Shown: piece by piece, positions 1 through 64,000 of the stretch
Layout: every line of letters starts with the position of its first letter
How positions within the stretch are numbered: the first letter of the stretch is position 1
Assembly: GCA_024663395.1 (NCBI GenBank)
Contig: JANFAH010000029.1
Coordinates: 620,001-684,000 of the forward strand
Direction: 5' to 3'
Length of the DNA stretch: 64,000 bases
From: Pisolithus tinctorius
Taxonomy: Eukaryota > Basidiomycota > Agaricomycetes > Boletales > Pisolithaceae
Program-made: the position numbers and the translations under genes
Notes under the pieces: generated by a model
The model's database searches: none
Seen by the model: the letters and a program-made list of their open reading frames with translations, nothing else
What the model was told of the DNA's origin: nothing

Positions 1-969
1 ATGTGTGCATGCGCTAGTAGGGCATCCGTGGGCGTGGTTCTCATGGCGCCTGTGGCTGCTAGTATAGCCATTCTTTGGATCGTGGTGATGCGCGCTGTTA
101 CTCCTTTCGAGCCCCGCGACCTAGAGGAGAGATCCCCAGTGTAGGAGGGGCGTAGCCACACCGATGCGGGATGGACGTGCTTGAGAGCACAAAGGCAGTG
201 CTCAAGGCGATACGAGGTCGCACAAGGAACTCCGCAGGTAGCCACGAAAATTGGAGAGGGCCGATGCCAGTTAGAACAACAAAGTCGAATGCAGCACGTT
301 CGAAGCGACATGGGTTCATGCACCAAGCCCGAGTGCTCGGTTATGTCTTTTGTTTTTATGATGTTCTACTCACCAATCTACAGGTCTAAGGTGAATGGCG
401 AAGTCGATGTGCAATTGCTGAAATCCAAAGGCAAAGAAGATGGTGCAAGTTCGCGAGCAAAGTGCGAAGACCTAAAGACGAAACTCAGGAAAGGGATATA
501 CAAAGTCCAGGTGACCTTTTTAGTTTTGATTCGAACACTTTATACTGCGAAGTACAAGTACTTTAGTGCGAAGGAAAAGGCGATCGATAGGGGTGGACGG
601 CTCGAAGCTGTCCATCAGTACTTAGCATGAGAAATTCGCAGTGGCGGTGAAGCAGACCTGCCAACTGCGGCCGGCGCACACACATGATCTGAGAGGCCGG
701 AAACCCTGTGACATCACCGCTGTCAGCCACCGTCAGCCACCTCGGCCCCATTGTCCCCCTTGCCAGCATTGTCGGCATGGCTGGGCATGCCGTATGCGGT
801 CGCATCCCGTTGGCAATAGCGCAATCGAGCCCAATCGGGCTCTGTCGCCCCCAGCTTGGAAGCTTCCACAGGATCACGCTGCATCGTAGGTAGTGGGGAC
901 ACTGCGACCGGGTGCCTCACGCGTAGGCACTGGGTTCGAGTACCGAGTGTATACACACATCACCCATTT
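1..969. other. No supportable gene
   Basis: Short ORFs occur on both strands but none shows a recognisable domain, intron pattern or start context. The stretch around 380-630 (plus) is lysine- and glutamate-rich when translated but I cannot assign it. A segment near 505-545 loosely resembles 12635-12680 (both run GGTGAC, a T-rich run, then TTCGAACA), which may reflect an old dispersed repeat. Confidence 0.5.
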
Positions 970-1148
970 CATTACATACGATCTCTACATGCTGCACATA
1001 TGTACTACAATACGACCTCTATTCGCAAGCAGCGCATCATCGATGATCGCGCTCATTACATACGATCTCTACACGCCGCACATATGTAATATACGCATGT
1101 ACTACGGTCAGACCATTCGCAAGCAGCGCATCGTCGATGATCGTGCTC
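970..1148 (+). repeat. Imperfect tandem duplication, two units of about 84 and 94 bp
   Basis: Two adjacent units (970-1053 and 1054-1147) share CATTACATACGATCTCTACA at their start and ATTCGCAAGCAGCGCATC followed by a GATGATCG motif at their end. The second unit has about 10 extra bases in the middle. No coding role is apparent. Confidence 0.75.
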
Positions 1149-1377
1149 GACGACGTTCCCCATGATGGTGTGATTTCGGAGGATCGGAATGACGATCATG
1201 TCACCTTACACAGTGACCTAGCAGACTTCGAGAGACCCAAAAAAATGAAAATTGAAGTTGCCGTACGACATGTATGACAATAATATATGTACGGCATGTG
1301 AAGACGACAACGACGACGTAGTTGAAGTATTAAGGAGAAGAAAAAGACAAAATGATGTCGACCTGGCGCGACGTGCA

Positions 1378-4213
1378 TCACTGCTGATCATTGCTGGATC
1401 GCCCCATCGAAGGAATGTCATGGACCTCGTCGGCGAGGTGACGATGGCGTTCCCCATCTCTGGGATGCCGTTTGCGAGCATCCAAGATCGCCTTGAGGAG
1501 TTTTGTGTGTCCTAGACTGGCGGCACTTCCATAAGCCTTGAGGAAGGCTTCCTTGTCACCTTGGAATCTGAGGGGAAATGTCATCAGAGACTCAGAGGGC
1601 AGAGTTTGCCAGGAGGAGCTCAGGAGGTGATGATGTGAACAAACTGACTCACTCATTGAGAAATTCCGTCGCGATGACACCTCGCTGGTGGTGCTTTGTA
1701 TTGAACTGCCGCCCATGCTTCCCATTGCGGTGGTGGTGTGGCCAGTCCTTGAGCGGAACGTACAGGCCAAGTCGTGGCTCGCCTTCCGTCCAGTGGCGCA
1801 CTACATCCCTCCAGGAGTCGGATTTTGGCATCCGTGTCCCATTGACGTGCAAGACAGGCACATTTGGGATGCGAAGAGGGACTGAGGGGTGGGTGCTGGT
1901 CCTCTGCGGTCTGACATGAGGAGGGAGGGACGTCGAGATGGAGATATCGATGTCTGATGGCTGGACAACTCGTGGTATCCTGAACTGCGCGAGAGTTGGC
2001 TGTAAACCGAAGGTGGGTGCGTGGAAATGGGTAGCTGGGATGGAAACAGACTGGATTGCCAGGGATGACGAGGTCATGCCAGTCCAAAGGACAGGGAATG
2101 CGTTTAAGCGGGACTGGGCAGCTGGGACAGAAATGGACTGGGATGCTGGAGGCACCGAGGCCATGGTCTGTGTGGGTGACTGGTGGACTGATACGTGCAG
2201 CTAGTCAGTTGGCGCAGTAGTATTGTTATAGCATTTATGGACTCACCGATCACTGGCATTACCTGATGCAACACTGTTTCAGGTCGAGCCAAGTATGTCG
2301 AGGGTGAGGTTAGGGCCTTCACGACCAAGTTGCTCATGTCGCTGAGCTGTTGGCAGACTTCTTTCACGGTCGAGTGCAGCGAGGCCACGTCTGCTGTTAG
2401 CGATGCGTGGGCCATGTTGAGTGCCTCGGTGGAGGCTGGCCTGGCGAGTGCAGCTTCACCTGCAAATGAACCATCAGCCTCGTGTGAGACTGGACGCAGT
2501 GCATCGCTGTGGTCGTTTTCATAACAGTGTAATTCGTCGAGCAAGTAGCGCATTAGTGTATCACGCTGTATTGGTGGCGTGGAGCAAAAGAGAAGTGAGT
2601 ACGACACACGCTGATCAACTACTGCACACCCAGATAGGAAAGAGGGCAACTCACATGCTCGCCTTCTGCCCACCCTCCCCACCACTGGACCCGTGCAAGG
2701 GTCCATCGCTGCCCCAGTGGGGCAAACATGAATCGGTATTGCGCCCCGCCCCGATGGTAACAATGTGTCGAGAACGTACCAGGAATCCTGGACCCCACTA
2801 CCGCTTCGTTAATCCACTTCTGCACCATGTCATGGGAAAGTGGCTCGCCTGGCTGCAGCACGCCGTTTACACCAATAGTGGGAAACAGGAAGTCCTCGTC
2901 GGCCATCGGCCGGTCGAGATGCACAAGCTCGACCCACCTTATCCAGAACACGAGGTGCAGGAAGGCGTCGCATGCCTTGCCCATATTGGGGCATGGATAA
3001 ATCTTATAGTGATTGCCTTCGGTAGGAAGAAGATCAAATATGCGTCGCCACGCCACGATGAAGATGGATGGACGCACTTCGCAAGTCGGCTTCCCTCATC
3101 CCCTTGTCCAGCTTTTTCTGCCATCCCTTTCGGTTTCTCAAGTGGATCTCAAAGTAAGTGTTAAGCTCGTTTATAGTGAGTGCGTGTTCCTCGCCTCGCA
3201 GGTATTTCATGAACACGGCATTGATGACAGTCCCATCAAGCTGGACATCTCCGCGCTTCAATTTCACCAGTTCGTAGTTCCTGTCATGGGTTGCTGTCAA
3301 AACCGTTGTTAACGTCATGGATAGAACGCTAGCACTTTCCTTGTCCAGAGCGTAAATGCAACAGCACCACAGGCCAAGTATCCGAGGTGCCGTGTGATTG
3401 TTAGCTTTGCCTTGTTACTCAAGCACTCGCTCATCGGCAGCCCTTGCAAGCCTGTCATCGCGAGACGAATATACTGCAATGGGACATCGAGGGGACATAG
3501 AGATTCTGACCAGGTGAGGATCCGATCCATGTACTCCTTTTTCATGGCTCCTGAGTGCGTTCGCTCAGCCCCTTCAGAGTTAACCTTGTGCCTGATAGAT
3601 GCAACGATGTCGTCAACTTCTGCCGAAAGGACCAGGTTACCTTCCCATTGGTGTCGTGCATCATCGTGATGCCATCGCCCGCGGAATGTTGCGCCCTCGC
3701 TGTTGGGAGGAACAGTGCATCGAGGGTATTAGTCAACGAGTACAGGGGTAAAATGAGTGGTCACAGCACGCACACCTCGTCCCACAACATCTTGAATGCT
3801 GCTCGAATTCCGTCGATCGTGCTCTGGCTACAATTCTCCTGGAATCCCTTCCATGAAAGGTAAAGTGCCAATGCTTTATCTGAGCACTGGTTTGGCACAC
3901 ACTCAAACGCGTTCTTGAAATTGGGATCACTGTAGACTTCCGAGTTGTCTACAGCATGGCTCAGAGCTGATGGCGTCCCCTCTGCCAGAAAGTGGCTCCC
4001 CAGCCACGAGTGTGCTTGACGGACATGCCTAAAGTACGTTGCCCTCGTCTTTGCTGCTCGCAGGTGAGTTTGCTTGCCAGCTTCCTTGATTTGATGGACA
4101 GTATGCAAGCTCGGCAGTTCCTTTGCAGTGGACACCCTTGCCTTCCTTTTTGGCTTGTTCGGGGACCCAGATGAGGCGGGGTACTTGGTAGTCGATGCCT
4201 TCTGTCTGGCCAT
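1378..4213 (-). pseudogene. Crypton-type tyrosine recombinase with C-terminal GCR1_C domain, probably inactive
   Basis: I recognise this as the recombinase of a Crypton DNA transposon, which cuts and rejoins DNA through a tyrosine. The start is the ATG at 4211-4213. Exons I can place are 4213-3774, 3699 to a boundary near 3320, to 3078, 3016-2655, 2565 to about 2264, about 2200-1653 and 1567-1378, joined by GT...AG introns that keep frame. The core shows the THCYHRGGAQYRF motif, then WWGGWAEGEH, then the candidate nucleophile tyrosine in DTLMRYLLDEL. The C-terminus has a GCR1_C-like DNA-binding stretch (SDSWRDVVRHWTEG, then KDWPHHH and FNTKHHQR). In relatives the HxxR motif reads H-C-F-R. Here the arginine is a histidine codon (2754-2756), a change expected from CpG decay. 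Around 3315-3340 no intron phase restores the frame, so a small indel is likely. No element termini were found. Confidence 0.8.
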
Positions 4214-4429
4214 TATGACAGGACGTTGATCATGGACCTGAACTTGACTTCACAATGTGGGAGTTGTGAAGTCACGAACGCAGGGGCATTAGCTACCATG
4301 TCAAATAGTCATTTATTTCAATTCTAATACACGAGTGGACTTGGCAGAAAGTCTCGACGTGTGTGTACTACGGAGCGCAGCAAGTCAAGTAGTACTAATG
4401 TAATGCTAGAGTATTGAATGTGTATTTGA

Positions 4430-6560
4430 CAGGTGTGTAGTAGGGAGGAGCAAGGCTGTCTGCACGAGGGGAAACGAACGACTACAACTTGTGATGGTCC
4501 TGTACAAGGCAGGCATATTCTTCATCAAGCTTGGCATACCTGTAGTGGGGAGTAAGGCTGTCTGCACGAGGGAAAACGAGCGACCGCAACTTACAACGGT
4601 CCTGTATGAGGCAGGTATATTCTTCGTCAAACTTGGGATACCTGCAGTGGGGAGTAAGGCTGTCTGCGCGAGGGGAAATGGAAGATCAGGCTTTGCATAC
4701 CTGCAGTGGGAAGTAAGGCTGTCTGTGCAAGGGTGAACGAATGGCTGCAACTTGCAGCGGTACTGTACGAGGCAGGGGGGATTCTTCGTCAAGCTTCAGG
4801 TACCTGTGGTGGGGAGTTAGGCTGTCTGCGCGAGGGGAAATGAATGATCAGGCTTCGCATACTGTAATGGGGAGTTAGGCTGTCTGCGCGAGGGGAAATG
4901 AATGACCACAAACGTACGGGAAGGCTGTCTGTGCGAGGGGAAATGAACGACCAGGCTTCGCATACTGTAGTGGGGAATTAGGCTGTCTGCGCAAGGGAAA
5001 ACAAAACAACTGCGACGTACATACCGTAATGGGGAGTTAGGCTGTCTGTGCAAGGGAAAACGAATGACTGCGACATACATACTGTAATGGGGAGTTAGGC
5101 TGTCTGCGCGAGGGAAAACGAACGACCGACTGTAATGGGGAGTTAGGCTGTCTGCGCAAGGGAAAACGAAGGACTGCAACATACATACTGTAATGGGGAG
5201 TTAGGCTGTCTGTGCAAGGGAAAACGAACGAATGACTGCAACATACATACTGTAATGGGGAGTTAGGCTGTCTGCGTGAGGGAAAACGAACGACCGACTG
5301 TAATGGGGAGTTAGGCTGTCTGCGCAAGGGAAAACGAAGGACTGCAACATACATACTGTAATGGGGAGTTAGGCTGTCTGCGCGAGGGAAAATGAACGAC
5401 CGACTGTAATGGGGAGTTAGGCTGTCTGCACAAGGGAAAACGAACAACTGCGACATACATACTGTAATGGGGAGTTAGGCTGTCTGCGTGAGGGAAAATG
5501 AACGACCGCAACATATGGGGAGTAAGGCTGTCTGTGCGGGGGGAAATGAACGATCAGGCTTCGCATACTGTAGTGGGGAGTTAGGCTGTCTGCGCAAGGG
5601 AAAACAAACGACTGCGACGTACATACTGTAATGGGGAGTTAGGCTGTCTGTGCGAGGGGAAATGAACGATCAGCCTTCACATACTGTAATGGGGAGTTAG
5701 GCTGTCTGCGCAAGGGAAAACGAATGACTGTGACGTACATACTGTAATGGGGAGTTAGGCTGTCTGCACGAGGGGAAATGAACGATCAGGCTTCGCATAC
5801 TATAATGGGGAGTTAGGCTGTCTGCGCAAGGGAAAACGAACGACTGCGACGTACATACTGTAATGGGGAGTTAGGCTGTCTGCGTGAGGGAAAATGAACG
5901 ACCAGGCTTTGCATACTGTAGTGGGGAGTTAGGCTGTCTGCGCGAGGGAAAATGAACAACTGCAACGTGTGGGGAGAAGGCTGTCTGCGCGAGGGGAAAT
6001 GAACAATCAGGCTTCGCATACTGTAATGGGGAGTTAGGCTGTCTGCGCAAGGGAAAACGAATGACTGCGACGTACAGTGGACCCGTACAGGGCGGGCATA
6101 TTCTTCATCAAGCTTTGCATACCTGTAGTGGGGAGTAAGGCTGTCTGCACAAGGAAAAACAAATGGCCACAACTCACGGTGGTCCTGTACAAGGCGAGCG
6201 TATTCTTCATCGAGCTTCGCATACCTGCAGTTGGGGAGTAAGGCTGTCTGCGCGAGGGGAAACAAATGATCAGGCTTCACGTACCTGTAGTGGGGAGTAA
6301 GGCTGTCTGCGCAAGGGAAAATGAACGACTGCAACACACCTGTACGAGGCGAAGCGAACGATCAAGCATTGAATACCTGCAGTAGGGAATAAGGTTGTCT
6401 GTGCAAGGGCAAATGAATGACTGCAACACACCTGTATGAGGCAAACGCACTCTTCGTCAAGTTTCGCATACCTGTAGTGGGGAGAAAGACTGTCTGTGTG
6501 AGGGAAAATGCATGACCGCAGCTAGCAACGGTCCTGTGTGAGGCAAGCGTATTCTTCATC
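4430..6560 (-). repeat. Tandem array of about 30 short units derived from RPB1
   Basis: The string GGCTGTCTG (or close variants) recurs about 30 times with spacings of about 44-60 bp centrally (often 58) and up to about 100 bp at the edges. On the minus strand the units encode FVFPCADSLTPHY in rotating frames. The longer edge units add LDEEYARLVQDHREL before it. That combination matches the segment of the RNA polymerase II largest subunit that reads LDEEY..LV.DR..L..FVFP..D in fungi. Because 58 is not a multiple of three, the array cannot code for one continuous protein. The short units appear to be internal deletions of the longer ones. The array adjoins the RPB1 pseudogene on its right. Confidence 0.8.
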
Positions 6561-8415
6561 AGGGAATTGTCATCGAGACTGATCTGGAGGACCCCGGGAG
6601 GGAAGCCCTCCTACCACTGAGCCCGAACATATTGAACCTCTCCATATACAACTGAATGAGGTTGCCCAACAATTTGTACACTGCACCGTCACACACCTTG
6701 ATGAGACATCGTTGGATATAGCCTGTCTCTGCTGTTTTAACATTGGTATCAATGGGCCTTTCTCAGGGCAATGACGTGACTCACCAATTGACCCTTCTAG
6801 CATGATCAAACGCCAGCTGAAGGAGCCATGGTGACTTAAGGTGGATCTTCGACTCCATTTCCTCATCTGGGAGGGCGAAGAAGAATTCGATGACTATGGA
6901 GTCTTTGATAATCGTGGATGTAGGGTCGAGGTCATACCAAAGTTTGAAGCAGTGTGTAAGCGAGCTCTTGCTGCGCGTTCTTTGCCAGCATCCTGTCCCA
7001 GGCGATATCGGATTTCAAGTATATGGTAATTTCACGCGAACATGTTTTCGATATTGGTGGCAACATTGATGATTTCTTTCAGACGAGGCGCATCGAGTGC
7101 AACATTTTTGCTGAATACACCGGCGTAGTGGAAGGTGTTAATGATCGGCTGAGTAGCTGGTTCACCAATAGATTGTACAACATGGGATTAACTGTCTGCG
7201 CAGGGGAAATGAATGACCACAACTCACAATGATCTTGTGCGTGGCGAGCATATTCTTCGTGAGGCTTCATTTCCAACTCCAGGGGGCTCTCGTCGATACT
7301 GATCTACAAAACTCTGGCAAGGTGGATGGAAGCGATTCTAGTATCGATGAGATGGATGTAGAGCCATAAGTTGTTTACCAAACGGCGAGTGACGCGAACG
7401 CGAATGTCTTCATCTTCGATGACAAGGTGTGTATGTGCTCCATCGAGGAGTACCCCTGCGAAGACGATGTGGATGCGATTTTGGCTGACACATCTTCGAC
7501 GCTGATGGGGAGAATGGCGAGTGACGTGAACGCGAACATCTTCATCTTCGACACAAGGTGTGTACGTGCTCCATCGAGGAGTACCCCTGCGAAGATGATG
7601 CGGATGCAATTTTGGCTGACACATCTTCGACGCTGACGGGGAGAACGGCGAGTGACGCGAACGCGAACATCTTCATCTTCGACACAAGGTGTGTACGTGC
7701 TCCATCGGGGAGTACCCCTGCGAAGACGATGCGGATGCAATTTTGGCTGACACATCTTCGACACCGACGGGAATAGGTGGGGGTGCGGAGGAAATCGCAG
7801 AGGCGGGTTTGACAGTGGTATTGATGAGACCTTCTCGACCAGTTGCAGCATGGAAAAAGAACTGCCGCGGGGTCAGTCTGCGCGAATCCCCTCGCCTCCA
7901 GACCGAAGGCACCCTTGGAAAGGTGAGGTAACGTCCGGTGGTGGAAGGTGGACATCTGCGAGACATTGATATACACATTCACGAGCAGGGTTTTCGCATT
8001 CAACTGTACCTCACAAAATTGTATCTCATGGGCTAAGCCCAGTGCATATTTCGATTTGTGGGCATCGCAGAGTTGACAATCATGAGGAATAAGGTAGGCA
8101 CGCCATGTGTGATCCCCAGATATAGTATGCGAGGAAGGTGAGATAAATGAGACGGATAATTTTGGGGTGTGGAGATAGGGGGATGCATGTGACCGAGTTG
8201 GCAATCACAGAGAGCAATCGTCCAGTCGGATCTGGATGCTAGATACACAGCGCAAGAACGAGAGCGGGCAGGGAAGGCACACCCCATAATTTGTTGAGAA
8301 GTGGGGAGCAACGCTGTCTGAAGGGGAAAAAGAAAAAGAAAGTTGACTTGTGACAGTGCTGTATGAGGCAAGCGTATTCTTCATCAAGCCTCACTTGCAA
8401 CTCCAGGGGAGCCAT
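6560..8415 (-). pseudogene. Rearranged RNA polymerase II largest-subunit (RPB1) pseudogene
   Basis: Several segments in different frames match conserved RPB1 blocks. From right to left they are: LELQVRLDEEYACL (about 8405-8360); NVSQM, RTLPH, EARGF and then FFFHAATGREGLI (about 8000-7830); LELEMKPHEEYARH (about 7290-7240); [34 protein letters not shown] (about 7180-7050); YLKSDIAWDRM, DLDPTSTI, FFALPDEE and SPWLLQL (about 7020-6800); and ETGYIQRCLIK with LGNLIQLY (about 6740-6650), ending with another LDEEY-like block. In a normal RPB1 the ETGYIQ block follows REGLI, and GEPATQ lies much further on, so the order is permuted and at least one block is duplicated. Frameshifts and stops are frequent. 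I infer a non-functional, duplicated and shuffled copy. The functional RPB1 must lie elsewhere. Confidence 0.8.
7380..7775. repeat. 131-bp tandem repeat, about three units
   Basis: The landmark GTGTGTAYGTGCTCCATCG occurs at 7427, 7558 and 7689, giving a period of exactly 131 bp. Units differ by scattered single-base changes. The period is not a multiple of three, so ORFs across it change frame at each unit. The array interrupts the RPB1-derived pseudogene between its REGLI and LDEEY-type blocks. I could not assign the repeat's own coding content. Confidence 0.85.
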
Positions 8416-8578
8416 CATCAGACCAGAGCTGGCCAAGGACAACATAACAAAACTGACATCACATGAGTACCCGTACACTGCTGACGGCTTCAAAGTTTGT
8501 GAGGGATGGGATGAATAGTGCATGCAATGTGCCACTCACAAACTGATACAACGCTACAAATACATGTACTAGGCGTGG

Positions 8579-11074
8579 CTAGTCCTCACTCCTCATGAGA
8601 ACAACGTCTCCAGTTTCAAGACACGGTGTGTCCTCGCCACCTGTCAAGTCAATCACTCTAGCTTCAGGAATCGGTGGAACAAGATTAACCATTGGCTCAG
8701 GTGGTCGAAGACCAGCGTCCTCATCCACCAATTCCATGCAAGATGGCCGGGAGGATGGAGCGACAGCGCCTTGCACCAAGTTGGGCCTCGAGTATTCCAA
8801 CACGACGGCAGGGACCTCCATTTCATAGAACGGGTTACCATTACTGACCTCACCCAGCGGCGACATATGCACGACGGCTGACGGATCCACCTCCACTGGC
8901 AATGGAAGGAACCAGCTTGGCACAGAGAGCCTGTAGGTAGGCAATGACTTGTGGAAATAGCTGTTGACCTGAATGCCACGTCGCAGCCCCTCACCATCGA
9001 TGTTGCCCGGCAGCTGCATATGGTGAATGATGAGATGGGATTGGCATATTTGGCATAATTGCGAAACTCACCTGTAGAAGGGCACGCATGGCTGCACCAG
9101 CACAAGCGTCCATCAACGCAGACTGAACAGTATCTGGTGGCCAGCCAAGGCGCTGTGAGCAGAATGCCGCCAGGGCGGTGAGATTAGGCTGACGAGACAT
9201 CACACAGGTAATGGGGGGATGTCCATCGTCTGACCACGAGGTAAGAGGTGACAGATACATTGCCAGGATGGCAGGATCAGGGAACTCGAAGTGTTCCTCC
9301 TTGATGACGTGAGCGAGCTCATGGTACCTACGTCCCAGGAAGTGTTGAGGATCTGTTCTTAGTACCTCACAGACATTAGGGCCGCTCAAAGTTGCTAGAG
9401 GTTCGGCTAATTCCTCGGGTGTTTGTCGGGTGTTTGTGGTGAGTTTTCGGCTGAGAAGATCAGTATTCAAACTCCGACTGCTCTCGTCTAATCAGAATAT
9501 TGATCATCATTTAGTATGCATCCCCATTCCCCCCCCCCCATGTATACATCTGCTTTGTATTCACACTACAATAGTATGTAGTAGTACATATGAATGTGGA
9601 TGTTTGTCTTCTTTGCTATCAGTTCATTATCACTTGTTAGATCTCTCTGTTGATAAGCATGCACGCTTTTCGGCGGAGTTTGAATCTCCATTCGCCCGGT
9701 TGAGTTGTGAGTTTGTGAGCGAATATGTAAGCTCCGACTGGAGATTCAAACTCCGCCGAAAAGCGTGCATGCTTATCAACAGAGAGATCTAGCAAGTGAT
9801 AATGAACTGGTAGCAAAGAAGACAAACATCCACATTCATATGTACTACTACATACTATTGTAGTGTGAATACAAAGCAGATGTATACATGGGGGGGGGGG
9901 AATGGGGATGCATACTAAATGATGATCAATATTCTGATTAGACGAGAGCAGTCGGAGTTTGAATACTGATCTTCTCAGCCGAAAACTCACCACAAACACC
10001 CGACAAACACCCGAGGAATTAGCCGAACCTCTAGCAACTTTGAGCGGCCCTATTATTGCGCCACTTAGCGACGAATTCCATGAACTCGACGAACTGGAGT
10101 GAGACAGCGGCTTCAAGGAGGGTCCTTCCAAAGCCATAATCCACCAACTGACGGGTGACATCTGTGTCGCACCAGCGGCAACCTGTCTGCAATTCGCACA
10201 GAACTGAGTAATGCATTCAGGGTACCAGATACAGTACTTACATCACTGTCTGCACTGCTCATGAGCGTGATCAGAAGGAGATCACCCCATTCCAGGGCGG
10301 CACTATTTTCTATGGCTTCTGTTGAGTAGACTTCCACGTCTTCATCCCCACGGATACTATTGTTTATGGCGAGTCAGACAGTCGCACCAGCCATGTTTCT
10401 ATGTGTGAACAGACTCACCTGCGGAGAACGCAGGTTGCACCGAACAGTAGTGCGTTGTTGTAAGGGGTCACCACAGCATCAATAAACCCACATGACTGAA
10501 GGCAGCTGAGCTCTGCCTCCGCCTCTCCTGGAGCCTGGTGAGTTGCATTAGCATTAAGCGAGATCCACAGTGAGCGACCTACCACATGCCAATCGAAGCC
10601 AAACACCGTCAGAAGTTCCTGAAAGCGCTGCACAAGGAGCGATGGAGGGGACCAGCCCAAGACGTCCTTTCCCCTCTTGATTTGAGGGCAGTCTGGACCA
10701 TCGAAAACAAAGTAGGGGTGGAGGAGCATCCGAGAGATGGTGGAGAGGCGACGGAAGATGGTTGGCATTTCATGGGACTGACCTGTACCAGCCCGATGCC
10801 ATGAGAATACGTTAAGCAGTGAAAACATCCAAGCGCTAGTATCATTTGTCAGGGATGAGATGGACCGAGCATGGCAGGCCACTAACCTGGCATTAAACCC
10901 CATGGCAAGCAAACCTGCTTTGTCACCAGAGAGGTCAGAGCGCTCAGCAGTGAACTCGCTGAGTGTGCAGGGTCTTCCTGCAGGCATAAGAAGCTAATTA
11001 CGAACAGTACATCAATGTGCCAGAAGGGAAGAGAGTCATCAAGTACTGACCGGCCACAGTTCACAGTCTCTCAT
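8579..11074 (-). pseudogene. XPG/Rad2-type nuclease (GEN1/Yen1-like architecture), split by a foldback element
   Basis: Mushroom genomes carry many proteins of this family, which join an XPG N-domain to an XPG-I domain and cut branched or flap DNA. Seven exons fit with in-phase GT...AG introns: 11074-11051, 10993-10887, 10835-10583, 10534-10419, 10356-10242, 10186-9072 (interrupted) and 9013-8579. Motifs in order are ASAWMF, YFVFDGP, IKRGK, APGEAEAEL (XPG-I acidic residues), GFIDAVV, ALLFGA and HFLGRRY, then a proline-rich tail ending in MRSED. The residue before ASAW, normally the first catalytic Asp (xxDAS), is Asn here. Exon 6 is interrupted at 9377-10052 by a foldback element. Deleting it plus one TA copy gives an exon whose length is a multiple of three. 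The insertion shifts frame and brings stops, so the allele should be null unless spliced around. Confidence 0.85.
9379..10050. mobile_element. Foldback (long-TIR) element, 672 bp, TA target duplication
   Basis: Two 312-bp arms (9379-9690 and 9739-10050) are inverted copies around a 48-bp loop (9691-9738). I count two single-base differences between arms, both transitions. Even the 11-bp C-tract (around 9530) is matched by 11 G (around 9895). The ends read GGGCCGCTCAAAG. Each end is flanked by TA (9377-9378 and 10051-10052), the duplication expected for Tc1/mariner-type integration. The arms contain a tandem CGGGTGTTTGT pair near the outer end. No transposase is encoded, so it would depend on an enzyme from elsewhere. 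Near-identity of the arms suggests a recent insertion or recent gene conversion between them. Confidence 0.92.
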
Positions 11075-14036
11075 GATGCTCTGAGCGCGGCAACTCGTCC
11101 AGAGGAAGTCAAGCAAGGGCATGACGAAAAGAGCTGGCTGACATAGCCAGCGCCCAGCTGACAAAGACTAGGCTTACCACTTGTCGATGTAAGATGCTGC
11201 ATCATGGTGGACGAAGTCGCGAGTGGGAAATCGGTTTCGAAAGCTTATCAGCACCGAGCAGATAATGGGAGTGGGAATAGCAACATGTCAGCTGGGTGAA
11301 ACACTCAGATCAGCGCTGGCAGGTACTCACCAATAATAATAATCATTCAACGGCCATGGACGGCAGTGAGAGCTTGAAGAGCATCGGGTGACGAAGAGGG
11401 AACAATGGGAGGAGGCAAGGGTTCCTGCCAGCACGTGCAGAGCTGCAATACACCATCTGAACCTGCCCTAAGCGATGATGTTAGTGCCGTGACGTCCTCG
11501 AGGCCATGAACTGGTTCGAACCGCAAAGTGCTGGATGCAATTGTAAAGTGCTGCAAAGTCACTTTGCAATGGGAAATGTACGCTGATTTTTGCGACCACA
11601 CTGGCTGGATTCGCAAGGTCGAACCAATAAAATTGGTGAACTATTCGACAGGGCAAGACCCTTGAAGCTTGAAGTTGCCCACTTGCCGACTCGGGTTCCA
11701 TGTGACGCCGCAAGTCATTACGGTATTACATACAGTACAGTACTAGCAGGGTGGGGAGTTTCGTACATGATATGTACAGCCAATTCATGCTGTCACACAG
11801 GCACCAGCTAGGGTTACATGGTTACACTGTACTGTACATATACTACGCAGAACGAGTGCAGTTGATTTGTGGTGACCAGTATTCTGTCACTGACTTAGAT
11901 GGCGGCCCACCCATGATAAACCACTTGATACCAATAATAGGCCGGGCTCAACACATCATATTATGTCAGTTTATTAGTACGTATATTAGATGCAGCTCGG
12001 TACAAACCAATTTAGCTCATGGGCCTATCACAGCATTCCGTCATACATGTCAAGTCAACCACTGAGCTCAAGCGCTTGATGCGGCACAGTCATAGGAGAC
12101 ACCATAGCCGCCCCCCACCAACTTCTGAGGTTGCCCGACACACATTCGCATTCCAAGAATAGCTAAGACCTCAAAGGCTCAAACTGCCAACTCGTTATAT
12201 TGATAAATCTTAGAGTAGGTCTACGTCTCGATACCAATTGCAATCGGAGCCACCCGAAGGTCTAAGCGACGTTGACGGCATTCCATTCGGACCCTGAGTT
12301 CAGTGCTGAAGGTGAGTCACCCCCTACATTTGCTTCCGCATCCCGATGCCATCCTGCACGATCAACAATGCCAGTGCTGTCACGAGCGGTCAGACACTCT
12401 GAACGGCCGTCCCCGCCGCCGAAGACAAGCCGCTGCGACTGGGAGGCCGACGGAAAATTTGCAGTCCGCCAGCACAGCCACCTGCAAATTTTCCGGAATA
12501 AACTGACTTAGCATCAAGACTTTGTCTGCCCGACTGCGAGGTTGAAGGCCGACAACCAAAATCGAACAAAATTAGCACCTACACTCGTCGGGGTCGAAGA
12601 CCTATCATCAAAGAGGACTCGAGAGTCTACAGACTAAAGGTGACAGGTTTTATTTTGGTTCGAACATATACTACGTCAGTACCCTTTGGGTCTAGGGTTA
12701 AAAAGGTAGCAAACGAAGACGGGCGACTCGAGGTCACTTGGCGACACTTCGCAAGGGCTTCGGCCACCAGACGAAATACCAGACAGGGTACGAGAAATCA
12801 AGTGCGTGCATGCGCAGAGAGTCGAGGCTGTCGAAATGGGAATGGGACAGATGGACGAAGTGAAAGTCCCGGTGAGTGTATTGATATATAGTTTTCTTTA
12901 ATATGAGTTTTACTTTGCACGACGTTGCTCAACCGAGTTGTGCTGGCCTTCAGGTGATTCTACTCACCCTGACTTATAATTTCGAGTCCCATTGTTTTTT
13001 TCTTGGTGCTGAATCGTCTTAAGGACGAGCAGTAGTCGAGAGCACATATGCATTTAAGGATAGTAAATACATGACTGAGCGAGAGTTTTTTTTATAGGTA
13101 CATATACATCTTCAAGCTGCCTTGTAGAGGGTCTGTGTCCGCTGTACCAGCCACTGCGCTGTGTTACACCACATTACCGTTTGCGCCAAGACTGTGCCTC
13201 GAAGAGCAGTCATTGACTCGCTCTGCACTCGATTTATCACTCACTTGTTCGCTTGCCTGGAGTTTATCTCCATCATCATTTGCTGCGAGGTTTGGGTTTT
13301 GAGGGGAGTGTTCAAGAGGCAGGGAGTGTGTTCGAGAGGCCAGGTGGCATTTGTGGGTGGAGAGAGTTGTGTCTGAGGGCGAAAGGTTTTGAGGATGAAG
13401 AGGGTTGTTCAGCGAGATCAGGAGCGCGTTTTGGGGAGAAGGGGGGTCATGTTCGAGTAGTAAGGAGGTTAGGGGTGAAGAGTTGTGTTTGAAGGGCATG
13501 AGGATATGCAGCGAGGTCGAGGGAAGCAGATGCGAGGATGAGGATGTTTGTGCGAGGAGGAGAGCGACTGCAGACGGTCGAATTCTAAACCACCCCTCGG
13601 ATGTAGGGAATGAGTTCAAGTTCCCTAGGAGAATCCATCTTGGTCAGGAGTTTAGGGGTGGAAGGACTTGTTTATTTCTTGCTTTTGTTTTTGTGTTTGT
13701 ACCACTGGACTTAGTGGCGAGCAGTTGTGTTGCTGACTAAGCATGCGCACTGTGTTTGCGCAAGTTTGGTTTACCATACAAGTAATCCATGTCACAGGCC
13801 CTCAGTAGTAGGGTGGTTTCGTCTCGCATTTCAGCGAGTTTTTGAAGTTAGAATTATTACTTTGGGAAGTACCCAAAGTGCCAGGAGGACTGGCAAGAGT
13901 TATTGGACAGACAAAGCTAAGTTTTCTTTTCTAGTTCGCATTTTTTACATTTTTACTACACTTCCTTTCTCCAGAGAGAACCTCCCTCTTGGGTCGAGCA
14001 CTATACTCGCCCATTACTGACATTTACTATTTCTAG
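11075..14036. other. Region without a recognisable gene
   Basis: I see no conserved domain, no convincing intron-exon structure and no repeat that stands out. ORFs of 60-150 codons exist on both strands but look like chance ORFs. The sequence remains relatively CpG-rich compared with the right half of the window. Confidence 0.5.
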
Positions 14037-14528
14037 GTACCTTCTATTACCTATTCCTACATCGGGTATGTAGATGGAGATTGGGCAGTGGATATCAATG
14101 ACTGCCGCTCTGTTACTGGCTATACTTTCATCCTTTCTGGTGGAGCTGTTAGCTGGTCATCGAAAAAGCAATCATCTGTTGCTCTCTCGAGTACAGAAGC
14201 CGAGTACATGGCCGCGTGCGCTGCCACAAAGGAAGCTATCTGGATTTGTACCCTAGTCCTCAAACTTGAGACTGTGTCATCGCACAAACCCACTCCCCTC
14301 CTCATCGACAATCAATCTGCTATCTCACTGGCTCGAAATGCGATGTTCCACGACCGCACGAAACATATTGCGATCTGTCATCACTTCATACGAGAGAAGG
14401 TGGATTCTGGAGAAGTAGTCATCAACTATGTGTCTACCAATGACCAGGTGGCCGACATGCTGACTAAGGGTGTGTCTAGGGAGAAGCATGTTTGTTTCTC
14501 TGAAGCTATGGGTATTATTTTCTTTTAA
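14037..14528 (+). pseudogene. Ty1/copia RNase H fragment
   Basis: The open frame from 14037 reads GYVDGDWAVDINDCRS, then TGYTFILSGGAVSW, SSKKQSSVALSSTEAEYMA, LLIDNQSAI and DRTKHIAICHHFIRE, ending with VADMLTKG. These are the ordered motifs of a copia RNase H domain, including the Asp at GYVDGDWA and the Glu in STEAEY. The stop is at 14526-14528. Nothing upstream is recognisable as reverse transcriptase, so only the 3' end of the element survives. It is followed after 31 bp by a purine-rich GAAGGGG and an LTR start, as expected at the 3' end of a copia element. Confidence 0.88.
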
Positions 14529-14559
14529 TTCCTTCTTGACTATACTCGTTGAAGGGGCA

Positions 14560-14818
14560 TGTTGGAGTTTATCCCTTTTACCTTAGTTGTGGTTCACCGA
14601 GCACAGCATTACGTAATCCAAAAGCGGACACTTAGCAGTTTATTTTTCCTTACTGCACCTCAGCTTCAACCAACTTGAAGTCTGAGGTGGGACTCCTTCC
14701 ATTCATTATATTGGAACACTTACTTACCTACCTACAGTATATTCCTCTCTATAGGTAGTTAATTGTTTAGCTTCAACCAACTTGAAGTCTGAGTATATTC
14801 CTCTCTATAGACTTGACA
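14560..14818 (+). repeat. LTR of the copia fragment (3' LTR, about 259 bp)
   Basis: The sequence begins TGTTGGAG directly after the purine-rich GAAGGGGCA tract that follows the RNase H remnant, and I place the end at TTGACA (14818). Inside, AGCTTCAACCAACTTGAAGT occurs twice (about 14660 and 14769), as does GTATATTCCTCTCTATAG. The 3' boundary is inferred from the TG...CA rule because no second LTR is present for comparison. Confidence 0.6.
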
Positions 14819-14869
14819 ATCCTGCAGCTCGTCATCCTCCAAAACCAGTGAGGGGCTTTGAGGACAGTG

Positions 14870-15791
14870 TCAGCTGCGGGGACGGTTGGCTGCGACAGTT
14901 TGGGGACGTTCCACTGCTCCATCAGACGCCTCAGTTACAGCGCGACTGCGGGGCCGCCTTGACTGCGACCGTGCAGCCTTCACTCCAGTGAAGATACTGC
15001 ACCTGTACTTCTGGCAGCTACACTGCCAACAAGCAGAACCGGGCTTGACCGCGCATGGCAGGTTTTTCTCTGTGCACCTATCGCATCGGTCTTCTTCAGC
15101 AATGGGTATATAGCCAGCAGCAGGGGTTGCAAGACCTGCAATCGAGTGGCCACAACTGGCAGATGCTCCAGCAGTCGCTGTCGAAACGTCTGCATCACTT
15201 GCTGCCACTGACCTTGTACACTTCGGTGGCCTTCTACTTCTGGGCCGAGTGCCTGTAGGAGCAGCGTGACTGGTTGATCGGCCATGAGGTTCTTCCAAAG
15301 TTTCAGCAGTGGCGGGAGCAGTGTCACTTATCTGAAGTGGTTCCAATGGAACTGCGTGCCCTTTACCCTTATTGACTGGCCGGCCAATCTGGTACCATGG
15401 ATGGTCCGTGACATCAGCATCTGTTGCATCTCTGATCTTGTCAAAGTCTGGCCACTCCTTCACTGCCGTACGCACCACTGGATCTCTCATAACCATTTCA
15501 GCTGCGATGATGTGGGTGGGGATGGTGAATTTTGAGGGCAGTTCCTCTACCAAAGGGCACACACGGGTCTGGAATGTTGTAAATATCAGAGAAAAAATAG
15601 ATTGGCAGGTGACAAACCAACTGCTCCCAAATGACATGCATAGCTTTTTGCCAGTATTGCTTGTTCCTATGGTCATGGAGTGTCAAAAGCTCTGCCATGA
15701 CAATGTCTGCAGCATTAGCAACTATTTCATGTGGGAGAGCGACGGGGGAAGCGGCGGTGGCGGTTTGTGATGTTTCAGCCTGTTGGGACAT
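14870..15791 (-). CDS. Cysteine-cluster accessory protein of a transposon neighbourhood
   Basis: Two exons (15791-15618 and 15568-14870) joined across a 49-nt intron (GTTTGT...CCAG) give an intact 290-residue protein. The start is the ATG at 15789-15791. The N-terminal half is helical-looking with no known domain. A low-complexity Pro/Arg/Ser/Ala region follows. Near the C-terminus is a cysteine cluster, CDRCTEKNLPCAV then CWQCSCQKYRCS, followed by a basic tail. Similar Cys clusters are common in multicopy, transposon-linked proteins of Agaricomycetes and resemble a zinc-binding fold. Function unknown. It is one of the few intact frames in the window and lies divergent from the gene at 16776-17709. 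Confidence 0.65.
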
Positions 15792-16775
15792 TTTTGTGGA
15801 AGTTGGGTACTGGTATGAGAGCAATGCAGTCAATTGATAGTTGACAATTGCATCGGCAGCACAGCCGCATTTTATATTTTCATGAACCATTGTGCCGGCA
15901 TCAACACTGGCCAGTAGACAAACAAGCCCAAATAGCCAAACCCAACATTGTGACATGATTCAACAATATTTCAATCAACTTATCAACATTCTACAGATCA
16001 CAAAGTATCATGGAGCAAAAGTCAGTAAGATGGAGGCCGGTGTAGGAAAAGTCCAAGTAGCTGTATAATACGAGCTAGATGGCTTAGATAACAACAATAA
16101 TAAATGAAGGGAACGAATTGCTCGTCCCAAGGGATTCTGGACTGTTGAGACTAGAAGGTGAGACCCGGCACTTTGTAGCAGTAGTGGTTCGTGACGTGTG
16201 CGGCGTGGTCTGCGGGATAGTACTGGTGATGCGAGCGGTGCGAGCGGTATACGTAGTTCATGCACGGCAGAATGCGAGACATGTGGTGTAGACAAAGTGT
16301 AAAGGAAACTCGTGGTGACCTTCTGAGTGCCAAAAGGTATCATTCTGTACCTAAGTACAGGGCTTTATAGTCCGGGCAAACCCGGAACCTAAGTAAGACA
16401 GGGTACAGTAAGGGAAAGCCGTGCAACAGCGCGTACACAGAAGACAGGCCAAAACAGAGGCCAAGGGTATACTACAAGCACTAAAGGAATAGAGACCGTG
16501 ACAAGAGAAAGAGTCCGAGGAAAAGCAACAACTGGAGCACAGCGGCCACAGGTATAGCATTGTGTGAGAGGGAGCGAGGGCGTGGGAAGGTAGCACGTGA
16601 ACAATGGTGAATGCAAGAGGGGAGTGGACGTAACAGTAGTCATGGAACGGTTAATGATAGGGGCTTATGCGTCCAGGGAATGTGGATTCCTCACACCAGG
16701 CAGTCCGGACACTCGATGTAAGTAGTCGTTAAAACATAAAACAGTCAATAACCTTTGCCAGTCATCTCCCCACAG
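15792..16775. other. Intergenic region, no gene recognised
   Basis: This lies between two divergently oriented genes. Short minus-strand ORFs (16008-16643) are low-complexity and have no recognisable motif. The first exon and promoter of the plus-strand gene at 16776 are probably here but I cannot place them. Confidence 0.4.
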
Positions 16776-17709
16776 AGGAAAGCTCGGGTATTGCCAGGTG
16801 CCGATGATACAGATATGGCTGTTGATGAACTGGAATTTCTACCATTCGGAGTAGCCGTGAATGCCCCAGCTTGGGGCCATCAGCTAGGATCGCCATCGTC
16901 CTCCATGCCGCCGAATGCCGGCCCTTCCCGGCCATCACTAAGTATGCTTGCACCATCTTGGGACTCCCCGCCACTTTCGCTGGAGGTACAGCCATCTGCT
17001 TCTGATCAACAATGGGAGTCACGGCAAGGAAGTCTTTCCATGCCATCCTTGGCCGCCATTGCGCCCAGCTGGGATTCACCCACATCTTCACTGGCAGTCT
17101 CACCCCCACCTAGATTGTTGCCAGCATCCACACCAATTGCCAAGACTGTGCCATCTCCCCTGGGACATGCACGTATGGATGAGCGGTTAGATTGTGCGGC
17201 AGCTGCCGGGCCGCAGCCCATCCCGGCTACATCCTGGCAACCATCTCTGGAGCCTACGGCCACTGATGCTGCCGCTGGTGAGTGCCATGTCATCTCTTGT
17301 TGCTGCCAGTATTAAGTGTATTAGCTCGCTTTTCCATGCTCCAACATTTCGCCAGCGACTTGGGTATACAAGGAATTCATGATGAAGGTCCGATTACAAC
17401 ATGTAAGTGGTTTATGATATCCCTCACATATATATCAATCATCCAGCAGTGGAAAAAGCATGGCGGCTTGCAGTTCTTCTCACAGGACCAGCTGATGAGC
17501 ACCCGCCCTGTCTTAACACCACCACCGATGGGCCAATCGTTGTGGCCTACAACCACTACAGCAATACATTGGTGGAATCAAGCATCCGATTTCGTCTGTT
17601 GCTTGCAAGGAGAGCGCAGCTGGCAAGGACTCAGCAATATATACAAGATTTGATGACCAGCAATTGGGATGGCGAGGATGAATTGGAACTGGATGAGGAT
17701 TTATTGTAA
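16776..17709 (+). CDS. Uncharacterised multi-exon gene, 5' end not resolved
   Basis: The first supported exon begins after a TCCCCACAG acceptor at 16775. It encodes an acidic then Ser/Pro-rich region with a repeated APSWDSP motif. After a short intron starting GTGAGT near 17279, an exon reads ASDLGIQGIHDEGPITT. A second intron (17402 to about 17448) then leads in frame to VEKAWRLAVLLTGPADEHPP and a charged end, DGEDELELDEDLL, with stop TAA at 17707-17709. The terminal exon is well formed but I recognise no domain. It converges on the 3' end of the accessory gene whose last exon was at 17776-17809 before the copia insertion. Confidence 0.5.
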
Positions 17710-17814
17710 TTGTAGCTATTGGTTGTCAAAATCAAGTATCACATTCCATTGCCATGTAAAATACAAATGCTAACATCACCTACATTTCTTGGAGGGACTA
17801 GGAGTAGGAACATC

Positions 17815-18103
17815 CGAAGGTATGAGTTTCTCAGTGTATGAAGTAGTCACTATATTAGTACCTAATGAAGGTATGAGTTTCTACACTATGTCAGTACCAA
17901 GTAAACAAGTGGGAATCTAGCTATACTCACCTCAGTGTATGAAGTAGTCACTGAGGTGGAAAAGAACGGTGTGGAAAATTTATAGTACCATAATTAGTAA
18001 GCGCATTGACATCGGAATTTAATTCCGAGGGTCGGGGAACAATTCCGAGCCCTCTGGGCGAAACTCTGAGATGCTACCGTAACTCTGGATTGCATTCTCG
18101 ACA
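17815..18103 (-). repeat. 3' LTR of the copia element (289 bp)
   Basis: In element orientation it starts TGTCGAG (at 18103) and ends CCTTCG (at 17815). It differs from the 5' LTR at nine bases and no indels, all at CpG-derived positions. It contains an internal partial duplication of a segment beginning GAAGGTATGAGTTTCT. Confidence 0.93.
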
Positions 18104-18113
18104 CTCCCCCTCA
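18104..18113 (-). other. Polypurine tract of the copia element
   Basis: On the minus strand TGAGGGGGAG immediately precedes the 3' LTR start TGTCGAG. The pol stop codon TGA (18111-18113) forms its first bases. This is the expected primer site for plus-strand DNA synthesis. Confidence 0.85.
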
Positions 18114-21100
18114 ATCGGAACAAAGTCCGAGTGCGGACACGAAGTGTTTCACCTTGATGCTAGGTAGAGGCTTGGTAAGGGTATTGGCAACCATGTCGTC
18201 AGTAGGACAATAAATTAAACGAAAGGAATTGTTTTCCACAGCAAAACAAATGAAATGGTATTGTATGTCGATGTGCTTTGTGCGAGCATGATAGCTGCCA
18301 TCTTTGGTAAGTGTGATGGCAGATTGACTGTCGGAATACAGTGGGATAGGGTGTTTGAGTGGTTGGAAAACTTCTCCGATGAGTTGTCGAAGCCACAGGC
18401 CCTCTTTGGCTGCATGAGTTGCTGCGACATACTCCACTTCAGCAGTGGAGAGCGTTACAAGTTCTTGTTTCCGTGAAGCCCAACTGATAGCTCCACCATC
18501 CAGTAGGTAGGCATATCCGCTTATAGCATGTCGATGCTCCTGCGAAGCTCCATCTGCATTGGTATAGCCTTCGAGGCCTCGTTCTGAATTTCCGAACATT
18601 AAAGCGAGCGCTTTTGTGCCTGAGATATACCTGTAGATTCGTTTCACGGCCTCCCAGTGAGTCATGTTGGGTGCATTGTTGAACTGCACGACTGTGGAGA
18701 CAGCAAATGCAATGTCAGGGCGCATTCCAACGGCGAGGTGCATGAGGGAGCCAACAGCAGCATGGTAGGGTACGTTTTTCATGTGTGCAGCTTCTTCGGC
18801 TGGCTGCAGAATTTCTCCACAAGAGAGTTTTATTCTGGGGTCCATTGGAATTGTGGCAGGTTTGCAGTCAGCAAGGTTGTATTTCGTTAGGATGGCCTCG
18901 ATGTATGACTGCTGCGACAGGGATATGGTGCGGGCTTCTCTGTTCCATGTCACCTTCATCCCAAGTAGCCAACTGATGGGCCCTAGGTCGGAGATTTTAA
19001 AACAAGTGCTGATCTCCTGTTTAAATGAGCGAATTAATGGTGGGGAACTGCCTGTTACAGTGCAGTCATCGATGTGGCTGGCAAGGATGAGGATTTCCGA
19101 TCCTATGCGACCGTAGAACACTCCCCAGTCTGCGTGTGCTCTGGTGAGCCCAAGATCTGCAAGAGTAGCGCATAGCTTCTGGTACCACCGAAGCATGCCT
19201 TGTTTCGAGCCATATAATGCTACGTTTAGCTTCCCAACTGGATGGGAAAAATTCCGCCCTACAGCGTAGCCCTCAGGGAGCTCCATGTAGATGTCTTCGC
19301 CATCTCCGAGTTTGCCATTGAGGAATGCCGAGTGGAAATAGAATACATTGATATCCCAGTCATTGTGTGCAGCAACTGCTAGTATGGTGCAGAGAGATGC
19401 GAGTCTTGCGACGGGAGCATATGTTTCATCATAGTCAATGCCCTGGATCTGAGAATAGCCCTTAGCGACTAGGCAGGCCCTGTACTTCTCGATTTCTCTG
19501 GCAGCGTTGCGTTTGATCTTGAAGACCCATTTGCATCCTACAACATTTGCACCTTTGGGGCACTCAGCGACATCCCAGGTATGCGCTTCCTCTAGGCTGT
19601 TTAATTCCACATTTATGGCATTTTGCCACTTCAGCCAGTCAGCTCGGGATTTCGCCTCACGGACTGTTGATGGGTCTAGCCCTTCAGCTTCAGCCATCCC
19701 TGCCACCATAGCATACACGATGTTAGTGTCATCTTCATCAGCAGCTAGTTCTTCATCGAATACATAGGTAGCGTTTTCTCGGGATTTCGGGCTGTTTGGG
19801 TTGCTATCACTCTCTCAGAGTTCTTTTACGAAGTCGAGAGGGATGCGCCCATCACGAGTGCCTTCCCCTGCACGTAGGCACCTCATATAGTCTGATTCGA
19901 AGCGCTGGCGAGTGGAACGATGAGGTTGAGGTGGAGGTGTTTTGAAATTGTCTCCGAGTGGGTCCGGAATTAGTCTCGGAATTCCTGAAGTTGCTTCGGT
20001 GGGTCGCTCAACCATCTGTGGGGCCTCGGAATTTCCCTGTGAAGCTGCGGAGTTCCGTTCTGAGGTTTCGGAATTTCGTTTTGAGGCTTCGGAATTCCCC
20101 TGCTCCCCCTCGAGTGGCACACCATGTGGTACAGACACATCTCGGCGCTCGAAAATGACACTTCTTTCAATTCCGATTGCTCATGTGTCAGGCCAGTAGA
20201 TATGGTGGCCATCGCTCTCAGGGTCAAAACCTACCCAGTGTCCATCTCGGGCTCACATGTCTAGTTTGGAGCCAGAGGTGTCATGGACCTTGACACAACA
20301 TCCCCAGACCAGAATTTTTGAGAGATCGGGTGGTCTTTGGTAGAGCATTTCGTAGGGAGTTTTCGTGCCTAGACGGCAAGTTGACAAGCAGTTTTTGAGC
20401 CAGGTCGCATGCATAATGGCCTCCCCCCAGAGGTTCTTGGGTAGGCCACTGGCATGAATCATCGCATGTACACGCTCAACAAGTGTTCTGTTGAGTCGTT
20501 CTGCAACTCCATTGTGTTCAGGGGTATCATGGACGGTTATGCGTCATTCTGTGCCTCGGGATTTCAGATATTCCGAAAATTCCGCACTAAGGTATTCTCC
20601 CCCTTGATCTGAGCGAAGTCGCTTGACTTTGGTGTCGAACTGTGTGTTCAGCCATGCTTCATAGGCCTTATATGACATGAAGGTCTTGGCTTTCGTCTTT
20701 TGGAGGTACAGCTTGGTGTAGCAGGTGTGGTCGTCTGTGAATGAGACGTAGTACTGACTGTGGCCAGGGGTTTGGACCGGAGAAGGTCCCCAGAGATCTG
20801 TGTGGACCTTGTCACCTAGGTGTTCATGGCGGGGTGGGTCACGCTCCTTCCCAATGGGCTTCCGAGTCGCTTTGGCATATTCACATGAATTGCATGTGCC
20901 CATGGTAGGATGTGCTTCGTCCAGTCTAATTCCGGTAATCGTGCCATTCTTGAGCATGCGCCAGATGGCTTCGGGAGCGATGTGGCCAAGCCTTATGTGA
21001 ATCTCCTCCATGGTTAAGGATTCCGTGGCCTTGGCTAGGCCTGCGAAGGCATGACAAGCTCGTTTGAGACAGTAGAGGCCTTTTTGCATTGGAATTTCAG

Positions 21101-22508
21101 CTACTTTCTTTTTCTGAGCATCGAAAATTTGACAACGCTTGTCTCGGAATAATGCCACATACCCAGCGATGTCAAGTTTGCTAATGGAAACGAGTGTAAT
21201 TCCCATCTTGGGAGCATAGAGCACGTCCTTGAGTCAAATATGGGTCTGGGTAGTGCCGTTTGGGAGTGAAATTGCAAGGTCGCCTTTCCCGATGGCATGG
21301 AAGGTGTGGTTGTCGGCAGCGGTGATAGGTTTGGGTATGATTGGCTTGTAGTCGAGGAATTTGCTGTGGTAGGAGGACATATGACGTGAAGTGCCAGAGT
21401 CGAACAGGATTGTCTCTTCTGCGGAATTTAGGCTTTCGCCTGCAAGGAGAACATGGTTGTAGTTGTTCGTATATGCATCTTCTTCGTCATTAACAATGTC
21501 CTGGGGGTTCGGAATTTCTTCCTCCACAATTTCCATAAGCCAGTCATCATCCTGTGGGTGCACTAGCCAAACTCCATCAGGTTCCGAGTCAGCGCTGGTC
21601 TGCGCACTCGAGCTGGCTGATGCACTGGCCGCAGTGGCCGCTTTTCCGATACCTTTCTCCTTCTGTTTCCCTTTTCCCTTGTTCTGGAACCACTTGGGCG
21701 CTCGCCCAGCTTTTCCGCCACCCTCTTCCCAGCATTGGTCTTTCGTATGACCTTTCTTTCTGCAGTTTTCACAAGTGGACTTCTTTCCATCCTTTGCTGA
21801 GTAAGCCGCATCTTTGGAATTTCCAGAGTTTCCAGAGTTGCCTCTCTTCGTCTGTGTTTGGCGCCTATCATATTCATCAGAAATTACTTTGATTATGAAG
21901 TCCGGAGATAGGTCCTTTTGCATGACTAGGGCCAAAGATGTCATAGCTGTGAGGTTGGAGTCGTAAGAAGTGGGAAGTGAACTGAGGATGATGGCTGCAA
22001 AGTCGTCGTCTGTGATTGACTGTCCAAGCGCGGCAAGTTGTTCGCGCAGTGCATGCATCTTGTCGAAGTGAGCGCGGACATCGCCTTTTTCCAAACAGCG
22101 GGATTCTTGGAGTTTTCTCCGAAGGTCAATTGCAACGACGCAAGAGCGGTTTTGGAAAAGATCGGTGAGGACACCCCACACACTCTTTGCAGTCTCTTCC
22201 TTCAGGACTCGAAGGAATAGAGATTCCGGGAGCAACACAGCGATCACTTGCTTGATGTATCCGTCGTCCTTAGCCCATTGCCGCAGTTTTTCTGGGTATT
22301 CACTGACAAGTTTTTGCTCCGTGGCTGTGGGCTTCCAGGAGGCATCTTTCCCTGCTGAAGGGTCCTCTGGTTTCGCATCCAAGCCGGTCAGGTGTCCGAT
22401 CAGCCCTTTCGAGCTGATGGCCCATTCAACCCAAGCCTTGTAGTATAGCCAGTTGCTTCCATCCGCATTTAGGGTTGGGACTTGTAAGGAATGATCGTCT
22501 TTTGCCAT
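18111..22508 (-). pseudogene. copia gag-pol polyprotein interrupted by five TGA codons
   Basis: One frame of 1,466 codons runs from ATG at 22508 to TGA at 18111 with no frameshift. In order it holds a UBN2-type Gag, the zinc knuckle CENCRKKGHTKDQC, protease DSGTSRHM, integrase zinc-binding residues (HIRLGH, then CNSC), integrase core (HTDLWGP, FTDDH, DQGGEY, DTPEHNGVAER), reverse transcriptase (WVFKIKR, FHSAFLNG, LYGSKQG, SHIDDCT as the YxDD-type site) and RNase H (GYTNADG, STAEVEY, DSQSAI). In-frame stops are at 21234-21236, 20544-20546, 20253-20255, 20181-20183 and 19815-19817. All are TGA in positions where an Arg codon fits relatives. The first RNase H catalytic Asp is replaced by Asn (18558-18560). 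Confidence 0.93.
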
Positions 22509-22548
22509 AGTGGGTATTGTTGCTGTGTATTAACTCTTTCGGAATTAG

Positions 22549-22572
22549 AGCGCGAGAGCGGGGCTCATAACC
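22549..22572 (-). other. Primer binding site matching the 5' half of initiator tRNA-Met
   Basis: The plus strand here reads AGCGCGAGAGCGGGGCTCATAACC. Its last part equals the anticodon arm of eukaryotic initiator tRNA-Met (GGGCTCATAACC with CAT anticodon), so the element RNA is complementary to an internally cleaved tRNA. This is the priming mode known for Drosophila copia. Three bases separate it from my LTR boundary at 22576, so either the LTR ends a few bases later or a small spacer exists. Confidence 0.75.
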
Positions 22573-22575
22573 TAA

Positions 22576-22864
22576 CGAAGGTATGAGTTTCTCAGTGTAC
22601 GAAGTAGTCACTATATTAGTACCTAACGAAGGTATGAGTTTCTACACTATGTCAGTACCAAGTAAATGAGTGGGAATCTAGCTATACTCACCTCAGTGTA
22701 TGAAGTAGTCACTGAGGTGGAAAAGAACGGTGCGGAAAATTTATAGTACCATAATTAGTAAGCGCATTGACATCGGAATTTAATTCCGAGGGTCGGGGAA
22801 CAATTCCGAGCCCTCTGGGTGAAACTCTGAGACGCTACCATAACTCCGGATTGCATTCTCGACA
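22576..22864 (-). repeat. 5' LTR of the copia element (289 bp)
   Basis: This copy has the same length as the 3' LTR, with TGTCGAG at its start (22864). It is followed outside by the ACATC target duplication. Confidence 0.93.
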
Positions 22865-22869
22865 ACATC

Positions 22870-25029
22870 TTCATCAGGCTGCTTTGGTGCCTTCCACACC
22901 CGTTTTGATTGCTGCATACTGCTTGCATTGTCTATGCCAGTCCGGTGCGTGGGTACTAGAATTGAGAGATGAGGTCAATCAACAATTCAGTGACCATGGC
23001 ACAAGTACTGACTCATCAATGGAATGGGCAACTTGCACTTTGAATCTTCCTGTTTATGGGCACTCTTGATAGTTGTTGGCACTGCCAAAGCTTCTGCTGG
23101 CTGGAGAGAATCAGGTGAATCGTTGCAGCAGCCTTCTGTCATAGGTTGCACAGCGCTCGAGGTGCTGCCCACAACCTGTGGCCAGGTGTTTGGTTGTTCT
23201 TTGCCAATGGCTGAAACATATCCACCATTAAGGTTAACAATTTTCGGCTGTTGTGATCCCGCAGGCTTACCAAATGGCCAGCAGGTGTCGCCCTCAGCCA
23301 CTCAGGATCTGGCAATCTGCTGCTGGGAGTCCGGCAATGCTACTGCCTCTGCGGCATCTTCATACACCGCACTTGTACACGTACCATCATTTCCATTTGA
23401 CGGCAATGTTGATGGTATTTGTTGGCGATTGGATTCATCATCCGAATCAGACCCTACAACTTTGTTCTGCATTAGATAATATTGCCAGACATTTAAGTTC
23501 CGGATGCATTCCTTCATACCTGTTTGCCATCGCTGCTTCCTCCTACCCCGCATCATTCTATCCATCGTCCTTTCGCCTTCTGAGTGGTCTGGGGTCCTGT
23601 CCAAATCCTGTGTCGCACCCATCCTCACTCCACTTTTGTTGGCCGCTGCCACTGGCATTCAGAGGGACCCTCCGGCATCTCACCACTTCTTGAAGCTGAA
23701 TATATTGTTGGGATGCCGCTCTTTTCACTCTTGCCACCATTCCAAGATTGCTGTCAACTCATCCTGGGTAAGTCAGCTTGGCTCTTTGAAGGGAACCTCA
23801 GGTGGCAGAAACTGTGGTGCAATATAAAGCGCAGTGTTGGTCATTATTGCACTCCATGGAACAGTCACCTGTGAATTCCCACAGGCCTTCCCTGTAATGC
23901 ATGTCAATGAACAGCATTTCTCCTATTGTTGTACATACGATAGTGAAATGTCACAAACGTCCACATGATATCCTTCAACTTTGGTGCCCACATATCCAAT
24001 ATGTTTGGGATGTATGGTGTACCATTGTTGCTGACTGGCAGGACGGTTTTAGGTTTCCCGTTTCTCCTTCTCGGCCGTGACTGTGGAGCAGCATCTTCGT
24101 CTGGCAACTCGGCATCGGTGCTGCCATTTCCAAATGCCGTTCGTGCATACTTTACAAATTTATCCTGGCACTTGTCCAAATCCTCAAATAATTTGCCATT
24201 ACCGAATTCATCGTTGAAATCATGTCTGGAAGAGTTGGTCAAAATCTGGCGGTACTTATCTGCACAAAGAACAAATGCCTCACGCTCCAACTATCACCTC
24301 TCCATTGGCATCTTCCCATGCCGCCATCACTACCACCCTGGCACCACACCACTTCCACATTTCCTTAGCACATTCCTCGGCATATTTACGGCCTTTCTTC
24401 TCTGCGGCTCTGTTTCTCGTGAGTGACAGGCAGCATTTCCAAATGGTATGTACTCTGACTGAACATCCCAAGGTGGCTGCCGCTCATTCCATTCTATGGC
24501 CAATGCCTCTGCCTCTTGTATCTCCTCGGCAGTAAGGGACTTCATGACGGTGTCGACGGCCTTCTGATAAGACTTAATCATTTCTGCAGATCCCTGCTTG
24601 ATCCCGGCTTCTTCCAACACTTTGTTGATTGATTTCTTTTGATGGTGCATGACCACCTTCCTCAGTGTCCAACTGCCACCGTATTGGATTAGAGCTCATC
24701 GACTACGGCTCCGGCCGTGGTTGTACAACCAAGTCTGAATTGCCTGGAAGTGGTAAGGACATGCCGGGTCATCAATGGCAAGCGTGGCATACCTTCTTCT
24801 TCCGAACCCATTCATGTGTTTTCAGCGTCACATTCACATCAAGATTCTTTATCTTGTTTCTGAGGGTTAACATGATAGAGCTCCTCTTGTTTTGGTCGGC
24901 ATTTTTCCATGACTCTAGCTTGGCCTCTAGAATCTCAACTTTGGCCGGCTGAAGACTGGTCCCCTTTTGTGGTGGGGAGGGTTCAGTGTCATTGGAGAAA
25001 GACTCACTTTCATAGTCACTGGATGCCAT
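22870..25029 (-). pseudogene. KDZ-neighbourhood accessory gene; last exon cut by copia insertion
   Basis: The start ATG is at 25027-25029. Exon 1 encodes an acidic N-terminus then VEILEAKLESWKNADQNK and ends at a GTATGC donor. Later exons encode WLYNHGRSRSR, then TLRKVVMHHQKKSINKV, QGSAEMIKSYQKAV, MAAWEDANGEV, DFNDEFGNGKLFEDL and PQFLPPEVPFKEPS. This order matches a multicopy, uncharacterised family often found beside basidiomycete transposases. An in-frame TGA at 24696-24698 is probably a decayed CGA. The coding end originally continued from 22870 into 17809-17776 (ending PSPSKKCR, stop TGA) and is now separated by 5 kb of copia. It is divergent from the KDZ transposase, about 500 bp away. 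Function unknown. Confidence 0.65.
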
Positions 25030-25523
25030 TGAGGATGGAGGTGGTTGTGCGCAAATTTTTTGGGGACAGCTAGTATGATGTCTGTTGAAGAGAATAGACT
25101 TTTCCAGCATTCTCCCATGTCAATGAAGGTTACATTCTGGTGTCTAGTTCATTCTTGCATGCCAGTTGATCAGACAGTTTCCCAAGATGGCTAAGGTTGT
25201 TAGTCAATCATGAGATTTCCATCCCTGAGCCACATGCAAAGGCCATGCCTCTCGGACTTCATGGATCTGAGATATTTGGTAATTGGGCAATGTGCATTGA
25301 GATGCTGTGGGTGGTATAGGCACTATGGGTATGATGTAGGACAAGGTGTTTTGCAAGTGCTCATTCATTTCATTGATCTCTGGGCAATGTGCCGGTGCCA
25401 GCACTGAAATCATGTGCTGGATCCTAAGACAGCATGACCATAGTTGGTGGTCAGACCTTGCTAGCACATGTCTGCTGCATGTATTTGTTGTGATCAAAAC
25501 CCTTCTGCATTGCAACATTCATC

Positions 25524-28500
25524 ATGGGGAAGTCAAAGATTGCACCAGCGGGACCCACTACAAGAGTGACCCAGGTGACCTGGCAAAGAGTGAAAACCAC
25601 CCAAGGATATAGGGATAAGATGGTAAAAGTAGCACCCAGAAAGTGGGTGCCAGGCCATGCAACTCAGCCTCCTGTGCAGCCTGGCTTGGTTATCCTGGAT
25701 CACCCAGACTGCCTGTTGGATGATGTGGGTGTACAACTGCCTTGCAATAATGATGAATTGCCTGCAACACCTTCTAAACCTTGGAAAAGTCAGGTGTGTG
25801 GAATGCCGCATTGCCCAACAAACCTGCAATGACAGTGTCACACAATTGTAGAATAGTTATCTGCAGCAGTGGTTGCCACACCAATGGCATTATCTAGCCA
25901 TCCTGTTGATGGAGGCCCCACCTGAGCCAAGGGATTGTATCCTGTGTGGAGCGGATGGCATTTTCTGGTGCACTGAGTGCACCCATCGGCTGGTCTTCTG
26001 CACCATGTGTTGCTGGGCAGAACACAAGCACTGGCCATTCCACAGGGTGGAACAATGGAATGGAACATTCTTTGAGGAATCATCCCTGCAGCTGGTAAGC
26101 AGCTCAATCATGAGGGTCTTTCCTGTATTTACCATTCAGGCTGGTTTGGTACTGCATGTTGGGCATGGTGGGAAGCACTGCCCAGCTGGTGGTTGTTCAA
26201 ATGATGAAGTCACAACTGAGGAGGAAGATGATTGGGAGGATGTGGATCAAGATGGTTGTCCACCGAATCTGCAGGCCCCAAAGAACTGAAGCTGTCTAAT
26301 TGTCGTGCACACCAATGGAATACACTACTGCAATGTGCAGTATTGTAGATGCCCTGGGGCGGACGATTCACACATACAGCTGATGCAGGCTGGGATGTTT
26401 CCTGCTACCACAAAGGCCACAAGGACTGCATTTACCTTCCAAGTACTTGATGACTTCGTTCGGGACAATGTGGAATGTGGTACCTCAGCGATGAATTTCT
26501 ACAGCAAACTTCGCCGCATAACCTCCAATGCTTTTCTTCATCTGGTGCCAGTGCGTCCTATTTGTTGAACTGTCTCACTGCAACATGACTCTTGGCTGGA
26601 TAATAGGATAGGTACAGGGAACTGCTGAGAGTTGCTAGGATGTGGCGGCTCCTGAAACTACTGAAATGGCAGGGATCCCACATGAGTGCAGAGGATGCCG
26701 GCCCAGGGGAATTAGTGTTATTCTGTCCGGCATGTCCCCAACCTGGCATCAACATTTTGGAAGATGCAACAGACTATTCCCAGTGAGTGATACCATGAAC
26801 ACTGCTATCCATTTATACACTGTGTAATCCAGTTGGACACTGGCAAGAAGCTTGGTCATGGATGGGAATTTCAAGGCAGAGCATATGCATCCAAAGGATG
26901 CTGGCAGTGAAGCCTGGTTGATGGATGGCAAGGGGTACATGGTCGTATCACAGCCATACAAGGAATATTTGAGTGGCACTAAAAATGTGGTTGAGGTGAG
27001 TGATGTGTAGGAATGTATTACCCAATGCACTGATCACACTGCAAGATCTTGGATTGCAGCAATCATCAGGCAGTTAATCAAGCAAATGCCAACCGGCAGC
27101 AGCTCACATCTACAGGAATAGGTGGATGTGCCTGTGCATGGCATGGCTGTTTTGTGCTGCATGCAATGGTCAACTTTCAGAAGGGCAAACAGTATGAATA
27201 ATCTTGTAACAATATATGCCAATATTGACATCGGCATCACAGGCAGGTTAACATGGACTATGCACTTGTGCATGCCATCAGGCATGGCACAGTCCCTGGC
27301 CAGCAAGTGATACATTTCTATGATATTAACTGCCAGTATAGCAAAGGTTTAGAACAACAGCTACATGCCAATGCCTATGTATCCATGCCGGATGGCATGC
27401 AGATTTGCCCTGGCATTGGGTTGTGGCATGTTCATGGCCACCACACAGAATGCTTTGCACAATATGCTCCCAATTTCATTGTGGGTGCTGGCTGGGTGGA
27501 TGGGGAGATCATGGAAACCTTGTGGTCCTCCCTGAATATCATTTCCCCATCTGCTAGAGGCATGGCTACTCCCCATCGGCAGGAGGTACTTGATTTCCAA
27601 ATGAATGATAGCAATTTCCTGAAAATGGTCAGAATGCGTAAGTCTAGTGCTTCTATCAGACACATTTGCATGGCTAACAGGCTACAGCAATAAGACTCAA
27701 GCGGAAACTCAAGGTTGCTGAGGAATCCTATTTAGTGGTGGAAGGCAGGTTTGCTGATTTGAATGGTAATGTCCCACTGGCAATCAGCCAATCATGGGGG
27801 GAAGAGGCGGCAGCGGCAATGGAAAACAGGCTGTCAAGGCTGCAGGCCATGGATATATATGAGGTCAGGCTGCAGAAAGGTAGGTATTGAAGGTTATCCT
27901 GGACAGCATTTGTGCTGAGTGGTATTGAAGCTCCCTCTGCAAAGGCAATTGAGATAGATTTACTGGCCATCCCCCAGGCAGGGCATTCACAGGGTATGGT
28001 GACCTGGATTGCCAAGGCATTGAAGATTGAGGAAGCACAAATCCAGCTTGCAGCAGCATGCTGGCAAATCACCTCAAGAGCAACAGAAGCTCAAACTCTC
28101 ACCATTGCATGTCGCCGTGATCGTCTCCAGTCCCATATCCATGGCATTTTCGACACTGCTGAAAAACTATTTGGGGACAGATTCAAGGATGCTGAGATGT
28201 GCTGGTCATCTCACCCACATGATCCAGAAACCATCGCATTGCCGCTGCCATCCAATATTGGCAAAGATCATTTTGAACAATCTGGCCTGGGGTATGTGAC
28301 ACTATTGGAGCTGCAACTGCAGCAAGGACAGGCCAATGATTGTCTTCATGAACTGCGGCTTATACTTGCAGAGAAGGTGGACATCTTTCGAACCGACATT
28401 CGCCATGGAAGTAATTACCACATGACCACACGTGCCTGGGGAAGGGTGGCCAATGCTGATGCAGCTGTGCAACATCATGCCACTCTGTACCGCTGGTGCT

Positions 28501-28973
28501 GCATTCAAATGGGCAGGTTAGGGGCCAGGCCGGATATCCTGGAGCGATACAAAGAGTTGAATGACTCTGACCTAACTATCAGCATGGCAGTATCTGACCC
28601 AAATGCCAGAGGTCACAGAGACAATACCCTACCTTGGATCTGGACCATGGATGTACCAAGGGACACAGCCGCTAATGATTGGATGTCAGAATGTGAGAGG
28701 AGCAATCACATGGCAGCAGCATCTGAGATTTACTTATCATTTTCTCTAGTTTACAGGGTCAATTGGCTCCAGATGAGAGCGCTGTGGGATAGGTGGAAGG
28801 AGGAGGTTCAGCTGTTGAAATGTGAGCAGGAGTGGACTAAAAACTTTTTTGAAAACAAGGTAAGATTTTGGACCAGCAGACAGGTTGCTGCATTGGCAAA
28901 GGGACAGGCTGGGCTGGCATGCTATGCTGCACGCCAATGCCAGATGTATGGCAGATTAACATGTCTTCTGTGA
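25524..28973 (+). pseudogene. KDZ (Kyakuja-Dileera-Zisupton) transposase, decayed
   Basis: The start is the ATG at 25524 (MGKSKIAPAG). The CxC2-type cysteine domain follows (CILCGADGIFWCTEC, CTMCCWAEHKHWPFHR, LHVGHGG), then YCNVQYCRCPG, DRYRELLRVARMW and CPACPQPGIN. The catalytic-core region has MDGNFKAEHM with its Asp, WLMDGKGYM, GGCACAWHGCF, FYDINCQ, and GEIMETLWSSLN with its Glu. The C-terminal helical part ends at 28973 (LRLILAEKVDIFRTDIR, TRAWGRV, HHATLYRW, DPNARGHR, VRFWTSRQ). Introns with GTGCGT and GTGAGT donors fit. An in-frame TGA at 26287-26289 and CAWHG where relatives have CARHG suggest C-to-T decay. KDZ elements are large DNA transposons common in mushrooms. Confidence 0.85.
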
Positions 28974-29200
28974 ACCATTTCCATGTAGAGACCGCTAGCT
29001 GTCTGCAATGAAATCATTTTTGAGGTCTCCCAAATGATGCTGGGATTATCGATCGTATATTAGTTGGTGTAGTTGAATGCAAGGCTAGCATTTGCTGATG
29101 ATTACTGCCTTGATGGCAAATGCATGCCAACACGCAAAGCCGTGGGAAAGTTGGCCAACACTTCTGTAGTGTGACATCGCTTCTTTCATGCCGGTAAGTC

Positions 29201-29982
29201 ATGTCCTCAACATTCACCGTGGCCAACCTCTCCATGGCCATGCAGTACATGGGAATGAGGTTTCGTCGCCTTGTCGCTGCCATGAAGAAGCCGGATTGGT
29301 CTGAATACCGGCACACCAGTTGGTATCAATATTTCCTGGTGGAAGTGGTAAGCCACTGTTCCTCTGTTGGTGCCATGTTTGATAGTGGTACAGGGTACAA
29401 TGGAGCGTCTGATGGGCATGGCATCTTGCCATCCCATCACACTTATCATGCCGCTCACAGCCGACTGGCTGTTAACGTACCTCAACGACGGCAAACAGAG
29501 TCCCCAGGACATTTTAGCTTTTATCAAAAGCTTGAATCCCCGTGTCACAAGGATTAAGGAGTGCCATGTCAAACTGGCCACTATCATGGCCCATGCATGG
29601 TGGCAGAATGACAGCGGCAAGGTGGAATTGGGATATGAGAGGAGACCGCTGAGGGACGTAATTGCCAAAGCTGCAGAATTTTTTGCAGGAGTATCAGCAA
29701 GTGGCAGCACTATTTCGCCCACTTTCAACTCACCCGTGGTATCAGAACGGTGGCATTTCACTACCACTGCTTATTAATTTGTATCCATTGCCCACTGCCA
29801 AACGTGCTGCACTACACGTGATGTGCACAGAAGGCTTGAAGGATATCGATCAGGAGTTATCGTATCTTTCCAAGTTAATCTTACATTCACAGGAGCAGAT
29901 GTCATCACTGGAAGCCATTACCCGATCTAAACTTGCGTTACAGGTTGCATGGGTGGAGTTGGTGTCAAAGGTGTGGGAATGA
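29201..29982 (+). CDS. Uncharacterised KDZ-neighbourhood accessory protein
   Basis: The start ATG is at 29201. Exon 1 ends in YQYFLVEV before GTAAGC, and the next exon continues in phase with GTMERLMGMASCHPI. The protein then reads DWLLTYLNDGKQSPQDIL, NPRVTRIKECHVKLA and, after a possible 31-nt intron ending TTTTTTGCAG, EYQQVAALFRPLS with a helical C-terminus ending VELVSKVWE and stop TGA. If that short intron is not real, there is a frameshift near 29690. No domain recognised. It lies just downstream of the transposase on the same strand and is probably part of the same transposon. Confidence 0.5.
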
Positions 29983-30896
29983 ATATACAGCAAGTGTACA
30001 TATTATCAACCATCTATAATGAGTTTCCTTTGAGGCTGGTAGCTTTACTGTATTAGAATCAATGCCAGAAAATGTATAGGGGCATTCCCATGATCAATGG
30101 GTCTTTTGTGTACTCGACTCCCTGTGGCCCCAATCATGTCAGCGTCATTTTGGGGCTGGTAGTCTATAAAGCCATCCACCAGGTTTACAGTGACATATCC
30201 ATGATGTGCCAGTGCCATTGAACCATCTCCAGCTCGGTGCTCAACAACTGCCCATTCAACGAGGCCGCTGGTGAAACAGGCTGGTAATCTGGATGTTGAT
30301 TCATGTTGCCAGCAGTATCAGAAATGTGCAACCCCCAATTGGAACATGTGGAAGGGGCTAATATCTTCAGTAATGTATACTTCAGCAGCATCCTCAGCTG
30401 TTCAAGGTTTTGTTCCGGCTGGGCCACATCCCAGAATGCCAATGAGCCTGTAGTCCCGTTGCTGCAGAGAGCTTTCTATGCCACATTTAGTTCAATGTTG
30501 CTGCATTAGTCGCTGCCACTGCCATCAATATTGGCCGCACAATTTCTGTGGCCAGGGGATCTGTGCCATGTGTGTTCCTTGTGTCTCAGGACGATATCCC
30601 ACTTGAGACTGGTGGATTTCCCCAGCTTCCTGAACCTGATCGCAGCAGAAATGTCTGGTACCGCCTCATTTTCATCCAACTATCTACTTTCTGACCAGCT
30701 TGCGGAGTACATGCGCCGCCGAGTTCTCCATGAGACGCACCCTTGCACTACTGCTGTCCTGCCACAACCTCTGGAATTCGAGGTCCAGACATTTATTGCG
30801 CTCAATCAAATGGCAGCAACACTGGCCCAGGCCTATCGCAATCCCCGTATGCCATTTTAATAGCGGTACCATGTGTCCTGCTAACATTTATTGCAG
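29983..30896. other. Between accessory gene and dioxygenase; only coding scraps
   Basis: Minus-strand stretches around 30185-30440 and 30684-30887 are open but short, and I cannot relate them to a family. Part of the dioxygenase N-terminus may lie at 30590-30880 (plus) but frames are broken. Confidence 0.35.
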
Positions 30897-31910
30897 TTCC
30901 CTCCGGCATTGAATTAATAAGGCTGTCGGAAAGCCTATCGCCTCGAGAAACAGGTTTCAATTTGAACCAAGAGGCCCATATCCTTTCCGCTCACCCACCA
31001 TATCTGGGTGGTTATTTGGACGTTCCTGCAATCATTCTGGGTGAAGGGGATGCAATTGCTTTGTGGTACCTACCCAGTGCAATGTCCCAATCAATGCAGG
31101 TAGGCATTGTGATGCATCCTGCTGTCCTCAGTTCACAACCCTACCAAGGACCAGATGGTGGGAGCTATTCCCCCACTTTCCAATATGTTGACTCAAAGCA
31201 TATCTGATGGTTCCTGGCGAACATCACCCGATTACTTTGGGGTGGATCACCATTTGCTGGCTGGCTGCTTAGAGCTTTCCCTGGCCCGGCATCAACTTGG
31301 TCATGCCATGCACATCATCCTAGTGCTTTATCTCAAAATACTTATTTCTAACATTGTAGACTCGGGCACACCAGCCTTCTGTATCTGCAGACCTTGCGGC
31401 TCCTGCCGCTCGGCAATGGATCCAAGCGGTCCAAACACCATTGGCAATTCTCTTGGCTTCACTCTCAATTATGCACCCTTCCTTGTACAATGCCAGTCAC
31501 CAAGCCATGCGGCAGCTGTCCAAGTGGTCTGCCACGAATGATCCCGAAATGGCGGCAGTGCTCCAACACTGGCCAACCATTTATACCAACATCTCCATGA
31601 TTGCTAACCAGTCTGCTCCCCTCCATCGTGACCTGCAATCCTGTGCCAACTGGTATGACATGCTCGTTAGTGTTGGCAATTATTCCTAATGCGTTCTGGA
31701 CATTCCCTCTCTTGGTCTTCAATTTGATTACCAGCCTGGCACTGTTGTAGCTTTTTCTGGCCAGCTTTTGCGGCATGGTGTGAATGATGTGAGTGGCAAC
31801 TGTTGCTCACTGGCATTCTACATGCAGGACAATATTCACAACTGGCTTGGAGTCCCTCAAAGCGATTGGATGCGCATTCCATTGGTGTTGCAGGCTCTCG
31901 CCAGCATGTA
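30897..31910 (+). pseudogene. TET/JBP-like 2-oxoglutarate dioxygenase (KDZ-associated), 5' end unresolved
   Basis: TET/JBP enzymes oxidise 5-methylcytosine, and in mushrooms their genes are expanded and linked to KDZ transposons. The exon at 30897-31098 encodes LPSAMSQSMQ after IALWYLP. Further segments include CLELSLARHQLGHA, then SLSIMHPSLYNAS, WPTIYTNISMIANQSAP with HRD (the Fe-binding HxD motif, about 31625-31633), WYDMLVSVGNY, DIPSLGLQFDYQPGTVVAF and the distal iron-site region LLRHGV, then FYMQDNIHNWLGV. Between VGNYS and VLDIPSLG there is a TAA in frame, and earlier segments need frame changes, so I regard the copy as broken. The catalytic histidine-aspartate pair and distal histidine are still present. 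Confidence 0.75.
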
Positions 31911-32689
31911 AATCACCCATGGCATCTTGTGTTGTATTGTATTGGTCATTATTTAATGCCCTGGGTGTCCAATATTGATTGGCACAATCCCAGTTTGAAT
32001 GAAATCTATGACATAAATACAACATTACTAGCCACCCTTCTGTGATCTTATGAAGTATACATTATGATCTTATACTGGTGGTAAGATATGCAGCATACCA
32101 ACAATTCGTGCTATGCTTCATGTCCATACCTATAGTACCCTAGCTATGTGCTGCCGCATACAGAACTATCCATGCTGGATGCCAAGCACTGACATGAATC
32201 CTACTCAATCCTGATGTGTGCCGCCATATGTTGGGCCAATGCCACCGGCTGCTGCACACTGCCGGTTTATTCCTCTGCATCTAACCATGTGCTGCCGTAT
32301 GCAGAACCATCCATGCCACATATGCAGCTTTGACATGGATCATAAGCCAATCAGGTGTTTGCTGCTGTATGCCGTCCCTATGCCACCAGCTGCCACACAT
32401 CCCTGTAAAGTCTAGCCAACTTGACCACATTGCCAGAGGGTGCCAAGCAATCCCTGCCAGCTGCTGCCACGTGCCACAGTACATGTTGCCACAACTTCCC
32501 CATGAATTATGCTGCATGCTGCAGTGTGCCATAATGCAGAATGCCATATCTGCCAGCTGCTACTGCTTCTGAATACATGGTGCTGCATCCCAGTTTGTGA
32601 TAATGAATACCAACCTTTTAAGCTATGCCAATTCTGGTAGTATCTGTAGGGGGTAGGCATGCTGGGTATGCTGGTAATATTTGCTCCTT
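31911..32689. other. CpG-poor, TG/CA-rich non-coding stretch
   Basis: The sequence is dominated by words such as TGCCATG, GCTGCC and CCACATG, with very few CpG dinucleotides. A degenerate repeat appears between 32110 and 32420 (TATGYTG, CATGCTGGATGCC-like). I see no gene. Confidence 0.5.
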
Positions 32690-33210
32690 GCTCCAGAGTG
32701 GCTGGCATGCTGCAGTTTGCTTCAGAACATATGCCAAAAGCTTACCCCACAGGGCCATTGCATGCTCCAAAGTGTTCTGAAATGCTATGGTATGCTCTGG
32801 CACATGTGCCACAGTTTGCTCTTCAATTTGTGCCAGAGTGTCTGCCATGCCACACCTTGGTTTGGAACATATGCTGCAGCTTATTCCAGAGGGCCATGGC
32901 CTGCTCTGGAGTTCTCTGGAATGCAATGGCATGCTCCAGCACATGTCCTGCAGTTTACTCTGGAATTTGCTCTGGAGTGGCTGGAATGCCGCAGCTTATC
33001 CTGGACGGCCATGGCATGCTCCGGCACATGTGCCGCAGTTTACTCTGGAATTTGCTCCAGAGTGGCTGGCATGCCACAGCTTACCCTGGAGGACAATGGC
33101 ATGCTCTGCCATTTGCTCCAGAGTGGCTGGCTTGCCACAGCTCACTTCAGAAGATATGCCACAGCTCACCCCAGAGGGCCATGGCATGCCCTGGAGTGCT
33201 CTGAAATCAT
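32690..33210. repeat. Degenerate minisatellite with CCAGAGTGGCTGG and GGCCATGGCATGCTC motifs
   Basis: GGCCATGGCATGCTC or close variants occur near 32752, 32893, 33007, 33092 and 33177, alternating with CTCCAGAGTGGCTGGCATGCC and GCACATGTGCC motifs. Later units are about 85 bp, earlier ones longer. It has almost no CpG. Overlapping ORFs in three frames reflect the repeat rather than a gene. Confidence 0.75.
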
Positions 33211-33370
33211 AAAACACTACACTGCTGAGCTATCCCAATGCATGCCGAGGTCTTGTGCCAACTTCCAGTGCTGATCTACATATGCTGCAGCATGCCACTG
33301 GATAGGTGACATCTCACACTAGGCTACTCCAGGTACTACAGGGACAATTTGATTGTGGCCTACTCATGTG

Positions 33371-33733
33371 TTATTTGATAATAGAAGCTGGGCTGGTCCA
33401 TACAGCAGGGGGATGACTCAATGTAGGGCTCAACCTCCGCTGGCCCGTGGGACATGGCCAATTGTCAGCCTCCACTGGCCCTGTCATATGGTACAATGTA
33501 GGTACATTATGTGCATCAATCACTATCCCAAACCGAGGGTTGGGGCTGTTGTACACGTACTTGATCCTGCAATGCCCGATAGTTTGCTTGTGGAGCAAGG
33601 ATGGCCACTGCCCTTCAATATGTTCCATACCTGGTGTCGTGTGTTTGATACATGTCACAAACCTCATGATGTGGCGCTTTCCTTCGTATTCTTGGTCTGG
33701 GTACATATCTGTTGGAGGTAAATAGTCTTTCAC
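33371..33733 (-). CDS. Unrecognised ORF, low confidence
   Basis: A 120-codon open frame with fairly even composition (includes DMYPDQEYEGKRHIMRFV and YNSPNPRFGIVIDAH). I recognise no family. It stands alone between two repeat arrays and could be an exon of a lost transposon gene or a chance ORF. Confidence 0.25.
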   Translation of the reverse strand: MKDYLPPTDMYPDQEYEGKRHIMRFVTCIKHTTPGMEHIEGQWPSLLHKQTIGHCRIKYVYNSPNPRFGIVIDAHNVPTLYHMTGPVEADNWPCPTGQRRLSPTLSHPPAVWTSPASIIK

Positions 33734-33844
33734 GCATCTTCAGTTAAAAGATGACTTGTTCTCTGTCACTTGAGCCTGTAAAGGACTTGTGGTATTGCCA
33801 AGAAGTGGAAAGGACAAGGATGTCCAATCGAACAGTGATCCACA

Positions 33845-34145
33845 TCAGCAAAAGCGCCCAGATCTAGCAAGGCCTTGCTAGGCCGTGCTAGGCTTACTCA
33901 GCCTAGTAGGGGCTGCTAGTCCGAGCAGCACCGAGCACGGTTGTTCTCTGCACAACCTAGGTACTGCTAGCCTTGCAACTTCTACTTGGCTGAGCAGTCT
34001 CTGGCCAGCCTTGCTAGTGTTTGCATGGTCCAACTGGCCTAGCTAGGCCTTACTGGTCTGACTGACCTTGCTAGGCCCTGTTCAGCTTGCTAGTCCTTGC
34101 TCACTTTACTACTGCTTTACTCAACCTTACTAGGACTGATTTTGA
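33845..34145. repeat. CTAGG/CCTTGCTAG-rich repeat
   Basis: Short words CCTTGCTAGG, CTTGCTAGT and GCCTAGCTAGG recur irregularly through this interval. A related tract is present at 52080-52330. No coding potential is seen. Confidence 0.65.
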
Positions 34146-34399
34146 TCACCAAATCACATATATTACACATGTACTACACTACACAGTGAAAGCGTGCATG
34201 AGAACAACACAGCTGTGTGCAAGATGATGAATACTGAAGTATTGAGGTGAATGTGAAGTGTCCAGCACATGTATGAAGAGGCAAACGGGTTTGCGAACGA
34301 TAATGATGGCAATGGGATGAATGAAGAAAAGAATGGCTGTCAGAGTATGTGAGATGGATGGAACAGCACATGAGAGAATAAATACCAAATGCAAAGGAG

Positions 34400-35525
34400 T
34401 CAGAAACCATTGGTGCGCTTCTTCCCAGCATGGGTAGTGGCCTTGGCTATTTCTAGTGTCATGCTAGCTGGGGCCCAATCTTCAGTGTCAGTAATAAAAA
34501 TGTCTTTGTCAGCCTTCTTGTGTTTTTTGAGCTTTGGCTTGGCCCGGCGAGGAACTGGAGCCACCAACTCCTCTGAGTCCTCTTCATCGCTTGTAAGGGG
34601 AGAAGTGCCACGGTTCTCAGTCGTGATGGCACTGAAGTTGAAGCCAGCATTATCAGAGGACCCAGCGCTGCTGATTCCGTTGGAGCACGAAGCATTGTTG
34701 TTGACATCAGAGCCACCGCCTAAGGAGGATGATGGGTTGCTGCTGACAGTGGAGCCACGCATCGCTCGGATGTGCACCACATTGTCATCCAAGTTGGGTT
34801 CAATGCAACACTTCAAGGCTTTCGAACCATTTTGTGAACGTTCCAGAAAAGCATGTCTACAAGAGATAGTAGATCACCTGTATGTAGTTATAAAAGAGAC
34901 ATACAAGTTCCACCAGGCCAATGTCTTGCGTGTCCAATCATCTTGATCTTTGAACATATCGACAATATACCATGCCATTTCTGCTAAGTCAATGTTCCCA
35001 GTTGTGTTTGTCCATTTCTGTTCTGCCCCAGAGTGAAATAAGCCTGGATTGGGAAGAGTGTCAAATCATAAGCATGTAGGCCTCTGGTAGTGACACTTAC
35101 GATGATGTGAACATATGCAATGATATGTGGTGTGACCTCTGTAAGGTCCCATGCACGATTCTTTGCCTTCTTCGAAGCATTGCTGGTAATGACGCCCTTT
35201 GCTGCTGCAGAAGGCCCGATGAAGAGGTGTACATGGAACTGCAATGAAAATTGAGTTAGAATATCATGATGTCTGAATTAACTTACCTGCCAAGCGATGT
35301 GACCACAAAAGAGGCCATGGTGCCGGTTTTGCGGATCATACAAACCATCTTTGTAGAAAAATGTCGGCCAATTCCATGTTGTGACAACAATGGTGCCAGT
35401 TTGAAGAGCAGTCATTGTGCTATGTGGCATTCCTCAGTTTACGCAAGCAAAAGAAGAGTAAATGCAGACTTACCCTGCTGGATCCTTCTTGAACAAGTCA
35501 AGTTTCTTGTGTGGACAAAGAAGTT
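34400..35525 (-). CDS. Uncharacterised multi-exon transposon-linked protein, 5' end missing
   Basis: Exons fit at 35525-35473 (FVHKKLDLFKKDPAG), 35432-35287 (ending GLFCGHIAWQ), 35238-35101 (FHVHLFIGPSAAAKG, TPHIIAYVHII), 35043 to about 34902 (MAWYIVDMFKDQDDW, TLAWWNL) and from about 34855 to 34400 (ERSQNGSKALKCC, then a Ser-rich linker and a basic stretch KPKLKKHKKADKD). All introns are 45-57 nt with GTAAGT or GTATGT donors. The family resembles multicopy fungal proteins with the FxGxVAW...IFIGPSA...IAY...WW order, often near transposons. Function unknown. The upstream part would lie toward 35.7 kb, where a solo LTR begins at 35772. The Ser-rich tail and basic patch suggest a nuclear protein, by inference only. 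Confidence 0.55.
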
Positions 35526-36174
35526 CTGTGAGCTCTATGCTACTCCCTTGTCACTCGTTCAGCCTTCAGACCTCTCCCTCCTCCCGGAACTACCCCTGTT
35601 CTCTACCCCGGTGCTATGGTGTTGACCTAGCACCTCTTTCCAGTCCTTGGTGGACCCAGCCTTGGTTCTCTCTTGGTCTCCGACCCCTGTTTTAACCAGC
35701 CTTGTCAACCCATTAGGAACTGAAGTGTCTTGGTTGTAGGGAACCGACTAGCCCACTCAATAGGCACCCGTTGTCACACACCAAAGGTGTTGTGGACATG
35801 GTTACAGCTGACTCTGCCTAACTCGTTGATGAGTTGCGCGCAATGCCCAAGCATGCAGATGAAGACTAAAGGCCTCATGCGTAGAAAGACTGTTGGACGT
35901 GAACAGTCATCCTTCGCACAAGATCGAGTCGTCAGTGCTAAAGAGAAAAGAGGAAGCGAGTTAAGCGCACATTAAAGGTTTTTAGCGCCCGTGTACGGCA
36001 TTCCGGTTTTCGTCATATCTCCACCATTTCCAAAGATATCGACTCCATTCCCATGCTCGCTTAAAGTGCTCAGCCCCACAATTCTTCCTTCCAAATTTGG
36101 AGAGGATCCTCGCACCCTACGTGTTACTACAGCACTCCATCCATCAGACGCTCATTTCGCAAAGTCCATCAATC

Positions 36175-36654
36175 ATGGCCGCCTCTTCGTCAATCATCTC
36201 GCTTGTCTCATTTGCCAGAGACAGTGGCTACATATATCTGCCAGGCATTCCCACCAGCTTCCATCCTGAAGCCCCCTGGTTCATCCCATCGTTGTCAGCC
36301 CCATCTCATCCCATGCAGCTTGGTCAGCGTGTTCTCCTTGTCAGTATGACTTCCAGAAGGACATTCTTTGGTCGCCTCAGGTCTGTCACTTGGTTAGAAT
36401 GGTCTTATGTGGTCATTTCAGTCCCCCCAGTTGATGAAGCATATGGATCGTTCCTCCCTGCTCCTTGCACCGTCTTTATTCCAGTCTCGTCCATCATTCT
36501 TCCCGCATTGCGACAGCTGCAGTATAACCTACTGTCCTCCAGCCTCCCTGATCGCATTCATGACGAGTATGACGTGCAACTTGCCTTCCTACTGCAAGAT
36601 CCAGCAGAAGACGTCCCTCCTTCTCCTCCTCCTCCATCAGAACCCCGTCCATGA
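36175..36654 (+). CDS. ORF within the U3 of the 1.8-kb LTR (159 residues), intact copy
   Basis: ATG at 36175 follows a CCATCAATC context and the stop is TGA. Recognisable blocks are SIISLVSFARDSGYIYLPG, SLSAPSHPMQLGQRVLL, TSRRTFFGRLRSV and FIPVSSIILPALRQLQ, followed by a short acidic/proline-rich end. The same 480-nt frame, with no length change, is found in all four LTR copies, across two diverged subfamilies. I recognise no domain. It lies upstream of the LTR TATA box, so in a full element it would be carried by the 3' end of the genomic transcript or by a separate promoter. Function unknown. Confidence 0.7.
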   Translation: MAASSSIISLVSFARDSGYIYLPGIPTSFHPEAPWFIPSLSAPSHPMQLGQRVLLVSMTSRRTFFGRLRSVTWLEWSYVVISVPPVDEAYGSFLPAPCTVFIPVSSIILPALRQLQYNLLSSSLPDRIHDEYDVQLAFLLQDPAEDVPPSPPPPSEPRP

Positions 36655-37091
36655 AGTTTTTGTTAACTTCGCTGAGAGGATGGAAGGGTGGGAGACGCGA
36701 TCGCATATGCTCTCATTGCCCCACAGACCCCCAACGCCCTAGCCCCCTTTGACGCCTGACTCATGCCCTTCAATTCTGGAATTAATACTTCCCTGTCTGG
36801 AAACACTGTCCATCTGTCATGCCATCTTTGGATCTAGAGATGTCTCCGCCGAGATCTGACTTGCATCGCCACCCCCTAATGTGATATCAGTGTGCTTACT
36901 CAGTTTCTGACTCTATTTGACTCGTTCTGTGATATTTTGACTATCCTTGACTCGTTCATTGCCAATACTTACCAATCTTCTTTGCTTGCTTACTTTTCAT
37001 TTCTCGCTTACTCATCATGATTACTCAGTCCTTACTCATTACTTACCAAGTGTTTGTGCCTTGTTTGTCACAAGCTGTGCTCCCCCCTCAG

Positions 37092-37099
37092 TATATAAA
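37092..37099 (+). promoter_or_regulatory. TATA box of the solo LTR
   Basis: TATATAAA sits in a pyrimidine-rich context about 545 bp before the LTR end. The inverted copy has TTTATATA at 47313-47320 in the equivalent place. Confidence 0.6.
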
Positions 37100-37642
37100 C
37101 CCCCATGTACTTAGCTACCCACAATCAATCAGAATCAGGAATCAATCAAGAAGTCATTCAGAAGAAGTCAGTTCAGCTCAGTGCCTATCTCGTCGTCGAC
37201 AGTTGAGGCTCCACGAAGGGGTCTATCTGTCATCATTCATATCCTTGGTAGTTGAGGCTCATTCGGAAGAGTCTATCTACCACCATTATCTGAAGCTCCA
37301 TCCCCACTTAGTCAGCAAGTCTTGCTTAGTCATCCTCCCACTCCTGCATAACTCGTCATCGACTTGTGCAAGGAGCACATTTACTTGAAGTCCATTACTT
37401 GAAGTACCTTTCGGCTGAACACCTTCGCTCTGTTCAGCGTCCCCTTCTCAATTGGCATTCATTCATCCTCTCCTGCGTAACTCGTCGTCGACTTGTGCCA
37501 GGAGCACCTCTACTTGAAGTCCCCCCCCACATTCAGGTTTCTGCCCTCCAGGTTCCGCAGAGGCACACCACCACTCGCTCTACTTTTGTCTTTTGTGTTG
37601 GTTTTGGTTGGTTCCCACTGCCTTTCCACACTTTGACTCACA

Positions 37643-40340
37643 CCGTTGGTGGCCAAGTGTAGTGCAGTCACCTATCCCCACCTAATACTAAAGTTTGCTA
37701 ACCCCCCTGACGTCAACCCCACCTTGGAGCATGAATTTGCTTGCAAGACACCCCAGGCTTCAGCCCATCTGACAAACCCCTGACTCTGCCGGTCTGTTTC
37801 CCAGCTCACCCACTCGCCCTGGAACTTGTATGTTTGCGAGGCCCCTTCGGGTACCAGCTGACCCCTCACCTTCCCCTAACCATTGCCACTGGCACCCCAC
37901 CATCGACTTGGGAACTCCGGTCCTACCCACTCTCCCAACTCCGGTCTTACCAGTTGTCTTTTGGCCTGCCGGTCTTCACTGGCCTTCTTGTTTCCTCTTG
38001 GGCTCTGGTTCCAGCCTTCATACCCTCACCTTTGACTATGACACTCCTTACTATCCCTGTACCAGTCTGGCCTGCTCTGCTGGCCTTGTGTCTCTGGTTT
38101 TAAAGCTTTTCCAGCCTTGAAAAAGCTTCCCGAAACTGGTCTTAACACCTGTTAAGCCGGTCTTGGCATTCTCAGTACTTGGACTTGCAACTCCGGTGGT
38201 AGTACTCCTACTGCCCATCCAGTACTCCACTCCATGGTCCTAGCCCATACCTTGTACCCCTGTAGACTTGGGAAGTCTACCCTAAGAGGGGGATAAGGGA
38301 CCTCGCTAGTGACCTACTCTCTCCCAAACCCCTGTCTGCTACCTCTCCAGTGCCCTCAGCACAGCACCACTCAGTCCCTGCACACCAGTTCCCAGTTCCT
38401 TGGCCTGGTCCTTGCATACTGAAGCACTCCCAAACCACCTGCCCTGGGTTGCTCCCAGCCCCTGACATTTGTGTTGGTACTCTGGTCTCACTGTCTCAAT
38501 GGTCCTTGGCCTCAGTGATTGTGTGTTCATGGGTCTCACTGGTCTTGGCCTCCTGTTGTCAGCCTTTTGGCTGGACAACCCCTAGGCCTCACCCAGTCTC
38601 CAGACCCCCTGAACCGGTCCTCCAATGGCCCTTTTGGCCTTCAGGCTTCTCACCACTGGAGAACCCACCTCCAACCAACTCCAGACACCCCTAAACTGGA
38701 CTCAACACCTGGACTCACCTCCTGTTGACATCCCTAGGCCTTCATTGAACCAGTCTCATGACCTGCTGGTCCCCGGTTCATGCCTAACTATGTCAAGCCC
38801 TCTGGTCCTTGTCCAGACCAAACTCTAGCTGTTGTAGACAGCCCCTAGTCCCTCACTGTCCTCCAGAAGCCCATCTGGCCTGTTCCAAGGTGCTCGGCAC
38901 TTGGGCTTGCCACTTCCGGCCTCGGGTTCACACCTTGCTACCCCTGGTTACCCCAGTCTCAGTGTTAGCCCGCCGGCCCACACTGTTTTGGCCTCCAGTC
39001 GTCAGCCAACCAGCTGGATGGCACCTCAGGTCACCTCTAGCCACCCCAAACCCCTCTGACACCTTCAGACCAGCCTCCAGCCAGCCACTCTGGCCCTGCC
39101 CAACCCCAGACCGGTCTCCCTTTGACATTTCTGGCCTTCCAGCCCTTCCCAGGTCCAAACCAGTCTCCAACTAGCCTTCCTGGCCTGTCCTGACCACCAG
39201 ACTGGTCTCCTGATGGCCTCTGGTCTTCTCTGGCTCCAGACCGGTCCCCACCTGTCTGTTCAAGCCCTCTCCGACCCTCAGACTGGTTCCCGGCCTTCCT
39301 GGCCTTCTGTCCCCTTGACCAGTCTTTGGTTTTGCTGTTTTCTCCAGACCAGTCACTTTAGCACAACTGGCTCCACCACTCCCAGTCTCAGTCTCCAGCT
39401 TTTGCCACCCCCAGCCTGAGCCACCCTCGGTCTCAGCCTTTGGCTTTGACCCCTGTCTCTAGCTCTGGTCTCCTGTTTCCTTGTTATATGTTTTCTCAGT
39501 TTTTCTGTTATCTGTTATCCTTTTCTGTAGATACACACTTTCAGACCCTATGACCCCCTAGAGCAGACCTTGGACCCGTTCTGGCCTTCTCAGCACTTCT
39601 CATGACCCTCAGTACCCCTGCAGTTGCACTCCCAGTCCAAGCAGTGCATTCCTAGACCAGTTTTCTGGCCTTCCTGGCACCCACCCAGCCTTTGTGTCAT
39701 TCCAGTGTCACTCAGCAGCACACTGGTACACCCCTGGACCATCTTTTGGTCATCCCTGGACCTCTCTGGACCATCTCGGCCTCCATGTTGCCCTGAACTG
39801 GCTTTGAAGCACACATCCAGCCCTAGTGGCACACTCCTGGTACATTAGTTGGACATTACCAGTCCCCTGCACATCTTCAGTCTCCAGTTTCCCCTGACCT
39901 GGCTCTGAAGCACACCCCTAGGCCTTACCTGGCCATTCCTGACCTGCCTTAACCCAACTCCAAAGTGCAACTCTGACCCCCCTGAAAACACTGGCTACAG
40001 CTTTCAGCTGTCTCTGGAAACCCCCATATAGCCGGTCTAATCACTTCCGGACTCAGCTTTGCCTTGTCCCGGCCTGCTGAACTGTCTGGCAGCCTCCTAG
40101 ACCGGCCTCCAGCCTGTTTGTTGTTGCTTCTCCAGCCTTGGGTTCCCAGAACAGTCTTCGGACTTGACCCTTGCCCCCAAACCTGGCTTATGCCATTCTG
40201 GTCTGAACTACTGGACCTCCAGTCATTGCTGGCCTGTCTCCCAGCCCTCGGGCTCACCCTTGGCACTGTGTGTGCACTCGGACTCACTCCTAGTCATTGG
40301 ACCTCACTGCATAACCCTCTGAACATATTTCCCTATGGAA
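37643..40340. other. Strand-asymmetric pyrimidine-rich region without genes
   Basis: The plus strand is dominated by C and T with recurring words CCAGTCTGG, CCGGTC, TGGCCTTC and CCTGACC. CCTAAGAGGGGGATA at about 38280 resembles the polypurine tract found between the two LTRs at 41260. The region shares vocabulary with the LTR pair that follows and may be an older, degraded copy of a related element. I see no supported coding region. Confidence 0.5.
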
Positions 40341-41237
40341 TGTCATATCCATGACTCTTGGACTCAGTCCCAGTCCAGTCCGGACCCCTAGCCCCTATCT
40401 CCGGTCAAGTCCAGTCCTAGTCCAGCCTAGAGAACTCAACTCCAGCTCTAGGAATCTGGTCTAAATAACTTAAGTCCGGTGTTTTAACCCTATCTCCAGT
40501 CCATTTCGGTCTCCCAGCCTTGCACTGCTCCACCCCAGTCCTCCCAGGTCTATGACCGGGTGACCTGGACATAACTCCGGTCTGTTTTCATTTGTTTGTG
40601 CTATATTTAGTCTCATCCTTTTGTCTAACTCTGCTTACTGTACATATCCTGTGTCTGACCCCGGTTATGCTGGTCACCTGGACTTTGGCTATTAGCCTCT
40701 GCATAGCCACTGTGGCTATCCTTGTCTTGCTAATCATCTCACTAATAGCTTATTCACAAGTCCAGCTCTATGTTCATTATCCTGGACTGGCCTCCTGTAT
40801 TTAACCCCTGTACATACTTCGTAGCACCCCAGTCAGAATATCAATTAAGTATTACCCTTGACTCCTGTATTACCCCTTGAAGACTACTCTATAGCTAAGG
40901 CCAAGCCTTAAGCTATCCCTGGCCCCTGTCCCAGACCTCTCCCCAGCTTGCATAAGGGTACAGCACATAAGCTGAGACCAAGGGAGGTAGATCCAACCCT
41001 GTACTGGCTTCCCCTTGTGTGCACTCCAAGACCGGTCAGTTTCCCATGCTACCGGCCTTGTTCCTGTGCTCCCAGCCTTAAGTCCAGCCCTCCAGATTTA
41101 GCCCCTAGCCTCCGGCCTCAACTCCAGTCCAACCGGACTTGGCCCCTGTCTCTCGGCCTTGACTTTGGCCACTCAGACTTAACCCCTGTCACCCAGTCTT
41201 GAAGCCTGGTCACCCGAGGGTGAACCTGTACTTGACA
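40341..41237 (+). repeat. LTR (left of a pair), about 897 bp
   Basis: It starts TGTCATATCCATGACTC and ends CTGTACTTGACA. The same start and end words define the adjacent copy at 41275-42198. Orientation is set by the purine tract before the right copy. Confidence 0.8.
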
Positions 41238-41274
41238 TGGAACCTCAAGGGTTTGGTTCCTAAGAGGGGGATAC
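41238..41274 (+). other. 37-bp remnant of retrotransposon interior
   Basis: The only sequence between the two LTRs begins TGGAACCTCAAGG (a TGG start is typical of tRNA-primed binding sites) and ends CCTAAGAGGGGGATAC, a polypurine tract. The whole internal region has been deleted between these two functional sites. Confidence 0.7.
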
Positions 41275-42198
41275 TGTCATATCCATGACTCTCAGACTCA
41301 GTCCCAGTCCAGTCCGGACCCCTAGCCCGTATCTCCGGTCAAGTCCGGTCCTAGTCCAGCCTAGAAAACCTAACTCTGGCTTAGAGAACTCAACTCCAGC
41401 CCCAGGAAACCCAACTCTGGTCTAAATAACTTAAGTCCAGTGTTTTACCCCTATCTCCGGTCCATTTCAGCCTCCTGGCCTTGCACTGCTCCACCCTGGT
41501 CCTCCCAGGTCTATGTCTGGGTTACCCAGACATAACTCCAGTCTGTTTCCCTTTGTTTGTACTATATTTAGTCTAGCCCATTCATCTGACTTTGCTTACT
41601 GTACAATCCTGTGTCCAACCCTGGTTATGCTGGTCACCCAGACTCTAGCTATTAGCCTCGGCACAGCCACTGTGGCTATCCTCACTTTTGCTAATCATCT
41701 TGCTAATAGCTTATTCACAAGTCCAGCTTCATGTTCATTACTCCAGACCAGCCTCATGTATTTAACCCCTGTACATACTTTGTAGCACCCTCAGTCAGAA
41801 TATCAATTTAGTATTACCCTCAACTCCTGTACTACACCCCGAGACTACTCTATAGCTAAGGCTGAGCCTTAAGCTATCCCTGGCCCCTGTCCCAGACCTC
41901 TCCCCGGCTTGCATAAGGGTACAGCACATAAGCTGAGACCAAGGGAGGTAGATCCAACCCCGGACCAGCTTCCCCTTGTGCACACTCCAAGACTGGTCAG
42001 TTTCCCATGCTACCGGCCTTATTCCTGCGCTCCTGGTCTTAAGTCTGGTCCTCCGGACTTAGCCCCTAACCTCTGGCCTCAACTCTGGTCCAACCGGACT
42101 TGGCCCCTGTCTCTCAGCCTTGACTTTGGCCACTCAGACTTACCCCCTGTCACCCGGTCTTGAAGCCTGGTCCCCTGAGGGTAAACCTGTACTTGACA
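41275..42198 (+). repeat. LTR (right of a pair), about 924 bp, truncating a TET/JBP-like gene
   Basis: It has the same termini as the left copy. Its outer edge at 42198/42199 falls within the minus-strand dioxygenase frame, directly after the codons for VDGTDGDQA. I found no matching target duplication at the outer flanks (TGGAA on the left, GCATG on the right), so the left flank may have been rearranged. Confidence 0.78.
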
Positions 42199-43064
42199 GC
42201 ATGCCTGATCGCCATCTGTGCCATCGACCTGATGAACCAATGCCACTCCTGACATTGCGAGTACAGTGCCGGAATTGTATCGGAACTGCATTCCCAGCTC
42301 TGGGACGATAAAGTCCAGGGGAGCGTAGCGTCTGACTGTCAACAACGTGTCCAACCATACCTTTTGGCCATTTGTATCTTTATGGGGGGGAGAGTTCTGA
42401 TTTACCATTAATGACATGGAACTGTAGATGCTGTTCCAGATTGGCAATATGGCCTGCATATCTTTGTCTTGCCACACAGCTGCTGTCAATCTGAGTCACA
42501 CAAGTGCCTCCCACCCATGTAGGTACATCTTCAGGTGCATGATATGCAATGCACCCGATAGAATGGCATGTAGCCCAGCCATGCTATCTAGCCATTGACA
42601 GGTCTCCTTTGGTCGAGACTTTTCTTTTAACAGTAGTGATACTTCCGGGTGATGTGAAAGGTTGCTGGGCTGTTGGCAGAGTTACAGGAGTGAAATCATC
42701 TTCAAATGGATAATGACTCACCCCACACCCTTGCTGAAACCACGCTGGTGAGAGGTCGATGGCACCTTTAAGATCTGTGGCTTTGTGAAAATGGTTTGAA
42801 TCGTGCCACCAGCTGCCTGCCCCATTGGACTTCATGCTCCGCACAAGTGGGATACTGAGGCTGCCCAACAAATTCCAAATCTCGGCCTGATCGGATTGTT
42901 AGCAAAGTGCGGGATGCTCCATTCAATTTTACAACCTGATATGCCTGCCCAAACACATCCAGGAGATACCACAGGAGGATGTTTCCCTCTTTGTCAATTA
43001 CTGCTGCTGGATGATTGATTTCTGTGTAAGTTGAACGGTCTGCGATGGCATTTGCATCCTGCAT
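42199..43064 (-). pseudogene. Second TET/JBP-like dioxygenase copy, 3' end lost
   Basis: Minus-strand segments read INHPAAVIDKEGNILLWYLL (about 43005-42946), then IDLSPAWFQQGCGVSHYP (about 42758-42705), then ILPIWNSIYSSMSLMVN, the iron-binding HKD, WLDTLLTVRRYAP, VPELGMQFRYNSGTVLAM and LVHQ (42460-42230). This is the same domain order as the copy at 30897-31910, so it is a paralogue. The frame runs into an LTR at 42198, removing the C-terminus with the 2-oxoglutarate-binding end. The 5' part (42648 upward) is inside a large palindrome and duplicated at 45738-46154. Confidence 0.72.
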
Positions 43065-43614
43065 TTCCTCTACAATGACTGCGAGAGTCTTAGCCTTTCA
43101 AATTTCGTGGATGGATGGACTTACTGCATTCACAATATGCTGCAGCTATGACCAGCAAAATGTGATCCACTTCACAAGCTATCTGCAATGGAATCAACAC
43201 ATGTGGGAGGGTGCGTGGGCTGCCAATGACCTCCTCACGCAATCTGGACATCATGTATGCAGATACACAGTCTGTCAGCTCCATTTTCCAATTACCCAGG
43301 AGGCTTTTGGGGCTTTGAAATGGGGTCATTGTATGGCAGACAAGCAGCAGATCATTGGACCGAAATTCTAAGATTGTTGGTACAGGCCGACAATCAGACA
43401 AATCAGTATTTGAATTACAGAAATGCCTGGCACCCGATGTATTATCAAGTGCCAACAAGGAAATTCAAGCTATCGAAGGTCAGTGATATTGCCCCTTTGA
43501 ATTGTTTCTATTGTCCAGCCTCATAGATGTATCCACATGACAATTCCATCTTTATAATCTCTGTATATGCTCAAGTTGATATATAATGTGATGATGGCGC
43601 CCTTGTTCCCACTA

Positions 43615-43831
43615 CAGCAAGGGACAAAAGTGTTGCAATGTTTGTGATGTGTGAATTGTTGCTGATGTAGCTTGTGATATTCTGCACAGATAATCATGAT
43701 ACCTATACCATTGGAAAGGGATGACTCTAAGCTTTCCAGAGAACTAAGGTTCAGTCAAAACAAAGCAATACATGCTGAGATACACCCTATTCTTTACAAA
43801 ATGTGCATTGCAACGCTTTTGTCCCTGACTG
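43615..43831. mobile_element. 217-bp Tc1/mariner-type MITE (left arm copy)
   Basis: The left end is TA followed by CAGCAAGGGACAAAAGTGTT. The right end, reverse complemented, begins CAGTCAGGGACAAAAGCGTT. The terminal CAGT and ACAAAAG words are typical of Tc1/mariner inverted repeats. The TA is present on the left, but the right flank reads GT. No coding capacity. Confidence 0.65.
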
Positions 43832-44970
43832 GTGAAATCATGAAATGTGACCTTTTGATGGGATTGACGGCATGGAGGATGGGAAAAAATGCTTACATAA
43901 TAAACCACATGATCTTCTAGATGATTTGTCAGCATGTAAACAATGACAAACATTGGACTTGTACCATTAATCCTCCCTCTTTTACCACAACTCATGAAAT
44001 CATCTCTCTAGCTCACATGGTCATTTTCTCAAGGAATTCTTATCAAATACTGGTGGCCACCACAGTGCCATCAGTATAACATGCTCTCAGAACCATCAGT
44101 CCCTTAAAAAACCTGCTGTCAGTCATTTCCTGGACTGTTTCCCCCCCCATGCCTGATGTGTTCTGGGACTAATCAGTACTTGGAAGGCTGAAAATGTTAT
44201 GGAGGTCAATCTGGCACTTCAGAACATGATGTACAAACCAGTCCCCTCTCAACCAATGCATTTCTGGCACAGGGACACTGATATGGAAGTTGGGGTGAGA
44301 CAAAACCTCCTGGTGCTCTGAGCACCATAAGAGGGTTCACTAGATCTTGCTCTGATCTGAACTGTAGATGACTGGGGAAGGATTATTTGGTCATATGTGA
44401 CCAAAGGCAATATTCAGGGCCAGATGGAAGCACAGGATTCTGCTCCATGGCAGTTCAGTAGCATATCCTTCTGATGACACCCAGGGATAAAGAGGATTTT
44501 GTCTTGCCCTAACTTCCATACCACTGTCCCTGTGCCAGAAATGCATTGGTTGAGAGGGGACTGGTTTGTACATCATGTTCTGAAGTGCCAGATTGACCTC
44601 CATAACATTTTCAGCCTTCCAAGTACTGATTAGTCCCAGAACACATCAGGCATGGGGGGGGAAACAGTCCAGGAAATGACTGACAGCAGGTTTTTTAAGG
44701 GACTGATGGTTCTGAGAGCATGTTATACTGATGGCACTGTGGTGGCCACCAGTATTTGATAAGAATTCCTTGAGAAAATGACCATGTGAGCTAGAGAGAT
44801 GATTTCATGAGTTGTGGTAAAAGAGGGAGGATTAATGGTACAAGTCCAATGTTTGTCATTGTTTACATGCTGACAAATCATCTAGAAGATCATGTGGTTT
44901 ATTATGTAAGCATTTTTTCCCATCCTCCATGCCGTCAATCCCATCAAAAGGTCACATTTCATGATTTCAC

Positions 44971-45187
44971 CAGTCAGGGACAAAAGCGTTGCAATGCACA
45001 TTTTGTAAAGAATAGGGTGTATCTCAGCATGTATTGCTTTGTTTTGACTGAACCTTAGTTCTCTGGAAAGCTTAGAGTCATCCCTTTCCAATGGTATAGG
45101 TATCATGATTATCTGTGCAGAATATCACAAGCTACATCAGCAACAATTCACACATCACAAACATTGCAACACTTTTGTCCCTTGCTG
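44971..45187. mobile_element. 217-bp Tc1/mariner-type MITE (right arm copy)
   Basis: This is the mirror image of 43615-43831 inside the palindrome, created by the large duplication rather than by an independent insertion. Confidence 0.65.
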
Positions 45188-45737
45188 TAGTGGGAACAAG
45201 GGCGCCATCATCACATTATATATCAACTTGAGCATATACAGAGATTATAAAGATGGAATTGTCATGTGGATACATCTATGAGGCTGGACAATAGAAACAA
45301 TTCAAAGGGGCAATATCACTGACCTTCGATAGCTTGAATTTCCTTGTTGGCACTTGATAATACATCGGGTGCCAGGCATTTCTGTAATTCAAATACTGAT
45401 TTGTCTGATTGTCGGCCTGTACCAACAATCTTAGAATTTCGGTCCAATGATCTGCTGCTTGTCTGCCATACAATGACCCCATTTCAAAGCCCCAAAAGCC
45501 TCCTGGGTAATTGGAAAATGGAGCTGACAGACTGTGTATCTGCATACATGATGTCCAGATTGCGTGAGGAGGTCATTGGCAGCCCACGCACCCTCCCACA
45601 TGTGTTGATTCCATTGCAGATAGCTTGTGAAGTGGATCACATTTTGCTGGTCATAGCTGCAGCATATTGTGAATGCAGTAAGTCCATCCATCCACGAAAT
45701 TTGAAAGGCTAAGACTCTCGCAGTCATTGTAGAGGAA

Positions 45738-46154
45738 ATGCAGGATGCAAATGCCATCGCAGACCGTTCAACTTACACAGAAATCAATCATCCAGCAGCA
45801 GTAATTGACAAAGAGGGAAACATCCTCCTGTGGTATCTCCTGGATGTGTTTGGGCAGGCATATCAGGTTGTAAAATTGAATGGAGCATCCCGCACTTTGC
45901 TAACAATCCGATCAGGCCGAGATTTGGAATTTGTTGGGCAGCCTCAGTATCCCACTTGTGCGGAGCATGAAGTCCAATGGGGCAGGCAGCTGGTGGCACG
46001 ATTCAAACCATTTTCACAAAGCCACAGATCTTAAAGGTGCCATCGACCTCTCACCAGCGTGGTTTCAGCAAGGGTGTGGGGTGAGTCATTATCCATTTGA
46101 AGATGATTTCACTCCTGTAACTCTGCCAACAGCCCAGCAACCTTTCACATCACC
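45738..46154 (+). pseudogene. Duplicated N-terminal part of the TET/JBP-like gene
   Basis: Plus-strand mirror of 43064-42648, encoding the same INHPAAVIDKEGNILLWYLL and SPAWFQQGCGVSHYP segments. Homology stops sharply at 46154, where a transposon-terminus sequence begins. Confidence 0.75.
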
Positions 46155-46202
46155 AACAATTCACACATCACAAACATTGCAACACTTTTGTCCCTCACTG
46201 TA
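46155..46202 (+). mobile_element. Single mariner-type terminus fragment at the palindrome edge
   Basis: CATTGCAACACTTTTGTCCC runs to CACTG and then TA (46201-46202). It is the same terminus as the MITE ends inside the arms, with the expected TA outside. The interior and other end are missing, so the palindrome boundary coincides with a broken element end. Confidence 0.6.
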
Positions 46203-46204
46203 TT

Positions 46205-46666
46205 ATGAAAGCCGGGCTGATGTGGACCTGCTTGCTGACAATGCCAGCGCTGATACCACTCCCAGTGTTCATGGCATCAGTTACTACGCATCTCTGGGCC
46301 TTTGATATTCAGCACATGGTGTGGTTAGCCATGTTTGTGAGGGGATGCTACTTTGGATCTGCCCACTGGCCACCATGCCTGCAATGTTGCCGGCACAGCA
46401 TTTGGCCGCATTGTCACTTGGAGCTTCGCAATCAATACTCAATAGATGTCTCAAAGGCATGGGAATCCACTGAATACATTTCCTTCACTTGCCATCTTCA
46501 CTTCTATTTGCGGGGTACTTTCACAAGATGTCTGAGACAAATGACAGGTCCACCCATCGAGTGGGCCATTATCTTCCATCTGACGGACATGCCCGAATAT
46601 ACATGGGGTCTAGCTGCTCTGAAATATGGCATTCGGCTGTTTCTGATTGGTTCTCATGAATTGTGA
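46205..46666 (+). CDS. Unrecognised ORF between palindrome and solo LTR
   Basis: A 153-codon open frame, rich in Leu, His and Cys (includes IEWAIIFHLTDMPEYTWG). No family recognised and no partner exons found, so it may be a chance ORF in CpG-poor sequence. Confidence 0.2.
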   Translation: MKAGLMWTCLLTMPALIPLPVFMASVTTHLWAFDIQHMVWLAMFVRGCYFGSAHWPPCLQCCRHSIWPHCHLELRNQYSIDVSKAWESTEYISFTCHLHFYLRGTFTRCLRQMTGPPIEWAIIFHLTDMPEYTWGLAALKYGIRLFLIGSHEL

Positions 46667-46785
46667 ATGCACACACCATTCCCTACAAGGTCCCTTGCTG
46701 CTGTTGCCGAGTTCAACCATCATGCAATCAATGGCCTGGGTCATGCGTTTTGTCATCATCCGCAAAATGATCCATAGGCATGCAT

Positions 46786-48639
46786 TGTGAGTCAAAGTGT
46801 GGAAATGCTGGTGAAAACCAAACAAATCCAACACAAAAGACAAATAAGAGTGAGTGGTGGTTTGCCTCCGTGGAACCTGGAGTGCAGAGAAACTTAAAGT
46901 GGGGGGAGTTTCAATGGCAGGTGCTCCTAGCGCAAGTCGTTGACAAGTTACACAGGAGTAGATGAATGGATGATGACTGAGGAGGGGATGCTGAACAGAG
47001 TGAAGGTGTTCAGCCGAAAGGACTTGGGGGTAATGGACTTTTGATAAAATATGCTCCTGGTGCAAGTCGATGACAAGTTACACAGGAGTGGAGGGATGAC
47101 TAAGCAAACTTGCTGACTAAGTGTGGGGATAAAGCTTCAGATGAAATGATGGAGGCAGATAGACTCTTCTGAATGAGCCTCAACTACCAAGTATACGAAT
47201 GATGACAGATAGACCCCTTTGTGGAGCCTCAACTGTCGATGACAAGATAGGCACTGAACTGACTGCTGGACTTTTTTCTCAATTGCTTCTTGGGTAGCTA
47301 AGTACATGGGGGTTTATATACTATGGGGGGAGCACAGCTTGTGACAAACAAGGCACAAACACTTGGTAAGTAATGAGTAAGGACTGAGTAATCATAATGA
47401 GTAAGTGAGAAATGAAAAGTAAGCAAGCAAGGAGGATTGGTAAGTATTGGCAATGAATGAGTCAAGGATGGTCAAAACATCACAAAATGAGTCATATAGA
47501 ATCAGAAACTGAGTAAGCACACTGATATCACATTAGGGGGTGGCAATGTAAGTCAGATCTCAGCGGAGACATCTCTAGATCCAAAAATGGCATGACAGAT
47601 GGACGGTGTTTCCAGATAGGGAAGTATTAATTCCAGAATTGAAGGGCATGAGTCAGGTGTCAAAGGGGGTAGGGCATTGGGGGTCTGTGGGGCAATGGGA
47701 GCATATGTGATCGCATCTCCCACCCTTCCATCCTCTCAGCAAAGTTAACAAAAACTTCATGGACAGGGTTCTGATGGAGGAGGAGGAGAAGGAGGGACGT
47801 CTTCTGCTGGATCCTGCAGTAGGAAGGCAAGATGCATGTCATACTTGTCATGAATGCAATCAGGGAGGCTGGAGGACAGTAGATTTTGCTGCAGTTGTCG
47901 CAATGCGGGAAGAATGATGGACGAGATTGGAACAAAGACGGTGCAGGGAGCAGGGAGGAACAATCCATATGCTTCATCAAGAGGGGAGACTGAAACGACC
48001 ACATAAGACCTTTCTAACTGAGTGACAGACCTGAGGCAACCAAAGAACGTCCTTCTGGAAGTCATACTGACAAGGAGAACACGCTGTCCAAGCTGCATGG
48101 GATGGGATGGGGCTGACAACGACAGGATGAACCAGGGGGCTTCAGGAAGGAAGCTGGTGGGAACACCTGGCAGATACATGTAGCCATTGTCTCTGGCAAA
48201 TGAGACAAGTGAGATGATCAATGAAGAGGTGGCCATGATTGATGGACTTAGCGAAATGAGCATCTGATGGATGGAGTGCTGTAGAAATGTGTAGGGTGCG
48301 AGGATCCTCTCCAAATTTGGAAGGAAGAATTGTGGGGCTGAGCACTTTAAGCAAGTGTGCGAACCGAGTCGATATCTTTGGAAATGGTGGAGATATGACG
48401 AAAACCAGAATGCCGTACACAGGCACTAAAAACTTTTAATGTGCGCTTAACTCGCTTCCTCTTTTCTCTTTAGCACTGACGACTCGATCTTGTGCAAAGG
48501 ATGACTGTTCACATCCAACAGTCTTTCTACGCATGAGGCCTTTAGTCTTCATCTGCATGCATGGGCATTGCGCGCAACTCGTTGACGAGTTAGGCAGAGT
48601 CAGCTGTAACCATGTCCACAACACCTTTGGTGTGTGACA
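46786..48639 (-). repeat. Solo LTR, 1,854 bp, inverted relative to the 35.8-kb copy
   Basis: In its own orientation it begins TGTCACACACCAAAGGTGTT at 48639 and ends TTTGACTCACA at 46786. The flanking tetranucleotides are GCAT (46782-46785) and GCGT (48640-48643), compatible with a 4-bp duplication in which one copy lost a CpG. It contains TTTATATA at 47313 and the 480-nt ORF. Confidence 0.85.
47757..48236 (-). CDS. LTR-encoded ORF, second intact copy (159 residues)
   Basis: ATG at 48236 and stop at 47757, exactly 480 nt as in the copy at 36175. The protein shares the FARDNGYMYLPG, QLGQRVLLVS, SRRTFFGCLRSV and SSIILPALRQLQQ blocks, with amino acid substitutions spread along it and no indel. 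Unknown function. Confidence 0.7.
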   Translation of the reverse strand: MATSSLIISLVSFARDNGYMYLPGVPTSFLPEAPWFILSLSAPSHPMQLGQRVLLVSMTSRRTFFGCLRSVTQLERSYVVVSVSPLDEAYGLFLPAPCTVFVPISSIILPALRQLQQNLLSSSLPDCIHDKYDMHLAFLLQDPAEDVPPSPPPPSEPCP

Positions 48640-50110
48640 GCGTATAACTTTTAACAAATGCTGCTTTGCCTAGACACACCTGTCCATTCGTTGCACCAGT
48701 ATCCGCCACATAAATGTGTCAGCCTGGCCATATGTTGTGATGGATTCGACATCACATCATCAGACCTGCCCAAGGGTTATGAAAGCACACACCATCCATC
48801 CGACGGGCTTTCCCACTATATTCTACTTGGTTAACATGGCTTGCACGTGGCCCTCCATGTGCTCGACAGAATCTGGCAAATCAATGTCGGGCCCCCCATA
48901 GGTTGCACCACATGGGATATCCCATCGACGGGCCCATCCATGGCCTATGAGAGCACCCGCAATATATCACCTGGGCCTGCTCATCTGTTTCTATGGGTTC
49001 AACATGTCTTCGACAGGCCTGTCGATGCCTTAAGATGGCACCTGCGATATACCACAGGGGACACCCCATGAATAAGTTGTGACACATGCGACATCGCTTC
49101 TATGGGCCCGACTGTTTGTTGTGACAGTACCCTGCATACCCAGGACAGGCCTGCTCATTAGTTTCGATGGGCTCAACATTCTTTTGACAGGCCTGTCCGC
49201 ATATTTTCACAGCATCCACCCCGTAAATGATGGGCCTGCCAATAGGTTGTGATGGATGCGATATACCTTTGATGGGCCCATCCATGCCTTATTACAGTAC
49301 CCACCCTGTCCACGACGGGCCTACCTGTTAGTTTCGATTGGTTCAACATACCCTCGTCGGGCCCGTCCATTTGTTGTCACAGCATCTGCTCCACAAACAA
49401 CAGGCTTGCCCATATGTTGGGACAGATGCGACATCTTCTGGACAGGGCTACCTATCAGTTTCGATGGGTTCAAAGTTCCTTGGATGGGCCTGCCCATGGG
49501 TTGGGACACCCTCTGCTACATTAATGACAGGCCCGCACATTAGGTGCTGCAGGGCAGAATATTTCTGCCACCAGCCTGCCCATGTGTTTTGACCATGTCT
49601 GTCATTCAGTTGATGCACCCTCCTATCTGTTGCTACCAGATGCTTCAGTAATTTGAAGGGCCCATCCATATCTTGAAGCACTATCCATTCATTTACCAGT
49701 GGGCCCATGTATATGATCATCCACCACCCTTCATATGGCAGCCAGGCCTGCTCTTACCTTGTGCTAATGTGTGGCCTATTAGGTCCGGGCCTGTCTACAT
49801 GTTGGACCCTCTCTGACGCATACCAGCAGGACCCATTCATAAGTTGTGATATCAGCCATAGCCAAATGGATGGGCCTCCCTTGATGTTATGGCTGACTGC
49901 ATTATTACAAGGATGGCCTGTCCATAAGCTGCAACACTATCCATGCACAATGTGTCTTGCCATTATCCATCTCTTGATGGATGGGCCCGCACATACGTTG
50001 TAATATACTTGTCACAGGCCTGCTCATTTACTGCTGTCACTCTGGGCCTCTGGGCCTCTTCATATGTTGTGACTTAATTAATTTGATGGGCCTGCATTGG
50101 GCTCTACATG
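48640..50110. repeat. Degenerate repeat region with GGGCCTGCCCAT and TGTTGTGACA motifs
   Basis: Variants of GGGCCTGCCCATATGTTG, TTTCGATGGGTTCAACAT and ACAGATGCGACATC alternate at irregular spacing across the region. Multiple overlapping ORFs on both strands show the same peptide words and are artefacts of the repeat. No gene seen. Confidence 0.65.
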
Positions 50111-50371
50111 AGTAATGGTAATTTGGTGTGCAGGCTACCCGTGTGTTGTGACTAAGCTGACTACATGGGGTCCTTTCAACCTGGTGACATACAAATTACA
50201 CACATTAGGTGATTATGTCGACACCATCAGACTCTTTGGCACAACAGACAACTACTCAACACAAGCCATAAGTCATAGAATTTATATCAAACCCCGGTCC
50301 TGTTTAACTACAGTCTTAGGGTGAACTAGAGCACTGGCACGTCAAATGGTTTTATTCAAGGACAAACAAGA

Positions 50372-51967
50372 TTGCTTTTGCATGTGGAATCACCCAGCAT
50401 CAACACTGTGAATGGCTATTGCATATCATGCAGGAGAAACATGCCCAATTCAAGTGTGAACCACTGCCAAAGTGTTCACCAGAAGTGCACTACCAAGTTG
50501 GGCAAAGTCAAAAAGATTACTACAACATCATGCCATTCCTGTCAATGCACAAAAACAATCTTGCTCTTAAGGTGAGTATGATACATTTACTGTGTTGCCT
50601 AGTATAACATATCTTTCAGATCAGGACTTTCTTCCATGGCTCAAAGCTCACATCCTCGGATGACTACTTGGCAACAAAACAGTTGATGGCAAGGAACAAG
50701 AATTTACACAGGTCAACACAGCGCCCTCATAATCATCAAGAACCATCTCTACAGGCACAATGTGTTGCATGTGAATTTCACTACATATGACCTTCACCGA
50801 GACCATGATTCACTCAACCCACATACACATGCTGATATCATGGTTCTATCCCATGAGACTGAGGAGAACCCCCATCCATACTGGTACACACGTATCATTG
50901 CAATCTTCCACCTCGAGGTCCACTACAATGGACCTGAGCTCAACAATTGCTCTACCAGGCGTATTGATGTCCTGTGGGTACATTGGTTCACACATGATAA
51001 AAACTTCAAGGCTGGGTGGTCTGTGAAGCATCTTCCCCAGGTTGGCTTTATCCACAAGATGACCTCGCCAATGCATTTGGATTTATTGATCCAAACAACA
51101 TTGTGCAGGCTGTCCATCTCATCCCTGCTTATCATTTTGGATGCACAAAAGATCTCTTACCCCCCTCAACTGCTTGCCATAAATCAGAGAATGACAAAGA
51201 TTGGGAGTGGTACTATTGTTAAAGGGAGGCCGAGATGAGGGACCTAGGAAGGAGACTCAGGCTTCAGTTAGAAGAAGTCTATATTCACAGCTAACCTAGG
51301 AAGGAGACTACAGTAGTAAGTCAGTAAGGTAGCTATTAATTAACAAAGAAGAACAGTTACCTCAGGCTTCAGTTAGAAGAAGTCTGAGGTACACCTGAAG
51401 GAAAAACAAACATCCTAAGTGCGAAGATTTATTATGTAAGCTTGTACGATGTAAGCAAAAGTCAGGTAAAGGTGGTAACACTTCAACAACTATGTAAACA
51501 TGTAAGTGCTCAATATACATTTTCTATCCTATGTAACATGATTTAAAAGGTTTGTTGACCATGACATGTTCATGCGATTCTGTGGTGGGGCAGTAGGACA
51601 CAAGATGACTCATGAGGCCACACGCTGCCTTCTTGATGACCAAGACAAGTTGGACAGAAGACCTTTTACCCTGGAATGTGAGCATGGCATAACAGAGGAT
51701 GCTGACAATGAGTTGATGGATGAGGATGAGGCAAACAATCTCAGGGAAGGCATTGACCAAGACAGTGGAAGTGATACTGCATCTGAGAGCGACCAATCAG
51801 TGCCTGGTGATCTACTTATACCCGACAATCTGGCTGACAAGATGGAGGAGTATGGATATGGCGACTTGGAACAGGTTATTGACGAAGAGGACGATGCAGT
51901 TGACTCCGGTTCAGATGATGAAGTCCAGGACTTTGATGACAATGAGTTTGATCAGAGAGGTCATTAA
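50372..51967 (+). pseudogene. C-terminal part of a large transposon-type protein, interrupted by a solo LTR
   Basis: Fragments include VHYQVGQSQKDYYN and FLSMHKNNLALK, then FTTYDLHRDHDSLNPHTHAD, HPYWYTRIIAIFHLEV and DVLWVHWFTHD, and then, in a shifted frame, NAFGFIDPNNIVQAVHLIPA and DKDWEWYY. After an insertion (51217-51538) the protein resumes with FVDHDMFMRFCGGAVGHK and a very acidic tail to the stop at 51965-51967. The TTYD..R..DS.NPRTHAD, YWYARV and DRDMFMR..GGG.GH order is that of large multicopy proteins in basidiomycete DNA transposons, possibly Plavaka-related. The frame change near 51020-51070 and the LTR insertion mark it as a pseudogene. Confidence 0.65.
51217..51538 (+). repeat. 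Solo LTR-like insertion, 322 bp
   Basis: It begins TGTTAAAGG and ends ATGTAACA, giving terminal inverted TGTTA/TAACA. It separates two halves of a conserved protein block (WEWYY and FVDHDMFMRF). The word CTTCAGTTAGAAGAAGTCT occurs twice inside. I could not find a matching target duplication (ACTAT versus TGATT), so the boundaries may be off by a few bases. Confidence 0.6.
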
Positions 51968-52079
51968 CAGTATCATCCTTTGTAGCCATCATCAAATTCG
52001 TGACATTTCATCATTTGTTAATGCAAGAGTGTATCCAATACTAGTACAAGCAGGTGGCTAGTAATATACATTTGCAGCT

Positions 52080-52330
52080 AATCTATCCAAAGCGTCGGAC
52101 GCTCTTGTCGCCTACCTAGGCCATGCAAGCCCCAGTTGTCACCTAGCTAGGTCATGCAAGCCCCGGTTGTTACCTAGCTAGGTCTCACATGGTCACTTCA
52201 TGCCCTAGCAAATGCCAGTAAGTTCAACTCTCCACCTTGGTGACACTTGCAAGGTCTAGCTAGGCCTAGCAGATATGTGTCAGCTCTTCCGAGGCCTAGC
52301 TAGCCGCACTAGATTCTGCCAGGCTCTGCT
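52080..52330. repeat. CTAGG-rich repeat with about 37-bp units
   Basis: Units containing CACCTAGCTAGGTCATGCAA then GCCCCGGTTGT repeat about three times near 52090-52180, followed by looser CTAGCTAGGCCTAG words. The word content resembles the tract at 33845-34145. Confidence 0.7.
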
Positions 52331-52783
52331 AGGTCTGGGCAGTTTTGCTGATGCACATGTCCGATCTGGGTAGTCGATTGGTCTTTGTGAGTGACCCACT
52401 AACGACGCTATGCCAAATGCAGTGCAGTGCATGTTCAAGCCCAAACCCTGGCCTTGCCTTCTTGTAGCATCCCCCTGCGTTTCCTCATGTCTCCGTCGCA
52501 GGTAAACCACTTCTTCATGCACCCCCTCAGCTAATAGTGGAAATAGGCTTGCTCTCTATCTCGCTCTCCAATAAGCAGTGGGGTCGACGAAGTCGAAGGG
52601 GAGTCTTCCTGGTTTGCAGCAGTTTCGAGTCCTTTGGACAATACAGTTGATTGCGAGGCATACGAGAATGACCGTCGAACATCACTGCCAAAGAGTAATT
52701 GGAATGTCAACACCTGGCTGGACAGGCTTCACTTGCATCCCAACACCCAATGAGATGACACCACTACCAACTTCGAAAGCAGG

Positions 52784-53320
52784 TTGGGCAAAGCGAGTGA
52801 GCAAATAACGCCCACAACATCGCAGACTGAAGAGGCTGCGATTAGCCCAGATGATATCATCATTGCCTACGTCAGTATAGCTCACTTGTGGATCCTAGAC
52901 CTTAGTGATCATCGGCAGTGTCATGGGTCCCACTGCCTCGGGGAAGACCACAGTGAGTACCACACATGTTTCTACAGATTCTCCTCGATTAATGTGTCTA
53001 GTTTATTGATCGAGCGGTTGGAAGACCTGATGTGGGTTGTGGATCAACTTCTTGTATGAAGGAAGTGCGTCCCACTCAATATCTCCACTCCGATGGCGCT
53101 CGCAACATTGTTTTGGTTGATACACCGGGGTGCGATGATACATTCATGACAGATTTCCAGGTTCTTGGGACAATCGCACAGTGGTTGAATGCGGTGTAAG
53201 TAGCTTGCTTGGCCTCAAGCGATTCCAATTCTGATAACGTTTTAGCTACAACAAAAACATCAAGTTAAGCGTTATCCTGTATTTCCATCGGATTTCAGAC
53301 CACAGAATCAGTGCATGTAT
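52784..53320 (+). pseudogene. P-loop GTPase (AIG1/septin-like G domain) gene fragment
   Basis: A Walker A motif GPTASGKTT is encoded at 52925-52951, ending at a GTGAGT donor. After an intron the frame continues to KEVRPTQYL and then NIVLVDTPG (53104-53130), the Walker B/G3 motif, with CDDTFMTDFQVLGTIAQWLN. After another intron NKNIKLSVILYFHRISD (about 53255-53303) matches the strand-helix that follows G3 in this fungal family. The segment between Walker A and KEVRPTQ contains a stop in the likely frame, and no G4 NKxD motif could be located. I therefore call it a pseudogene or a poorly resolved gene. The N-terminal exon contains EEAAISPDDIIIA. Role unknown; these proteins are expanded in mushrooms. 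Confidence 0.6.
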
Positions 53321-53866
53321 TATCACTTCCTCTCCTCATAGGCCTGGCAGCCACTTCAAAAAGTCACTTGTCATGATCCAGAGATGTAAAATAAAAGCAT
53401 CCATGTGTTTCGTATACTACATGTTACATAGCTTGTACTTTTGTTTCTCTACAGACAAAATACCGAGGACTGTCAAACCACAAGTTTTCTACCATCTGGC
53501 CAGGCCCGAGCACTGCACACATAGTAATCCAGAGTCACCAGCCAATGTAAGTGCATGCATACTGATCAAACAAACGGCCATAAGAAACCATTCGCTATTG
53601 CTAGTTGGTCAGTGGTCAATACTCTCGGAGGAGGGATGACAGTGTGTGAAGTGTCTATACAAAAAAGTCAAGTCCGCAGTAGCTACTAGCTCTACACCCA
53701 CACAGTGGACAAATGCCCTGGGGAACTGCTTCTAAATCGAGCTGGGAATTCGCTATGGATGTAAAAATTGAGTGGTGATTTAAGAAATCTAAAGTGTAGA
53801 GAGAATATGACGATAGGTTAATGACTTGGTGGCTTTTTCTAACAAAAAGTACAAGAGATTCAGGCT

Positions 53867-54340
53867 CATCAGGAAATTAACACTTTACTATTTTTGACCT
53901 TTTTGTGACTTTTTTTGACTTTTTTGTGACTATTGTGACTATTTGTGACTTTTTGGGAAGGAACCTACTATCTGTACTTTTTTCTGACCATAAACAGCAT
54001 TTTGAAGAATGAAAAGAGAACAGAATCTATTGAGACAACTAAGTGATGATATATCTAAGCCAAGAAGACTAGAAAACATCTGAAAATTCAGAGATATTGA
54101 GCCATTGGTGTGATGCACACTGTCTGAGAGAGAAATTACAATATCTCTTTGGAACCTCCATCAATTTGAATGTATGTGGTATCTACTGAAAGCTATGAAT
54201 TAGGTGGTTTGAACAAGACCAAAATCAGTGAGAACAGTGCAGCCATGCCTGCAGGACATGGGTAACAATGGTAGATTCCTTCCCAAAATGTCACAATTGT
54301 CACAAAAAGTCAAAAACAGTAAAGTGTTATTTTCCTGATG
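53867..54340. mobile_element. 474-bp MITE with inverted repeats of about 100 bp
   Basis: The left end reads CATCAGGAAATTAACACTTT, and the reverse complement of the right end reads CATCAGGAAAATAACACTTT. The match continues through TTTTTGACYTTTTTGTGAC and, further in, GGGAAGGAAYCTACYAT. The left arm has an extra expansion of TTTTTGTGAC units. No coding capacity. The target duplication is unclear: CT precedes the left end and follows the right end. Confidence 0.75.
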
Positions 54341-54918
54341 CTGTAGTTAAGGGGATTCTCCGAGACATAACCAATTTCTCAAATAGCAGTTGTGATGAGC
54401 TGTTGCAGCTGCAGTGCCTGTGTGAAACTCAGTGGCAGTGCCCTTTGCCCTGCCACAGGATGAGTACTTCGCATTTCAAGCACATAATAAGTGCCTCTGC
54501 TCATCTTGGGTTGATGAAGTTCCTTTCAAGATATGGCTCATCTGATTCATCGCTTCGTTTCTACATTTCAAGTGTATCTTTTCTGGTCTAAGGTAGGCCT
54601 AATGCATCATGCATTTTCCTGCATGTACGTGGCACTAAACAGCTCACTAGATCTGAAATTCCTTTCACAAATGTGGCGCATCTGCATTGCATTCAGGACA
54701 CCTCATCCTCTGTCCACCGTGGTCACATATTTACAAGGCTATTTTCCAACTCACACTTAGGGCTTCTCTTCAGCATGCCTGCAGTGTGATCAGCTCAGTA
54801 GCTGGTTCGCTTCTCTCTAGTAGTCTGACCCTGTGATACTTTTTGAGGATGATGGCAACCTTCTGTCAGTACCAGATCCCAGTGTTGGCGCGTGATTCAC
54901 ATGAATTGGTGATGGCGG
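54341..54918. other. No gene recognised
   Basis: An ORF starting at 54268 overlaps the MITE and extends to 54591 without recognisable motif. Nothing else supports a gene before the palindrome begins. Confidence 0.4.
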
Positions 54919-56729
54919 TGTCACACACCAAAGGTGTTTGGTGAGGTGGACATGGATACAGCTGATGAATGGAGATGAAGACCATAGCTCTCATGCAAAG
55001 AAGGACAGCCAGAAATGTTGGCAGTCATCCCTCGCACAAGAATGAGTTGTCAATGCCAAAGAAAAAGGAGAAAGTGAGTTGAGTGCTGGTCAAAATTCTT
55101 AAGTGCCCTTGTATGGCATTCTGGTTTTCAACATATCTCCACCATTTCTGCAGATACAGAAAGCATTCCCACACTCGCTTGTAGTGCTCAGCCACGCGGT
55201 CCTACCTTCCAAAATTGGAAAGGATTTGCACACTCCACATGTTTTTACAGCACTCCCTCCAAAAGATGCTCATTTCACTAATTCTTCTGATATGGCCACC
55301 TCCACATCAATCATTTCGCTTGTCCCCTTTGCTAGGGACCATGGCTACGTATATCTACCAGGAGTTCCTACCAGCTTCTGTCCTGAAGCATCCTGGTACA
55401 TCCTGTCCTTGTCTGCCCCCTCTCAGCCCATCCAGCTTGGACAGCGTGTTCTTTTTGTCAGTATGTCCTCTAGGAGGACATTCTTTGGTTGCCTCAGGTC
55501 TGTCATTCACTTGGAAAGGTCTTATGTGGTTGTTTCAGTCTCTCCAGTCCAAGAAGCATATGGATCCTTCCTCCCTGCTCCCTGCAATGTCTTCATACCA
55601 GTCTCGTCCGTCATTCTCCCAAAATTGTGACAGCTACAGTATAATCTACTGTTCTCTACTCTCCCTGACCGCATCCATGATGAGTATGATGCACATCTTG
55701 CCTCCTTATTGCAAGATATAGCAGAAGATGCTCCCCCTTCATCCTCTCTTCCATCAGAGCCTCATTCATGAAGTTTTTATTTGCTTCACTGAGAGGATGG
55801 TTTGGGGGGGAAAGTTGCGATCCCCTATGCTCCTGTCACCCCACAGACCCCCAAAGCTTGACCCCTGTTGACATCTGACTCACCCTGTCCACTTTTGGAT
55901 GTACTATATTGGCATCAGGTCAGCGCTGCCTCTCTGTCATCCTACCTTGGCCTAGAAGCGATCCCTTCGAGATGTGACATGCACAGCCTCCCCCTAATGC
56001 GATTCCAGTGTGCTTTCCCAGTTTCTGACTTTACTTGACTCATACTTTGACATCCTGACTGTCTTTGACTCACTTATTGCCAATACTTACCAGTCTTTTG
56101 GCCTTGCTTACTGATTCTTTGCCTTTTGGCTTACTTATCCTTACCAATGCTCACCAATGCTTTCTAAGATGATTACCCACTGCTTACATTCCTTACTCAT
56201 CAGTTACCAATCACTTACCAAGTGTTTGCACCTTGTTTTCCATAGGCAACGCCCCTGTACTGTGTATAATCACTGTACTTAGATAGCTAAAAAAAAAGAA
56301 GACATCAGAGAGCCCCTCTTGCTCGCAATTTATCATCTCTCAGTAATTCATGCAGCAGCTTCAATAGTTGAGACTTTATTAAGGGTCTAACTATCGTCTA
56401 CTTCGCTTATCCTTGCCTATCACCAATATACTTTGCTCCAAGCCCTCCCTGAGCTCAGTGCAGCTTAGGACATCGAATTAAGTCGTCATCCATCCTTCTG
56501 TAGGCTGACAGCAGTCTACCCTATCGCATCCTATCGCATTCCTGCTCCTTCTTCATCAGAAGCATCCCCAATCCTCAGCACTCATCTTTGAGTGTTGTAG
56601 CTCGCAAAAACCCCTTCAAAGAACAGGTCCCACCATCTAGGTACCGCATAGGCACACCACCACTCGCTCTTTTTGTCTTTTGTGTTGGTTTTGGTTGGTT
56701 TCCACCACTGAACCACACTTTGACTCACA
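54919..56729 (+). repeat. 1,811-bp LTR, left arm
   Basis: It starts TGTCACACACCAAAGGTGTT and ends TTTGACTCACA. It belongs to a different subfamily from the solo LTRs at 35.8 and 46.8 kb: about 50 bp shorter and with many substitutions. It is followed by GCGGTAGCAATTTTAC. Confidence 0.88.
55292..55771 (+). pseudogene. LTR-encoded ORF with one TGA (left arm)
   Basis: The frame has the same 480-nt length and position as the intact copies. It is open except for TGA at codon 113 (55628-55630), where the intact copy at 36511 has CGA. Blocks SIISLVPFARDHGYVYLPG and SSRRTFFGCLRSV are conserved. Confidence 0.75.
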
Positions 56730-57462
56730 GCGGTAGCAATTTTACTTAAGGTAAACCTGACCTTTGTCCTCTCAATCTATCCTAGATCTAAGCGTTGTCA
56801 GATGGTCACTGAAAGTAATTCTACTGCTCCATAGGTGGCACAGACCACTCACAATGCTGAGCAAGCAGCAGTGACATCACAAACAACCCTTCTCAATACT
56901 CTCAACCACATGATGTTTGGTGATCCACAGGTTCAGAGCTCTGCCTGACAACAATGTAATAATGGAAATTGACCAAGAGATTCAGTCTCGTAACAATGTC
57001 AACACAGTATCTTTCTCTACCCGAACATCCTCCTCATGAGTACAGTCACGAGAAGAAACTCCAGTATCAGACCATTTTCAAACTCCTGTATCCTCACGAG
57101 AACTGACACCAGCCATCCGAAGACCACCACTTTCCTCTGACAACGGCGTTGTTGAGCATGACAAATGGTCAAGGGCCCAAACACGACAGAACAAAGGTTG
57201 GAGAAATTTCCCAATCATCACATTTATGTCTTGTCAGCTAAGCCATCAACCCTCGATCTTATCACAGCACATGGGGCACAAGAATGCCTTGTACCATGTC
57301 CTTTATCGCTAATATTAAAAGGTCCACCTACCTCAAGGTTTTGTTCTCTAACACCTCTCCTCCCCCCAGCAAGCAAGATGCTCCAACGAGTTACATTCAA
57401 GATTACGCTGTGAAATGAGAATGGCGATACTACTGCAGTAAGTTAGGTTCTTGTTCACTTAC
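56730..57462 (+). other. Element interior next to the LTR
   Basis: This may be leader or start of gag. ORF 57165-57413 (with LEKFPNHHIYVLSAKP) has a related, degraded copy at 62630-62945 on the minus strand. I recognise no gag or pol domain and no clear tRNA primer site. Confidence 0.5.
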
Positions 57463-57896
57463 CTCTTTCTGAAGCTAATAGCACATAGGGCTCACCCATT
57501 AGATGGGCAGTTGCATCTCTCATGTTCTCTGTCTCTCAGTGGATGTGCACATACCTGCCTTCTTGTGCAGCACCAAAAATTGATCAATACAAGTCCACAG
57601 GTAGGCTCCTTTAGTCCACTGATGTTGATATACTCATTGATGTGATAATCGACTGTGATGCCTGATCATACCAAAGAGCGAACAAGTCTACGGGTCACAT
57701 ATAGCCCACGAAACATCAATGTGTGACACCCCCAGAAGCGGTGCATACTCCATACGTAGAATACTGCAATGCTGGTATGTGCTAGGTATCATCGATTTTT
57801 ATACCAATACAGTATCCTCTACAGATGCTGGCTCCGAACTCCTGCATCTCGAGCGATGATCTTGGAGGTCCTTGGACTAGAACTACATTTCTTACT
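57463..57896. other. Unique spacer of the palindrome
   Basis: 434 bp without inverted counterpart, gene or repeat that I can identify. An ORF 57451-57645 overlapping its left edge has no recognisable content. Confidence 0.6.
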
Positions 57897-58629
57897 GTAA
57901 GTGAACGAGAACCTAACTTACTGCAGTAGTATCGCCATTCTCATTTCACAGCGTAATCTTGAATGTAACTCGTTGGAGCATCTTGCTTGCTGGGGGGAGG
58001 AGAGGTGTTAGAGAACAAAACCTTGAGGTAGGTGGACCTTTTAATATTAGCGATAAAGGACATGGTACAAGGCATTCTTGTGCCCCATGTGCTGTGATAA
58101 GATCGAGGGTTGATGGCTTAGCTGACAAGACATAAATGTGATGATTGGGAAATTTCTCCAACCTTTGTTCTGTCGTGTTTGGGCCCTTGACCATTTGTCA
58201 TGCTCAACAACGCCGTTGTCAGAGGAAAGTGGTGGTCTTCGGATGGCTGGTGTCAGTTCTCGTGAGGATACAGGAGTTTGAAAATGGTCTGATACTGGAG
58301 TTTCTTCTCGTGACTGTACTCATGAGGAGGATGTTCGGGTAGAGAAAGATACTGTGTTGACATTGTTACGAGACTGAATCTCTTGGTCAATTTCCATTAT
58401 TACATTGTTGTCAGGCAGAGCTCTGAACCTGTGGATCACCAAACATCATGTGGTTGAGAGTATTGAGAAGGGTTGTTTGTGATGTCACTGCTGCTTGCTC
58501 AGCATTGTGAGTGGTCTGTGCCACCTATGGAGCAGTAGAATTACTTTCAGTGACCATCTGACAACGCTTAGATCTAGGATAGATTGAGAGGACAAAGGTC
58601 AGGTTTACCTTAAGTAAAATTGCTACCGC

Positions 58630-60440
58630 TGTGAGTCAAAGTGTGGTTCAGTGGTGGAAACCAACCAAAACCAACACAAAAGACAAAAAGAGCGAGTGGT
58701 GGTGTGCCTATGCGGTACCTAGATGGTGGGACCTGTTCTTTGAAGGGGTTTTTGCGAGCTACAACACTCAAAGATGAGTGCTGAGGATTGGGGATGCTTC
58801 TGATGAAGAAGGAGCAGGAATGCGATAGGATGCGATAGGGTAGACTGCTGTCAGCCTACAGAAGGATGGATGACGACTTAATTCGATGTCCTAAGCTGCA
58901 CTGAGCTCAGGGAGGGCTTGGAGCAAAGTATATTGGTGATAGGCAAGGATAAGCGAAGTAGACGATAGTTAGACCCTTAATAAAGTCTCAACTATTGAAG
59001 CTGCTGCATGAATTACTGAGAGATGATAAATTGCGAGCAAGAGGGGCTCTCTGATGTCTTCTTTTTTTTTAGCTATCTAAGTACAGTGATTATACACAGT
59101 ACAGGGGCGTTGCCTATGGAAAACAAGGTGCAAACACTTGGTAAGTGATTGGTAACTGATGAGTAAGGAATGTAAGCAGTGGGTAATCATCTTAGAAAGC
59201 ATTGGTGAGCATTGGTAAGGATAAGTAAGCCAAAAGGCAAAGAATCAGTAAGCAAGGCCAAAAGACTGGTAAGTATTGGCAATAAGTGAGTCAAAGACAG
59301 TCAGGATGTCAAAGTATGAGTCAAGTAAAGTCAGAAACTGGGAAAGCACACTGGAATCGCATTAGGGGGAGGCTGTGCATGTCACATCTCGAAGGGATCG
59401 CTTCTAGGCCAAGGTAGGATGACAGAGAGGCAGCGCTGACCTGATGCCAATATAGTACATCCAAAAGTGGACAGGGTGAGTCAGATGTCAACAGGGGTCA
59501 AGCTTTGGGGGTCTGTGGGGTGACAGGAGCATAGGGGATCGCAACTTTCCCCCCCAAACCATCCTCTCAGTGAAGCAAATAAAAACTTCATGAATGAGGC
59601 TCTGATGGAAGAGAGGATGAAGGGGGAGCATCTTCTGCTATATCTTGCAATAAGGAGGCAAGATGTGCATCATACTCATCATGGATGCGGTCAGGGAGAG
59701 TAGAGAACAGTAGATTATACTGTAGCTGTCACAATTTTGGGAGAATGACGGACGAGACTGGTATGAAGACATTGCAGGGAGCAGGGAGGAAGGATCCATA
59801 TGCTTCTTGGACTGGAGAGACTGAAACAACCACATAAGACCTTTCCAAGTGAATGACAGACCTGAGGCAACCAAAGAATGTCCTCCTAGAGGACATACTG
59901 ACAAAAAGAACACGCTGTCCAAGCTGGATGGGCTGAGAGGGGGCAGACAAGGACAGGATGTACCAGGATGCTTCAGGACAGAAGCTGGTAGGAACTCCTG
60001 GTAGATATACGTAGCCATGGTCCCTAGCAAAGGGGACAAGCGAAATGATTGATGTGGAGGTGGCCATATCAGAAGAATTAGCGAAATGAGTGTCTTTTGG
60101 AGGGAGTGCTGTAGAAACGTGTGGAGTGTGCAAATCCTTTCCAATTTTGGAAGGTAGGACCGCGTGGCTGAGCACTACAAGCGAGTGTGGGAATGCTTTC
60201 GGTATCTGCAGAAATGGTGGAGATATGTCGAAAACTGGAATGCTGTACACGGGCACTTAAGAATTTTGACCAGTGCTTAACTCGCTTTCTCCTTTTTCTT
60301 TGGCATTGACAACTCATTCTTGTGTGAGGGATGACTGCCAACATTTCTGGCTGTCCTTCTTCGCATGAGAGCTATGGTCTTCATCTCCATTCATCAGCTG
60401 TATCCATGTCCACCTCACCAAACACCTTTGGTGTGTGACA
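58630..60440 (-). repeat. 1,811-bp LTR, right arm
   Basis: Mirror of 54919-56729, same length and termini. Confidence 0.88.
59588..60067 (-). pseudogene. LTR-encoded ORF with one TGA (right arm)
   Basis: Mirror of 55292-55771, carrying the same TGA at codon 113. The stop therefore predates the duplication that made the palindrome, or was copied by conversion between the arms. Confidence 0.75.
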
Positions 60441-62629
60441 ATGGCTGTTTGAATATCAGTAGGCCATGCAGAACCAAGGCTTTGTATTTGCTCTTGTACC
60501 CTATTCTGCCCACTTGATGAGTCGAAAGCATTGGCAACCACCCTACCCAGTGCTGAGATAATTATGGCATGGAATATGGCAAGGAGAAAGTTCAAATGCT
60601 GTCTTGATAACCCAGAAAGTAGGTGTAAAGTACTTGCTGCAAGAACGCTTGATAACAGAGGAACTGCAATGTTGGCCAACAAATTGAAAACAGAATATAG
60701 ATGATCTAATTTGAAACAATGATCAGCATATGCCCCAGTCTATAGGAATGTGTACGTACTTGATTTGACAATAACTGGAAATTCGAGTGCTCCTGTATCA
60801 TGGATTTTCCTGCCCCTTTGGCGGAGCCATTCATACCCCACCATTCAGTTGAGATAAACTTGGTGCTCACGGATTTCAGCTGTAAGTTTCTCCTTTTCCA
60901 CCTGCGCATCTGCATCCTCATTGCTCAGGATGGCCTTCACAAGATCCAATAGCTTCCCCACTAGTTGCTGATGAATGACAAAATGCCATGAAGCAGCCAC
61001 ATCAATTCCAGGTGGGGCATCATCCTCATGATCTCCACAAGGTACTGGAAGGAATACGAGACTTCCTGAGTTTGTAGTAGATAGGGTAGATATAGTGGAA
61101 TTAAAGAGAGTGTGATAGTGACCCAGGGATTCCAACAGAGCTAGAGCATGGTCTGAACCTCATACTAGGCAGCAGCAGGAACATCACATTTACTTACTGT
61201 GTGTGTAACCAGAAGAAGGTACTACCTGCAGCAAGAGCCCAGGCACAGGCATAGAAACTGCTGAACCATCCCATGACAGAATGGACACCGAGGTGTGCAT
61301 CGATCCACCCAATGAAACTGTAGTAAAACTCCAGCTTGCCATGATCCTTATTAGTTACAACAAGACTCACCTGGTTGGCTTACTGCCACTTGCAGATTCC
61401 CAGCCTTGCCGTGGAGAATCCAAGATGATACAACAGAGTCATCAGTCCCCATCCCGAAGCTGGAATTGGCCACAAGCACATCTAGTTGCATCTGGCCTGT
61501 CTGTCTGGCCGCTTTCCATATCTTATCGTCTTGTCGGTGTTGATGGACGGTTGACGCTGGGAGTAGATGGCCAGGCTTGGGCACCTGTGTCTTTGGATCT
61601 GGGTCTAGGGACTTGACACATTGGTAGACTTCACACGTGCAGTGTTGGTTAACTGCAGGTGCCATTAAGCTGGGTAGAGATGCAGCTTATGTATGTAGAG
61701 ATCTCGCTTTGCAACTTACAAGTTAGGTTATGAAGTCATTGAGAGTTCAGTATGCACAGGTCGGATTCATCTGCTGTGATCATGTCAATTATGTATTATC
61801 GGTTTCCAAATCACAACCAACTGCGAAATTACAAAAACTACAGAGGGATGTAATGTCACGAAGACCAAGAATTAGTACAAAGCAAAACAAAGCGACAGGA
61901 CTGATGATGACATGATGCATCCATTACTCTACAACCAGATTCTCCATGTGGTTCATTACTTCTGTGGTTGGACTGGTGATATGGTTGGTGAAATGCCAAT
62001 GCAACAGTAGTGAGCAAATGAACACATACCTAGGGCATGGCATCCCAGCCAGTACCTGCCTGGGGACCCTGCACTGCAAGAAGGCATCAAGCAATGTTGC
62101 TTCATTGAAAGCATACTTGCAGGGGCAAATGCGGTACTTGTGGCAGTTCACAGTGTACTTGAAGCACCAAAACATCACTGAATTGGCAAAGGAAATTTGG
62201 AATGATTGATATTTGACAGAAAACATCACAGTGTTGCTCTAAAGTGTCTCAGTCAATTTGACCTAACAGCAGGTACAATAAATGTACATTATCATCCCAT
62301 CCAAGGGGAAGAGCACCTTGTGCATGCTCAACTTGGTTTGGGCACAGAGAACAGCCAAGGTTGATGAAGGGTGACTTGATTAGAAACCATGCTATTGGGA
62401 GCCATAAGTAATGAGTGCCGTTGGATAGAGTTTAGATTCCTACGATAATCCCCCATGTACTGTGGAGCTAAGACAACAATGGATGCAGGGGCTGGCAGGG
62501 AGATGGGAACAGCAGTAGAGGCCCACAACATGGTGATAAACATGTGCTCGGTTGCATAGAGAATATTTATGCTGAGTATGCTCGAATAAGATGCATTTCA
62601 TAAGTTGAACTTTCTTATACACTCACCCA
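60441..62629. other. Degraded sequence, no gene recognised
   Basis: Minus-strand ORFs (60845-61135 with LLDLVKAILSNEDAD and a charged helical end; 61351-61665) and a plus-strand ORF (61946-62209) look protein-like in composition. They have no motif I can name. They may be exons of a lost transposon gene. Confidence 0.35.
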
Positions 62630-62945
62630 CTCAAGTTCAAAATGAGACTGGTGGTAGGAGCAGAGTCAGAGTCCATTTGAAATAGAGAGTGAGTTAGAGT
62701 GAGGTGTGTCACAGTAAATTGTTGGGAGTGAAACTGCTGTAGATGGGCCTTTAATATGTGAGATGCACCACATTTCTCCACCAGTCGAGAGACAAAGGAC
62801 ATGGTGCATGGCATCCCAGGGCATTCTGTCCAACTACCATTTGCGCTTCATGCCCCACATGCTGGTGATAGGATCACTTTGGGGTGATATGGACACAAAG
62901 GTGACAATTCAGAAAATTTTCTGACCTTTGTTCTGTCATGGACTA
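62630..62945 (-). repeat. Degraded relative of the retrotransposon interior at 57.15-57.4 kb
   Basis: Reverse complemented, it shares words GACAGAACAAAGGT, GCATGTGGGGCA (versus GCACATGGGGCA), CACCATGTCCTTT and ATATTAAAGG with 57180-57330, in the same order and with similar spacing. It suggests another copy of the same element family. Confidence 0.5.
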
Positions 62946-64000
62946 CCAACCATACTACCTGCTGATCACCCTCAGGAAAACTTTCAGGAAAGAGTGTAGC
63001 CCCAGTCCAAGCCACTCCGAGATCACTTCTCGCAAGATATTCGACTTCAAGTCTGAGGACATGACTCAGAGCCCAGTGTCAGTGGAGAAAATGGAGTGCA
63101 ACCAGGATCTTATCCCCCCCCCACACAGCTCACTCTCAAGGCCAAACAGCGGTGGGTATGCATTGTGGGAAGTGCTGGCATGGGGGAATGACACTTATGA
63201 CTCCATCCAGGCACGTGGAAGAGATCTTACCACATCTCTGCAAATCTAACTTTTGTCCCCTAGAAAGGGCTGCATCTCGTGTGTGAGAAGTATCTGGATA
63301 TGAATCATCTGTACCATGTTCAAAGACTGGAATCACTCACAGCCTTCTTTGAGGTCATGAGTGAAATACATGGCACATTATGTGCTTTCTTTCTTCCATG
63401 ATATTTTAGGCTCAGGAGCAATTTCCCATCCTTGTTTGCTATCAAGACTCATGGCCAGCAAGAGATTTTTCCAAGATGTACCTCAAAAACAAAGTTGGTA
63501 CTGACAAAGCTAAGGTGAGGACGAGAAACAGGGCGACTGATAACGACTGATATGGTGATATATGGTGAGTGCTATCTCAGAAGTAACAATATGTATTTCG
63601 AGTGACCAGCCAGGTACAGTGAAGTGCTGCACATTCAGAGGTGCTGGATGTCATTATGAGAGTAGCAAGATCTAGGTAGATCTAGAGGACAAAGGGGAAA
63701 TGAAATGTGACAATATCTTATCCTGATGCCTTTCAGTTAATGCTTTTTCCCCAATGCCTGGCTGATCGGCTGATTTCTACCACAATCGTAGAAAGCGGCA
63801 CTACAATGGAATTGACAGTTCGGGTTAGGTTTGTCATCATAGCACACTCACTCTGCTCAGAGCCACTACCTCCAACCTTTTCTTTGTGTGCAAGTGGGAT
63901 GTTAATGATGACAGGATCATGGGTAAGCCTTTGTCACCCAGAAGCATAAGTATTTGACTGACTTTGCTAGGTTCAGTAACCAGATTTGTCTGGAATTCTT
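62946..64000. other. No gene recognised at the right edge
   Basis: ORF 62938-63249 (plus) and a few shorter ones lack recognisable motifs. I see no repeat or terminus in this stretch. Confidence 0.35.

Follow-up and report, generated by a model that had tools for sequence, protein, structure and literature searches.

Long terminal repeats (LTRs) of retrotransposons are usually taken as regulatory DNA, and their divergence as a neutral clock. The locus studied here raises the question of whether such an LTR in Pisolithus tinctorius, a root-symbiotic basidiomycete fungus of the order Boletales, also contains a protein-coding gene. The analyzed window is a stretch of 64,000 nucleotides (bases 620001-684000 of contig 29; the genome comprises 92.5 Mb in 221 contigs). 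The original prediction, made from the letters of this stretch, described a conserved 480-nt ORF inside the U3 region of an LTR of about 1.8 kb, upstream of the LTR TATA box, and proposed that it may encode a new accessory protein. On comparative grounds, we consider it very probable that the ORF is a real, selected protein-coding third gene of a Ty3/gypsy retrotransposon, located in the U3 of its LTR. The following features of the window are relevant:

35768..35771, + strand: target-site duplication CCGT, left of the subfamily-A solo LTR
35772..37642, + strand: solo LTR of subfamily A, 1,871 nt (start TGTCACACACC, end GACTCACA)
36130..36132, + strand: splice-acceptor-like CAG (putative function) within a conserved block, 42 nt 5' of the ATG and kept in 58 of 58 aligned copies
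36175..36654, + strand: U3 ORF of subfamily A, 159 codons plus TGA, open from ATG to TGA (480 nt)
37092..37098, + strand: TATATAA box of the LTR promoter, 3' of the U3 ORF, the sole TATATAA in the LTR
37643..37646, + strand: target-site duplication CCGT, right of the subfamily-A solo LTR
46786..48639, - strand: second subfamily-A LTR in the window
47757..48236, - strand: U3 ORF of subfamily A, open
54919..56729, + strand: solo LTR of subfamily B with target-site duplication GCGG, left arm of a palindrome
55292..55771, + strand: U3 ORF of subfamily B, single TGA at codon 113
58630..60440, - strand: LTR of subfamily B, right arm of the same palindrome
59588..60067, - strand: U3 ORF of subfamily B, with the identical TGA at codon 113

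The ATG-to-TGA frame lies exactly at 36175-36654 on the forward strand, and its predicted setting was confirmed: the LTR measures 1,871 nt, and 438 nt separate the end of the ORF from the sole TATATAA at 37092. All four window copies have 480 nt and no indel. Two of them had been described as intact and two as broken by a CGA-to-TGA change. The TGA at codon 113 is indeed present in the latter two, but this pair is not independent, as it forms the arms of one palindrome. In the intact copy that was checked, codon 113 is the sole CGA codon. Conservation of length and frame had also been read as a sign of selection. This holds for the substitution pattern, with dN/dS far below 1, but not for the open length alone: 17 of 300 dinucleotide shuffles of the subfamily-A LTR yield an ATG frame with 159 codons or more, and ORF length was therefore rejected as evidence of coding.

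The carrier can be assigned with the help of other copies in the genome. Homology among most subfamily-A loci ends at the 35772/37642 boundaries or within a few bases of them, and the LTRs have TG...CA termini. Across the genome, full-length elements can be recognized from pairs of this LTR in direct orientation, spaced by about 9.64 kb. The ORF is carried by these pairs and is thus present in full-length elements, as the original prediction implied. A constant sequence 3' of the 5' LTR, the candidate primer-binding site (PBS), yielded 50 exact junctions, and GGTGGA, the candidate polypurine site, precedes the 3' LTRs. In four of the six elements with interiors read, the gag and pol frames are unbroken; one of the remaining two has a stop in both gag and pol, and the other has a frameshift in pol. 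The pol of the one element scanned for domains contains RVT_1 and RT_RNaseH, then Integrase_H2C2 and rve, as successive pieces of one frame. Given the order reverse transcriptase - RNase H - integrase, the paired direct LTRs, and the short target-site duplication, the carrier is a Ty3/gypsy element. The first ORF of the scanned element carries DUF4100; at 1,317 codons this open frame is unusually long for gag, and it overlaps pol by 620 nt in another frame. First counts of LTR/ORF copies genome-wide gave 1,687-2,060 candidates, as distinct from confirmed copies.

Genome-wide, the open-frame pattern is far beyond chance. For each query, the best 150 of about 2,050 candidate places were scored. 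No stop is present in 147 of the 150 places for the subfamily-A query, the other three having one TGA, and in 122 of the 150 for the subfamily-B query, the remaining 28 belonging to the TGA class. Among 70 distinct copies, a count that leaves out three partial matches (1-257, 1-440, and 41-480 of 480), 66 are 480 nt long, three have a 3-nt deletion (477 nt), and one is cut at the edge of the sequence read; the 66 include one copy truncated at its start and one without a stop codon. Internal stops occur in eight of the 70, every time at codon 113; in the intact copy that was checked, this is the one place where CpG decay of a CGA codon would yield a stop. The ATG is present in 69, the exception being the truncated copy. 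Frame-breaking indels were expected to be rare, and none was observed in these 70 copies.

The 50 exact LTR/PBS junctions make up a sample chosen without regard to the ORF, and at least 23 correspond to a stop-free ORF among the best-scoring places. Ten elements from the other 27 junctions were read: one lacks most of the ORF, and nine have an unshifted frame (eight open, one with TGA at codon 113), one of the nine being readable only to codon 159. The distribution of indels was compared for loci picked by ORF similarity, a choice biased toward few indels in the ORF. Relative to one reference, 32 subfamily-A LTRs have one distinct indel (3 nt) in the 480 nt of the ORF. The 440 nt that follow hold eight and the final 550 nt hold 57; three fall in the 410 nt upstream of the ORF, a stretch that is likewise indel-poor. 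The respective numbers for 27 subfamily-B LTRs are one (an artefact of a truncated copy), eight, 35, and 13.

Selection was assessed from the divergence of the two subfamilies. The dN/dS check on the 480-nt frame, suggested together with the original prediction, gave values far below 1 in the ORF frame only. With 36 copies of subfamily A and 29 of subfamily B, the NG86 method yields an A-B dS of 0.49 and dN of 0.11 in this frame, a ratio of 0.23; the two alternative frames give 1.12 and 1.69. Since transitions dominate, the NG86 ratio is too low and is superseded by codon maximum likelihood (ML), where omega between A and B is 0.27-0.35 in frame and 1.5-2.1 and 2.1-2.9 in the wrong frames (eight random samples, each of two A and two B copies). 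By the same method omega is 0.21 for gag and 0.24 for pol; this yardstick comprises six gag and four pol elements (five and four in codon ML), only one of them from subfamily B. The estimated kappa is about 15 over 64 copies and 4.2-7.5 in small samples. Over all branches of the 64 copies, omega is 0.54-0.56 in frame versus about 1.2 and 1.9 in the wrong frames, as expected if most branches represent decay after insertion.

The same phase is visible in individual sites. Fixed differences between A and B fall on codon positions 1, 2, and 3 in numbers of 9, 9, and 32 (chi-square p 2.5e-5), and per-column conservation at these positions is 0.937, 0.953, and 0.855. In sliding windows, the third-position excess is confined to the ORF, with none before it, and fades over the last ~100 nt, which correspond to the proline-rich tail. 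The differences 3' of the ORF are uneven and follow another phase; over the first 160 nt there, one of the wrong frames has a ratio of 0.42. A test against the mutation spectrum, CpG included, gave 21 nonsynonymous among 50 fixed changes (expected 35.2, z -4.5), 34 of 71 among variants found in at least four copies (expected 48.3, z -3.7), 26 of 34 among variants in two or three copies (expected 23.0, z +1.1), and 44 of 72 among singletons (expected 50.4, z -1.7). The class of two or three copies departs from the gradient between fixed changes and singletons, and a simple fixed-versus-singleton table gives p 0.044. As judged from these substitutions, the amino-acid sequence is selected in replicating lineages and drifts near-neutrally after insertion. 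Such a pattern is expected of a gene that is needed while the element replicates but has no use once its copy is dead.

Several other explanations of the conserved frame were considered. It is extremely improbable that the frame is open by chance, in a stop-poor LTR whose copies are too young to have decayed. The shuffled sequences that reach 159 codons agree with such an origin, as do about 63 codons upstream of the ATG that are also open in most matches. The latter stretch, however, is without codon phase, so that openness and coding are separable in this LTR. An A-B dS of about 0.49 against a dN of 0.11, out-of-frame ratios above 1, and retention of the same protein in homologs at roughly 40-50% identity also speak against chance, and, barring an alignment artefact, the codon phase refutes it. 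The codon phase bears equally on constraint acting in cis, whereby conservation of the stretch would serve an enhancer, a promoter, or an RNA element and not a protein. Regulatory sites are normal in U3, and some of the neighboring U3 sequence is conserved as well; yet a DNA or RNA element does not produce a pattern with positions 1 and 2 held and the third freer. We give purely cis-acting constraint hardly any probability, and the stretch may have a dual role, as protein and as cis element.

A captured or domesticated host gene would place selection on a host copy instead of the element. Some copies are annotated by NCBI as hypothetical proteins, and a single-copy host relative is possible given that the protein searches each scored 150 candidates. 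This explanation is nevertheless very unlikely: LTR homology flanks the ORF on both sides at loci fetched by ORF similarity, the genome contains about 2,000 candidates, and the selection signal resides in changes common to many LTR copies, not in singletons. Similarly small is the probability that a longer protein starts upstream in U3 or in pol and has the ORF as its 3' exon. Upstream differences lack codon phase, with ratios of 0.70-0.90 across the three frames, and the subfamilies differ by 1 nt just before the ATG, which shifts the upstream frame. For these reasons the upstream extension was rejected as coding, and the ATG itself is retained in all distinct copies except the truncated one. 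On the other side, the gene models P0001, P0009, and P0010 begin upstream, and JGI and ENA matches contain mutually similar upstream peptides. A self-contained gene of the element, beginning at the conserved ATG, remains the preferred reading.

Relatives of this gene product were collected by protein searches. A single-sequence search found eight proteins at E 0.001; at E 0.1, a profile found 55 and a wider profile 194. Among the 120 matches listed of the 194, all those with a named organism are from Pisolithus (P. orientalis, P. albus, P. microcarpus, and P. tinctorius). The other listed matches are JGI and ENA entries, presumably metagenomes, with clusters of up to 137 members. Judged by sequence similarity, the ORF product belongs to a wider protein family represented in Pisolithus and in the JGI/ENA entries. 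In an alignment of 35 rows, numbered by the P. albus protein, the invariant residues are Y19, P26, W35, P46, L49, Q51, G66, S70, E75, S77, V83, P85, Y90, and G91. The gene models P0003 and P0004 are without an 18-residue stretch of the predicted barrel, as though 54 nt had been treated as an intron; since other copies keep this stretch, its loss is probably a prediction artefact.

No domain had been recognized in the product at the outset, and Pfam likewise gave no match to the window protein. The only Pfam rows among nine family members were p12I of HTLV (four of nine, best E 0.0079) and bpX3 (one of nine, E 0.17), both judged to be chance similarities of leucine/serine/proline-rich sequence. 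The Sag family is absent from Pfam matches at E up to 1 for the window protein and up to 10 for the nine members. A search of PDB by sequence gave nothing better than E 0.16. The ORF product has no match in PHROGs and none in phages by tblastn, and the 30 stretches of IMG/VR contigs in which a pattern was matched include no relative.

Structure was modeled with AlphaFold for the window protein (mean pLDDT 75.6) and for its P. albus relative (mean pLDDT 84.2, pTM 0.74). In both models a helix opens the chain, followed by a strand, by a series of strands spanning 52-103, and by two closing helices, which are confident in the P. albus model only. At E 0.001, Foldseek retained none of 350 PDB rows for the window model, none of 266 for the P. 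albus model, and none of 523 rows in viral models, where the best match (E 0.0085) is an uncharacterized phage protein. Tudor domains constitute nine of the top ten PDB rows for the window model, at E 0.3 to 0.9; for the P. albus model the first Tudor row has rank 6 (E 1.3). The best VIA scores, 4.5 and 4.0, both belong to ribosomal proteins, and Tudor rows score near 3. Tentatively, the predicted fold may be described as a small barrel of SH3-like type with additions; a strand at 19-23 and the terminal helices go beyond Tudor and other SH3-like small barrels. With regard to a membrane-spanning segment, which would be expected of an env-like third gene, the top 19-residue hydropathy is 1.76, for the stretch from residue 94, which forms a strand and a helix in the window model.

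Taken as a whole, the protein is predicted to comprise an N-terminal helix, a small SH3-like beta-barrel, two C-terminal helices, and an acidic proline-rich tail, and in the models it resembles a binding module more than an enzyme. Owing to its U3 location, the ORF is stored in two copies per full element and one per solo LTR. In genomic RNA, with the expected order R-U5-gag-pol-U3-R, it would come last, 3' of pol, and would thus need its own mRNA. Such an mRNA might start in the 5' part of U3 or result from splicing into the CAG at -42. The one donor pattern tried, GTRHGY, has no match between the TATA box and the gag ATG in any of six elements. Therefore, we do not claim splicing from the leader to the ORF, and a U3-internal start site seems at least as likely.

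What the protein does can be proposed only with reserve. Our best guess, which we hold to be less likely than not, is an adaptor through which the element copes with the chromatin or RNA of its host; targeting and evasion of silencing are examples. As a concrete candidate, a new accessory protein can be tested for both of these activities. An equally speculative idea, and one we hold to be rather doubtful, is that the family of unrecognized fold constitutes a conserved third gene of a fungal Ty3/gypsy lineage that travels in the LTR, with solo LTRs serving as a trans-acting reservoir. If so, each solo LTR would stay a complete small gene, with up to about 2,000 copies per genome, and these copies could act in trans on new elements, for instance through chromatin targeting (CpG) or silencing. 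Since the gene survives in solo LTRs, one can ask whether elements help or hinder each other after the loss of gag-pol.

The position of the ORF had been compared with that of ORFs in the U3 of some vertebrate retroviruses. The likeness stands for position but extends no further than arrangement, given a fungal host and an element of the Ty3/gypsy type. The sag gene of MMTV lies within the U3 of the LTR. Like the U3 ORF, it is a protein gene in the 3' LTR and makes this LTR exceptionally long. Unlike sag, a vertebrate retrovirus gene, the Pisolithus ORF has neither a Sag-family match in Pfam nor a donor-pattern match, and to our knowledge a fungus has no T cells on which a superantigen could act. 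If the ORF had a spliced subgenomic mRNA of the sag kind, the CAG at -42 would be the candidate acceptor. MMTV sag is a partial precedent.

Retrosat2 and RIRE are Ty3/gypsy elements, as is the Pisolithus carrier. In rice Retrosat2 / RIRE, ORF0 is described as an extra ORF of long-LTR elements, of unclear function, that evolves faster than the gag-pol ORF; it is located upstream of the latter, outside the LTR, and, in the sections of the report available to us, is found in grasses only (PMC3485330). ORF0 is 5' of gag-pol, whereas the Pisolithus ORF is inside the LTR U3, and this location sets the two ORFs apart. Another example is provided by crapaud of Podospora anserina, a fungal LTR retrotransposon in which divergence between subfamilies is found mainly in U3 (PMC10787394). 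Its LTRs have 339-443 bp with a divergent U3 part of <200 bp; evolution of a promoter or enhancer is the explanation suggested in that study, and the ORFs named in the available sections are two in all, GAG and an RT-to-chromodomain ORF (PMC10787394). Like the Pisolithus element, crapaud is fungal and has U3-divergent subfamilies; unlike it, its LTR is far shorter.

A study of nine Pisolithus genomes related transposable elements to nearby genes, and its available sections make no mention of a U3 ORF (PMC10066745). In open-licence PMC full texts, as far as their available sections go, we found no report of a protein-coding ORF inside a fungal retrotransposon LTR. Thus, as far as our searches reach, a selected gene in the U3 of a fungal Ty3/gypsy element is undescribed. 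Such a gene would break the assumption of regulatory DNA for this lineage and complicate the use of LTR divergence as a neutral clock.

The flanks of the LTRs reveal the integration preference of the element. Genomic 5' flanks at -3/-2 are CG in 41, TG in 10, and CA in seven of 58, five of 63 having been left out for polypurine sequence; 3' flanks at +2/+3, those with PBS sequence being left out, are CG in 42, TG in six, and CA in six of 54. CpG accounts for 2.8% of window dinucleotides, and TA, also a pyrimidine-purine step, never occurs at the flank sites. For 48 LTRs with two genomic flanks, we observed an identical 4-bp NCGN duplication in 23, an identical ATGT in one, CpG decay on one side in 11 (CG on one side and a decay product on the other) and on both sides in three, and other differences in 10. 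The element integrates only at CpG.

The window contains other repeats. The palindrome 54919-57462 / 57897-60440 consists of the subfamily-B solo LTR plus 733 nt, with arms 99% identical; the outer ends of 54919-60440 are LTR 5' ends, and the genome has more inverted pairs of this LTR. Two more long palindromes, also at 99%, are located at 42648-46154 (arms of 1,688 nt) and 9377-10052 (arms of 318 nt). A Copia element occupies 17815-22864 on the reverse strand, with 289-nt LTRs 97% identical and RVT_2 in its pol frame; it has the target duplication ACATC on both sides, a target site without CpG. A tandem array with periods of 58 and 106 nt spans 4440-6561.
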